Below, piece by piece: positions 1 to 64,000 of a DNA stretch of 64,000 bases. Source of the stretch: Margaritispora aquatica (Eukaryota > Ascomycota > Leotiomycetes > Helotiales > Discinellaceae); assembly GCA_007644065.1 (NCBI GenBank), contig VJWN01000007.1:1054001-1118000 (forward strand). Reading direction: 5' to 3'. Made by a program: the position numbers and the translations under genes. The notes under the pieces are model-generated. The model did no database searches. It saw nothing but the letters and a program-made list of their open reading frames with translations, and was not told the origin of the DNA. The stretch's first letter is position 1; every line of letters begins with the position of its first letter.

Positions 1-611
1 CTGTCTTGGCTGCTCATTTTGAAGCACGGCATCAACGACGGTCCAAGTGAAAGGGGATTGGTGTTTGCCGTGAAGGGTTGTGCGAGTACCGTGGAAAGCT
101 AGCAGCAATAATCCAGAACTGGTAGTGATCGTCCCAGGAGTTTCAAGCCAAAAATCGGTGAGTTCACGCTGTCTCAGGCCTCCAAGCAAACCCCCAGTTA
201 AACAACCCACAGGGCGGCAACAGGGCTTAGGCACACGACATCTGCGTAGGTGGGCGTTGGAGGGCACTGTATTCCATACCGATCCATATTACGGAGTATT
301 GGAAATGCTTGGCAGATCGAATGAAGAGGCGGGGAGAAGTGGATTGCTTTGGAATGTACATCGAACATTCCAAAACCTGTCCTCTTCCTGGTGATGCTTC
401 TTTTCCCTTTTCATGAAGTGTGAGACCATCCTCAACGGGCAATATGTAGATAGATTTCGGTGAAGAGGATGGATCGTCGTTGTCTTTTGGGAATTGGTCA
501 TATTGGTGTATTGGCACATCGGCATATCGTCATGGGGAGTGAGTGAAGACTACCTCGTAGATCAATCGTAGTGAGTAGATGTGTGCTTGACAAGTGTGGG
601 CGTGTGGGTGG

Positions 612-634
612 GTGTGTGTGTGTGTGTGTGTGTG
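612..634. repeat. GT dinucleotide microsatellite
   Basis: About 11 uninterrupted GT units follow a GTGGGTG lead-in. It lies in the flbA upstream region. Confidence 0.9.
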
Positions 635-1285
635 GATATGTGTGGATAGCGCTGTCACACACTTCCTTGTGAGTGGGACGGCAGGAAACGTGGTCATCAG
701 CCATGGATGATTGCATGGATGCTTGGATGCATGGTTGCATGGATACGGTTGAAAGAGTGTATCATATCATGCAGATGAACGCAGATATCTATGCAGGCAG
801 ATGCAGATTGATCCTTGTCTGCCACGAGCCATGGAAGCCATCCAAGACTTCCTTGATGTAGAATGGTGGAGGATGGTGTAGGATGGTGGAAAGTCAATGG
901 TTGACCAAGCTCAAAAGTTGCAGAATTATTTCCGAAGAAGCGGCAGCCAGCCTCCCAGCTTGTCAGCCTGCATAGAAGAACCGTCAGTTTATCTGGAAAC
1001 CAGAGCAGTACAGGAGTTATTCAGGTACAGTACCTCTTTGCCTCTTTGTGCGATTGCGAGAAGACAGAATACGAGGCGTTGAGTTGGTTGGAAAGGACTC
1101 TAAGGTGGGAATGAGAAGAACCTTCCTATGCCCTTGGAAGAGTTCATCCAACCCGACCGATATACCTCCGTCCGTCCTCTATCAAGGTACCTTCCTTCCT
1201 TCCTTACCTCAGGTAGAGTAGTGGTCTTTAGTCAGCTTTTGTCTAGATAGGGCAGGTACAGATAAATCACTCCTTCTAGATTAAA

Positions 1286-1328
1286 TTATTAGACTATTTA
1301 GACTATTTAGACTATTTAGATTATTTAG
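1286..1328. repeat. 9-bp tandem repeat (GACTATTTA)
   Basis: The unit GACTATTTA is repeated about four to five times; the last copy has one C-to-T change. Confidence 0.85.
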
Positions 1329-1488
1329 TGGTAGAGTATAGACTATAAATAGACAAGTTAACTTAGATTTAGATTTAGATCCCATAGTTGGTTCAAACGG
1401 TCAAACGGTGTCTAACGTAGACATAGACACAGTCGTCGTGTATTCTTTCTACTTCTACTAAGCTTCTAGCTCAAAGGGTAAATATTAA

Positions 1489-1532
1489 GGTATATACATA
1501 AGTATATAAGTATATAAGTATATAAGTATATA
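1489..1532. repeat. 8-bp tandem repeat (GTATATAA)
   Basis: Four to five copies of GTATATAA form an AT-rich stretch. A similar degenerate lead-in lies just upstream. Confidence 0.85.
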
Positions 1533-2526
1533 CCTTGCCTATGGACTAGTTTCACCGCTATAACGAAAGCTAACGCGGCATAACGTCTAGCGTCTAGCGT
1601 AGACCTAGTCCTCATTTTTATTATGTTGATTACCTATTTAATAATGGTATTATTAAATAAAGTCCACCTTCACCGTTGGTATGGTATCAACCACATACCG
1701 AGATACTCCGTCGGCTATCCAAACATCCAAACATGTAAACATCCAAACATCTACCTAAGGTACCCGCATATTCACATCCACTTTGCTACCCTATTCATAT
1801 CATATCCACCAGTATATCCACACCACATCCACAACACATCCACCCACATATCCACACATCAATCCTTTCATCCACGCTAACCTTCTCTTTCACTACTCTT
1901 TTTTTCTTTCTTTTTTAACTCCAACTACTATCCGTACTCAGGTTGTCTCTCATCTGTCTGTCTTGGACCTCTTGCACAACCCACCCCCCCTTCCCCGACC
2001 CACAACGCATATGGGGCCTGCATACCCTCCCCTCCCCTACCTGGTCAATAATGGGTGGATGACCCCCCCCCCCCCTAAAGGTTTCTCCTCTTCTCTCCTC
2101 TCGTCTCCTTCACACCCCCTGCCCTCCCCCTCCCTCCCCTCCCCTCTCTACCTCTGTCTCCTCTCCTCAGACCATCCATCCATCACCCGTCGCTGTTTTG
2201 ACGGGTGTCACTTCACTGCACCAAACCGCCAGCCATACCGCACAACCCGCACCACACAATTCATCCTGTGAAATCCACTCCTCAGATTCCACAGATCCCA
2301 CCACGTCCACACTACTTCCGTACTTACTGCCCTTGCCCTGGTGAGCCACGAGCCCTGCTAAGCTACTTCCAGCGTGGTGCTACTTCACACAGTCCGCTAG
2401 AACGTCGTGCTAAGGTGGGAAAGCGTGGAAAAAAAAGTCATGCTAATGCTAATTCATACCTTAGTCCTGTTGCTATTACTTTTCCCTAAAGGATACCTTT
2501 ACTTTTAAGGACAGAACAGGATCCCT

Positions 2527-2556
2527 AGGATAGGATCGGATAGGATAGGATAGGAT
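2527..2556. repeat. 5-bp tandem repeat (GGATA)
   Basis: About six GGATA units, one interrupted by a C, lie some 75 bp before the flbA start codon and are probably inside its 5' UTR. Confidence 0.8.
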
Positions 2557-2629
2557 TGTCGTAAAACATACCTACCAGACCTCGTCCTCCTCCACCTCTG
2601 CCCACCTCCTCCACCTTCTAGATCCTTAG

Positions 2630-4995
2630 ATGGCTCTTTCTCACCCAAATCATCAAACTTCGCATTCAACCCCTTCGACTTCTACTTCAAACTCTTTTCA
2701 CCAGTCGCAGATCACCGCTGCCGACCGTCTGATCAACCTACAACGATCCTCACTCCCTTTACCTTCGCCTTCACTTTCACCTACAAAGGATCTCAATTCT
2801 AATTCCAATTCGATTCAGTCCACCTCTACCGTTCCAGATTCTTTGTCTGCAAACGCACTATCGCTATCCCAAGAACCTTTAACTCGTCCAAGTATTTCTA
2901 GACATCGTCAATCGACCTTCTCTCTAAGCTCTTCATCGAAGCATAATCGAGGTGGATTGTTCACATTGGCTGCCCTTGCTCGAGACAAGACTTCCAGTGC
3001 AATCGCCAGCCTGTCCGAGCCATCTATTCGAACCCAACGATCTTCCAGTAGCTTATACGTTTCTGCTGAGAATTCTCCATCAGGATTGTCGCAGAACAGC
3101 AGGTCGCCCGTGGACACACAGAATATCTTCCGAGAGAATAGCGATTCTTCTAGCATTTACGGCACCCCACCTTCGAATCACTCACGTCGAGATACCTTAA
3201 CTTCAAACTTTCCTCGACACTCTTTATTAGAAACAAATCCTCCTTCGCAGGCGTATGCAGATACTGCCTCTAATACACCCGCTCCTATCGCATTTGTTCC
3301 TCCCGGTAACTACAATAAGATGCATCAAACTTCGTCGCGCTTATTGCGCATGACAAACGATGATAGACCATTTACAAGGGTATGGACACATGGAAATGGG
3401 GGAAGTTTGTCTGGTGGAATCTAACAATGTGGCAGGACTTCAAAGATCTCTTTGCGACCTTGGTGGTTAGTTTGCCGCTGGCTTCCCACCGTATTCGATT
3501 ATCTCGGGTAGAACATTCATTCTTGTCAGAAGAGGCAATAAATAATCTAGGCTCTTTGAAATTCTCCCAATCCAATCGCATGCCAGATCCTAAAGACCCG
3601 TCAAGAATAGTCACGACGACAACGACGACGACATTTTCTATGGCCCGGGAAATGGCTCGTTCGGTTTGCCAGAGATTTTTAGACGCACGATTCATCGAAT
3701 CCGCGGATGGCAAGCAGGCGAAGGAATTCACTATGAAGAGCTCGGTATGGCAGCTAACACCCAAGGGAATTCATGTTTTGGAGAGATTTTGTTCCAAGAA
3801 CGGTATTCAGCAAAGGCACGTTAGCGAATTGGTCAACTCACACAGGAACACCATGCAACTGGTCATTCTCGAAAGAGACTCTGCAACTGATAAACTTTCT
3901 TCGGATCGAAGTACGACGGAAGTCATCTTTCGTAGATTCATTGGGCAAAATGGACCCAACGTCAAGAACAGCACTAGTTCTGCTGACTCGGATTCGCTGA
4001 GCGATTACAAGGATGGAATTGCAGGAGTTAGAATGGCCAATGAGCGCAAAATTGGAAGTCCACCCAGGACTGTAACTCAAACCTTTACCGGTAAAGCTGC
4101 GACAGATTGGTTAATGGATTGCTGCACCACGGTAGATCGAAGAGAAACTACAGAGATCGCTACCCTGTTTCTGGAACACGAATTGATCTGGTGTGTACAA
4201 CTGGATAAGGCATACATGAGCAACTTTTCTGCTCAAGAAAAGGAGAGGAATGTGATTTTCCAACCAACGAAGCATGCGATCTATCAAATGACTCAGAAAG
4301 GTAGAGATGTGGTCAACATGACTTCCAGAGAGCGAACTTCTGAAAGTGGTGGTGATCCCTCCAGCATGGCCGCTCGAGCAGGTGTTTCACGCGATTCCAA
4401 TACTCAGAAATTGGACAAGATTTTGAATGATGCTGCTCTACGTTTACTATTCAGGGAGAATCTGAGGGACACCCATTGCGAGGAAAATCTATCATTCTAT
4501 CTTGATGTGGATGAGTTCCTGAAGTCTTGCAAGGTTGCTATCAAGGCCAACTCGCCAACGCGTGGCGGAAAACCCAGCAATGCAGGCAGCTTGGATTCTG
4601 TCAAGGAGACAATGGCGTCGGCATATGGCATTTACAATGCCTTCCTTGCACCCGGATCACCATGCGAGTTGAATATCGATCACTTGTTACGAAACCAATT
4701 AGCAACGCGGATGACAAAGGCTGTTGGACAGGATGCCGCAATGATCGAAAGTTTGAAGGAGGTGACCAAACTCTTCGAGGAGGCACAGCTGTCTGTTTTT
4801 AAGCTCATGGCTAGTGTGAGTTCCCTGCGCCTATTCGGATAGGCGTTTACTGACTTACAATAGGACTCTGTGCCCAAATTCATGAAGAGTCCCAAGTATG
4901 AGCAGGCGCTCAAAAACTTCGACTTTGACTCGATCGCTCCCCGATACAACAACATTACCATACCAGAACGCAGCATGAGCAGGTCCAATCGATGA
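2630..4995 (+). CDS. flbA: RGS/DEP-domain regulator of G-protein signalling (FlbA/Sst2 type)
   Basis: Three exons, 2630-3379, 3436-4815 and 4864-4995, join in frame to 753 residues. The 56-nt first intron has a CTAAC branch site; the second starts GTGAGT. Residues 1-240 are Ser/Thr/Pro-rich and low in complexity. A fungal DEP domain begins at about 251 (DFKDLFATL) and a second DEP lies at about 460-540 (FTGKAATDWLMD). The RGS domain occupies roughly 565-735 (AALRLLFRENL, HCEENLSFYLDVDEF) and ends in the third exon with PKFMKSPKYEQAL. In Aspergillus, FlbA speeds GTP hydrolysis on the G-alpha FadA and so releases conidiation from growth signalling; DEP domains anchor such proteins at receptors and membrane. 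The order DEP-DEP-RGS and the length match the family, so the call is firm. Confidence 0.95.
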
Positions 4996-6122
4996 AGTTA
5001 AATAGAACTACATGACCCCAAAAGTTTTGCAAAGTCGGGATAGTCTCGACCTGCTCGATTACATTGATACCCACCACGATTGATTGCCAATGTTGGCTGA
5101 AAAATCGGTTGATCTTCCGTTTAGCGATGCATAGATTCCCCCGGCTCTGTTGGAAACCTGCTGTCTGTCACTGAGCGAGCTTGTCCTTTGATGACTTTAA
5201 TGTTCTTACGTTGACACACTAGCATACTGGCGGCTCACTCGATTGGCGGATGCTCATTGTTGAGTTCCCTTTGCATTTCAGGCGTTCCGGTTGGTCCAGT
5301 TTTCTGGACCTTTTTTTAGAGACACTCCCATTCGGTTGCACATTTGTTTTGAGTTGGATACTGGCGTGTTGGAATAGACATTGGTGGTAGAAGTGCTCTT
5401 AATATGGTTATTGTGAGGATTCAAGGATATTGTAGATGGGAAACAGCGCATACATTTGCTCGTCTCGCTAGGAAACAAGGAAGGACGGGACAACGGAGAG
5501 GAAGGTTGGTTCGTGGAGGAGTACCACCATAGGTAGAAGAATGAGATTAAACATGAAATCTAGCCTGGTTTCCTGGCCGTTCGGAATGATGGTTCATTTC
5601 TTATTGTCTTGCTTGCATTCTCGTCCTCGCTTAGTTTCACTCACGCATTCCTTCACTTGTCATGTGCTCTCACCAATCAAAGACCTCTATAGGCATGTAT
5701 TGAAAGGTTTTTGGAACGCAGAGGTGGATCAGATGGTGCTCTGATTGGTGAGATGGGGTTTCCGTTCAGATATGCTGCTATTTGTCCAGATTCCCATGGT
5801 CATCGTCGCATAGCAGAACATAGTACGAGCTAAAGCTGGTATTCGGACTCGAGTATGGAGGTGGCTGATGATGATCTGGAGGCAACTTTGCGGTGCTTAT
5901 AAGCACGACATGCTGCTGCATCTGCATCTCTCACATCCAGCTGCTTCATCTTCTTCCATTGCTAATACTCCTTTGTGAGCCTTTTTATCTTTCGTCTATA
6001 GGACAATTACACTCTTTGAGATTTACCTTACCACCATACACTCCTTTCAACTGGCTTCCACACAGGCCAGCTATCTTACTTGACCCAATAATCACACAAC
6101 ACACACCCTACAAACCAAAACC
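4996..6122. other. Intergenic region between flbA and the repeat cell-surface gene
   Basis: Only short frames without coding character are present. A pyrimidine-rich stretch from about 5900 to 6110, ending in CACA-rich sequence before the ATG at 6123, is a likely core promoter and 5' UTR for the downstream gene. Confidence 0.5.
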
Positions 6123-7426
6123 ATGAGATCCACACTCCTCCTCCAAGCCATGGCTTTCTCCGCCATGACCGTCTCCGGCCTGGAGATGAGGGGCGGCGAC
6201 GGCGTGCCCATGGCTGTCGATTCGCCCGTGGCTGCCAAGATGCCCGAAGGCGAGGGCGGCGAGATGGTCGTTAACGCCCAAGGCATGAATGGTGCGCCCT
6301 TCAAGAATGGCACCGGCATGGGCAATGGCACCCACTGGACCACCATCGTCTTGGAGCACTTCACCACGTACTGCCCCGAGGCCACCACCATCACCCATGG
6401 TGGCAAGACGTACACCGTCACCAAGGCGACGACGCTGACAATCTCCAACTGTCCTACTACGCTCACCAAGGTATGATTTTTCCCCCTTTCTATCTTACAT
6501 GATCAGGAGAGAGGGAGAGAGTACAGAGCTAAGCTAATGTGTGCGTGCGTGAACAGCCAATCATCCCAGGTGACAACAAGACCAAGAAACCCATGGTGCC
6601 TACGACCATCTACTACACGACTTGCACCGATGACAACCCGCCTACCATGACCGACAAGCCATGCACCGGTCCTGGTTGCCCTCCTGTTACCCCTCCTAAG
6701 CCGTGTACCGGACCCAACTGCCCACCAGTCACTCCTCCATGTACCGGAACTGGGTGTCCTCCTGTTACCCCTCCATGTACCGGACCCAAATGCCCACCAG
6801 TCACTCCTCCATGCACTGGACCCAACTGCCCGCCAGTCACTCCTCCATGCACCGGACCCAACTGCCCACCAGTCACTCCTCCATGCACTGGAACTGGATG
6901 TCCTCCTGTTACCCCTCCATGTACCGGACCCAACTGCCCGCCAGTCACTCCTCCATGCACCGGACCCAAATGCCCACCAGTCACTCCTCCATGCACCGGA
7001 ACTGGATGTCCTCCTGTTACCCCTCCATGCACTGGACCCAACTGCCCGCCAGTCACTCCTCCATGCACCGGACCCAACTGCCCACCAGTCACTCCTCCAT
7101 GCACCGGAACTGGATGTCCTCCTGTTACCCCTCCATGCACTGGACCCAACTGCCCGCCAGTCACTCCTCCATGCACTGGACCCAACTGCCCACCAGTTAC
7201 TCCTCCATGTACCGGAGCTGGCTGCCCACCTGTTGTTCCCAAGCCATGCGATGGACCTTCCTGCCCCACTACTACCAAGGGCTGTGAGGGTGCCGGGTGC
7301 AAGACCATGACCTCGACCATGACGACGCCTACAAACAGCATGTACACTGGTGCTGCAGTTGCCGTTGGGGGTTACAGAGCTGGTGTTTTGGGCGCCATGC
7401 TGGGTGGATTGGTTTTTGCTCTATAG
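6123..7426 (+). CDS. Secreted GPI-type cell-surface protein with a 12-residue Cys/Pro repeat
   Basis: Exons 6123-6470 and 6557-7426 (GTATGA...CAG intron) give 405 residues. Residues 1 to about 19 form a signal peptide. Residues 50-125 hold N-glycosylation sites and the segment [19 protein letters not shown], common in fungal GPI wall proteins related to CCG-6/CCW14-like proteins. Then come 16 copies of PCTGxxCPPVTP with xx being PN, TG, PK, PG or AG, plus a degenerate PCDGPSCP copy. A Thr/Ser-rich stalk and a hydrophobic tail ([20 protein letters not shown]) with no basic end look like a GPI attachment signal. The likely role is a wall or surface structural protein; each unit has two Cys that could pair within or between units. 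Function beyond that is not visible. Confidence 0.85.
6659..7243 (+). repeat. 36-bp coding minisatellite, 16 units
   Basis: Units of 36 bp encode PCTGxxCPPVTP. They are nearly identical in DNA and differ mainly at the two xx codons and at synonymous sites. A higher-order period is visible: in the second half TG-PN-PN recurs as a 108-bp block. Frames on both strands stay open across the array because no unit carries a stop in several frames. Confidence 0.95.
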
Positions 7427-9659
7427 AGGGCTTATTGTAAGCGAGGATTTGAGTGTGGGTGATGATCACTAAGTTAAGTAGAATGATAGTTACGAGGTGA
7501 GGGAGGGGAAATGGGTAGGGGTCGACGAGAGGAGACGATACATATGATCCTACACTGAGCATTGTGATCTTTTGTATATCGTTCTCACGGAGGCAGTGGG
7601 GAGCGAAAGCATATGGCGATGAGCATATGAGGATGGATATGGGCTTTTCATTTGTCTTTTTATTTTAGAGTTTTTCACTACTCTATCTTTCTCTTTGGCC
7701 AAAAAAGCCGAAAAGTTGGCGAGAGAGTGTAGTGGCATTGTATTTGGTATTGCATTTATTGGGGATCATGAGATACCTCAGGATGGCATGGCCACACCGA
7801 ATATAGAAATAGGGGCTCAATTGCATGTACGTTTGTCTTCCTTGGAAGATAATTTTCCGTCCAAAGTAACTGCCGAAGAATTCGTGACCTTTCTTTTTCT
7901 CGTGGCTTTTCGCCTGGGCTTTCTCTGCAACGGGCCTTTTCTAGGAGGCTGAAGATATTGGACGGACGGACTAGGCAGGATGACTTTGTAGGGAGAACCG
8001 GCGAACTCCTATGGACAACATCTTCAGCGTGCTCAGCGTCTACTCTTTTTTATTCTATTTCAAGACATCTAGCAAGCCAAACATGTCCACCTTCACTTCC
8101 ACCTTCTTGAGTTGGAACTGAGCGCAAGTGGAGTTGGTGTACATTATGTACGTCCAAGAGGTCTTATCGAACTGGTGTCCCGTGTGTAGTGTCAAGCGGC
8201 CAGTACACAGAATTGTACTCACCACCGCACGCTCCCCCAGATGGTCTGTTTGCGGAGCGCCGCTCCGCCAGAAGCAAGTACGCTCGAATTGTTTTTTTAA
8301 TTTCACTATTTCCAACGCTGCGTCCCCCCACTATCTACACATTACGATTCCCATGAGTCGTGTCGTCAATTTTGCGTTTGTGGGTATGCTGTGCATTGGG
8401 CGTGTGGGCGTTTACCAAGTGGACGTAAGTGACATGCCGGCATTCTTGCCGCCATTGATCTGCTCGATCTCCTCGATCTCTCTCTCTCTCTGCGTGTCTT
8501 TGTCCTTGCAGTCAGTCCCCCCCCCCCCCCACCGCCCCTTCTCAACTCTCTCGGCACGGTTCACGCGAGGCGCCTCCAGATCTACCCAAGTGTCTCAACA
8601 CAAATTTCTGTGGATGCGGATCTATTCCGTTAGCCCGATGAAGGAATGAAGATGTCTCACGCCTCACACCCTTCACACACTTCACACTTCACATCCCACA
8701 TCCCACATCGAATGTTGGGTGTTGAATGTACAAGTGATGGGGGGCAATGCATACATGCATCCAGAGGCAGCAGGCGGGGAGGGTCAAAGCGGGCAGGGAG
8801 TGGATCGAGGTAAGACATAATAATGTGTCTTGTCTCGTCTTGCATTTGCGTGCTTGGGGGATCGATCGTGAGATGGGCATGTGGATTATGATGTGGGTAG
8901 GAATGCTGAGTGAGACTATTGTATCAGTCTCTTCCAATTCGAGGCAATGGTCGTTGGTTTCCGAACTAACTGAAGTAGGTCATTGCAAGTCCTCTTGTTG
9001 GGTTATTGCCGGCCGGAGGCAAATGAAGCTTTTTTTTCATTTGTTTTACTTTCGAGACATATCTATTCCCTATTCCCGCTCAGCGTCAACTTTGAGCTCG
9101 AGCTGGAAACTAAGGTAGTGTCTATTCTTTTTAATTTCAGGCATCGCACTCGCTAAGATCAGATCTCTATTTCGCTAAGTCGCTAAACCCAATGTGAATA
9201 TTCGCTTTCATCCCTACATTCAATAAGCGAGCTCCCTGCCAAGGCTTCAAGAGTCCTTTCGCAGCTTACTAATCTGGAGCAGTTGCTGAAAGCAACCAGC
9301 TTGTAAATCAGGCGACTCAAGAGAAAGAGACTGCAAACGGTGAACTGGATTTAGGTTTGGTGAGGCTCAGTCTTGAACTGATGATGGATGATTATGTGGG
9401 AGTATTGGGTTGGAAATGCGTTCCGGAGATGTGAGTGGGTGGAAGGTATAGAAGCGGGGTTTTGGTGAGCATAGAGATGGAGGTGAAGCAGGAAATATAT
9501 ACTGTATGATATCTTTGATAAATAGTTGTAGATAATAGATTAAGATCATCAGTTCTCTTTTGCAATTTCTCTTCTCGCTCAGATCAGCCCCAACTTGGGT
9601 AATCATTTCAACCAACCACAACACACAAATCGTCATATCAAAGTTGCACACTAGAACTT
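7427..9659. other. 2.2-kb intergenic region
   Basis: I see no convincing gene. An open frame at 8128-8649 has low-complexity content and no family match. Simple sequence includes a run of 14 C at 8517-8530 and CACATCC/TTCACA repeats at about 8660-8710. A purine-rich stretch near 9400-9650 precedes the Sur7-like gene and may be its promoter and leader. Confidence 0.4.
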
Positions 9660-10746
9660 ATGATGCCCATCGAGCTTTCTACACGCAAAGCCAGTAATGC
9701 GTCAAATTCGACTGAAAGCATAGCGGCGTCAGTAGCGACGACATGTGTTGACGGAGAACTCACCTATACTGCTAAGTATCGCCTAATCTCATGGCTCACT
9801 CTAGTCCCCACAGTATTTAGCTTCATCGTAATCGTACTGATCAACATCGGCGGCGTGGATCCTGGAGCCAGCTACAGCTTGCTGGCGTTGACACCAGAGA
9901 TGAACAAGCGGTTCAATCTCGTCAACGTGTGTTCCCCTACCCCTCTATTCCTCCCCAATCCATCTCGCTTATTGACTAACCCATCCCACCAAACCAAAGT
10001 GGAACTACAACATCACCCCCGGCATAGACACCCACCCCGTAAACACATACGCCTATCACATGTACCTCAATCGTCTCTGCAGCATTACTAGTTTTGCGGA
10101 GGGCAGCACGACATCTCTGTGTCGCAACATCCGCGACAACGGCTGGATTCACTCCGGCCGTTGGATGTGGGCGCCGGATGGCTTCATCTCGCAGCTGTCG
10201 CCATTTCAGTTTGACAGCATCAATCTGAATGCGACATTCTCGTTTTATATGCTTGCTGCTATCTGGTGCCTTGTGTTGATGATCCCGGGTTGCATGGGAG
10301 CAAGGCATTTCAGCTCAAGGATGGCGGCGTTGGTTAATTGTTCTGTGAGTCTTTCTGAAGCTTTCTTGATCCAGTTGCTTTGTATCTGCTCTAGAATATG
10401 CTGATGAATACAGATAACTTTCTTCCTCCTTCTGATAGCATCGTCCTGCTTAACCAGTCAATTGGATACCCTCAAATACCAGTTAATCAACGATACCATC
10501 TCGCCCATCACCACGAGCATTGACGGTGAGCTCGTCTCGGTCTCTGTAGATGTCACATCTGTCACCATTGGCACTGTGGTCCTGGGATTGACGTGGGCAG
10601 CTACAGCTGCCCTGTTCTTGGAGGTCATCATGTGGGGTATTGCGTTGGGCGAGGCGCAGGACCTGGAGGATGTGAATGAACCGGTCGATCAGGAGAGGAG
10701 ACTTGCTTTCTATGCTGTGAACAGAAATGGAAATCGGCGTGGGTAG
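9660..10746 (+). CDS. Sur7/PalI-family-like four-span membrane protein
   Basis: Exons 9660-9926, 10000-10344 and 10414-10746 join in frame to 314 residues. TM1 is at about 41-63 (WLTLVPTVFSFIVIVLINIGG). A long extracytoplasmic loop follows with the segments NYNITPG, LCSITSF and a second Cys before GWIHSGRW. TM2 is at about 167-188, TM3 at 197-220 (split by the second intron) and TM4 at 254-282. A short charged cytoplasmic tail ends the protein. One span, a large loop with paired Cys, then three spans is the topology of Sur7/PalI proteins, which sit in eisosome-type plasma-membrane domains or sense pH. I infer the family from topology and Cys placement, so the exact subfamily is open. An ATG-ATG pair begins the frame; either may start. 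Confidence 0.7.
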
Positions 10747-12714
10747 GTATTGTCTACGGCGCAGAGAACAGTGAACATGTGGTTTGTGGTGAGATGGTAC
10801 TGGATGCTACAAATTGAATTGGAGAAAGGAGGAAGAATGATGGTAAAAGTTACTTCGCATGGGGGTCATCCATGAATTTGGGGGCTTTTAGGCTGGATTT
10901 TTCGTATGCGTTTTCAACAGTGGGGCATTGGCTATCCTTCAGTCTTGATCAAAATTTCACCGAATTCATGGAGAGCTTGAGTGTGTGATGACATTCCTTA
11001 TTATCCTATAACAGTTATGAGAAAGTTGTCACATGTGAAAGTTGAAAGTGGAAAGATAAATCTAAACTCATCATAAATGTTTACCCAAACGGAAGCAGTG
11101 CTACTTTGTTTTATACATCAAATTTCCGCCACAAGTTCTCAAAAATCAGGGCTTCTACCAATCGTTATATAGTTATAGTCATGTATTAGTTAAAATGGTC
11201 AAGTGAGCAAACCATAATACCGCCCTCGCTAATGTCCCCTCCATCAAAAAGTATGCTAAGCGAGCTGCACCCATCTCTGACTTTGCTGCTTTTGCAAGAA
11301 AGGCGTTCGTGGCTAACAAAGCAGCAGGTAGTGACAGTAAGTAATAAATATACTAGAACATGACAACAGATAGTGATATCTAACTTCAAATCATTCGTCA
11401 TGCCTCTATTTACAGCGAAGGGTTCTGTTGGGAGAATCTTATGAGCGCTCGAAACATAGAAGTGAAAGTGCATATTTCGATCAAGAACTCTCGAGCCAAC
11501 CATTTGTTCGTTCCAAGTACCACTTTTGAGAGATATGGTTGATAGAAGCCATGGTCCAAGTGTGTCTTATAAGCGATCCATCATTCACTATCGAACACCA
11601 CCAAAATCGAATCTGGACCAACACTTCAACTTCTCAAGAGCATATCTTTAACGACATGGAGAGGCTAGGTGTTGTGCTCTACGAATGAAGCTAGGCCACT
11701 TAATTTATATGCTTTAATTTGAGTATGCCAATCTTAGAGGGTGCTGAGCCTCTTGGTCATTTGCATTTGGGCAATGCCTAATCTCAACTACATGGATAGT
11801 ACTATCACTTGACTTCACTGCAACGAATCCAATACTCCTCATTCTCAGCAGAGAGACAACTGGTAAGTTATATTTACACCGAATTATCTTTGAACACTTC
11901 ACATCTAGACTTTAGAGGTCGAAATCCTTCTACACCACAACAATGCGACCTCCTGCTGGCCTCCGATCTTCGCTCAATTCAGTCGGCGCGTCACAAGCTG
12001 ATTTAAAACTACTTGATCCATTTGGAGGAACAAGTTGTAAGCTCAAAGCACATGCACGGTTTCTTTTTTGGTATGACAGCAAAGAGCTACGAGAGATGAT
12101 AGATGATAACGACAAGAAAGTCAAACTCGCATTCTTGTTTAGTATGTATGGAGAGTTTCTCAACGACTTAGATTGAAAAGTAACTTGATCGTAAGTCTGT
12201 AAAACTTACAACGTGGAACTAAAAATTCGGCGCCCCTAGAAAAATCCCCAGCGCCAACTTATCGAGTTCATCTTTCCGAATGTCTTCCAGGTTGAATGTG
12301 CTGACATCTATACACACTTGACCTTTTCATATTGAAAAGTCAAGAAGTCTCGCTTATTAAGAGAGATTGTATGGGCACCCAACGTACTTCAAGATAACCT
12401 AAAGCGCGTGTCGGCCTCAATCAGTTGATACGTGAAGGTAAGATCTGGTAATGTCTGAAAGTTGAAGACGTCATGCTGAGAAGTAAATGTCAAAGATAAC
12501 GTCACAAGAATGACCATAAAACGACTCAAATCACGGTGTGGATCAAGTGCATGAAATGCACTTTCATTCCTGGATATCATCTCTAGACTTTTGAAGGCTC
12601 TTACCAGCCACGTAGGTGGGCACCACCACAAGCTAAATCGTACACACCAGCCATGCCCGCTAAACACCAGAACGCCCATGCCTAATCACGTCTTCCCAAC
12701 CCGATTTGAAGCGC
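10747..12714. other. 2-kb intergenic region, no clear gene
   Basis: Only short frames occur. One at 11943-12176 (77 codons, ATG start) has mixed charged and hydrophobic composition but no recognisable domain or clear splice partner. The sequence is AT-richer than the flanking genes. It holds the 3' end of the Sur7-like gene and of CDC73, which converge on it. Confidence 0.35.
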
Positions 12715-14034
12715 TCAAGCCACTGGACCAGAATCTCTCCGCCATCCCTTCTGCCTCATATTATCCTCAATCATCTTCCAAATGCCCTCAACAACCTCAC
12801 GATCCCTGAATCTGCTCGACGCACTAGCACCGGCACTATACTTGTCCACCTGAGTGCTCAGCACACCTCTACCCCATCCTTTGATCGTCTCTGGCACCAA
12901 ATCTCCCTTGAAGCCTACGTAAACACCCAGCGTGTGCCTGAACAAATCCTGAGGTTGCTGCCATTTGTAGCTCTTAAATTGCCATGCCTGGCCCGTAGTA
13001 AAAACAGCCACGACCCGCGACCAGTATTCAGGCTTGAACTGCTCAGGCGTATCGACGATGATGAATCGCATGGGTGAAGCATCGATGGAGGGGACCACAC
13101 GTGAGATGTTGAGGATCGATGCTTCTGCGCTGGAGACGCTAGTGAGCGAGTCTGCTGGGACGAAGACACCATCTTGGAGAAATGACCGAATGTTCGACAA
13201 GCGGAGAAGGGAGGAAGCTGAGGGTGAGAGGAGGATGATGGGTTCGGGACGCCGATGCGATTTGGGGTTGTGAGGTAATGTTGGATTGTTGGCGACTGCT
13301 GCTGCTGCTTGAGCTGCTTTCCGTGCATTAAATGGAGCAGCTAGTTTTCGCACATGTGAGAAGTCCTGTCTGATGTTAGTGCCAGCCTACAAATCTTGTG
13401 CTAGAAAGTCACCCACCGTAGGTTTGATTCCCCTCAACACACTATTTCTGTCACCCATCCTCCTCTCCCCATTATATATCTCCGCCAACCTAGGATCGAT
13501 GGTCTTCGAGCTTCTCCCCGCACCGGACGCGCTCGTAACGGGCACAATGCCACCTTTTGTACCCGCCGCAACCTTCGCAGACGCAGCTGCACTGCTGGTA
13601 TCCTCCGCCAACGGCTTGATGTACTCGCTCTCCTCACTTGCGCCCTCCAACCACGTAATCAAATCCAATCTCTCCACAAAAGCCAGGTTCTGCACTTCTC
13701 CTCCCGCGCCAGCAACGCCCTTGAGCTCGGCATTGAGCGCGAGCGCAGAGGCATTGTACTCGGGGATCGCAGTCTCGCGCTTCAGCCACGCGAAATAGAT
13801 ACTCCGCAGATCCACGGGTTTCGAGGACGATATGAAGCGCGTAGGTGTGGTGAGCGGGATCGAGACTTGTACGGGGGATGTGAAATGGAGATATTTTGCA
13901 GCAGCTAAGCTGAGGTCGACAGAGGAGGCTGATGATGCATCGGAGGTGGTAGTCGGTATTATTGCATCACCGGAAGCAATTGACTGGCGCAGAAGAAGCA
14001 ATGGGTCCTGTTGAGCATATGCTGTAGTTGACAT
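12715..14034 (-). CDS. CDC73: Cdc73, Paf1 transcription elongation complex subunit (parafibromin orthologue)
   Basis: Two exons on the minus strand, 14034-13417 and 13365-12715, joined across a 51-nt intron (GTGGGT...CAG), give 422 residues. The N-terminal half has the family pattern DPLLLLRQSI, AAKYLHF and VDLRSIYFAWLKRE. The C-terminal Ras-like domain carries EPIILLSPSASSLLRLSNI, FIIVDTPEQF, YWSRVVAVFTTGQAWQFK and the final FRHTLGVYVGFKGDLVP. Cdc73 binds RNA polymerase II through Paf1C and supports elongation and H2B/H3 modification in the nucleus. Length and domain order match fungal orthologues. The spliced product is complete, with no lesions. Confidence 0.95.
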
Positions 14035-14397
14035 ATTGATGTAAAGCGACCTTGCTGGTTGTTCATCTAATTATTTGAAGAAGGCTGTACATAATATCAG
14101 GCGCGAGCTGGAAGTTCAATCTGTGTCTTGACGATCTGCCGAATATTAGCCGATCAACTACAACCTCCAATTCGGTTTGGAGCTCATTGAAGGTATCTTT
14201 AGGTATAAGCCAGTTGGAACAAATACCATCCCATTTCAAGCGCAATGAACATCTATTTGCCATCGAATAAGTTTATTCATAGCATTCTTTTGGAAGACAC
14301 TATATGATAAACAATCTATTTACGTTCATGCAAGGGTATACAAATCTGTCAGACTCTAGAAGTGGATTCTGAATTCCCTCTTCCTTTGCTCAAGACT
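14035..14397. other. Intergenic, CDC73 promoter and 3' end of the upstream gene
   Basis: No gene is visible. It should hold the CDC73 5' UTR and promoter and the 3' UTR of the next minus-strand gene. Confidence 0.5.
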
Positions 14398-16400
14398 TCA
14401 TCGTGTTTCTGTATCAATTCTCTCCAGCTTTCGCAAAGGCACACTCCTTCGCCTTCCATGAGTAGGGCAAATTCCCTTGCCTCCGCTCTTATGTAACGGA
14501 TGCTTCGGACACATCGGACTGCTCGGGAGATGGTCAGGAATCTCAAGCACAAATGCTCTAGCCCTCTCCAGATCCATATCAAGTTCTTGCATTGCGCATT
14601 GGGTATTGATTTTGGTCTTAATCTTGTTGTCTGTCGATTTGTTGCCTGTGGAAGCGTGTACTGTATCAGCTTCCCACCACTCCACCGACTTGAGCGAACT
14701 AGGCCGATCAGCAACCAGGGAGCTCTGTTTACTTGATATTGCTTTAGATTTGGCTTTGTGCTCCCCAGAGACTCCGCTATGTCGGCTCTGGCAGCCATTA
14801 ACCGAGCAGCCATTGGCTGAATACTCATTATCTGAAGCTGGTTCGGTGCTCCCTTCACGAGCTGATCCCAGATCAAAGAAGAATCCACGTGCTTGTCTCG
14901 TCGGCGTTCCAGGTTCCATTGGAGGTGTGTTTATTCGTCGAGCTTCCTAAATATCATTAGCTAGGTCTAACGTGAAAAGCCAAACTTATCAGATTCTACA
15001 AAGAGAGTAGAATTCTCTAAGGTATACAAACGAAATTACTCACTGATGGCAGACATGTTGGCTGTCGTGGATCCAAGCTAGATATATCGACTTTTCATGA
15101 CTAGTCAGCTACCAAGGCATGATTTGGCGAAGACAAAGGCCACTTACCTTTTTGAAATACCTCCCCATTGGCAGCCACGTATTGATCGTCTGCCAGCGGA
15201 GTTGCTGCTGGGTTTCTACCCATAAGTAACCCCCGGATTGAGCTTGTGGCTGACATTATAGAATCACGAGAGCTTTTGCGATGCCACGGAGCCAGCCCAA
15301 ATCCGCGGCGCAGTCTGCTATCAAGCGTCACATAACTTGCCACGCTTTTCGGGGTTGCAAGTCCAGCTAAAGTCTTCTCGTTCCTCTCGCGTTCCTTGTC
15401 ATCAAGGTACTGTGATGTTCCTTCCAAGAGCACAGTGGTACGAGATTTTAGACCTGGTGCTCGTGGTAAGGCGGACTCCTCGTACGCCTGACGGCGGTAA
15501 ATTAGCATACTTTCAGACATCAAATTATCCAAGCGGATGACATACCAGCTTCGATCGTTCTAGCAGAATCTCCCGTATATTTTTCTTTGTTCTGCAATAG
15601 AGGCCTAAAGGCTTCTCACCCTGCGTGGTATCAGTTTCGTTAGATTTCTGCTTGATGAAAGCGAAGCCACCCAATTGCAAGCTTGGTATAGATTTATGGC
15701 TACTGCTGCGTCTTCCCTTCGAGTCTGCCGCCGAGGTTTTACGTGATACACTCCCAATTCTGATCTTTGGGATTTCAAATCTTGGTGTTATTGGCTTCGC
15801 TAATGGCTTTCCTGGACTTCGGTCGCTTCGACTTCGATCGGTTCTGCTTTGATCAGTCGTGGCTGCAATAAAGTCTTGAGGCTCTGGCGTACGGTTCCAC
15901 CACTTCGTACGTGATGTCTGTTTTGACGCGCTGAGGATGGGAATTGAAAGACGGGTCATTTCCCGTTCAGCCCAGTAGCCTTGTGGAAACCATACCCATT
16001 CGTATCCCTCCTTTGGTGGGCGTGGAGGATCTGCCGGGTGGCGCATATCATGATTCAGGTCCCACGAGCTCGACATGAGAGCTGTCCCCAAGCTCTCTTC
16101 ATTCCATTCTGCAATATATTGAGCTTTTGTCCGTCCCGAGACCGACGATGCAGCTGATTTGGATTTTCGTTTTTGTTTGCGACCCTTGGATGATCCGGAT
16201 TTATGAGAGCTAGGTCTTTCTAGAGCTGGTTGAAGCTTGGTTTTGATGTACTTGGGAGAAAGAGATTCTGAGTCTGGAGTAGCGCTGCGGACGACAAAGT
16301 AATTTGCAAGATCTGGGTCTCGAGTCTTGATAGGCTCTAGAATCTCCTCTACAGCTGGTGCCTTTCCCTTGTGGCTGGGTGCTGTTTCTCTGCCTGTCAT
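14398..16400 (-). CDS. Conserved protein of unknown function
   Basis: Four exons on the minus strand, 16400-15546, 15487-15148, 15090-15044 and 14946-14398, give 596 residues in one frame. The introns are 58, 57 and 97 nt. The small third exon was placed by phase: only the acceptor at 15091 keeps the frame open into the last exon. The N-terminal third is basic and Ser-rich (KGRKQKRKSKSAASSVSGR) and precedes an aromatic block, GYEWVWFPQGYWAERE, at about residue 130. An Arg/Ser-rich low-complexity stretch follows, then DDQYVAANGEVFQK and a C-terminal region with PMCPKHPLHKSGGKGICPTHGRR, whose Cys/His spacing could bind metal. No known domain is recognised. The first exon could have an upstream partner. 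Confidence 0.7.
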
Positions 16401-16504
16401 GGTATGCGTACCCGAGGGATGTGAACACGAACTTCAGACGATACTGGAAGAGGTGGTTGTATGCGAATAATGATCTAAACTAAGTAGGTATACAATGTTG
16501 AGAG

Positions 16505-16783
16505 TTAATAATGAATACAATTTCTAGGTGATTGGAGGGGAAGAAGTGATATATGGAAAGCATTGGAAGTGGCTAAAAGGGTGAGATAGGGTTCGTGGCT
16601 CTTTCCCTTGTAGACATATTCAACCCAAACATATCTTGTTAAGGCAAGAATGAAGAGTTCATCATCAAGATATCCGAGCTTAGAAGGGCGAAGATCTGTG
16701 GGATAAGTAACGAAAGTCCCGTTGAAATTGGGGTCTGGTAATGTGCAAGATGGATCTGAACATTCACCGTGATAAGTAACCAT
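16505..16783 (-). CDS. Possible small hypothetical protein
   Basis: An ATG frame of 92 codons has coding-like composition, with the segments CSDPSCTLPDPNFNGTF and KLGYLDDELFILALTRYVW. It lies in the 650-bp gap between two minus-strand genes. I recognise no family. It could be a real short gene, one exon of a longer gene, or chance. Confidence 0.3.
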   Translation of the reverse strand: MVTYHGECSDPSCTLPDPNFNGTFVTYPTDLRPSKLGYLDDELFILALTRYVWVEYVYKGKSHEPYLTLLATSNAFHISLLPLQSPRNCIHY

Positions 16784-17052
16784 GCGGAGATTAACATCTA
16801 TCAATTATTTGTTGACAATAGTTATACCAATGGTATGGGAACGATCCAAAAATTTGACCCTTTCCTAAATTTCATGTCTAGGTGTCTATTCTCGTTAAGA
16901 TTGATGTCACACCTCACCTGCCTCAAATCGCTTTTGTTATCTGATAGATCTGATAGTTAGCTTCAATCTATCTAAGCATTTAATATTCCGCGTATACTTA
17001 TAGTCCTCTTTTTATCTTCTCTGCTTCCTAATCCATACACCACCAATCCAAC

Positions 17053-20943
<3,891 letters not shown>

Positions 20944-22655
20944 TCAGACGTCCCCTCCGTTATGTTCCACCAGTCCAGGCATCTCATCAGAAGCGGAATC
21001 CGTATCATGGTCGAGACGCACAAGACCCGGCAGATCGTCGAAAACCTCGACACCATCTTGACCGAGAAGACCAGGCATCTCATCTGAGCCCGAAGCTGAA
21101 ACCGAACCCGGCCCAAATAGACCATGTACACCATGTGGGTCATGTGGAAAGCCCTGTGAGAATGCCAAAAGTGATGCAAGTGCTGGCAGATTTCCTAACA
21201 TGCCATCGTGTCCGAATATGTCGTCATCAGAGTCATGCTCTCCATCAGCATTTTCATCGACCCAGTCATCTTCATCTTCGTCCTCATCCTCATCGCCGTC
21301 ATCGTTATCGCTCGTATCCATCTGGGGCTCAAGCTCATCTACCGGATATCCTGTCTCGCGGTCAAATTCTATCCACGTCTTTGGTCGATTGGTGTGATCC
21401 GAAGTCCACTTCCAGATAGTAGCACCTGTCGCATGGGAAGAGGTTGGAGGTGAGGCACCGGCTGGATTTGTGACAGCTGCGGGGAGCGTAGGCGGATTAT
21501 TCTTGGCGGCCCTCACAACACGTTGACAATAGCCGTAACCTTCGAGTGGTCTGAGACCAGAATTTCCAGATATGAACACTGGACAACCTGTAGAAATAAG
21601 ACCTTCGTCTCGAAGGAGATTTCGAAGCAGCATTTCTTCGTCAGATCCACCCTCGAGCTCAGGAATACCAGTGACCAACAACTCGTCACAGATTGCACCC
21701 AAATGCCAGCGGACAACGGATGCAAATCCCCAGATCCCGAGTGGGAGGTGATCACAGAAGTTGACTAGATCCATTCGGAGTGACTTCAGATTAGGGAACA
21801 GCTTAGGACGCATTTTGGTGATGGGATCAAAAGGTAGCTGTAAGCCTTTCAGCAGATCTGCAACCTGATACCAGCAATATGCCTGAACTCCTCCATCATT
21901 CATTAATCCGGGAGGTCGAGCAAGAGTAGGAATTGTAAATCTTGGAACAGACTCATGGTAGATTGTATCACCATCCAAATCCAATTTCTTCTGTCTGTCG
22001 AAGTAGTAACGGCCAACACAGCGGATCGTGATGTTGGGCATATTAGCTCGCAGAGCACCAGGCACCTTAGCAAAGTTCTCCAACGCGGCAGCCTGTGTGA
22101 ATATAAGCTCGTTGTTCTCTACAATCAATTTGTTGCCATCGACATTGAAAGCTTTGCTGGTTGCTAGGAAGTTGACATCGATCTTCTTGCGAGACGAACG
22201 CTCAGCCTTGGTGACATTCTCCTTTCGAAGCTTGTAAAATGGATCGATCAAAGGTGTAGGACTTGTGACTGCGTAGCCCAATATCCGCAGCAGAATTTCA
22301 GTTGGAAGCTCTGGAAGTGGTCTGCTATCATCCTCCAGAGCTAAAACACCATTCCTGTTGCAGAGTCTCATCGATCGTCGTTGTTTCCTGCTGATCGCTA
22401 GATTGGCTGAAGGGGAAACTGGAATTGATATGTTGTTCTCTGCCAGCAAAGCCTTCAATCTTGTAACCTCATCAGCGTATCTCTTATTCTCTTCGACCAG
22501 CTTCGAGAAGCCCATTGTAGATTGTATGACTTCAGGATCGTAACTCTCCATCATACAAACCTGTATGGTCAGTAATTGCTATAGAGAGAACATAGTAGTC
22601 TTACATGACGAGGACCTCCATGATTGAGTCCAGGGTGGAAATGTGGAGCAGCCAT
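20944..22655 (-). CDS. F-box-like protein with acidic C-terminus
   Basis: Exons 22655-22605 and 22560-20944, separated by a 44-nt intron (GTAAGA...CAG with a CTGAC branch), give 555 residues. Adding the first exon supplies the N-terminus MAAPHFHPGLNHGGPRH in the same frame. Residues 35-60 may form a short coiled coil (LVEENKRYADEVTRLKALL). An F-box-like motif begins at about 97 (LPELPTEILLRILGYAV). The middle resembles other fungal F-box proteins, with NFLATSKAFN, IRCVGRYYF and LKSLRMDLVNFCDHLP. A strongly acidic tract near 440-470 is followed by three related motifs, DEMPGL, DDLPGL and DEMPGL. F-box proteins bind Skp1 and select substrates for SCF ubiquitin ligases; substrate and Skp1 binding are not shown here. 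Confidence 0.75.
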
Positions 22656-23666
22656 GATGGCGATGTTCTCTCTTCCGCAATGATCGAATTCACGCCTCCA
22701 GTGCGTGAAGAGGAATGTTTGAGGATTAATCTGCTCGCTTTCGAAGCTCGCAGATGGTCAAATGTTGTGGCCGCCTCCAGTCGTGTCTTGGTATCAGGTT
22801 GTATGGAAATATACAAGGTAATCGGAAGTGAAGGTCAAGATAAGAGTCAAGATTAAAGAATAAAGGTTGAAGGTTGAAGATTGAAGGTGGGGTCCAAGCT
22901 GCTCGGCAGGAAAGGACACCCGGATTAGACAAGAACTTAAAGACTAAAGATTAAAGTCCATTTCTGTACGCAGTATGTTTATGTTTCAGAATGAAAGAAG
23001 AAGTTGGGGTTTTGTTGTATCTGTTTGTTGTTTTTGGTAATATGCATCAAAGCAGATGGGGAAAAAAGAAGTCGATATCAATATCGATATCGATAACACA
23101 AGCCAAAGCCAAAGCCAAAGCCAAACACCAAACACAAAGCACAACTCTAACGCGTGGAGCCGTGAATCATACCTTCCTCCCCCCCAGCTTCCCGTCCTGC
23201 TGCTTGCTTGCTTCTTGCTTGGCAGACGACGTCACGAGGATCGGGTCGCGCACAGAGACCAAAGACGACCTTTTCATTCAGTCTATTTTCGCCCTTGAAT
23301 CTAACAATAAATATAAACTACCTACACTGCTACACTGCTATACTGCTACACTGCTACACCAAACCAACAAGTTCAATGTAATTCGACGTATAACACATTC
23401 CTAGTTTAAGACTACATAAATCACGACCTATCATTACCAATGCGTTTGGGAGCCAATTGGTGAATAAATACGAGGTAATACTTACTGGCAGAAGAGATAT
23501 GCTCAAGAATCAAACTTATCTTATTACACCAGCCATCCTCAGAATTCCACAAATGTGTTGGAGACACTACTTCTCTAGGTCTAGTTTACTGCATGTCGCC
23601 TCCTTCATTTCCAAAGGAGTCAAGTAAGTAATCGAAAAGGAATATGTGACGTAGTTATGGTTACCC

Positions 23667-23682
23667 CGCCAAACATTTGGCG
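23667..23682. promoter_or_regulatory. Perfect inverted repeat CGCCAAA-CA-TTTGGCG
   Basis: Seven-base arms flank a two-base centre. It lies 157 bp before the upstream ATG (23839) and about 290 bp before the main ATG (23974) of the BLI-3-like gene. A symmetrical site of this kind could bind a dimeric factor; the factor is unknown. Confidence 0.4.
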
Positions 23683-23713
23683 AGAACAAGCGGGAGTGGT
23701 CTAGTCTGTAAGT

Positions 23714-23723
23714 AGATCGATCT
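23714..23723. promoter_or_regulatory. Palindrome AGATCGATCT, candidate light-response element
   Basis: The palindrome contains GATCGA on both strands. GATCGA-type cores are known as binding sites of the White Collar photoreceptor complex in Neurospora, where bli-3 was found as a blue-light-induced gene. Its position 250 bp upstream of the BLI-3-like start makes a light element plausible, but this is inference. Confidence 0.45.
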
Positions 23724-23973
23724 TACAAGTAAATACAAGTGGAAATCCATGACGGTATGGAAACCACTCTTCTGCCTTGTCTTTTGAAGCAAACATCAAT
23801 ATAAATGTAAGTACATCAATCTTCTCATTTCCAAAAATATGAAAAGATATATCCAACCTCGACTTTTTCAAGCTCCAAAATCTCAAATCACGTCGATTCG
23901 TTCGCTAACGCCACTCATCCATTCAGTCAACAATTTACAAACAAAACACTTCTCAACCTCAATCCCATACAAG

Positions 23974-24647
23974 ATGTCTTTCTCAAACACAAACACTGGC
24001 GACAAGCCCGCAGACCCATACAAGGCCAAGAACATCGAGGAAGTTCCCATCAAAGAGAAAGTCGAGGATCTCAGCACTTTTACCGATTCCTGTAAGTTCG
24101 GCATGATGACCACCCGTGATGGATCCTCGGGTGCTCTTGTGTCCAGATGCATGGCATTGGCAGGAAAGGTAAGCTCTATCTCCCTCATTATATGCTCGCA
24201 ATGCTTACACAAACGCAGGAAAACGGCATCGATCTCCTCTTCCACACCAACACCGAGTCGGGCAAGACCAACGAAATCTCCTCCGACCCACACATAAACA
24301 TTGCTTTCCTCAACAGCTCGGGCGAATGGGCCAGCATCTCCGGCACATCTGAGATCCTCACTGACCGTGCCGTGGTCGAGAAATACTACAGCCCGGCATT
24401 GAAGGCATGGTTGGGAGACCTGGGTGATGGAAAGCACGATGGCAGTGCGAAGGATCCGCGAATTGGTGTCATTCGTGTCACGGCCAAGACGGCCACTTAT
24501 GCCATCACACGCAAGAATGCTTTGAGCAGAGGAGTCGAGTTGGCTCAGGGAGTTCTTACTGGCAGTGCTCCGGCTGTCAATAAGTTGAGGGAGATCAGTG
24601 AGCAGGAGATTGAGACTTACCGCTCTTCGTCGAAGATGGTATCATAG
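23974..24647 (+). CDS. bli-3: BLI-3-like protein, pyridoxamine 5'-phosphate oxidase / flavin-reductase split-barrel fold
   Basis: Exons 23974-24168 and 24219-24647 (50-nt GTAAGC...CAG intron) give 207 residues from the main start. The sequence NTGDKPADPYKAKN followed by EEKV-type text and CKFGMMTTRDG matches fungal BLI-3. Further hallmarks are DLLFHTNTESGKTNEISSDP, NIAFLNSSGEWASISGTSEI and the C-terminal DPRIGVIRVTAKTATYAI. The fold binds FMN or related cofactors; the cellular substrate is unknown. An in-frame ATG at 23839 would add 45 residues rich in Arg/Lys/Ser with no Asp or Glu, ending near KHFSTSIPYK, which looks like a mitochondrial presequence. Conservation in relatives starts near the internal Met, so I chose that, and both forms may be made. 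Confidence 0.9.
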
Positions 24648-25263
24648 AAGTATGCATTGGACACAGATGTAACTATAGGTGAAGTGCAACAATGAATTGT
24701 AATGGAAATGAATGTCAACTTTTACAAAGAAGTATCTTGGACAATGACGTCTGCTCAAGAAACAATTGTACTTAACATTGATTGCGAAAATCACAACCTC
24801 TAACAGGTGAACAAATGGCAGTTTTCTTTCATTCTCCCTCTCAATATGAGATCGTATAAGTTTACAGCCTAGTTGAATGATACAAGACAAATATTTCAAT
24901 CAGCATGGCAGTCCTCATATAATGTTAGCGAGCACTCTCTTCTCGCCTTCGCCTAGGCAGGATATCACTTGGCTGACAGTAAGACAGAGCCACTCTGCAT
25001 CATTAAACACTACTTCTTTGATCCATCTCCCAAAAAAGAAAAAGTTGCACACAAACAAAGCGCCATTTTCACAAATCCCTATCGTCTTTCACTTTCCAAT
25101 GTTTCGCATCCAGTCCACCCCCACTTTCCGGATCAGGAAGGTCAGTCATGTCTATCGATCTCAACTCTATTTCTACCCCAATCCAACTCAACTCAGTTTC
25201 TCATCTCATACTCAGCACCTATTTTGTCTACTTCGCAAGCTCAAGCAGGTGCCGTAGCTTAAG
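24648..25263. other. Intergenic region
   Basis: No gene is visible. The right half is C/T-rich and is probably the core promoter of the M24 gene. Confidence 0.5.
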
Positions 25264-26899
25264 ATGCAGACTCCGATACTCATCCTCTCGGTTTTGGTTC
25301 AGTCCTTTTTCGCAAGTCCTGTAGATGCACATCCGCCGCCTCGAGAAGCGAAATATGTCACTCTTCCATCGTAAGTGCTGAATACTATCTTACTCATTAC
25401 TCAAGTCGTCCTGTGTACAGCATTTACGAGCTACAAAACTTCTTCCTATCATACTCCCAGATCATATCTCTCATCTCTCACCCCAACACCCAAAATCCAA
25501 CCACTGACGTCCACCCAGCCTTCGCGACCAGGCCAAAATGCAAGACTCCTGGACTACCGAACGCCTCGCCCACATCCCCGCCATCCTCCGCAAACACAAC
25601 GTCTCGGCCTGGCTAATGTCGCAACACGAGCACACCGAAGATACAATCTTCTGGTCTCTCAAATCTGCAATCCAATTCTCCGCTCGTCGACGCACCATCG
25701 ATCTCTTCCTCGCCTCTCCCAGTCCAGGGTCTCCATCCCACTATTCCTGGATCGATAACACGCCTAGCGTGTGGACTTCCGTGTTATCTGTTCTCGAAAA
25801 AGAAGACCCAGAAACGATAGTCGTGAATGTCGATGCTGATGTTGCGTTTAGCGCGGGCTTGCATGTCGGTGAGATGGAAGAGATGCAGAAAAGGCTGGGT
25901 GGGAAGTGGGTGGATAGGTTCGTGCGAGTCCCGATGGTGGGCGTCGAGTTCGTGGCGTGGATGGCTGGCGGTGGGGAGGAGAAGTTGGGGTGGTACAGAA
26001 ATCTGATGGAGACTGCGTGGGCGGCGATCGGGGAAGCGTTTAGTGAAAAGGTTATCACGCCGGGTGTCACTACCACTGAAGTGAGTTTTTCGTTTAGTGC
26101 TTCCAACCTATTTATCTTTCCGATGAAAACCTGAAGATGAGATGCTAATCAAATCCGGCAAAAGGACGTAGAATGGTGGCTTCGCGAAAAAATCCAAGTC
26201 CTAAACTACACGACCTGGTTCCACCCCTCCGTCTCAATCGTCACGACCGACTCAGACATCGGCAAGACCACCTTTGCCTCCTCCCTTTCATTCTCGTCTC
26301 CATCAACACTCGACTTAATCCCCAACACCATCCAGCACGGCAACCTCCTACACGTCGACTTCGGCGTCACAGCCCTAGGCATGAACACCGACACGCAACA
26401 CCTCGCGTACGTGCTCCCACCCGGCTCCTCCACCGTCCCTCCCAGTCTCAAAGCCGGCCTCGCTAAGGCAAACCGCCTGCAAGACATCCTGGTCTCACAC
26501 ATGCGTCCCAATCTCTCTCCTCCACTAACAGGCAACGCGATCCTGTCCGCCGCCCTAGCACAAATGCACACCGAAGGCTTCAACGGGAGCATCTACTCGC
26601 ACCCGATCGGCGACTGGGGCCACTCGGCAGGGACGCTGATCGGGATGACGAACCTGCAGGACGGAGTGCCGGTGCTGGGGGATCTGGAGCTGTTGAAGGA
26701 TACGTGGTATAGTATCGAGTTGTATGCGGAGCATTTCGTGCAGGAGTGGAATGGGACGTGGTGTTTTTATTTGGAGGAGGATGTTTATTGGGATGAGGGG
26801 AAGGAAGGGTTTGAGTGGGTGTGGGGCAGGCAGGAGGAGTTTCATTTGATTCGGTCGGATGCTGTGAGTGAAGGGGGTGAGGGCAGGGTGGATTTGTAG
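25264..26899 (+). CDS. Secreted M24-family (creatinase/aminopeptidase P fold) protein
   Basis: Exons 25264-25370, 25519-26080 and 26165-26899 join in frame to 467 residues. The first exon encodes a signal peptide (MQTPILILSVLVQSFFASPVDA), so the protein likely enters the secretory route. An N-terminal creatinase-like domain (about 40-215) precedes the pita-bread domain (from about 224). The five metal-ligand positions of M24 can be placed: Asp at about 288 in HVDFG, Asp at about 299 in MNTDTQ, His at about 376 in GDWGHSAG, Glu at about 408 in SIELYAE and Glu at about 427 in YLEEDV. M24 enzymes of this type cleave Xaa-Pro bonds or act on small amidine or amide substrates; substrate cannot be read from sequence. 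It converges with SPT3. Confidence 0.85.
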
Positions 26900-27119
26900 G
26901 CATACGGTTGTCAGGTTGGATGTGACGTGGATGAGCTGCTCCTGCTTTGTACATATGGCACGGAACATTGTAAATTGCATGGAAGCCATGCTGTGGTATT
27001 TCGACGCCTTCCTTCTGATACAGAGCAAGTAATCACCCACGTCAACGCCACACCAAAGCCCTATCCCAAAGCTCCATAACCCTCAATAACGCCATTGCAA
27101 TGCCAATCCCGAACCCTCC

Positions 27120-28510
27120 TCAAATCAGCTTCAACGGCGTCCTATTCAATCCCCTCGTAAAATTGCACATCGCCCTCTGCTTGCTCGGTCTCTGCTGCAA
27201 TCTCCTAAACGCCTCCTGGATATGTCTCGGCTCAACTGGCGTCCTCCCCTCAGAAGGCGGATCGAACAGTCCCTGGATCTTGCGCTTCTTGCCCGATCCC
27301 GACGCCGCCTCGCCACCCGTCTTGTCCTTGACGAGGTCCTCTTGCTCCTTGATCTTGAGCGCTTCCTCGGTGAGCGTTTGCACGATCTCGAAGGTTAGGA
27401 AACCGAGGATATCGACGATATCGTCGTGAGGCTTGGAGTCGGTGACTACGCCAAAGCCGGCCCACTCGCGGAATCGCTTGCCTTTGCGCCATGTGAACGA
27501 TGCTTGGCGGTATTCTGACCATGTGACGTACTCCTCCTTCGTCATGGCCTTGGTCCGCTCATCGGCCTTCTTCAGTCGTTGAAGCGTAGCATAATTCATC
27601 TCCTCTTCATCTTCATCCTCCTCATCTTCGCGCTCAGGTACTTCTTGGTTGTAGAACGACGAGACTTCCCAAGGCAAGCCGACTTTAGCCTTCTTGTTTT
27701 TCTTGGCCGTATCAACAACGGGTCCGGCTTGTGCGACGTTCTCGTCGCCGCCGCCGAGGTCCGTGTCGCCTTTGTCTTCGGTCTCCTTGACGTTCTTGCG
27801 GACATCTTTCCACGAGAGAAAGGTCCGAAGACGCGAGACTTTGGCGATGTCGTGGCGAATAATGAAGATTAGGTCATCGGTGGAAATCGAGCGAGAACCG
27901 CGGCGAGAGGCTTGTTCTGTGCACTGTCGGAGCTGTGTGGTGTCAGCTGATGGTTCGAGGAATGGATTGGAGACAAAGAGGTTACCATTTCAATGACTTG
28001 TTGACGAACAATCTCTTCGATCATGCCTGTTGTTTCGGGGGAGGCTTCGGCGGTCTCACCAGAGACGTACATCATCTTCACTATCGTTAGATGGGGTAAT
28101 GCCTTCTTTTTCTTCTTTCTCTTCTTCTTGAAGGGAGGCATCTCGGTACTAGATTTGTCTTGAGAGAAACATTTGCAAAAGCTTTCATGATGGGAGCCTC
28201 GACTTGAGGAGCCATGATGGACTTTGATTTCAATTCTTTGACGTAGTGCTTAAAGACAAAGAAAATAGTAATACAAGGTTCCTACAAACCCGCAAGTTGA
28301 CTTCAACACGCGGGGAACATTCCAAGAGCTTTACAGCAAGTTTGTATCTCGCGTCACCGCGTATCTATTGTCCTCCCCAAAGCTTGTGTGGTGGTTCAAT
28401 CATACAGCTTCTCACGTGACGCATCCGGATACGGAACTGGCGCATGAGATAAAGAAAGTCTTACATACCTGCTGGATCTCCTGCCTATATTTTGCCGTCT
28501 TGTCCGCCAT
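27120..28510 (-). CDS. SPT3: Spt3, SAGA complex subunit with paired histone folds
   Basis: Exons 28510-28469, 28075-27986 and 27932-27120 give 314 residues. The first exon encodes only [14 protein letters not shown] and joins [16 protein letters not shown], giving the conserved Spt3 N-terminus. The intron between them is 393 nt, long for this locus. The first histone fold continues through [33 protein letters not shown] and [20 protein letters not shown] linker ([15 protein letters not shown]) and an acidic patch lead to the second fold with [19 protein letters not shown]. Spt3 contacts TBP and directs SAGA recruitment of it to promoters. The gene converges on the M24 gene with about 220 bp between stops. 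Confidence 0.93.
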
Positions 28511-29789
28511 CTTGAATATATTTCAGATGTATATCTCTTGAATTCTTTTCCTCCCTGCTCTTATGAACCAAACGGATAGCAATCCTCCTCCGGTAAAGTT
28601 ACTGGTAGTTGTTCTTGCCTTCAAGCGGCTTTCATCGGTGTGTCGTTCCAAACGAATCCATACACTGTGTAAGATGAGCTGTCGGAAGGCTCGAACCTTG
28701 GGCGAAGGTCTTGTAGAGTGGTTTTTGAGGACAGGATATGGATGATGGTCTTTGAATCATGGAAGGAGGTTGAAGGATACCACTTTCGCTGATTCTGCCG
28801 CTATACACCGATGCACGTGATATGTTTCGATGCCTCCAGCCCCAGCAGGTATAGGAGATGAGATACGTAGAAGTCAATAGCTTAAAAAGTTTGTGGTTAT
28901 ATACTCAATCCTTCAAATTCAGCAACCCGCAGAGCAAACAAGTTCGATTGGAACCAGGTTAGTTCTCGTTTGGTGGTCATATTTGAGAAGTGACGATCAC
29001 CTTTATCTACAGTGGCAGCTCTTTTATACCAGCATTACTGCCATATTTTACTTTTAAAGTAAGGTAATCTCACTGAGTATATAAGTATTCTTGTTGTCAA
29101 ATTATAAGTCAATTAAGCGACAAAGGTGGTGTTTATTGCACTAGAAACCCGATGTGTTGGCAGACCTATTGCCATCTATCTCACCAAACACGAAATCCTG
29201 GTGTTTAACTCTAAGTGTTTGCCTGCATGACACCAACAAAAGTGATTGTGACGAACTTTATTAGAAAATCTCATAGCTCAAAGTTTTTCTTGAGACTGGA
29301 GTTTAAAAAGCTGCGAAACACAGATCGAAAGACCAAAGCAGGCGGCAAGGTAGAACATACCTAGTATAACTCCTAAACCTCATGGCCAATCTTCTGTACC
29401 TTAAACATTTCGCTTTCTGAACCATACACTTTTCAGAACGCTGAAAAACAGCTTGTACTTTGTCAAACATCTTTTCTGCTTCGGTAGCTTGCTTGATATA
29501 TCTCTTGGTCAATGCCTGAAGTTGAATAGCAAATTAACGAGCACATGGCCTTCAGTTTTGATTGTAGGAGAGTCAGGCAGATCGTTGGAAATCCAGGGAA
29601 AGCGTTTATTAAGCAAATAACAATATCAATATTGATGTTGGTGGATGCTCGAGCACACCTCAATGAGATGTTCCTCGCTTTCTTTACGCACTCATGCCCT
29701 GGCACTTTCCTCAGATGGTTCCCTCTCTGTTTGGAAACGGAAAATGCAATTCTTTAACTACTGAGCTCTCTGGTGTCCACCAAATTCAA
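28511..29789. other. Intergenic region, SPT3 promoter and flank of the tRNA-like locus
   Basis: Only short, unconvincing frames are present. No splice-joined gene could be built. Confidence 0.4.
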
Positions 29790-29939
29790 GTCTGACTGGT
29801 GCAGTGGTCAGCGCGTTGGCACAAGGTCTTTCTCCTGCAGAAGGTGGTCTCAAGATACGGGGATCCTGGACACAGTGACCTTGGCGGGGGAGAACCTCTT
29901 GAATGTCAGAGGTCGAATGTTCGAATCCTTCCTTAGACA
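29790..29939 (+). tRNA. tRNA-like locus with a 77-nt insert in the anticodon loop (possible pseudogene)
   Basis: A cloverleaf can be drawn by hand. The acceptor arms GTCTGAC and CTTAGAC pair at six positions with a C-C mismatch at the seventh. The D arm is GTGC-AGTGGTCA-GCGC. The anticodon stem is TTGGC with GTCAG, the variable loop AGGTC, and the T arm GAATG-TTCGAAT-CCTTC with one mismatch. A-box and B-box sequences are recognisable. The anticodon loop is interrupted by 77 extra bases (84 between the stem halves) that include an inverted repeat CAAGGTC/GACCTTG. Position 33 is C instead of the invariant T, so the anticodon cannot be read safely. A T6 run follows at once, as for Pol III genes. 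It may be an unusual intron-bearing tRNA, a decayed tRNA, or a tRNA-derived element. Confidence 0.4.
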
Positions 29940-29943
29940 AATC

Positions 29944-29955
29944 TTTTTTGTTTTT
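29944..29955 (+). terminator. Pol III-type T-run terminator
   Basis: TTTTTTGTTTTT starts five bases after the tRNA-like 3' end, which is the usual spacing for RNA polymerase III termination. Confidence 0.45.
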
Positions 29956-30561
29956 CTGTCTCGCACTGAGAAAAGAGACAGGCTTGTGATTGTTTTAATC
30001 GAGTCCTACTTACCATCTTACCATATATAAGTAGAATAGAATACTTTAGGGCTGAATCTTCGGGAGCTGGACAGCAAATCATTTCCATCACCCGGTGCAT
30101 TGGAAAGTACGCACCTGGTTCTTAGCTTCCGTTAGTACCTTACCTAAGGTAAGTAGGTAGTTATTTGACCTCATTGAGAAATATTCAAGTCCTTTTTCTT
30201 TCTTCTTGTTCTCTCTCTTCGCCCCATAACAATTGGCAGTCATCTACGCCCATATTTTGATTCGGACGCACGCACACTCGTCACGTAATTTCTATTGACG
30301 ATGATATTTCTCGAAGCTCCGCAGGATGAGCAATTGCATACAAATTTCACATGCCCAGCGACTGCAGACAGAGCGACAAATGACGGTGGGAGCTTGGCTG
30401 TTGTGACATCGAATGTCGTAATGCTACCCACAGAATCCAAAAATGATTGCCAAGCCGCAGTCGCGGGAACAACATCTTTATTATCTTAGGTGCGACAGCA
30501 GAGTTCTGTATTTAGGGATAAATCTGGGGCACAACGTTTCCCTTTCGGATCTCGCAGACAG
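29956..30561. other. Intergenic region / possible first exon of the next gene
   Basis: An ATG frame from 30301 could be spliced from a GTAATG donor at 30418 to the TTATCTTAG acceptor at 30487-30489, joining phase 0 to the frame that holds the ATG at 30562. This would add 63 or so residues of no recognised type. It is possible but unsupported by conservation. Confidence 0.3.
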
Positions 30562-31718
30562 ATGACGTCCAAGGTGATCCAAAGCAAGTTCGTGGTCATC
30601 TACAAGGAGAATTTTAGTCTAGAGCCTGTCAAACTAGAACTGGGTTACTTACCTACCACTTCTCTGGCGCCCGATACCTTCCTCCCAAGTGCGCTTCGTA
30701 AGAGCGGACTTACGGGTCTCCAAACATTGCGAGAGATTCTTGGAATATCGGCGATATCCAATACGAGATTTGAAGCTGAACTGCAGCCAGTCCACGAAAT
30801 GCTCCAAAATTCTAAGAATGACACCCTGGAGCCCAGAAATATCAGAGCCACCTTGACCTTGATAATAGATTCATTGTGGATGATAGCAATGCTAATCATA
30901 ACCTTTTCCAGCAGAAAGTCGAACTCAACATCTCCTCCGTTTTCTCCTCCGCCTTCTGCACCAACTGATGATGTTCCTCCTGCAATCTCAGAAGTAGCAT
31001 CAGACCCAGCTATCTACAATGTCACTTTCGTTTCGATCGATTTCGAATACCGTTCAAATTATCATGTGAAAGAAATCGGTATTTCTACCTTCGATACTCG
31101 CAACATTCTCTACCCTGGTCTTCAGCCTGGAGAAGTCATAGCGACGAATAATTTTCACGTTGAACCTTTGCAACATGAATTCAACCACGGAAAAGCTGAA
31201 TTTACTTGCCTGGAATGGCTCATTCACTATCTGCGCCAATTGTTCTGCCTAAACGAAAGGCTAGACGAAGAGCAAAGGCATCGTCGTGTCGTTCTGGTCG
31301 GACATGGAATTGAAAATGAATTCCATATACTGAAGAGTCTTGGAATCGACCTGAGAAACTCACCTGTTATGTACTCGTCATCGACACAGCAGTTCTCGTT
31401 CCCATTGTTATGGGAACTGGTGTTGCATGCCGGCTCGCCCAGGTTGCAAAACAATACGGCATGAAAGATATCGGATTCCATAATTCAGGCAACGATGCCA
31501 ATGTGACACTGCGTGTGATGTTGCTACTCGCGCTGAATGGCTTAAATGGGGTTGGGATGACAGAGACTCAACAAAAACTACTACGATTCTACACAGCAAT
31601 GGCCGGTGATCATCAATCATGGATTCCGCTGGATGGGAACGCAGCCAAGAAAGCAGCTAAAGAACAAGATAGAGAAGCCAGACGGACGAGAATCCAGAAG
31701 GCCATTCATAGCGCCTGA
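30562..31718 (+). pseudogene. Frameshifted Gfd2/YDR514C-like RNase H-fold (exonuclease-like) gene
   Basis: The first frame (ATG 30562 onward) carries NVTFVSIDFEYRS, VKEIGISTFDTR, HEFNHGKAEFTCLEWL and VVLVGHGIENEFHILKSLGID. These are the first motifs of the Gfd2/YDR514C C-terminal domain, an RNase H-like fold related to DEDD exonucleases. The rest of the domain, VIDTAVLVPIVMGTG through DIGFHNSGNDANVTLRVM, continues in another frame that ends at 31718. Moving between frames needs a one-base loss or two-base gain near 31365-31380; no intron of credible length fits, the best GT...AG span being 24 nt. The second frame stays open for 59 more codons past its TGA, with charged helical-looking text. 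Two lesions suggest a decaying gene; a sequencing error at one site is the alternative. Confidence 0.6.
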
Positions 31719-31898
31719 GATGTGGGGGTTTCTCGAGAAAATCTTGCTCCTTTGTATAGGGCTGAACGAATGTCTCTGACCCTCTTAATCAAGCAGGCGC
31801 TTGAGAAAGCGTTGCGAAGAAGAGACAGAGACCAGAAGACGACAGAAGCTCTGAAAATGGTCGCGAAACCAACGACCAATATCAGAACACGACCTTGA

Positions 31899-32798
31899 AT
31901 CATATACCACTAGAAAGAACAGTCTTAAAATCAACCTTTAGTCAAATATATGAACACTTGGCATAAAACTTTATATCTGCGTCTAAACTAAAGGGATTCT
32001 GTAAGCTACCGGTTGTAGACTTGCCCTATTTTGAAATAGGGAAGTCAAAAGTTTTTGAAAGTGCTGGATGTACTTGACCTGCGACGCTGAAACAGTGGCA
32101 ATTCCACGTTCACACCCAGACGAAGCTCGAGGACCAGCTTTTGTGACAGGATTATCAGTCTTAGCTTCACCAAGACAGCACGGAAATCGGGGTCTAGTGA
32201 AAGCATTTCTCTTGTACAATATTGCTTATAATGGACTGGGAGCCGTCTACATTTCGAATCGTTAGTGGCGCGATTCTTTTCTTCATCGACGTGCTTGGCG
32301 AGGTACATGTCTTGGCATCCGTGAGCGGACCTCAAGCGCGTCGATTTCGCGTTTGTCCAAGTACTAAGACCCTGACAGGGGTGGGGCTCTTGGCAATGCG
32401 CCAAGGCATTCCTCTTCCAGGACTAGCCTCAGCCTGATGTACCGACCTCAAGTCAATCCAAGATCACTCAAGGAAACGCTCCAAATTCCCCCCACACAGG
32501 TGGCTGTACCACCAGATCTTGGCTAGCGAAAAGAACGAAGAGAACTCTTCTCCATTCAAATCGAGAGGCGTTGATTTAAAGTTCTTTGAAACGGATTAAG
32601 AATTCTGTGTCTTTGTAATGTCATGTCGATGTCATGCCGTAACTCCCGATACGTTAAAACTAATTTCCACGTCCCAGCGCGGTTTCAAAACAAGCCATAG
32701 AGTTAATTCAGAATTCGACCCTTTCTATCAGTCTTTCTCGTCCTTTAAGAATGCGAATTTGATCCCATTCTTTACTCCAAATAAACCGATTCAAGGCA
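31899..32798. other. Intergenic region, upstream of ATG22
   Basis: No convincing gene is present. A short hairpin, CCCTATTT-TG-AAATAGGG, lies at 32024-32041. Confidence 0.4.
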
Positions 32799-34771
32799 AT
32801 GGACGATTATGAAAGACAAAGAGGTTCTAAGGCGCCACCTCCGTATGAAGGACAGGATCTGTCACCAACTACAGATCGAGAATTGAAAGGATTCTATGCA
32901 TATGGTCTCGCAGCAGAAGTTTTCGGTGTCTGTGGAGTTGGTATGTCCAGTTTCTTTCGGGGACATTGATATTGTTCAAGCAAACAGACCTGTGTTGCGA
33001 TATCATGGCTGCTCATCAAATGCAATATAATCATCGAGAAGCTAATTTTCCTCTCAGGATCATTTCTTCCTGTGGTATTAGAACAATTAGCACGGGAGAG
33101 AGGCGTCTTCTGGTCGGACAAATCTACACCATGTACACCAAAGGCTCATACGACGGCTGCTTCGGCTGTTGCGAATGCTACTGTAAAGGCATTCGCAAGA
33201 CATTCTGAATCCAGAGATGACCGGTGTGTAGTTAAAATCGCTGGAATTGAAGTTACAACAGCTTCATTTGCTATGTACACGTTTTCACTTGCTGTCCTCG
33301 TCCAAGCAATCTGCTTAATTTCCTTTAGCGCTGTTGCGGATTATGGTAAAGTGTCCTCCACCATTGTCTGAAACAAATCGTCTAAAAAATGATCACAGGA
33401 AATTATAGGAAAAAGCTACTTCTTGGATTTGGCTTTACAGGCGCTGTCACGTCTATGCTCTTCCTATTTATTATTCCAGAGATCTTTCTCGTCGCACCTA
33501 TTTTGGTTATCATTGGTGTCACATGTCTTGGGTCATCCTTTGTTGTACTCAACTCGTATTTACCTCTACTCGCTGGAAACCACCCTGAAGTTCAAAGCAG
33601 TACGAACGACCTCAATACATCAGAACTGCCTATGACCGACCTTACTTCTCAGTCGCGGCAGAATGACACTATCGAGCAACCTGAAGCTCATCATGTGAAC
33701 GGGTTATACGCCGCAAGACAATCGACTGATTCTGTCGCCCTTAAGATGTCAACTGAGATATCTGCAAAGGGTGTGGGAATTGGTTATGTCGCTGCGCTGT
33801 TTGTGCAGCTCCTGAGCATCTTATTCCTTTATCTAATGTCCAAATCCAAGCATTCATCAACACTTGCTATACGATTGGTCTTGTTTTTTGTGGGATTGTG
33901 GTGGTTTGGCTTCACTATTCCAGCCTATCTCTACCTGAGGGATCGCCCAGGGCCTCCATTGAAGACGGCTTTGGCGAAGAGTAGTGGGGTGAGATTGTGT
34001 TTTGCATATGTCGTCTTTGCATGGACATCTTTATGGAAAACTATAAAGATCGCACTTAGGCTTCCTCAGGTTATCGTCTTCCTCGTGGCTTGGTTCTTGC
34101 TTTCCGATGCAGTAGCTACGGTGAGTGGTACTGCTATCTTATTTGCAAGAACGGAGCTCAAAATGGGAACAATCGCGGTAGCAATTCTTTCGATTCTCGC
34201 AACATCATCGGGGATTGCTGGTGCATTTATCTGGCCAGTTATTGCCAGACGATTCAATCTGAAAAGCAATCAAACAATTGTGATGTGTTTGTGTCTAATG
34301 CAAATCATCCCTTTGTACGGCCTCAGTTCATATGTCATCCCGGACACATGGGGAGCTGGTGGGCTTCGGCAGGCGTGGGAGATCTACCCTCTTGGAGTCA
34401 TTCATGGTTTCGTGATGGGAGGCTTGTCTTCATATTGTAGATCTTTCTATAGCAGGCTGATACCACCTGGAAGTGAGGTGGCATTCTATGCATTGTACGC
34501 GATCACAGATAAAGGTTCTTCGGCAGTTGGGCCTGCGGTCGTTGGCTTCATTGTTGATGCCACGGGGCACATTCGACCGGCTTTCGTCTTCTTGGCCTTT
34601 CTGATTGCGTGCCCAATACCATTGATGTGGATGGTTGATGCAGATAAAGGACAGGCTGATGCGTTGATGATGGCTGCAGTGCTCATGAAGACTGGCTCGG
34701 ATGATGAGATTGATGGGCGTAATGACGATGGTTTACAAGAGGCGGAAGGGTTAATGAGAGATCACGATTAG
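32799..34771 (+). CDS. ATG22: Atg22, vacuolar amino-acid effluxer (autophagy)
   Basis: Exons 32799-32940, 33058-33345 and 33399-34771 join in frame to 553 residues. The N-terminus has the family text [23 protein letters not shown], divided by the first intron, then [13 protein letters not shown]. About twelve membrane spans follow, with a central hydrophilic loop (about 200-255) of Ser/Thr/Gln-rich sequence. Later conserved parts include [43 protein letters not shown] and the [27 protein letters not shown] block, which is diagnostic for Atg22. In yeast, Atg22 exports amino acids from the vacuole after autophagic breakdown. The gene seems intact; the acidic tail ends in the cytosol. Confidence 0.95.
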
Positions 34772-35151
34772 AAGATATATAAATTAGAGAAATTTCCTTT
34801 TTACCAACGAACGCCCAAATTTCATCCTACATAATCCTGGCTGTGTATGGAACATCTCCTGCCTACTTTGGTTACTGACCGTGGGCTAGACACACCTTCT
34901 CGAGTTGAACACCTTCACTTCCAAGTTCACTTCTGAGTTCAACCCCAACAACATTAAAACACATTGCAAAGCTCCAACTTCGAACCGATCCAGATTTACA
35001 CACACCTTATACCTATTATTGGAGCTGACGAGACTTGATATTGTTGTACTGTCAAGGTTCTCCTAATTCCAAGCGTGCACTTCCTTGGGGCCATTTCTAT
35101 CTGCCTTACAATTGCAGGGCAGATCAGATAGACCACCCTACCGTGGTCGGC
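34772..35151. other. Convergent intergenic region
   Basis: It separates the stops of ATG22 and the AhpD-like gene. No gene is seen; it should hold both 3' UTRs. Confidence 0.5.
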
Positions 35152-35718
35152 CTATTTTGATCTAGGTGATGTCTCCAAATCTACTCGGAAGACGGTTGCT
35201 ATTCTTGCTAAACTGTAGTAGAAGCCCTGTAGTAGAAGGTCAGTTCTCATTTCTAAACCAGTGCTATGGAGGAAACTAACCTGCAGGGTAACCATCTCCA
35301 CCAAAGCCTGGTCGCTAAAACACCTTCTCGCATCGTTGAACACAGCATCGCTAACCTCTGGACTTGCTATCACTGCGTCTATGAAAGCAAGCAAAGCTTT
35401 TTCCTGTGCTGACCAGACATCGGAATAGATATCTCCAGCCATTAGCGCTGCTATTTGACTCTCAGAGACGCCTGCCGAGCGAGCTATTGAAATATGCTGC
35501 CTGCACTGGTATTCACAGGAGAGACGTTGCGCGTTGAGGAGGCAAACGAGCTCTCTCTTGTAGGGGGAAAGTGATGTATCTCGAAAACATGCTGTTCCAA
35601 GGGATAAAGAATGGGGAAGGGTCGACGGCGAGTGTGCCCAGAGTCGGAACAAATTAAGAGGAGGTATCCCAGCGGGTAGAATATTGGCAGATCTATAAGG
35701 GATGCGAACGTGCGACAT
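35152..35718 (-). CDS. AhpD-like / carboxymuconolactone decarboxylase-family protein
   Basis: Exons 35718-35281 and 35226-35152 give 170 residues. The 54-nt intron (GTTAGT...CAG, CTGAC branch) is a multiple of three and has no stop, so its retention would add 18 residues (188 in all). The start is the first ATG (MSHVRIPYRSANILPAG). The CMD pattern is clear: LSPYKRELVCLLNAQRLSCEYQCRQHISIARSAG, with Cys-x3-Cys-x2-His spacing close to AhpD CxxC-x3-H sites, then EKALLAFIDAVIASPEVSD. These proteins act as small alkylhydroperoxidases or as decarboxylases; many fungal paralogues have no known substrate. It lies 4 kb from the sugar cluster and is probably separate from it. Confidence 0.8.
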   Translation of the reverse strand: MSHVRIPYRSANILPAGIPPLNLFRLWAHSPSTLPHSLSLGTACFRDTSLSPYKRELVCLLNAQRLSCEYQCRQHISIARSAGVSESQIAALMAGDIYSDVWSAQEKALLAFIDAVIASPEVSDAVFNDARRCFSDQALVEMVTLQVSFLHSTGLEMRTDLLLQGFYYSLARIATVFRVDLETSPRSK

Positions 35719-38700
35719 TTTGTGCACTAGCTTCAGGTTTGGTGTGTTCGAGTTTGTTGATTGCTGTACTAAAACAAAGTGTTTTCAGGAGCGAATTTGA
35801 CATCGGAACCAGCACTGTCAAGTTTTGCGACCTACTTATACTAGGGCCTCGCTTTTCAGCTCTAGAATTTCAGTATCGCTGCAGACAAATGATACACCAA
35901 TATTTTGACGGTGGCAAGTGGGTTTGCAGCTAGAAGGTATGGCTGCTTCACGATCCTTTCTCCCTTCGGACCCCAAAGTGGCGGTTACGGACATATAGCC
36001 CTTACGACCGGCCTACCCAAAGCTCTGGAAATACCAAAGAGGTTATTGCTGGATATCAAAGAAGAAAGAGGTGCGTCCTTGGCTTTGGCTGAAGCTGACG
36101 CAAACCCTTCGTGTCCAAGCCGGCCGCCATGTCTCCCCCTTTCCACTTTGATGACCATTGGTGCATTGCCGCAACTTTCAGCACTTGAGGGAGGACGGCG
36201 CCAATTCAACTATTACCAATCAGCTCTCTTTCGAGGCATAGCCTCCAATCCCGACATTCTCAAATCATTCAATATTGCAAAGATCTTAACAATGCTGACC
36301 TTTGTTTAGTGATAGGCCGCAGGGAGCATTCCGCATGGCATCCATCGCATAGAGCGTTAAGCTGCGCCGTACTGTAAGCTGGACAAAGCTATCAGTCTCA
36401 AGTGTCTTTCTATTGGTATTTCCGAGGTCCCTCAATAACCCATGAAGAGTTGCTGGACTCAATCACATATCCGCTAGGACTCAGCGTTTGTTTGATGGCC
36501 TGATTTCTCCGAATGATTATCTTAACCAGCCCTTGCACTGACCAGAGAATTTTTGCTTGATAATCATCATGCATTTGAACCACGCGGTTTTGCAAGGAAG
36601 ACACCCCTCAATAGCCCAGACCGGCATAGTGACGCCTCTTTTGAAGTAGCGGTATGCCCACGAGTCTCGAGTATCTCTGGAGTGTCAAGTCCAAAGCACC
36701 TCGCTCAAATACACAGTGGATCTAAAATGGGTTCTAAGCACACGAGGAACCCGAGCAGACGAGATTGCGTACCGTCTAGCCGAAACCGAAAGATATCGAA
36801 AATTTGAAACAGTAATTCAAAGGGCGAAAACTCAACCAACACCTCAGAATATGATGGTTTCTGGTCCAGCAGCCCTAAGTCGACATGCATGCACGAATTG
36901 CATCGGAAAGCAAAGGATTTCTGCAGCTCATAGCCTAAAATACTTCCAGAAGAAGGATATGATATCATGCCAGCAGTATCAAGTGACCGAAGGGACGCAG
37001 ACTTAAATGCAATGGAATTGTGATTGATCCAAACCTCCGCATATGAGGCTCCATGTTCACGAATCATAGTTTTTTGCGTTACAAGCATTGGTACATGGTG
37101 TTCTGAATGGAGTGAGGATTACATTTAACGATAATCTAGCGAGGTAACAATAGTCTGGGACCAATCGAGGATATATCACTTGTACTGATTGGATCTATAC
37201 GAGAAGCGAGCTATGACCTCTGATTTAAGATGTACAGTTCCTCAAATGACCCGCTTGCATGGGATAACAGTTTCGACCTCGGCGACTCCGTAAAAGATAA
37301 ATAATCTGTAAAGGCGAAGGCACTCGGGCATGAGCAAGATGTATTCCTAGGTTCAGTAGACGCCTCTTCTTGTGGACGAAATAGAATAGCAGAACTTGAC
37401 TATGAAAAATGTTCGGCACCGGGGCGAAGCTGTGACTTCACACTCTGCCATATATGTACGCTATATTCTGAAATCGTCTTCCAACACCTCAGAAAAAGGA
37501 TTAATAAACAGCTGAAGACCGAGTTAGGCCCAAATTCATGTAGGTTTTGTCGTGGATTGATCTGTGGCACTTGCATTTGGATCTGGGCACCAATCACTAC
37601 GAGATATAGGCCCGAAAGACAACAAGAAAAAAAATACAGCTAAATTTATGTATGCAGTATGAACTTTATAGATCACAGAGCCTTACCACGTACGCTTTAG
37701 ACTCAAGTAACAGCAACGGCGCCATCTGAAGCCAAGATGCGAATGACTGGATGTAGCAGTCTAGCAAAAGCAACCAGTAAAGCCTTCACCTGAAATCCAA
37801 AGAAAAAAGATAGCAAAACATCACTAAAAGAGAGAAAGTGTCTTTAGTTCCATCCCTGCGCCCAGAAAAGCATCAGATATTTGAATGTATGGCCATTCTA
37901 AGGTTGGACATACCACGATCTTCACGCCTCGCGCCTCACGATGAGAAATGTCCGAAAAGCACGGAATGAAGGAAAGATATGCGTATCTACGGCACGTACT
38001 TCCACGCAAACGCGGCGGCTTGGATTTAAACGAGGCGTTCGTACGATCCCAAGCGTCCGGCTCGGATGTTGAATCTTATGTGAGATGGTGGAAGGAGGAT
38101 TATAAAGTGCTTACAAATCTTTGTTGGGATTCGTCAAGAGAGGCTCAGTCGCATTTGGCCTGTTTGACCTTCGTATGCTCTGAGATGAGACATTGCGGTT
38201 TGATTGTTGAGGCTTAGAGTTTCTTGTCATGCATGTTGGGGTTGGGAGAGGAGTCTTGAGCCTGGATCTTTGAAATGTATGGTGGGAATTTCCCAATCAG
38301 ACAGTACCCTCTGCCCGTTTTTCTTTCTCAGGAAGCGCACTGCTGGCCTCAGTTTTTGGACTTTGAATCGATGAATTAGCTGTGCCTTGCATTAGAATTT
38401 TTCAGGAGGGCTATGTAAAAAGAATCACAACGGTACACAGGCCACAAGCAGGTAGTTGACTCTGTATGGCGTCCACTTCCAAATGATATTGGGAACTTCA
38501 ACTGCCTCCGACTTCTTATTCATCGTTCGCCTTTATTGATCGCTAGAAGTTAAATAAATATCAATTATTTGGACACCTTGCTCTCTCGCGGTTCGAATAA
38601 AGTGATGCGATTGAGGTATGTCATGTGAAGAGGGGTGGATCATGTGATGGTGTGGGGCGAAAAAGGGACTTTCGGCTATTTCAAGTGCTTGGTTTTAAGT

Positions 38701-38873
38701 AATGGATTATCTATCGAATATGTATTCGTTCTAGATCAAACAGAGGAGGGGCGAGTTCAGGGAAGAACATCGTGACTGCAAGTTCAAGAAGAACTTGTCG
38801 ATGTGGATTCGGATTTCAACACATGTTGAAGGGACGACCCTCCTTTTAATACATTTGTCTTATGGAGATCAGA
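35719..38873. other. 3.1-kb gene-poor stretch
   Basis: Frames are short, begin without good context and cannot be joined into a gene. A few, such as 37948-38217 (89 codons, ATG) and 36705-37088 on the minus strand, look weakly coding but match nothing I know. I saw no terminal repeats or transposase motifs. It may hold relics of lost genes. Confidence 0.35.
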
Positions 38874-39650
38874 CTAAGCGCTGGGGTTTTTGTTTGTGGT
38901 TTTGTTCGCGGTAACGGAGATGAGCTTGATAACCTCCTCAACGCGGGGATCGTTGCGTTGAGCAATATGCCTGACGTGAAGTGTTCGTCCTGGCTTGTTG
39001 TGTGGTTCAACTGGGTTTTTTGAGACAGAGTAGGCTGTCCGCCCTCGGCCAAGATGGGCTTTGCTCTCCAACCTATGGTCTGTTATAGTGGGCGCATATT
39101 CGGCACGGGCAACAGCGCTGAATTTCCCGTTTAGGCTCTCATGAAGACCTTTTTCTGTGATTGCCTCGCAAGTGTAGTATTCCGCGATCAAGCGATCTCG
39201 CTCAACACGCTCTACTTTTGCACGCTCGAAAACTGCCTGGCCATTATCTAGATTCTGATATGAAATCCGACTCAGATCCTCATTGCGCAATATTGACGGT
39301 GCGTGCCGGTGCGTGGAGCAGTGCAGGAATAAATTGGGATCGATGTCCTCGTTGTATGGTTGTCAGTCTTTTCTTGCGCTTGGCTTCGATAATAACATGC
39401 GCTGCTTGGTCATTGTATGTGTGGTTTTCGATTTCGAACATGGCATCATCTGGCTGAAAGTCTTGGAAGGCGATGTCTAAACTGAAGTTCCTATCATGAC
39501 CCAAAGTGTCATGTCTAATCAATATCCCAAGTTTTCCAAAAATTACCTTCTGCAGTTGCTGAGTGAAAACTGTTCCCTGTGGATAACTTCTGTGTGTGAA
39601 TCAGATTTGTTAGACAAACACACACAGCGTGACAAACTTGAAAGGGACAT
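38874..39650 (-). pseudogene. Possible damaged or oddly spliced gene, function unknown
   Basis: Coding-like text runs on the minus strand in adjacent frames. An ATG frame from 39650 (MSLSSLSRCVCLSNK) leads in the correct phase to HDRNFSLDIAFQDFQPDDAMF, but only if a 32-nt GTAATT...TAG segment is removed, which is short for an intron. That frame can then be joined in phase through a 49-nt GTTATT...GAG segment with a CTGAC branch to DPNLFLHCSTHRHAPS and SRISYQNLDNGQAVFERAK, ending at 38874 after RRTAYSVSKNP-like text. Composition is protein-like in each part. Either it is a small-exon gene of about 240 residues or a gene broken by indels. I do not recognise the family. Confidence 0.3.
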
Positions 39651-39779
39651 GTACGAGCTATGTAATCACAAATAGAAAATTCTCAAAGCTATCAGAACTT
39701 CAAAAATGATCATGCAACTTACAAATGATCAAACACAGAGGGAGGATAGCAAATATAAGGCAGATTTTAATCCAATTCA

Positions 39780-40737
39780 CTACATTGCCATACGCATGCC
39801 GCCATTGGCGGACACAACCTGTCCCGTGCACCAAACACTATCTTCAGAGCATAGCATACCAACAATGCCAGCGATCTCGTGTGGGTAAGCTGGTCTACCA
39901 CCGACAAAACTCGCGTCACGAAGAAGCTCAACATCATCGATCCCATCTCGTACTGCAGCCATCGGACTTGTCGATGTCCATGGTTTCAAGCCACCCTTGT
40001 GCTCAAGTGGCATATTATCCCACATGTCAGTTTTGACTGGCCCAGGATTAATGGCATTGCAGGTGCAGCGTTCCGAAAGCTCTCGAGCCCAAGTTCTTGT
40101 CATTGATTCCAATGCAGCTTTAGTGCCACCATACACAGACTGCCCCATGAAACCTTGGCTCGAGGATATGGAAGATAGGTTGATGACTCGACCGCTTCTG
40201 TCTGTAGGTAAATATGGTAGAACAGCTTTCATCAAAAGAAGCGGACCTAGAACGTTGATTCTGTACATCCACTCGAAATCCTCGATGTTTATGTTTTCGA
40301 TTGTTGCGTTGCTTGCGACTCCAGCATTATTGACGACAATATCAATTTGGAAAGCACCATCTTCTTCAGAAGCCAACTCCTTGTGGGCGGCCTGAACAAG
40401 GAGCTCTGCTCCAGTGCTACTGCCAACGTCTGCTTTGATAGTCAGGCAGCGTACGAAATGCTGACTTGCAATTTCTTTACCCAACAGCTCAGTTTGTGTC
40501 GCCGAGCTTTCGGATGTGTAATTCAGAAGGAGTGAAGCTCCTTTCGAACCTAGATTTCGAGCAATAGCAGCTCCAATACCTGTGAAGTATCAGCATTTGT
40601 GTAGGGAGGTACCCAGGAATATGAGTATCGTGTATCATCATACCTCGCGAAGCTCCAGTGACGAGCGCAAGCTTGCCCTCAAGTGCTCTGGCCACTAAGG
40701 GCTTCTCAACCCGCATCGAACTGCCAAAAACGGTCAT
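39780..40737 (-). CDS. Short-chain dehydrogenase/reductase (SDR), cluster member A
   Basis: Exons 40737-40644 and 40579-39780 (64-nt intron) give 297 residues. The NAD(P) site is GKLALVTGASRGIGAAIA, split by the intron within the glycine motif. NNAGV, LSSISS and the catalytic YGGTK follow in normal spacing, then INPGPVKTDM. Classical SDRs oxidise or reduce alcohol groups on sugars, polyols, sterols or aromatics; substrate is not determined by these motifs. It starts the run of genes from 39.8 to 59.0 kb and is divergent to SDR B. The C-terminal ANGGMRMAM is slightly unlike the usual DGG. No targeting signal is visible, so it is probably cytosolic. Confidence 0.9.
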
Positions 40738-41601
40738 GTTTAAGCAATTTATGTATAAGCTAACCTATCGAACTGAACTTCAAGAGATCATAGGTATCGG
40801 CATGAATATACAACGGAAAATCCGACATAACAAAGTATTCTCCCCTCGAGTCTCGCCATTTCCGCTCAGAGATCACTTGATATCTAAAATACTTGCTTCA
40901 TAAATCGGTGAACATCATTTATCGATGTTGAGCCAAATACAATCTTCATGATAGCTCGGTAATGTAGCAATACCAAATTGAGACTCCATAGGTTCGTCTC
41001 GGATTGTTGAAGCTCCCTCGACACGGTTTAAAGCTCCGTACCGGCTAAAGACTCTAGGATGGCATCACGGCCACTCAATGATATGAGAACATGGGATTCA
41101 TGCATTCCGTTCTTGCTGTTAGTGAAGTTCCGTATGGTCATACCGGCCGGCAGTTGAGGGTCTGGGGAAGCTTATGCCAAGCATCAATACACTAAGCCAA
41201 AAGTCATCTAGTTTGTTGCTCCAATGTCAACTCCACAACCTCCACCCCACCACAGCTCGTAACAAGTCTCGTCTCGAGGCCATCAGATGCGTTCGTCTCA
41301 AAGATGATTTCGTCAAGCGATGAGGCATGTGCGAATCTCTTGCCTCGTATCAAGCGTAACCAGCAGCCGCTGAGGGGAAAGTCTAAACGCATGTTATGAC
41401 CAACCCTTGAGTAGGTAGAATAGGCCTACGGTAGGTATTTACCTGAGTGTATTTTGCTACGAAATACAAGTGGCTTCGACGATGTAATTACCTTTGACAA
41501 TTGTGCCACCTGAGCTAGAGGACTTACCCTACAATTACCATTACAGCATTTTTGGGGATACTGATACTACAGAAAGATAGAACCCTTCCGCCTACAACTC
41601 A
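40738..41601. promoter_or_regulatory. Shared divergent promoter of SDR A and SDR B
   Basis: It is an 864-bp gap between two divergently transcribed dehydrogenase genes. It contains CGGAAAATCCG at 40814-40824, a CGG-N5-CCG inverted half-site pair of the kind bound by Zn2Cys6 factors, and a CCGGCCGG palindrome near 41144. No gene is seen. Confidence 0.5.
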
Positions 41602-42539
41602 ATGGCACCTCCACGCTGGCGGATCTTACATGGATCGGTGGCAGCTATCACAGGTGGTACAACAGGAATCGGGCGTGCAATTGCCATAGAATATCTGCGA
41701 CAAGGTTGCAATGTTGCCATAAACCATCTCGGACTGCCACGCGACGAGAAGCACAAGGACAGCTTGTTTGAAGTGGCCGCTGCACTAAAAGCAGAGAAAG
41801 TCGAAGGAGAGGCAGAATCCAAGGCTGGAGATCTTCTCGAAGTTGTGGGAGACATTACAAATTCTGAGACTGGAACTATACTTGTGGAGAAGACAATAGA
41901 GAGATGGGGCAAGCTCGATATATTCGTTGCAAATGCTGGTGTTTTTCAACCTGCAGACTTTCTAACGCAAGTGCTCACTCCGGCATGAAAAATATATTCC
42001 AGTCTAACACGTTTACTTAGTCTTGACCACGAACTCTTCGATCGAACGGTCAAAATAAACCTCAATGGCACATTCTACACATGTCAGGCAGCAGCGAGAC
42101 AGATGGTCAAGCAAGGCCGCGGTGGATCTATAATAGTTATATCTTCAATAAGTGCCCTGCTTGGAGGTGGTCTACAGACACATTATACACCAACGAAGGC
42201 CGGTGTCTTGTCAATGGTACAGTCTATGGCAATCTCGTTAGGAAAAGAGAACATCAGGTGCAATGCCATCCTGCCAGGAACAATCAAGGTTCGTCACTAT
42301 ATCACTAGAATGCCTCAGACACCTGTATTGACTTGGACACATAGACACAACTCAGCGAGGATGATATGAAGAACGATGTCAAACGCAATTATCTAGAGAC
42401 TCGAATCCCTATGGGTCGTGTTGGAGATCCTGAAGATATTGCTGGTCCAGCGTTATTTTTGGCAAGCCCTCACTTAAGCCCATATTGTAACGGGAGTCAA
42501 ATTCTTGCAGATGGTGGAATGTTCGTTCATCTACAATGA
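41602..42539 (+). CDS. Short-chain dehydrogenase/reductase (SDR), cluster member B
   Basis: Exons 41602-41966, 42021-42288 and 42345-42539 give 275 residues. The first intron must be GC-AG (GCAAGT donor): the nearby GT donor leads to a stop, whereas the GC donor gives the continuous family text ADFLTLDHELFDRTVKINLNGTF. The cofactor motif is ITGGTTGIGRAIA, followed by VANAGVF, ISSISA and YTPTK as the active site, then LPGTIK and a normal C-terminus with GDPEDIAGPALFLASP and ILADGGMFVH. This resembles glucose- or rhamnose-1-dehydrogenase-like SDRs, but that assignment is inference. It is co-oriented with the Zn2Cys6 gene 316 bp downstream. Confidence 0.9.
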
Positions 42540-42855
42540 ACGGCTGTTGATCTTCACCTAAATGTGCCCTTAGTTTTGTTTCTGGAAACCTTTGGAAAGC
42601 TCGATGATATCGACTTTGTTGTGAAACATGTTTTGATGTCTGATTCCGTCCCGAGCCAAAAATCCGAGCCCAAACGCACGTCCGAACAAGCTCAATAGGA
42701 TTGAACTTTGTTGATGATCTTGAAAGCCAAATGACATGACAGTGACTCTGCCTTCCAACGCTTCTGGAAGCCTAAAGTCTAATATTTCATACAAAATCCC
42801 CATTTACCCGAATTTCTGATTTTTCCAACCTGAACAACTACATTTCATATTGAAA
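42540..42855. other. Intergenic region upstream of the Zn2Cys6 gene
   Basis: No gene is visible. It contains the SDR B 3' end and the likely promoter of the transcription factor. Confidence 0.5.
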
Positions 42856-45680
42856 ATGACGATGACCCCAGAGTAAGTCCCACTTCTCCACCAGCTTGGC
42901 AGCTATTCCGCATTCCGTTAAAAATCCTAAAAGGTGGGGTATTTAAAGTCTATCTTGGCTGACTTGATCATTTGAGCAGGACACTCAATCAGCAGCAACG
43001 ACAAGATCAGTACCAGGGCCTCCAACAATTCAATGAATTTATACCGAGGACCCCATCAACCTACGCCACTTCTCCTTCTTCTGTCTGCTCACCTCTTTCT
43101 TTAACTGTTAACATGGGCGATGACGAAGGAGTTGTTCCACGAAAGCCTAGAAATCGCCAGTCGCGAGGTAGGGGTCTGAGAAAAACAACAGGATGGCAAG
43201 TCGCCCCTCATTTCTTGCCTCATAATATGCATCTCTAGAAATTGGATGACTGCACCAATAGTCTGCAACACAAGTCTTCAATTCTCAATACTTGCAGTTT
43301 GATCATGTCCTGACTGCGGTGGGCGCTTCAGAAGCGAATGATTTTGCTTGATTTCGATACTTGGACAGCACCAGATATTTTGGATTTTATGTGTCTTTCT
43401 TGCGTGTCTTCTGGAAGAGCTCATACATTACCTACCTGTCTTATGCATGACTGACAGATCCATAGCATCACGTGTAGACGGAGGCATGTAAAATGTGATG
43501 AATTCAAACCGTAAGCCTCAAAATCTCCAGATGCACGAACTTCGCTTCTTGTATCTCTACATGTCAAAATCTCTTATGGCGAGCCTCTTTGGGTACTTCG
43601 AACTAAACGATATTGGTTTGTGATTACTGAAATGATATTTACAAACACAGTCACTGCCAAAGATGTGTGAAGGGGAATCAAACCTGCATATATGCAGACC
43701 CGAACCGACCTGAGAGGCCCTCCAAGGTGGAGGATCGAACAACTACCGCTCCAGTCTCAGAACACAGGACTTCTATAACCTCGACCACTAATTGGTCAAG
43801 CTCACCAGACAACGTAAGAAGGATCTCACATCCTGCCTCTGAGATAGGGTTTGGAGTCTCAGCTATGACTCCAGGTCAACCCCAATCAATAGCACAAAGA
43901 ACGGGATCTCTGGGAGATAAGTCATTGAACCAACCGACGATAGCCCCCGAGCCAGCGAACCAACAAGTCATGTCGCCTGAAATGTCTACATACGCGGCAA
44001 CACATTTTTCTCTTGGAAGTAATGACAGTATCGTTCCCAGATCAATTAGCTCGCAGCCGACATTCAATGTTGCGATTTCAAGATGGTTTGACATGCTTGT
44101 CGGCGACAACCCTAATGCGACACTCGACAACGGAGACTCTAATTTTGAGATTGGAATAAGCGAGTTTGGCAATCCAGAGACTCCTAAAGATCCAGATTTG
44201 AACGGTATCCCATATATGGGCGTTAGTCGCACGTACAGCGCTGCGGGCGGCATTGACATTCTTGCGGCATCTCCTTCGTCGTCAAGTCCACAATTGATTG
44301 AGCGCAGTGCACCTGGTCCGGATCGCCTTGCGATTACAGAGAAAATGCGTTGGCAGGCTCCTGATACCATTCAGTTGTTGCCGTATGAACAGTTCATTTT
44401 CAGAAATTTCGTTCAAAGGATCAGTTTATGGGTAGCGATGTCTCTCCACGGGTAGGCGCTTGTGCTGATATCATTCAGATTGACTTGTTCGATCCTACTC
44501 GCAGTTTCTCCACCTTTGTTCCTCACTTAGCGGTGAGTGTTTAGTTTAATTCCCATCTTGTTAAAGGTGCTTACGAAACTCGTAGATGCGCAATATTGGT
44601 CTCATGAAAGCAATTCTAGCACTCTCAGCACGGCATATCTCACTTAACCCGAGTATTGCAGGCGAGCAGGCTCACGACCGAAACGATGCTCTACAGTATT
44701 ACAATGAAACTCTGCATTACCTGTCAAAGGCGATGCAGTATGACACCTACAAAACCAGTCTAGAACTCCTTGCCACAGCATTGATTGTATCAACTTACGA
44801 AATGCTCGACGGATCTGGAAAAGACTGGGAGAGACACCTTCAGGGCGTGTTCTGGATACAGCGCTCGCAAGTAATACATGGTGACTCGAAAGGTCTTAAA
44901 CAAGCAGTGTGGTGGGCTTGGCTGTGCCAAGATGTGTGGGCTGCTTTCCGTGAAAAGAGGAAAACCTTCACATTTTGGAAGCCAACGCGAACGTTTAGCG
45001 ACATGAACCCATTTGAGCTCGCAGCACGCTCTGTCTATGTGATTGCGAAAGTAGTCAATTATTGCTCGCGTGAGGAGAATGATGGAAGCGATCATCCTTC
45101 TCGAATCGAGAGAGCAGATCAGCTACAGGCTATGCTAGATGAATGGCAGCAATATCTAACAGCGGAGTTTGACTCGCTACCTTTCGAGTCTGATAATCCT
45201 CGGCTCGATATTTTTGAACCTATCTGGATTCACCCCCCTCCATTCGGTATGTGCACTCCCAAAACTAGTAGCCTTTTACTGACATGAGATAGCGGTTGCT
45301 ATACAACTTCACTACTCGGCTCGTTTACTCCTGCTACTCAATAGGCCATCAAGAGGTGGGTTTGGGGGCTACCTAGAGCAAAGCAGGTCAATTTCGAAAT
45401 ATGTCAACACGATTTGTGGGATTGCGATGACATTGTCCGACACCGCATCAGCTGTCATGAACTCACAGTGCCTGTTCATCGGTAGGTGTTGATATGTTTC
45501 TCACATCGCGGAGCTGATGCTTACTACTTTGTAGCAGGAATGTGTATCCAAGATTATAGACAGCGAGAAGTTGTTATCGATCTGATCAACAAATGCCGTC
45601 AGCAATCTGGTTGGCCAGTGGTCTCGCTAAGCGATGAGCTGCGAGCTTTCTGGCAAACGGAGAGTACTGGCAATGGATAG
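42856..45680 (+). CDS. Zn2Cys6 fungal transcription factor, likely cluster regulator
   Basis: Eight exons, 42856-42872, 42980-43195, 43466-43510, 43651-44431, 44479-44532, 44586-45246, 45293-45481 and 45535-45680, join in frame to 702 residues. The binuclear cluster is complete: Cys at about 78, 81, 88, 95, 98 and 105 in CITCRRRHVKCDEFKPHCQRC. The first Cys is built across an intron that must start with GC (TG|GCAAGT) and is 270 nt long; the second joint, P93, is also spliced. A linker follows, then a fungal-type regulatory domain with FVQRISLW, DPTRSFSTFVPHLAMRN, KAILALSARH, LQGVFWIQRSQ and AVAIQLHYSARLLLLLNRP. Such factors bind CGG half-sites and are often tuned by a pathway metabolite. Its place inside the set of catabolic genes suggests it controls them. 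Confidence 0.92.
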
Positions 45681-46272
45681 TACCAGAAATCACCAGCGTC
45701 GTCTCTATACATCCTATCGATAGCAAAGGGTTCCATTGGATTATGCTATTGGGGGTTTTCCCGGCCCAGATCTCGACACATTCGATGTCGAAAACTGCGA
45801 CACCGACAACAAATCGATCGCATGAACAATTTCCGGACCACGTTAAATTATATCTTGGTTTGTTTTTGCTCTAGCATTGCAATTGGATGAATCCTTACAT
45901 GTGTACACAGACTTTTCCTGTTTGTGTCCCTGCCAGCATGTGGGTCTTGAAAAAAACTACACCATGCCTACCCTCGATCTGACGGACCTTGAGCGATTTG
46001 CTGTCGCCTTACCAACATCAAGATATTTGCGTCGTACTTGATGATTTAAGAATCATAATCTCACCCTAGAAACTTAGAAGGTTGTCGATATATCAAACAG
46101 TTTACTCCAAAGCTGATCCTCCAGTTCTGTCACTAGACCAATACTGAAAGCAATTTCGATGGGAGAAGTCTTGCACTTTACAACCGCTTCCCAGCTAAAC
46201 TAAAGATCCATTAAAGACTTGGGATTTTGAACGAGGTATTTATATGAGTATATACACAAATAAGATCTGCCA
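45681..46272. other. Convergent intergenic region
   Basis: It lies between the stops of the Zn2Cys6 gene and the aldolase gene. No gene is seen. Confidence 0.5.
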
Positions 46273-47205
46273 TCAAGCTTTTCCTGCTGAACCGCATATT
46301 TCCATCCACTCTATTGTCTGTTTCTTGACCTTTTCGACGCCCTGCTCCATCAGCTTTGTTTGTGGAATATTCCCAGCAAAAGCCTTTAGATGCTTGTGGT
46401 AATCTTCCAGCACCAATCTATTTACATTGATCTTCGACACGCCTTCCGCTACGCACTTTCTCATCAAATCTGGCTTGAACCCATTTGTTCCGTGCAACGC
46501 TATCCGTACTTTTCCTTTGGAGTGGGCTCGAATATGCCTAAGTCTTTAACATGTCTGTCAGCAAGTGTTTTTAAGTCCTCTATCAATGTTTCCGCACCTC
46601 TCGAAATCCAAATTTGGTTCAGCATGAGCATATGGATTCTCCCCATGCATATTACCGATCGCAGGAGCCAATGCATCGACTCCTGTTTCCACAAATTCGC
46701 TCACTTCCTCCATTGTGGTCATACTGCCCTCCAAACCTTCAGTATCCATCACCCCATCCTCGCCTCCCTCAATCCTGCCCGGCTCAGCTTCAGTCGCTAC
46801 ACCTCGACTGTGGCAAAACTCCACTAGTGCCTTTGTCTTCGCCAAATTCTCCTCCTTCTCATAATGACTCATGTCAACCATGATGCTGTCGAATGGCAAC
46901 GTCTCAGCAGCCAACTTTATCATCTCTTCATCTTGCGCATGGTCGAGATGTATTGCAACAGGGACAGAGGCTCGTGAGGCCGCATCAGCTGCCGTGCGGA
47001 TGAGAAGACCCGACGAGAAAGTGATGGCCCAAGGGAAGAATTGGATGATCAGTGGTGAGCGACAGGCTTCTGCTGCGGCTATCATGCCTAGGATGTGTTC
47101 GATGTTGTATGCCACGGTAGCGAGAACGCCATACTTTCCCTCCTCTGCAGCACGAAGGATCTGTATGCTCTTGTTTGTTGATTTCCAATCTGTTGAGGGC
47201 GTCAT
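46273..47205 (-). CDS. Class II (Zn-dependent) aldolase, ketose-bisphosphate aldolase family
   Basis: Exons 47205-46598 and 46537-46273 (60-nt intron) give 290 residues, the length of GatY/KbaY-type aldolases. The catalytic and metal-binding positions are present: Asp88-His89 in HLDHAQD, Glu near 139-141 in ATEAEPG, His187 in APAIGNMHG and His218 in RIALHGTNG, then SKINVN. The loop GTNG replaces the usual GGSG/GGTG that binds substrate phosphate, so the substrate may differ from fructose or tagatose bisphosphate. The enzyme would split a ketose (phosphate) or a keto-acid by retro-aldol reaction in the cytosol. It is unlikely to be the housekeeping FBA1, which is longer. Its neighbours suggest the cleavage step of the cluster pathway. 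Confidence 0.88.
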
Positions 47206-48215
47206 GATTGCGAATTTCGAGGAATCTTGAATCTTGAACTGTCTGTAATCCGGCCTTCACTTTGATACTGCTTAGTATATCTTTCTTCGATTCTCAGAAG
47301 GATGGCTTACGATGCATATGCTAATCACGAGACGAGACAATCAAAAGCAGGCTCTTGAGGACATCAAATTTCTTCGTGACGTACGTTGCTCAGCCCTATG
47401 CCTTCGTAACGAAGTCATCTAATTTGGTTCCAATATTCTACGCTGCTTCATGGGGATAATTCCACCAAAGAATAATCAAAATCCACCTTGGCGACACTCT
47501 ACCTCGCTTCGAGGCCTCCTCGAGCTGTCCCCGTGGCGAGCCTCCACACAACACTTCGTCCCGTGTCCACACACGATTGCGGGGCACATCATCCCGAAAG
47601 ATGGAGAAGCTGGGGACGGCACCAAACGCATCATCTTTCTGGTAATGCTTAGCAGGATGAACAATCTACACATCCACGACATTACCTGCAGCAAGATCTC
47701 CCTTCGTTGAGCAAGAGCAGGTTTTCTATGCGCTTACCTCGATAGAACCCCATCGAACACGACATCGAACATGCTTTCTTGCCCTGAGTCATGGCGCTTG
47801 TGATTTGCGGGGTCAGCCATGCCCAGGACACTAGCAACCAGTTCTGCCTCTCCCAGTATGGAGAAGATGGGGAGCTGGGAGAGCCGACTTGGCTGTGCAA
47901 CCAAAAAAAAAATGGCGACGGCTTGCAGGTGCTCTTGACATCGGCTTTCACTTCAGTGATGCTATTAGTCGTGGTGGTCAAGATGGTAGGCTTTATACCT
48001 GGTAGTAGTCAACGAAAATAAATTTTATATAAACAGCGAGGTAACCTTAAGATGACCTGATTCCTCTTTTGTTTCTAATCGTGCAGATACTTTCTTCTGG
48101 AAGGTTGTCAAAAGGTTTCTTTGTATTTGGCAGTTTTCCGTTCTCGAGATCATCCTCCTCTTATCTTCCCTCAAATCTTTCACAGTTATAATTGAAAATA
48201 TCGGAAAACGTCAAA
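47206..48215. promoter_or_regulatory. Divergent region between the aldolase and transporter genes
   Basis: It is a 1-kb gap between two genes transcribed away from each other, so it should contain both promoters. Open frames inside it have no family features. A run of nine A lies near 47902. Confidence 0.5.
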
Positions 48216-50306
48216 ATGGTGGGTGCAGGTAACGCCAACATGCTTGGTGTCACGGCACAAATGCGCTCAGAAATGGGTAGCTCTGGAGTGAAGGGCTTAT
48301 GGAAAAACAAAAAAGTGTTCTTCATTTCCATGTTCGCCTCGTAAGTCAACTGGTCTCCTCTTTTCATGGTATATCTTTAAGTGAAAAATCATTTGCTAAC
48401 TCATATACTGCAGATTTGGCGGTCTTCTGTATGGCTATCAACAAGGTGTACTAGGCCAAGCAGTTGTCATGCGCTCTTTCAAGCAGGACTTTCCAAGTAT
48501 CGATCGCAGTGCGTCTGCACTTGGCTGGCTCACATCTATCCTTCAGCTCGGAGGTTGGCTAGGCTCGCTGTCTGCTGGTGTCTTTGGTGAGGTGTTCTCA
48601 CGCAAACATACTATGTGGGCTGGATCTGCTTGGTGTGTTCTGGGCTCTTTCCTCGCAGCCGGCGCTCAAGGCACATCTTATCTATATGCTGGAAGATTCT
48701 TCACCGGTCTTGGTGTTGGTACTTTGTCCGCTATTGGGTAAGTTATCTTTTTGGGTTGGTGTTGAGACATGAATATTGATAATTGCTTTGCAGACCATTG
48801 TATAATGCCGAACTGGCACCACCCGAGATCAGAGGCTTCCTTATTGCGCTCCAACAATTAACAACTACAATTGGTATCATGCTGGCATACTGGTGTGCAG
48901 TGAGTATAAAAGGCACACTGAGATGAGATGAAGATGTACTAACGAATATCACAGTTCGGAAGTAACTACATTGGTGGAACTGGAGAGGGACAATCCGACA
49001 TGGCTTGGCGTCTCCCAATGATCATCCAAGGCATTCCAGCAGTCATCCTCTGCATCGGCCTCTTCTTTATGCCATTCTCCCCTCGCCTTCTAATGAACAA
49101 GGGCAAAGAATCTGAAGCTCTCAAAACACTCTCCTACCTCCGTAACCTGCCAGAAGACCACTACCTCGTGCAAGTCGAGTTTTTGGAGGTCAAGGCAGAT
49201 GCAGAATTCGAGCGAGCGATCTTTGATCGCCGCTTTCCCGGGTTGAGCAAAGCTGCTGGGAACAGTGTCTGGAGACGGGAGTTAGCTCAATATTCCAATA
49301 TCTTTCGCTCAAAGGATAATTTCAAGCGTGTTGCCCTTGCATCTCTTGTAATGTTTTTCCAACAATGGACTGGTATCGACTCTAGTATGTTATCTTTGCT
49401 CCAAAGCTCATAGAACCTCTAGCTAATCAGGAGATAGTCATCTACTACGCAGCAATCATCTTCCAGAATCTCGGGTTGACATCCAACACCACGTCACTTT
49501 TAGCCTCCGGAATCACAGGTGTCATCAATGTCGCAACTACGATTCCAGCCATTTACTACATCGACCGCATCGGTAGAAAACCGCTCATGATCTCAGGTTC
49601 AATTGGCATGTGTATTTGCGAAACAATCATCGGTGTTATTGTAGCGACTTGTGCCCATGACTGGTCGGCAAATGCAGCAGCTGGCTGGGCTGCTGTTGTG
49701 TTCGTCTGGATTTATATCATCAACTTCGCTTATTCTTGGGGTCCAGGAAGTTGGATCTTGATTGCCGAGTAAGTCTGCTTTAAGCTCCAGTCCTTTACCA
49801 TCCTTAAACTGTCGTTCGAGATTCAAGTGCAGTGTAATTTTTTTTAAGACAATGCGTCAAGTCGCATCACATTGAACCAATGCTCGAAGGTCATTGACTA
49901 AAGACTGTCTAGAATATTCCCATTGTCCATTCGTGCAAAAGGCACCTCTATCGGCGCATCAGCAAACTGGATGAACAACTTTATGATCGCGTTCTTCGTT
50001 CCTCCAATGCTTGATAAGCTTGGCTGGGGCACTTATATCTTCTTCGCAGTCTGGTCCGCGCTCGGTGGTGTATTTATCTACTTCTTCATCCCCGAGACCA
50101 AAGGCAAGACACTTGAGGAGATGGATCAAGTATTTGGCAGCCACACTGCTGCTGAAGAGCTAGAGGAGTTTGCGAGAGTTCAGGAGCGTGTTGGCTTGAC
50201 GGCATTGATCATGGGTCATCATGCTGGCAATTCGAACACGATGAGTTCAGAGACAGGGTCTATGGAGAAGGAAGGTATTGATGTTCAACATATCTCAAAG
50301 GTCTAA
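48216..50306 (+). CDS. MFS sugar-porter family transporter
   Basis: Six exons, 48216-48340, 48414-48737, 48794-48899, 48955-49384, 49438-49768 and 49913-50306, join in frame to 569 residues. Sugar-porter marks are FGGLLYGYQQGVLGQ in TM1, the glycine-rich RFFTGLGVGTLS, PLYNAELAPPEIRGFLIALQQL, FSPRLLMNKGKESEAL, QQWTGIDSIIYYA, YIDRIGRKPLMI and PETKGKTLEEMDQVF. About twelve spans are expected in the plasma membrane with proton-coupled uptake. Quinate, hexose, pentose and sugar-acid carriers share these motifs, so the substrate is not decided. Next to a lactonase, aldolase and SDRs it is the probable importer of the cluster substrate. Confidence 0.93.
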
Positions 50307-50834
50307 GGTATCTTTCACATCTCATATATCGTTTGAGTGTATTTATGCTATTGTTGTTTTTGGTAAAATCTTGGTAGTGAGCTGGCGTGGAGTAGGTAGA
50401 TGCTTGACTACTTTAGTTACCTTTAGTGTTACTTCGAATATCCTTTACGCTTCAATCAAGAATATTAAGAGCTCCTCATGATGTTTTCCCCAACATTGGC
50501 TTAAATTCGTGATTTTACCAGCAAGCTTTAATGCATGTCATGTGAGCAACCACATGACTATGACTAACTTCGCTTCCTTAAGGTAGTCTGACATCTCTTT
50601 CTGAAGATAAAAGTAGCTATAGAAGAACCCTTTAAAACATTAGTATCTACAGAAATCTCTCACTAGTCAAAAACAATGATGAAGATGCATTCGTCTCGAG
50701 TCATTGACGGTGGGGTCAGCTTCTCCTCACATGACCGTCTAAACAACCCCACCAATATCAGAATTCAAATAGTTGCAGGATCCCTCAGCTACAGAAGCAT
50801 CTAGTGCACTTCATCCGATATACGCTTTTAATCA
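50307..50834. promoter_or_regulatory. Promoter region of the lactonase gene
   Basis: No gene is visible. It contains the inverted repeat GTCATGTG-N6-CACATGAC at 50537-50558, whose arms hold CACATG, about 280 bp before the lactonase start. Confidence 0.45.
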
Positions 50835-51898
50835 ATGAATAAAAATATGATAACAGACGAAGCCTCGGCATTTCTGGCTCACGATGACCGCTTCCGGCAA
50901 CTCATTGGCTCGTCACCAACGATGGATTTGTTGCTAGAGCATGATGAGTACCCATTTGCTCATGAAGCTGGGGTGTTCCTCTCTGGTACAAATGAGCTCT
51001 TCATAACCAGTAACAGCTTTGTCAATTCCAATAACAAGCGATCAATCCACATCTCCAAGGTATCAATGGGAAATGGCATAGAGAGAGTGAAGCGAGAAGA
51101 AATACATTACCATGAGATACCCATGGCCAATGGAGGAGTGAATTACAAAGATGGAATACTGTTCTGTGCACAAGGGAACGAAACGCAGCCTAGTGGACTG
51201 TACTTTATGTCGCCAAATCCACCATACAAGAGCAAACTCTTGATTTCTTCCTTTTATGGCCGAGAATTCAACTCTACCAATGATGTTGTGATTCATTCCG
51301 ATGGCAGCATCTGGTTCACCGATCCAATTTACGGATTCGAGCAAGGTTATCGACCTAGACCTAGGCTACCAAACCAAGTTTACAGATACGATCCAGAAAG
51401 CAAAAGTATCAGAGCTATCGCTGATGGTTTTGGGAAACCAAATGGCATCTGCTTCTCGCCAGACGAGAGGATTGTGTATATTACAGACACGGATTGGATA
51501 CATGGCGATGGGAGTACAGATGAGACGAGAGTTTCAAGCATGTGAGTGTGCCTAAAGCATTGGTGGCATTGTGAAGGCTGACATGAATTAGATATGCTTT
51601 TGATATTGTGTATTACTCTGATAAGCCCTTCTTGACAAATAGGAGACTTTTTGCAATGGCAGCAAATGGCATTCCAGACGGCATCAAGTGCGACTTGAAT
51701 GGCAATGTTTATAGCGGGTGTGGAGACGGAGTTAATGTCTGGTCTCCTGGTGGTGATTTATTGGGAGTGATTGTTGTTGAAGGAGGGGTAGCAAATTTCT
51801 GTTTTGGCAAGGATGGCGTTGTATACATTTTGAACGAGCACAGATTATGGAAAGCGCAACTGGCGAAGTCAACGAAAGGAGCTCTGTTGGGAATTTGA
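50835..51898 (+). CDS. SMP-30/gluconolactonase-family lactonase
   Basis: Exons 50835-51541 and 51592-51898 (50-nt intron) give 337 residues. The beta-propeller metal site can be traced: Glu in FAHEAGVF, Asn in FNSTNDVVIHSDGSIWFTD and Asp in CFSPDERIVYITDTD. GFEQGYRPRPRLPNQVYRYDP is typical of fungal lactonases. There is no signal peptide, which points to a cytosolic enzyme that opens an aldono-lactone made by an SDR dehydrogenase. L-rhamnono-gamma-lactonase (LRA2) and gluconolactonase both belong here. Its presence beside four SDRs is the main sign that the cluster runs an oxidative sugar route. Confidence 0.92.
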
Positions 51899-52043
51899 AT
51901 TTAAATGGCTTGAATTCATTCACTGTATTTAGACGTGCTCGCGAAACGAAGAACCCCTCCACCATGTTCAAAGTCACAATACAAGTGATTATCAATAACA
52001 AACTCCATTTCATAACGCACACCATATCTTCAACCATTTAAAC

Positions 52044-53362
52044 TTAAATTAAAGTATACCCTCCATCGACTCGAAGATCTGCCAAAGATGTATCAATAAT
52101 GTTCAATTGGCTGTATATGTAGACTTACCTGAACCTGTAACATAATTTGAAGCATCTGAAAGCAAGAATGCAACACTGCCCATCAAATCTTGAGGCTGTC
52201 CCAGCCGGCCTTGTGGAACGAGAGAAGTCCATTGTTTTCTTAGATCAGGCTTCTCATCCAAGATTCGCTTCGTCCTGATAGCACCTACATTAGCGTTTTA
52301 CCTTCATTTAACATAACAAATGGCAGCGGACTCACAACTCTGTGACCATATACCCAGGACTTATACAATTGACTCTGATTCCGGCAGAAGCCCACTCAAC
52401 AGCCATTGATGAAGCTAGATGCCTGACGGCGGCTTTCGATGCGTTGTATGGAGCTTGAGGTTGTGGCACGTTGACAATGTTTCCAGACATGCTGCCGATG
52501 AATACCATGCTACCCGGACTTTTCCTCTCAGTCAAATGCTTTGCGACTGCAGTCGCAAAGAAGTAGGTCCCGTTCACATTGACTCCCCAAAGTTTGTTGA
52601 TTCGATCGACCGGATAGCTAATTGCGTCGTAATTTTCGCAAAATCCGGCGGAAGTTACCAGATTGTCGATTTTGCCATGAGTTTGGACGATTTCTGCAAC
52701 AGCTTCATCAACAGAGACATTGTCGGATACGTCTGCATAGTGAGCAGTGATTTTTGGAAGTCTATTGGATTAGCAGTGTTCCCTTCCATAGACCACTGGA
52801 CGAACCTAGACTCGTTCGGATTTTCGCGCTTGAAGTTCTCGAGCAATGCACCAGCTTGTCGCTGAGCTTCCGATTCTTCTTTGTGTCAATTGAGAAGCTC
52901 TAATTTTCGATGAGATAACTCACTATCCAAATCTACGATTGCAAGGTCGGCACCACTAATGATCAGTGCTTGCGACATCATCAGTCCGAGTCCGCGAGCA
53001 CCTCCAGTCACCACTCCGACCTTCCCTTCCAAAGAAAAGCTTGCCAGCGTCCTCTGTAAATGCATTCCTCCACGACCTTGAACAGGCCTGCTCTTTGGCA
53101 GCTCATCTTCTGGTGGATGTTCAACCTGTACACTTGCATCTGTTCGCGCGAGAGTGCCTTCATAATCTTCTTCGCCTTTCGAGTCTACCGGCGACTTGAA
53201 GTCGGCATATTTTCGAGATAGAATAGAGAATCTGCTGACGACAGTGAGGGACGCTAGAAAAGATGATGAGCTAATGCCTCGCTGTAGATGGTACATTTCC
53301 AACAGCTGAAGATGGCAGTGGCCACGAAGGATGAATTTACAGCAGCAAACAACACTCAGCAT
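52044..53362 (-). CDS. Short-chain dehydrogenase/reductase (polyol/sorbose type), cluster member C
   Basis: Five exons, 53362-52924, 52878-52806, 52761-52336, 52274-52129 and 52078-52044, join in frame to 372 residues. The acceptor at 52275 was chosen because it alone restores VTELTKRILDEKPDLRKQW. Cofactor motif is GKVGVVTGGARGLGLMM; then FIGSMSGNIV and the catalytic YNASK, then CISPGYM and VDGGYTLI. The segment ADFKSPVDSKGEEDYEGTLARTD before the domain is shared by fungal mitochondrial-looking sorbitol/arabinitol-dehydrogenase-like SDRs. Residues 1-50 are basic with almost no acid groups, and a second ATG at 53296 would also leave a presequence (MYHLQRGISSSSFLAS). It likely oxidises or reduces a ketose/polyol pair. 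Confidence 0.85.
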
Positions 53363-53429
53363 TTACCTTAACGCTCCCACATTATAGAAGTACCCCTCCT
53401 TTCCATGACTGGAAATCCTCCATCCTGAG

Positions 53430-53440
53430 CGGCTCAGCCG
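53430..53440. promoter_or_regulatory. CGG-N5-CCG site (CGGCTCAGCCG)
   Basis: It is an 11-bp palindrome of inverted CGG triplets spaced by five bases, the classic layout of a Zn2Cys6 dimer site. It overlaps a second palindrome, TGAGCGGCTCA, at 53426-53436. The same spacing occurs at 40814-40824 in the other divergent SDR promoter. Confidence 0.45.
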
Positions 53441-53445
53441 CAGCT

Positions 53446-53464
53446 TGAAGTCAAATTGACTTCA
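53446..53464. promoter_or_regulatory. 19-bp perfect palindrome
   Basis: TGAAGTCAA and TTGACTTCA flank a single A. It lies 84 bp upstream of the longest SDR C start, close enough to be a promoter or leader element. Confidence 0.45.
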
Positions 53465-54182
53465 CAAGGCTTCATACCAGTCGGCCATCTGCACATAATC
53501 ACGTTACACAGATATCAGGTCGCCATTCTAGAACTCTCAACAGCGGCAAGTCACAAGATGGACTCGAGACGATGTAAGACGATCCTAAAAGCTATCCAAT
53601 CAAGCCCCTTAGCGAGCTCGGCAAAATACCGAAGCGAGCCCCTGGTCGTGATTGGCCAAGCGCGGGCTATTTTTCGGGCTCGAGGATGACTTGCATTCAT
53701 TTCACCTGTCCAAGTTTGTCCTTTGGGGTTCATGCTCACATCAAACTCGAGACGATATCTAAGTTTTGTTTCATGGTGATGTTTATGGCAACACGCGACC
53801 CAATAACCCACCTCGACTCGAGGCGAATCTCATGTGGAAGATTCCCACACGATGAGATGGCCGATCTTTTTACTTTATGGAGCTTCTCTTCTGTGGTTGA
53901 TTGTATTTTTCTACCACGAAGCGAGCTGAGCTGAGTTATGGGCCGGATGAGGAAGTTCACCGACATTCTTTTCGCTATTGCCGACGTCTCCCACGGCCCA
54001 AGTGGGGATCAAAATCCGCTTCGAATTACTAAACGGTAAGCATAGCTACATATACGTGCTAGGGTTCTCCCTTGGTGTGGAAGCATATCTTTTCGTGCCT
54101 TCTGTTTAAGTTTGGATATTTAATGTACAATTAAGATATCTGGAAACTCACCGATCTGACTCCAACCAGGACTTAACTCAAC

Positions 54183-55121
54183 ATGGCACCTTCCGCAATT
54201 GATACCACTGTCCCGAAGATAGAGGAGGCCACAGCTCCACAGGTTCAAACACAAGTTCAACTAGCAGGAAAGATCATTGCCAGTATGTTTTCTGTTCTTT
54301 TCTGAAAATAAAACTGACAATTTGTCCTCAGTTACTGGGGCAAACCGAGGAATTGGTCTCGGCATTGCAGAATGCTGTCTGGCAAATGGCGCCTCAAAAG
54401 TCTACTCGATAGACATCACCGAGACAGGAGATGACTTCGCAGCAATCTCGAAGAGGTTTCCTAGCAAGATGTTTGGTGTACAGGCTGATGTCACCAAGGA
54501 GGATAGCGTTACCGCCGCTGTAGACAGGATCATTGAGGAGAGTGGCGCGTTACACGGAATGGTCGTGAATGCTGGTCGGACCAATCACAAATCTGCTCTT
54601 GACTTTACTCAGGCGGAGATTGAAGCTCTGTTCAATGTCAACGTATGAATCAATCTTCAATTGTTTTAACAGGATCACTGACAACATTCCAGCTTTTCGG
54701 TGCTTTTTATTGCGCGCGTGTTGCCGCTCGAGCATTCATCAAGCTCAATATCAAAGGCGCAATTGTTTTCACTGCTTCCATGGCCTCCTATAGACCCAAC
54801 AAGCGTGTTCCCTCTGCACCATACGGTGCCTCGAAGGCGGGTGTGCGAAACATGACACATACATTGGCCATGGAGTGGGCAAAGTATGGCATTAGAGTCA
54901 ACAGTGTATCGCCAGGTCTCGTTAACACAGCCATGACATACTGGGTGCCACAACAAGCAGATTGGGAGCAACAACTCAAGTACTATGGTGGCATGCCTAG
55001 GTTGGCTGAAGTTCAAGAGTTGGGTGGCGCGTATGTGTACTTGCTGAGTGATGCTGCGAGTTACACGACGAGTATTGATATCCCAGTTAATGGTGTTATT
55101 GGAAGTAAGTTCTCCAATTAA
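54183..55121 (+). CDS. Short-chain dehydrogenase/reductase (L-xylulose/sorbose reductase-like), cluster member D
   Basis: Exons 54183-54282, 54332-54642 and 54693-55121 give 279 residues. The cofactor site is IITGANRGIGLGIAE, joined across the first intron (KIIA|ITGANRG). VVNAGRTNHKSALDF, TASMAS, the catalytic YGASK and VSPGLVNTAM follow in order, ending SYTTSIDIPVNG. A perfect GTAAGT donor at 55105 could splice out 54 nt to an acceptor at 55158, changing the last residues to a short GIC end at 55166; either end is possible. The family includes NADP-linked ketose reductases and polyol dehydrogenases in the cytosol. It is divergent to SDR C. Confidence 0.88.
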
Positions 55122-55380
55122 GAGTCCTCTGAGTACCTAAAGCTAAAATCTTCGACAGTATGTTGAACAGACTTGAGTTGGACTCAGAACTAGCGTTTGA
55201 TTTTTGTTCCTCTTAGTCCACTCACATCGATACTCGGTGCATTTCTGAACGCAAATATAAAAACCTATTAACCTAAAAATGTCTGCTCTAGTTTTTATTT
55301 CATGTTCAATTTGACGGAAAGACGAGAGAGCTATTCTAATATACCCGCTCTTACCTTTAATTAAACTCACTTTTGCACAC

Positions 55381-55993
55381 ATGAAAAGACTCCTTCGTGG
55401 TCAATTTAATCTTCACAGTATGATTGGTACAGTCTACACATTGCTCTTGAACAAATGCCATAAGCAAGGTTTAAAACTCCAAGATGTCGAAGTGGTAAGT
55501 ATTATCGGATCAAGTTCAGCAATTGCTTACAAGCAGCTAGATTTTTAGAAAACGAATCACTTTCGAGGATATTGTCTACACTCTCTCACGCCCAATCCAA
55601 GTCGAGAAGCATGCCAACTTTCGTTTCGATCTTTACGTGCCATACACTGGCTTCGGCATCAAAGACTGTCATCTGTTAGGTGAGCACTTCGGCTGGCTTT
55701 TGGGTGCTAGCGTAGGCGAACCATCTGGAAGCGACTATTGGGAGATCATTGATGAGATTGAAATTGCGGTTACTGAGCAATATGATTTGGGAACCACTAG
55801 TGAACTTTTCTACGCTCTAAAGTGGAGTGACAAGATGGCAGTTGAATTCTTTGGGGCCGCTTTGGATAGTTTGTATGAGTGGAGTCACTATGGGCATTTG
55901 GAGGACGGCATAGAACCACCAAGAGCTTTTCGAATCGATCATCGCCCCCAGAGTCCACGGACAATCATCGATCTTGTGTTTACGAAGAACTAG
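55381..55993 (+). CDS. Hypothetical protein, unknown family
   Basis: Exons 55381-55494 and 55541-55993 (46-nt GTAAGT...TAG intron) give 188 residues, phase 0 on both sides. The text is protein-like: LLRGQFNLHSMIGTVYTLLL, RFDLYVPYTGFGIKDCHLLG, GEPSGSDYWEIIDEIEIAV and MAVEFFGAALDSLYEW. No motif is recognised. Just after its stop, another frame on the same strand (to 56211) reads EELVERAMVLNNRNPKHIIV and DEWSINRRLNAITGLSK, also protein-like, so the gene may be longer and broken, or spliced in a way I could not resolve. It lies between SDR D and the lyase. Confidence 0.5.
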
Positions 55994-56211
55994 TTGAAAG
56001 AGCAATGGTGCTGAACAACAGAAACCCAAAACACATAATAGTCTTATACCTTACTCCGCAATTATCTGATTACGTAGAGTGTTGGTTAGACGAGTGGAGC
56101 ATAAACCGCAGACTAAATGCGATCACAGGATTATCAAAGGCCGTCATCGAGTTGGCCGCCAAAGCCTACCTTGATAGAGCGAAATATAATAACAAGGAAG
56201 TTATCCACTGA

Positions 56212-57140
56212 TCCGATCTTGTATTTTCAGTAAGTGAAGAACGTCGAGTCAGTGGGAAAGACTCAGTAGTTCATTTTTATCCGGAAATCATGCTTAAGTT
56301 TCAAGTGAAGCTTAGCCAGAACTGTTTTTCAAGTCTTTTAAATTGTCGAGTTGAATCTGAGACATTGGATTTTCCATTATGATCTTTGAATGCCAATACA
56401 AATGCTTTCGCTTGAGTATGTGTCATTGCTCGAAGAAGACAAAGACTGTTTGTTGTGGTTCTTGGTACCAGCCTTGATTTTCGCTTGATTGTTGGGCCGA
56501 TTTTGTGTACAGATTCAAGAATGTTTAAGTACAACATTTTCTTGCACGATAATTCCTACCATTTTATTCGTGCGCTTCTCGCACTTAGTCTTCGCAAATG
56601 ATCTTGTTGCAAAGACTACAGCATAATTGTCGGATATTATTTGCTTGAATAGGCTAAAGTTGAATGAATTCGGAAGCATTCATCACGGTGGAAAGACTTC
56701 GGTAACAAAGTCCACTTTGAAGAAGCTTATCCTCTAGTTCTCCCTAATGAAGACGAATTCACAATCAACAGCCTTATAATGCGGGGTAATTAATATATTT
56801 CCCTACCAATCCGGAGATGCATTGCCGGAACGGGACCTTGAAGCGAAATCGCAGTACCGAGCAAGGGTCCCATTTCCACCAATAACTCGAATTTGAGCAT
56901 GAACATGTTGATAAATTTATTGATCAGATATAGCGGCTGTCTCCATGCGACGGAATACGGATGAAGTTGATCCATATCTGCCAGCTTGGCGTTGGCTTTA
57001 CCATGATACTAGGAGGGCTGTTAATGAAATTTGTCTTGGCTTCAATATGGTTAAAGAACTCAGCCCTCGCTCCTTGCGAAGTGTTGTGTGGTTGCTTCAA
57101 GTTCTTCTTCAATCACTTGTCAACTTGGGCATTTCACGAG
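56212..57140. other. Intergenic region upstream of the rhamnogalacturonan lyase gene
   Basis: No gene is visible. It is fairly AT-rich and should contain the lyase promoter; CGG triplets occur near 56948 and 56956 as a direct repeat. Confidence 0.4.
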
Positions 57141-59002
57141 ATGAAGTCTCTCTTATCCTTCCTTCTAGTGGCGTTGAGTCTTCCATACCTCGCATTTGCA
57201 GCTTGGGGTTGGACGGATGATGGGAGCAATTATGTGATCGGTGAGCATACTTATAAAGACTGAGAATGTGAAACACTTCCATGGCTAACTTAATTTAGAC
57301 ACTGGCTCTCTCCTGGTTTTCAAGGTTTCAAAGTCCAATGGTGATATCACATCGATGAAGTACAATGGCGTCGAGTACAATGGATACCAAGGGAAGAATT
57401 CTCAGGTCGAGAGTGGTTTAGGGACTTCGACCGTCTCAATTGTTTCGTATACCAGTAAGCTTCTGGACTCACTTCTTCTCCTCCCTTCTGACTTTCAAGG
57501 CCCGGCATACATCATCAAGGTCACTGTTAAATATGGTACCTTAATTCACACCTACATTGCTCGCTACGGAAACAATAATATCTACATGCTTACAAATAAG
57601 GCCGATGCTAGCGTAAGTTGTTCGAGGAACTACATGATACAGAGGGAGAACTGAAATATATTCTAGGTCACTGCTCTACGATACATTGTCCGCATTGTCC
57701 CCAACATTCTTCCCAAAGCCGCAATCGACTCGGATTACTACGATACTCCCAGCACCGCACTGGAATCTGGAGACATTACTCTCTCGACTACATACGGCTA
57801 TACGAAATCCAAACATTACCAAGGAAGCAACTATGGGCGAACCATCGATTACGACTACGTCGGCAAAGCGACTTCATCTGTTGGAATTTGGCTCATTCGT
57901 TCTAACCACGAGAAAGCATCTGGAGGACCGTTCTTCAGATCTTTAGTTCGTGGCTGTACCACCATCGCCGAGGACCTGTACGAGATTCTGTACTACAACA
58001 TGGGCACGATTGACCCGGAGAGATTCGGTCTGCAGGGTCCGTACGTGCTATCCTTCACCGACGGAAGTGCACCAAACAATGCCTTGTTCGCTCGAAAGGC
58101 TGATTGGAGTTGGATGGACACTCTTGGCATAACCGGTTGGGTCGCAGCCTCTGCTCGAGGAACTGTCGCCGGTGTTGGAATCGCGAACATGAAATCGGCA
58201 TACACCTATACTGCCGCTCTATCGAACTCTGCGGCACAATACTGGGGCACAGCTGCAGCGTCCACTGGTGTCTTCAGCATCACGAAGGTCATCCCAGGCA
58301 CTTACACTCTCTCAATCTACAAAGGCGAGTACGAAGTCTACTCCGCAAGCGTCGTGGTCACCGCAGGAGCAACTACGGCTCTCCACACTATCACCCCCGT
58401 CGATCCATCCGACGACGTAGCAATTTGGCGCATCACAGACTGGGACGGCACACCATCCGGCTTCACGAATTTCGACACCTCGCCTATGAAACCAACCTAC
58501 ATGCACCCGTCAGACACACGTCTTGCCTCCTGGTCGCCTCCAAACTACATTGTAGGCACTTCCTCGGCAGCCACAGCATTCCCGGGGTATATCTGGAAAT
58601 CAGTCAACAATGGCCACTTGATCTACTTCAAGCTCTCGGCTGCGCAGACCCTCCTCGCTCATACGGTTCGGATTGGTATTACGCAGGGATTTGCGGGTGG
58701 TAGACCTCAAATTAGCGTTAATGGCTGGACGAGTGCGGCTCCTGCTGCGAGCTCGCAAGCGTCTACGAGAAGTTTGACCGTGGGAACGGTAAGTTTCTTG
58801 ATGTTGTTGAGATGGTTTGGTTGGGATGCTGATTTTCTAATAGTACCGTGGAACGAACGCTATGTTCACGTATACCGTTCCGGCATCAGCTTTCTTGGCA
58901 GCAGGAAGCTATAACATTATGACTGTCAATGTCATCAGTGGGCAGACTGGAACGACATATTTGAGTCCGGGTATGTCGCTGGATTGCATTGACTTCCTGT
59001 GA
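57141..59002 (+). CDS. Rhamnogalacturonan endolyase (PL4), secreted
   Basis: Exons 57141-57240, 57299-57454, 57500-57612, 57667-58788 and 58844-59002 join in frame to 549 residues. A signal peptide (MKSLLSFLLVALSLPYLAFA) precedes AWGWTDDGSNYVIDTGSLLVFKV, the start of PL4 mature enzymes. The catalytic domain carries GRTIDYDYVGKA and IWLIRSNHEKASGGPFFRSL, then YYNMGTIDPERFGLQGPY. An FnIII-like middle domain (AARGTVAGV, GTYTLSIYKGEYEV) and a C-terminal carbohydrate-binding-like domain (DDVAIWRITDWDGTPSGF ... LSPGMSLDCIDFL) complete the three-domain layout. The enzyme cuts the rhamnose-galacturonic acid backbone of pectin RG-I by beta-elimination. Exact catalytic Lys and His were not assigned. 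It would feed the transporter and dehydrogenases next to it. Confidence 0.95.
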
Positions 59003-59712
59003 AGAGGGTATCCTGGGTAAATTGGAATGAGGGAATTCAAAATTGAGTGTACATACAATCTAACCGCAGGCTTTCATTGTATATATTCAAGTCAATATTG
59101 GAAAGTGTTGATAACTCATCACAAGTCTCACATTTTGTTATGTGATCCCACTCCAGATGCCAAGTTAAGGACTTGAACATGTTGACCATACTGAAAAATT
59201 AGCACTATTTAAATCCCTTGCAAGTTTGGGATCACGAAGCTATTTTTTGGATCAGTGAGTCTCGAGCAAAATGATTACTGTCCTACCTACGTCACCAAGC
59301 AGCGTACCTGGGATTCTCATCAAATTGCGCCTACCGAGCTCTGCTTCACTCACAACATATCACTAACATAAGCTCCATCAATCGAGCATCAACAATAATC
59401 CAGGTTTCGGAGATTGCCCACTTCTCCACGCCATTATTGTTGTTTCGGGGTAGGAGATATAGGCGCTCTAAGATGATTACTGAACACCAAGCTCGCTTAA
59501 CATCCGAACCCCTGACGCCACCCTTTCCATACCACACAGAAGCACAGAAGCCATGCAGGCTTGCTAGCCCTCGGCTGCTTAGAAGTCGTGTTCTGAGATG
59601 TAGGTATATCAGTAATCAGCAATGTTCATTGTGCATACGATTGATGTGTATATCAGGATTATTGCAGGTCGATGAGGGAGGGGGATATCGAAGCAAAAGC
59701 AACTGTGAGAAC
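59003..59712. other. Intergenic region / 5' leader of the carbonic anhydrase gene
   Basis: The frame of the carbonic anhydrase start stays open back to about 59437 but has no better start; I treat it as leader. Confidence 0.4.
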
Positions 59713-60758
59713 ATGATGCTCGGACTTAACACGTTCTTGAGAAGTGATTTTATGTATAAGAAAAGCGTATCTGCTGCTTTGGCTGCTGGATCTTCACATT
59801 ATTCAAACATATCCAAGTCTTTCAGTATTTCTCAATTGAAACAAACTTCGAGATTAATCAACGCTTCTCAACAAAGACTTTGCTCGACACATTCTCATCA
59901 CCGGCATCCCTCCAAATCTACCCAAACACTAGCTTCAAGCTCAATACAAACCAACAATATGATTACCGGCCCACTTGTCGAGATGCTGTCGCGCAACAGG
60001 TTTGTCGAGTATCTCAATAACAAGAAAATACAACAGCTGACACGACACAGCAAAGTGGCAGAAACATACCAAGGTCCCCCTCCATTGATGAAAATGGCCG
60101 AAGGCATGAGAGCCACAGGTGCAGGCGTAGTTGTCTGTAGGTATCTCCATACCTTCCAACCTCTATCTAAAGAAACAAAAGCTAACAGCGTCTAACCAGT
60201 ATCATGCTCTGACCCACGTCTCAACCCATATCAAATCCTAGGCCTCGACCCTACCCTCAGTGAGGCCTCATCACACTTTACACATCTTGAAGCTCAAATC
60301 TAATGATATTTAGAAGCCACAATGGTTCGCAACGCAGGTGGTCGCGCTTTCGATGCCATCAGAACTCTGTCTGTACTCCAGACAATCGGCCAGCCTGGCA
60401 CAATTGTTGTGATGCACCATACTGGTATTTATACCATCGTTCATCTCTTTGATCCAAATACTGACGAATTTAGATTGTGGCATGTCTCACTTTCACGATG
60501 CGGATTTCAAGAAAGCGTTGAGTGAACTTGCGCCTGAGGAGAGTGCTTCTATCGAGGAAATGAAATTTGGAGAAATCCTTGAGTATGTCTATTCCACGGT
60601 GTGGTTGCTGGGTACTGTAGCTAACGTAAAGTAGTGTTGAGGCAACGATTAGAGAGGATGTCGCTCTTCTGAGAGCGTCTCCGTTGATTAGGAAGGCAAC
60701 GCAAATTGTGGGGCTGAAGTTCGATATCATGACGGGTGCGTTGAGCGAAGTTAAATAG
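59713..60758 (+). CDS. Beta-class carbonic anhydrase, probably mitochondrial
   Basis: Exons 59713-60136, 60200-60259, 60314-60424, 60474-60582 and 60632-60758 join in frame to 276 residues. Residues 1-80 are rich in Ser, Arg, Lys and His with almost no acidic groups, as in mitochondrial presequences. The zinc site is Cys144 in SCSDPR, His197 and Cys200 in HHTDCG, with the Asp-Arg pair 146/148. NAGGRAFDAIRTLSVLQT, LAPEESASIEEMKFGEI and VGLKFDIMTG fit fungal beta-CA homologues. It interconverts CO2 and bicarbonate. Active-site residues are split by introns at LS|CS and HT|DCG. No link with the sugar cluster is evident. Confidence 0.9.
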
Positions 60759-62338
60759 GCGTGTGAAGCTAGACAGACAGAGAGCCTTCCTGGGGCTTGA
60801 TGTGGATCTCTCATAGATGGCCACTTGGATAGGGAGTCTTTGAGTTTACTCGGAGTTAGAGTTTGAACCTTATTTGAATTGAATGAAGATTTTTGCAGCT
60901 TCCTACATGTTTACAGCTCGTGGCAAGACATTAGCTTAGTAAATCGTATGGTATTGATTGCCTGTAAAATGGAACGTCTTTCATAGCCAGAGGTATTTAC
61001 AGATAGTATAGGATCCCATGCTCATAAAAAAGTTGAGAAACTGGAAGGTTCACGACATTGGACATCAAATCCTCCCAGCCCAACTCTGGGGATCATATAC
61101 TCAATTTCCCCGATATCCGACAGCAAAAGCAGTGGGCGGACTCGTTAGCGTAACGGTAGGCGTGAGTCTTTAGATCAAAACTGTTGAGTCAGCGGAAGGC
61201 CCGCGAATCTGAACGACAACCGTATCGTAGAAGCCCCTCCCTTCCCTTCCTTTCCTGCACACGATCGATCCCACGACGATTCAGAGGGCCACACTTTAAA
61301 ATCAGCATTTCGAAGCTGGTTTCTCAGGGTACTCCTGAGGGGGAAGCCTGGAGTTTTGCTACTCGTTTTGCTGCGTTTGTTTTCATTTTGCTTCGACACG
61401 TTTAGCGAAAGGCTTTTGTAGGGCTGCGGCGACGAGGTGAGCGACGACGAGGTTAATGTCGAGGCTGTAAGACGGGGTTTTCCCATCTATATCATGTGAC
61501 CACTTGTTTATGGTATTCGGATGGGATCTCAAGTTTTGTATTGTCGACCGCTGGCTGTGCCTTTTTATTTTTTTTTATTTCTCTTTACACCTCTTGCTTG
61601 ATATATCGACTAAAATGCTTCATCGTAAGTAAAGTAGGGAGGCTGGCCGGATCAACGAACGATGGCATCACTGGACTCAGGTGCTGCCATCGGAATATCC
61701 ATAGTGGAGTAGTTCCGGCTATGAATGTCTATATATGGACGTGGGGCCATCAACACCACACGTTTATCCTATCACCAAATTCCAACGTACATTTTCAAGT
61801 TGTTTTAAGACAATCTTCACAACCAACCAACATTTTGAATTTCTCCGGGAGAAACGCTCAACAAAAAAGAAACATTCTCGCAGCCTGTATCACAAAGCTC
61901 GTAGCACTTCATGCCCGTACACGTAATCCGGCTGATGCTACATCTCGTCTCCAAGTAACCCATGTTGGTTATGTTTTTAACCACTAATAAACCCATAAAG
62001 ACCAACGGGCCGGATCGCATTCTAAGCCCCCCCTTCCGCTGGGGAAGTGAACTTGCATCGGTATTTTGCTGAATTGAAGTCACACAGCCGGCATGTGGAC
62101 CAGTGACAGCTGGAGAGGGTGATATCTTGCCCATGTCTCCGAATTATGGACCCTGCATGTGCAACGAGGGACAGGATGGATGGATGAAAAGTTAGATAAA
62201 GCTATCTGAACATCTCTTTGATCTATTTGGTTTCTTGTTCACTCTTTTGCTGCGTCTTTCCTCTCAGTTTTGCTCATTTGTTCGTTGGAGTCGTCAGAAT
62301 CTAGTAATATCATATATACCTTGTTGATATCAATCATC
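60759..62338. other. 1.6-kb intergenic region
   Basis: No convincing gene was found. A frame at 61496-61987 lacks coding features. At 61138-61190 there is a short sequence like the 5' half of a tRNA (GACTCGTTAGCGTAACGG), closed by a GAGTC repeat; no B-box follows. Confidence 0.4.
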
Positions 62339-63820
62339 ATGGCCGATACTCCAACAGCAGTGACAACTTCCCCGCCAGTGGTCGAAGAAGCCGAAGTCGC
62401 TCCCGCCGTAGCAGTTGCTGAGGCCGAAGCAGACGAGTACGCTGAGGATTCAGCCTACGCTGAATCTGTCGCCAGCTCGACGACATCCATTGGATCTAGT
62501 GTGTTGAAGTACCGTGTTGAGAATGGGAGGACTTATCATGCGTACAAGGTATGCTCCATTATCATTCTCACTTAAGGAGATATGTAGGAGCAGGAAGAAA
62601 GAGTGTCGCTTGATTGATGTCGGTATATATGGAAACTCACATTTCTCGTTACTCTAGGACGGCTCTTACACTATGCCCAACGACGAAGTAGAAAACGACC
62701 GCCTAGACATGCAACACCACGAATTTCAGATCATCTTCCATGGAAAACTATACACCGCGCCCATTGACTCCCGACCCCTCCACCGCGTTCTTGACGTGGG
62801 CACAGGAACCGGAATCTGGGCCATTGATTTCGGAGACGACCATCCAGAAACCCAAGTACTAGGCGTGGATCTCTCGCCCATCCAGCCGCCGTTCCTACCA
62901 CCAAACGTCTCATTTGAGGTCGATGACATTGAGGCGCCGTGGACGTTTAGCACGAAGTTCGATTTTATTTACTCGAGGATGATGATGTGCTCGTTAGATA
63001 ACTATCCCAGGTTCTTCGAACAGGCGCTGGCGAATTTGCAGCCGGGTGGGTGGTTGGAGATGGTGGATCCTGGGTGGCCGATTATGTTGAATGATGGGGC
63101 TTGGCCCGAGGATTCGGGGCTGTATAAATGGTAAGTTTATGTTTCTGGGGCGTTATTTGCTCAGTAATCGCGAGAAAGATGAGATGGCGAGATGGGATAA
63201 TGCTGATATTAAACTACTAGGGCGATGCTATGGGCCGAAGGGTGCAAGAGAATGGGAAGAGATGCTGAGTGTGCGAAACACTACAAATCACAAATGACAG
63301 CAGCTGGATTCACCAATATCGTCGAGACGAAATACACGTAAGTTTCTCCCTCCCTCATTCTAGCCTTCGCATCTATACACCAAACGTCAAACCTAAACTA
63401 AGGTACGCTTCCAGCGTACCAAACAACCAATGGCCCAAAGACAAGCACCTGAAAGAAATCGGTACCAACCACCCCTCTCATTTCCTACATCCCTTCCCAC
63501 CTATCCCTCTCCCCATACCCCACAGCATTAACACTCCCTTCCTCAGGAATGTGGCAATGTGAGAACGTCGCCGGGCCAAACGGAGGTCTCGAGGGGCTTT
63601 CCAACGCGATCTTCACGCGCGTGTTGGGCTGGAGCAAGGAGGAGCTTGATGTGCTGCTGGCGCAGGCGAGAGCTGAGCATAGGAATACGAAGATCCATTC
63701 GTATTTCGAGTAGTGAGTTCTTTTCTGTTTTAATTGTGGGGGTTGGGAAGAGGTGGGAAGAGTCTGTATGCTAATGAGGTATAATGTAGTGTTGTGGTTG
63801 TGGGGCAGAAGCCTGAATGA
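62339..63820 (+). CDS. LaeA-like SAM-dependent methyltransferase
   Basis: Exons 62339-62548, 62658-63130, 63221-63337, 63415-63461, 63547-63712 and 63790-63820 join in frame to 347 residues. A low-complexity acidic/Ala-rich N-terminus (to about 60) precedes RVENGRTYHAYKDGSYTMPND. Motif I is LDVGTGTGIWAIDFGDDHP, then GVDLSPIQPPF, DDIEAPWTF and the LQPGGWLEMVD block. YKWAMLWAEGCKRMGRDAE is completed across introns, and GQKPE closes the protein. Family members include LaeA-like regulators and enzymes of secondary metabolism; most have no known substrate. No biosynthetic core gene lies within the window. Confidence 0.9.
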
Positions 63821-64000
63821 GTGATGACTGATGACTGATGAGAGATGAGAGATGTTGGAAATGAATTGTGCTGGGATGTGATTGAGGATGTGATACCTAT
63901 AATCAACGTCTTGACATTGAAGGCCTTAGGTATGCAGTTAAACATATGTCCAAGTTCTAGCGTTAGAGGTAAGAATTAAGTTTGACGAGGAAACGAATCA

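What the first reader, a model, noticed from the sequence alone, without database searches (positions are those of the whole stretch)
39780..59002. Candidate undescribed oxidative sugar-catabolism cluster tied to pectin RG-I degradation
Over 19 kb the window holds four SDRs, an SMP-30 lactonase, a class II aldolase, a sugar-porter transporter, a Zn2Cys6 factor and a secreted rhamnogalacturonan lyase. Seen: gene identities and divergent pairing. Known: the fungal L-rhamnose (LRA) route uses an SDR dehydrogenase, a lactonase, a dehydratase and an aldolase, and clusters in some yeasts. Inferred: this set oxidises a sugar or deoxysugar to a lactone, opens it, then oxidises and cleaves it. No LRA3-type dehydratase and no kinase is visible, and the aldolase is class II, so the chemistry should differ from the known LRA pathway.
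Basis: partly seen in the sequence, partly recalled or inferred. Interest (0 to 1): 0.8.

Follow-up and report, generated by a model that had tools for sequence, protein, structure and literature searches.

The report
Conserved fungal sugar-oxidation gene cluster
A mould carries a set of neighbouring genes, three of which also sit together in many other moulds, that probably oxidises a rhamnose-like sugar to an acid and splits it by a route not yet described; which sugar it uses is unknown.

Summary
The genes are real: four SDRs, a Zn2Cys6 factor, a class II (PF01116) aldolase, a sugar porter, an SMP-30 lactonase and a PL4 rhamnogalacturonan lyase. The ten models include no dehydratase or kinase.

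B, aldolase D and lactonase F recur together in Pezizomycotina: within six locus tags, D-F in 12 of 14 genomes, D-B in 5 of 6, F-B in 4 of 7. B relatives found beside D or F fall in a clade apart from canonical LRA1. Three of five cluster promoters hold CTCGAGACGA and a fourth a near copy; the lyase promoter has none. So the core cluster is conserved and, in the papers searched, undescribed; the RG-I link rests on proximity.

Proposed route: aldose to lactone (B), aldonate (F), 2-ketoaldonate (SDR G or H, inferred), then hydroxypyruvate plus aldehyde (D, inferred). Substrate unknown. New variant of non-phosphorylating sugar catabolism.

The parts
39780..40737 (-). A: SDR (exons 39780-40579, 40644-40737)
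   Evidence: model; PF13561 158 bits
40738..41601 (.). A/B divergent promoter with CTCGAGACGA at 41269 (-) and CGAGACGA at 40994
41602..42539 (+). B: LRA1-type SDR, paralogue of L-rhamnose 1-dehydrogenase (exons 41602-41966, 42021-42288, 42345-42539)
   Evidence: model; NF053807 310.9 bits, cut-off 400; 62% to the C17 copy; tree
43113..45680 (+). C: Zn2Cys6 factor with Fungal_trans_2, 649 aa, 7 exons (start could be 42856)
   Evidence: model, partly spliced by hand; PF00172 and PF11951
46273..47205 (-). D: divergent class II aldolase (exons 46273-46537, 46598-47205)
   Evidence: model; PF01116 273.9 bits; 120 homologues aligned
47206..48215 (.). D/E divergent promoter with one-mismatch element CACGAGACGA at 47326
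48216..50306 (+). E: sugar porter (Sugar_tr), 6 exons
   Evidence: model; PF00083 382.9 bits
50307..50834 (.). E-F intergenic region, CTCGAGACGA at 50691 (-)
50835..51898 (+). F: SMP-30 lactonase (exons 50835-51541, 51592-51898)
   Evidence: model; PF08450 91.7 bits; E44, N149, N203, D265 in 121 of 121 rows
52044..53296 (-). G: SDR with an N-terminal extension of about 85 aa, 5 exons
   Evidence: model; PF13561 178.8 bits, match starts at residue 100
53297..54182 (.). G/H divergent promoter, CTCGAGACGA at 53563 and 53746
54183..55166 (+). H: SDR, 4 exons
   Evidence: model; PF13561 178.1 bits
57141..59002 (+). J: secreted PL4 rhamnogalacturonan lyase; proximity only, membership of the cluster not supported
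   Evidence: model; PF09284 272.6 bits; no element upstream

Best explanation
A non-phosphorylating oxidative sugar-catabolism cluster with a conserved core of LRA1-type dehydrogenase (B), SMP-30 lactonase (F) and divergent class II aldolase (D), with a sugar porter (E), a Zn2Cys6 factor (C) and accessory SDRs (A, G, H) beside it in this genome. Shown by sequence: the gene families, the conserved neighbourhood of B, D and F, separateness from the canonical LRA locus, a shared promoter element. Inferred: E imports an aldose; B oxidises C1 to a lactone; F opens it to the aldonate; G or H oxidises C2; D binds the 2-ketoaldonate with the carboxylate where ketose bisphosphates carry phosphate and cleaves C3-C4 to hydroxypyruvate and an aldehyde; the remaining SDRs process the products; C regulates. 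The sugar is probably L-rhamnose-like because B is an LRA1 paralogue, but need not be L-rhamnose.
For: Co-location (typed from the printed top 120): D-F within six tags 12 of 14 and on one contig 22 of 25; D-B 5 of 6 and 10 of 16; F-B 4 of 7 and 10 of 19. B clade of 89 rows split from 33 canonical rows at support 100; rows found beside D or F are all in the B clade, and none of six canonical rows with a D or F of the same fungus in the lists shares its contig (read by eye). Residue 115 is Phe in 87 of 89 B-clade rows and Cys in 33 of 33 canonical rows. Aldolase: H86, D88, H89, E141, H187, H218 invariant, Arg or Lys at 243 in 121 of 121, where four displayed solved FBAs have Thr. A paralogous aldolase (50%) on C5 lies downstream of a D-erythronate dehydrogenase homologue; that enzyme type makes a 2-oxo acid (passage of PMC10580937). 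Promoter element.
Against: No substrate, induction or activity data. The C2 oxidation step has no gene shown to be part of the conserved core: A, C, E, G, H were not tested for conservation. Arg/Lys at 243 could bind phosphate as well as carboxylate, so the unphosphorylated substrate is not shown. B and D or F lie apart in several genomes (Pestalotiopsis fici, Dactylonectria, Conoideocrella, Penicillium psychrofluorescens, Aspergillus wentii and others). The element was picked after the fact; random real stretches reach the same statistic in 29 of 1000 and 9 of 2000 draws, and it is not enriched genome-wide (139 copies against 163 for the reversed control). It is missing upstream of C.
Confidence: 0.5

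Rival explanations
1. Second L-rhamnose entry module: B and F duplicate LRA1 and LRA2, the L-rhamnonate is dehydrated by the LRA3 on C17, and D serves as an alternative aldolase or another route.
For: B is 62% identical to the C17 LRA1 and matches NCBIfam Lra1 far better than any non-rhamnose model. No SMP-30 gene was seen in the 24 kb read around the C17 locus. The last step of L-rhamnose breakdown is unsettled in Neurospora (passages of PMC13158570).
Against: B clade is separate and has changed residue 115. The C17 region lacks the promoter element. The A. [quoted passage not shown] that it belongs to the B clade is inferred.
Confidence: 0.25
2. Phosphorylated variant: an unlinked kinase phosphorylates the keto acid or ketose before D cleaves it, as in the 2-OtnK/2-OtnC threonate route.
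For: 2-OtnC is an F_bP_aldolase-domain enzyme that works after a kinase (passages of PMC12540250). Arg/Lys at 243 would suit phosphate.
Against: No kinase among the ten models. The HGG[TS]G loop of 3q94, 7ncc and the own C10 enzyme reads HGTNG, and the Thr at 243 is lost.
Confidence: 0.15
3. Only D, F and B form a functional unit; A, C, E, G, H and J are passengers at this locus.
For: Only D, F and B were shown to co-locate elsewhere, and D and F are often directly adjacent there, without a transporter between them.
Against: Element copies lie in the A/B, E-F and G/H regions and a near copy in D/E; 0 of 500 shuffles reach three promoters with four copies, 13 of 500 reach three promoters.
Confidence: 0.1

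Closest known systems
Fungal non-phosphorylating L-rhamnose pathway (LRA1-4; LraA, LrlA, LrdA, LkaA; RhaR)
   Same: LRA1-type sugar dehydrogenase, a lactonase, an aldolase, a transporter and a Zn2Cys6 factor; no kinase
   Different: No dehydratase here, PF01116 instead of an LRA4-type aldolase, different type of factor (PF11951), paralogous dehydrogenase; a separate LRA1-LRA3 locus exists on C17
FUR1/FDH1 L-fucose system of Trichoderma reesei (abstract and passages of PMC12370193)
   Same: SDR sugar dehydrogenase regulated together with sugar release
   Different: Uses LGD1 dehydratase and LGA1 aldolase; FUR1 is compared there with XYR1 and is longer than 770 residues, C has 649
Bacterial and plant 2-OtnK/2-OtnC threonate route (passages of PMC12540250)
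   Same: Sugar acid oxidised to a 2-oxo acid, then a PF01116 enzyme
   Different: Has a kinase, four-carbon acids, and no sugar 1-dehydrogenase or lactonase
Class II fructose- and tagatose-bisphosphate aldolases
   Same: PF01116 fold, residues H86, D88, H89, E141, H187, H218 kept
   Different: Phosphate-site Thr replaced by Arg/Lys, loop HGTNG; 23% identical to the own C10 enzyme

Membership tests
Canonical LRA (L-rhamnose) cluster | LRA1 dehydrogenase | tested here: inconclusive
   B scores 310.9 against NF053807, cut-off 400; the C17 copy also misses the cut-off with 354.6; B lies in a separate clade
Canonical LRA (L-rhamnose) cluster | LRA2 lactonase orthologue | not tested
   F is SMP-30; no LRA2 sequence was at hand for comparison
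Canonical LRA (L-rhamnose) cluster | LRA3 L-rhamnonate dehydratase in the cluster | tested here: not met
   PF13378 places: five, none in the window; the C17 gene passes NF011968 with 495.1, cut-off 393
Canonical LRA (L-rhamnose) cluster | LRA4-type (HpcH/HpaI, PF03328) aldolase in the cluster | tested here: not met
   three places in the genome, none in the window; note that LRA4 is outside the cluster in most fungi (passage of PMC12028159)
Canonical LRA (L-rhamnose) cluster | RhaR-type factor next to the dehydratase | tested here: not met
   C is PF11951; the PF04082 gene divergent from LRA3 is on C17, called RhaR-like from its position only
FUR1 L-fucose system | FUR1/XYR1-type factor | tested here: inconclusive
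   C has 649 residues and PF11951; FUR1 is described with residues to 770; no direct sequence comparison was made
Class II fructose/tagatose-bisphosphate aldolase | PF01116 domain and catalytic residues | tested here: met
   273.9 bits, cut-off 25.5; residues invariant in 121 rows; their catalytic roles are recalled
Class II fructose/tagatose-bisphosphate aldolase | Curated FBA/TBA subfamily scores and phosphate-site Thr | tested here: not met
   best NCBIfam 185.2 against a cut-off of 343; Arg/Lys at 243
Any of these sugar pathways | Induction by and growth on a substrate; enzyme activities | not testable with these tools
   no expression or assay data for these genes

The most novel reading that the evidence does not exclude
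A widespread, undescribed fungal pathway in which an LRA1 paralogue and an SMP-30 lactonase turn an L-rhamnose-like sugar into its aldonate, an SDR oxidises it at C2, and a fungal subfamily of class II aldolase with a basic residue in place of the phosphate-site Thr cleaves the unphosphorylated 2-ketoaldonate to hydroxypyruvate and an aldehyde, without dehydratase or kinase.
Probability: 0.3. Interest if true: 0.75.

Novelty: new variant of a known kind. Interest (0 to 1): 0.6.

Why it matters
It offers a genomic context for the LraA paralogue (A. niger NRRL3_8837, A. nidulans AN7580) that a 2025 paper leaves without a function; that these belong to the B clade is inferred. The three core proteins are often annotated as gluconolactonase, fructose- or tagatose-bisphosphate aldolase and L-rhamnose or glucose 1-dehydrogenase (names), so fungal sugar-metabolism models may misassign them. 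If the aldolase cleaves 2-ketoaldonates, that would be an unusual class II aldolase activity. The three proteins are small and can be expressed and assayed in laboratory hosts, so the question is directly testable.

Tried and rejected
Rejected: LRA proper (no dehydratase or PF03328 aldolase in the window; LRA1-LRA3 on C17). An RG-I module (no element upstream of J; conservation not tested). Arg144 of the aldolase was first taken as special, but displayed ordinary FBAs also have Arg there, so it is not used. The FUR1 system is thought unlikely but was not compared by sequence.

Led nowhere: one scan of genome contigs with two aldolase patterns matched 58 stretches, none encoding a relative, so no bacterial operon could be used. 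Four paper searches aimed at such a cluster or chemistry listed 4, 0, 20 (15 shown) and 1 papers; titles and abstract starts showed no such cluster, and only three of them were looked at further, by passages (PMC12028159, PMC9781776, PMC10833574); PMC11537073 was opened for another reason. Searches served other questions. Most subscription papers are not held; the paper on lkaA (Chroumpi 2020) was seen only as a reference.

Genomes seen in one list only were not usable. Left out as different strains or ambiguous multi-strain clusters: Lasiodiplodia theobromae, Diplodia seriata, Penicillium salamii, P. canescens, Exophiala xenobiotica, E. dermatitidis, Botryosphaeria dothidea, Fusarium lateritium, F. 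solani. Only B-clade rows were used for B. For Cadophora gregata the nearer of two F copies was used; the other is far away. JGI DRAFT numbers were not treated as sequential except for A. crustosus. Two Fusarium decemcellulare assemblies count separately. Two pairs counted as different contigs (Penicillium crustosum D-F, Paecilomyces 18167 D-B) have adjacent tags. Several contigs are chromosome-sized, so same-contig counts are weaker than tag distances. The tree is a quick one, and canonical LraA of Sordariomycetes and Aspergillus was not identified among its rows.
Full report
What is there. The window is part of a 42.36 Mb genome in 49 contigs. Intron-bearing genes and the homologues show a fungus; the aldolase's nearest relatives are Helotiales (80% in Stipitochalara and Hyaloscypha), so the host is taken to belong there. 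A small splice-aware gene finder trained on long frames of the window gives ten models between 39780 and 59002, and Pfam identifies nine. In order: A SDR (-), B SDR (+), C Zn2Cys6/Fungal_trans_2 (+), D class II aldolase (-), E sugar porter (+), F SMP-30 lactonase (+), G SDR (-), H SDR (+), I orphan (+), J PL4 rhamnogalacturonan lyase (+). A/B, D/E and G/H are divergent pairs. Flanking models recognised by Pfam are an ATG22-like transporter and a methyltransferase.

One SDR is an LRA1 paralogue. B scores 310.9 bits against NCBIfam Lra1, and the second-best model (205.4) is also an L-rhamnose dehydrogenase. Its closest solved relative is the 7b81/7do5 group, listed only as an SDR; I recall it as a bacterial L-rhamnose dehydrogenase. 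A genome search with that family finds a better-scoring gene on C17. The 24 kb read there hold LRA1, an L-rhamnonate dehydratase (NF011968, 495.1 bits, cut-off 393) and, divergent from it, a Fungal_trans gene. Divergent lraC and rhaR are reported for A. nidulans (passages of PMC7532622), so that gene is called RhaR-like from its position. B and the C17 LRA1 are 62% identical. The fungus thus appears to have an ordinary L-rhamnose locus and, apart from it, this one.

The core is conserved. D and F lie within six tags in 12 of 14 genomes with sequential tags, mostly adjacent, and on one contig in 22 of 25. D and B: 5 of 6 and 10 of 16. F and B: 4 of 7 and 10 of 19. All three lie close in Annulohypoxylon (ABKA04_005827, 005828, 005830) and Sporothrix bragantina (001624, 001623, 001618). 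In Lachnellula occidentalis one contig of 10,296 bases carries D and B. Failures: Pestalotiopsis fici keeps D-F but has B elsewhere; Dactylonectria has all three on different contigs; Neopestalotiopsis has D and F 25 tags apart; Fusarium VM40 has D and F on different contigs; Aspergillus wentii and Cadophora DSE1049 have D and B apart; Conoideocrella, Penicillium psychrofluorescens, Aspergillus similis, A. oleicola, Xylariaceae FL0016 and Lipomyces have F and B apart; for Rutstroemia B lies on another listed contig. With random order about 0.1% of pairs would fall within six genes, assuming some 10,000 genes.

The B clade. A tree of 122 rows (quick IQ-TREE, SH-aLRT only, midpoint root) separates 33 rows that include the C17 copy from 89 rows that include B (support 100). 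Rows found beside D or F are all among the 89. Six rows of the canonical clade come from a fungus with a D or F in the lists (Cadophora gregata, Cadophora DSE1049, Cadophora MPI-SDFR-AT-0126, Lachnellula occidentalis, Phlyctema, Clarireedia); none shares the contig (read by eye). Phialocephala, Clarireedia, Lachnellula occidentalis and Cadophora DSE1049 have both types. Position 115, the second residue after the conserved NAG, is Phe in 87 of 89 B-clade rows and Cys in 33 of 33 canonical rows; the bacterial chain aligned has Cys. That this residue faces the substrate is inferred from the SDR fold. A 2025 paper reports a paralogue of A. niger LraA (NRRL3_8837; A. [quoted passage not shown] Aspergillus rows lie in the B clade, so these are probably the same thing; their sequences were not at hand. 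PMC5674754 prints the lraA deletion, which abolished growth on L-rhamnose, under NRRL3_08837. If that identifier is right it speaks for the duplicate-LRA rival; the 2025 paper gives NRRL3_1494 as LraA.

The aldolase and the lactonase. In 121 aligned sequences (D plus 120 homologues) H86, D88, H89, E141, H187 and H218 are invariant. The loop that reads HGGTG in 3q94 and 7ncc and HGGSG in the own C10 enzyme reads HGTNG (T220 in 120, N221 in 121, G222 in 114). Position 243 is Arg in 73 and Lys in 48; it is Thr in the four ordinary FBAs displayed and in C10. The nearest solved protein, 3pm6, labelled putative FBA, has Arg. A paralogue on C5 (50% identical, Glu at that place) lies directly downstream of a D-erythronate dehydrogenase homologue (NF043036, 302.4 bits, cut-off 325). 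DenD oxidises D-erythronate to 2-oxo-tetronate (passage of PMC10580937), and 2-OtnC of threonate catabolism is an F_bP_aldolase-domain enzyme that acts after a kinase (passages of PMC12540250). From this I infer that the D subfamily cleaves 2-oxo-aldonates: C1 carboxylate in place of CH2-phosphate, C2 ketone and C3 hydroxyl on the metal, C3-C4 cleaved to hydroxypyruvate and an aldehyde. A basic residue suits carboxylate but also phosphate, so the point is open. In F, residues E44, N149, N203 and D265, which I recall as SMP-30 metal ligands, are invariant in 121 rows.

Regulation. CTCGAGACGA occurs four times exactly in 64 kb, all in cluster promoters: 41269 (A/B), 50691 (E-F), 53563 and 53746 (G/H). 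With one mismatch allowed there are ten in the window, against 3.65 expected, 1 of 100 shuffles reaching ten; one of these lies in D/E at 47326, two more in G/H, three outside the cluster. It is absent upstream of C and J. The genome has 139 exact copies, 163 for the reversed control, so it is not enriched genome-wide; about 0.013 copies are expected in the 3.9 kb of the five promoters. It was picked after the fact from all 10-mers. Of 500 shuffles 13 had a 10-mer in three promoters and none in three promoters with four copies. Random real stretches reached that in 29 of 1000 draws and, with a repeat region left out and other loci added, 9 of 2000. The C17 LRA region lacks it.

Known or new. 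Four searches of the held papers listed nothing that describes such a cluster; subscription papers are mostly not held. The closest systems are the LRA pathway, the FUR1/FDH1 L-fucose system (outline, abstract and passages of PMC12370193) and the 2-OtnK/2-OtnC route. It works like a non-phosphorylating oxidative pathway but lacks a defining part of LRA and of the threonate route. The last step of L-rhamnose breakdown is unsettled in Neurospora (passages of PMC13158570), which keeps the duplicate-LRA rival alive.

Verdict. The genes are real; the B-D-F core is conserved and undescribed in what was searched; a shared promoter element gives moderate support for joint control of the wider set. The sugar, the C2-oxidising step and the aldolase reaction are inferred. 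The RG-I link rests on proximity alone.

Noticed in passing
G000:C5:907766-910212 (L050): A second aldolase of the D kind (50% identical, Glu at position 243) directly downstream of a D-erythronate dehydrogenase homologue.
   Followed up: partly
G000:C25:177006-184300 (L024): A DHDPS-type aldolase, an aldo-keto reductase fused in my model to an enolase-superfamily dehydratase, and a transcription-factor-like gene within about 7 kb: looks like another sugar-acid catabolic cluster; C33:130239-139980 holds a similar dehydratase with a transporter, a factor and an SDR.
   Followed up: no
41967-42020 and 43196-43465: Introns of B and C with GC-AG borders (GCAAGT donors) in the chosen models.
   Followed up: no
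52924-53296: SDR G carries an N-terminal extension of about 85 residues before the Rossmann domain, possibly a targeting sequence.
   Followed up: no
55381-55993: Orphan gene I, 188 residues, no Pfam hit.
   Followed up: no
6108-7398: Frame on the minus strand coding a repetitive Trp/Ser/Gly-rich protein; the region also produces spurious k-mer matches.
   Followed up: no
literature: PMC5674754 and PMC12028159: NRRL3_08837 is printed as the deleted lraA in the first and as a paralogue of LraA (NRRL3_1494) in the second.
   Followed up: partly
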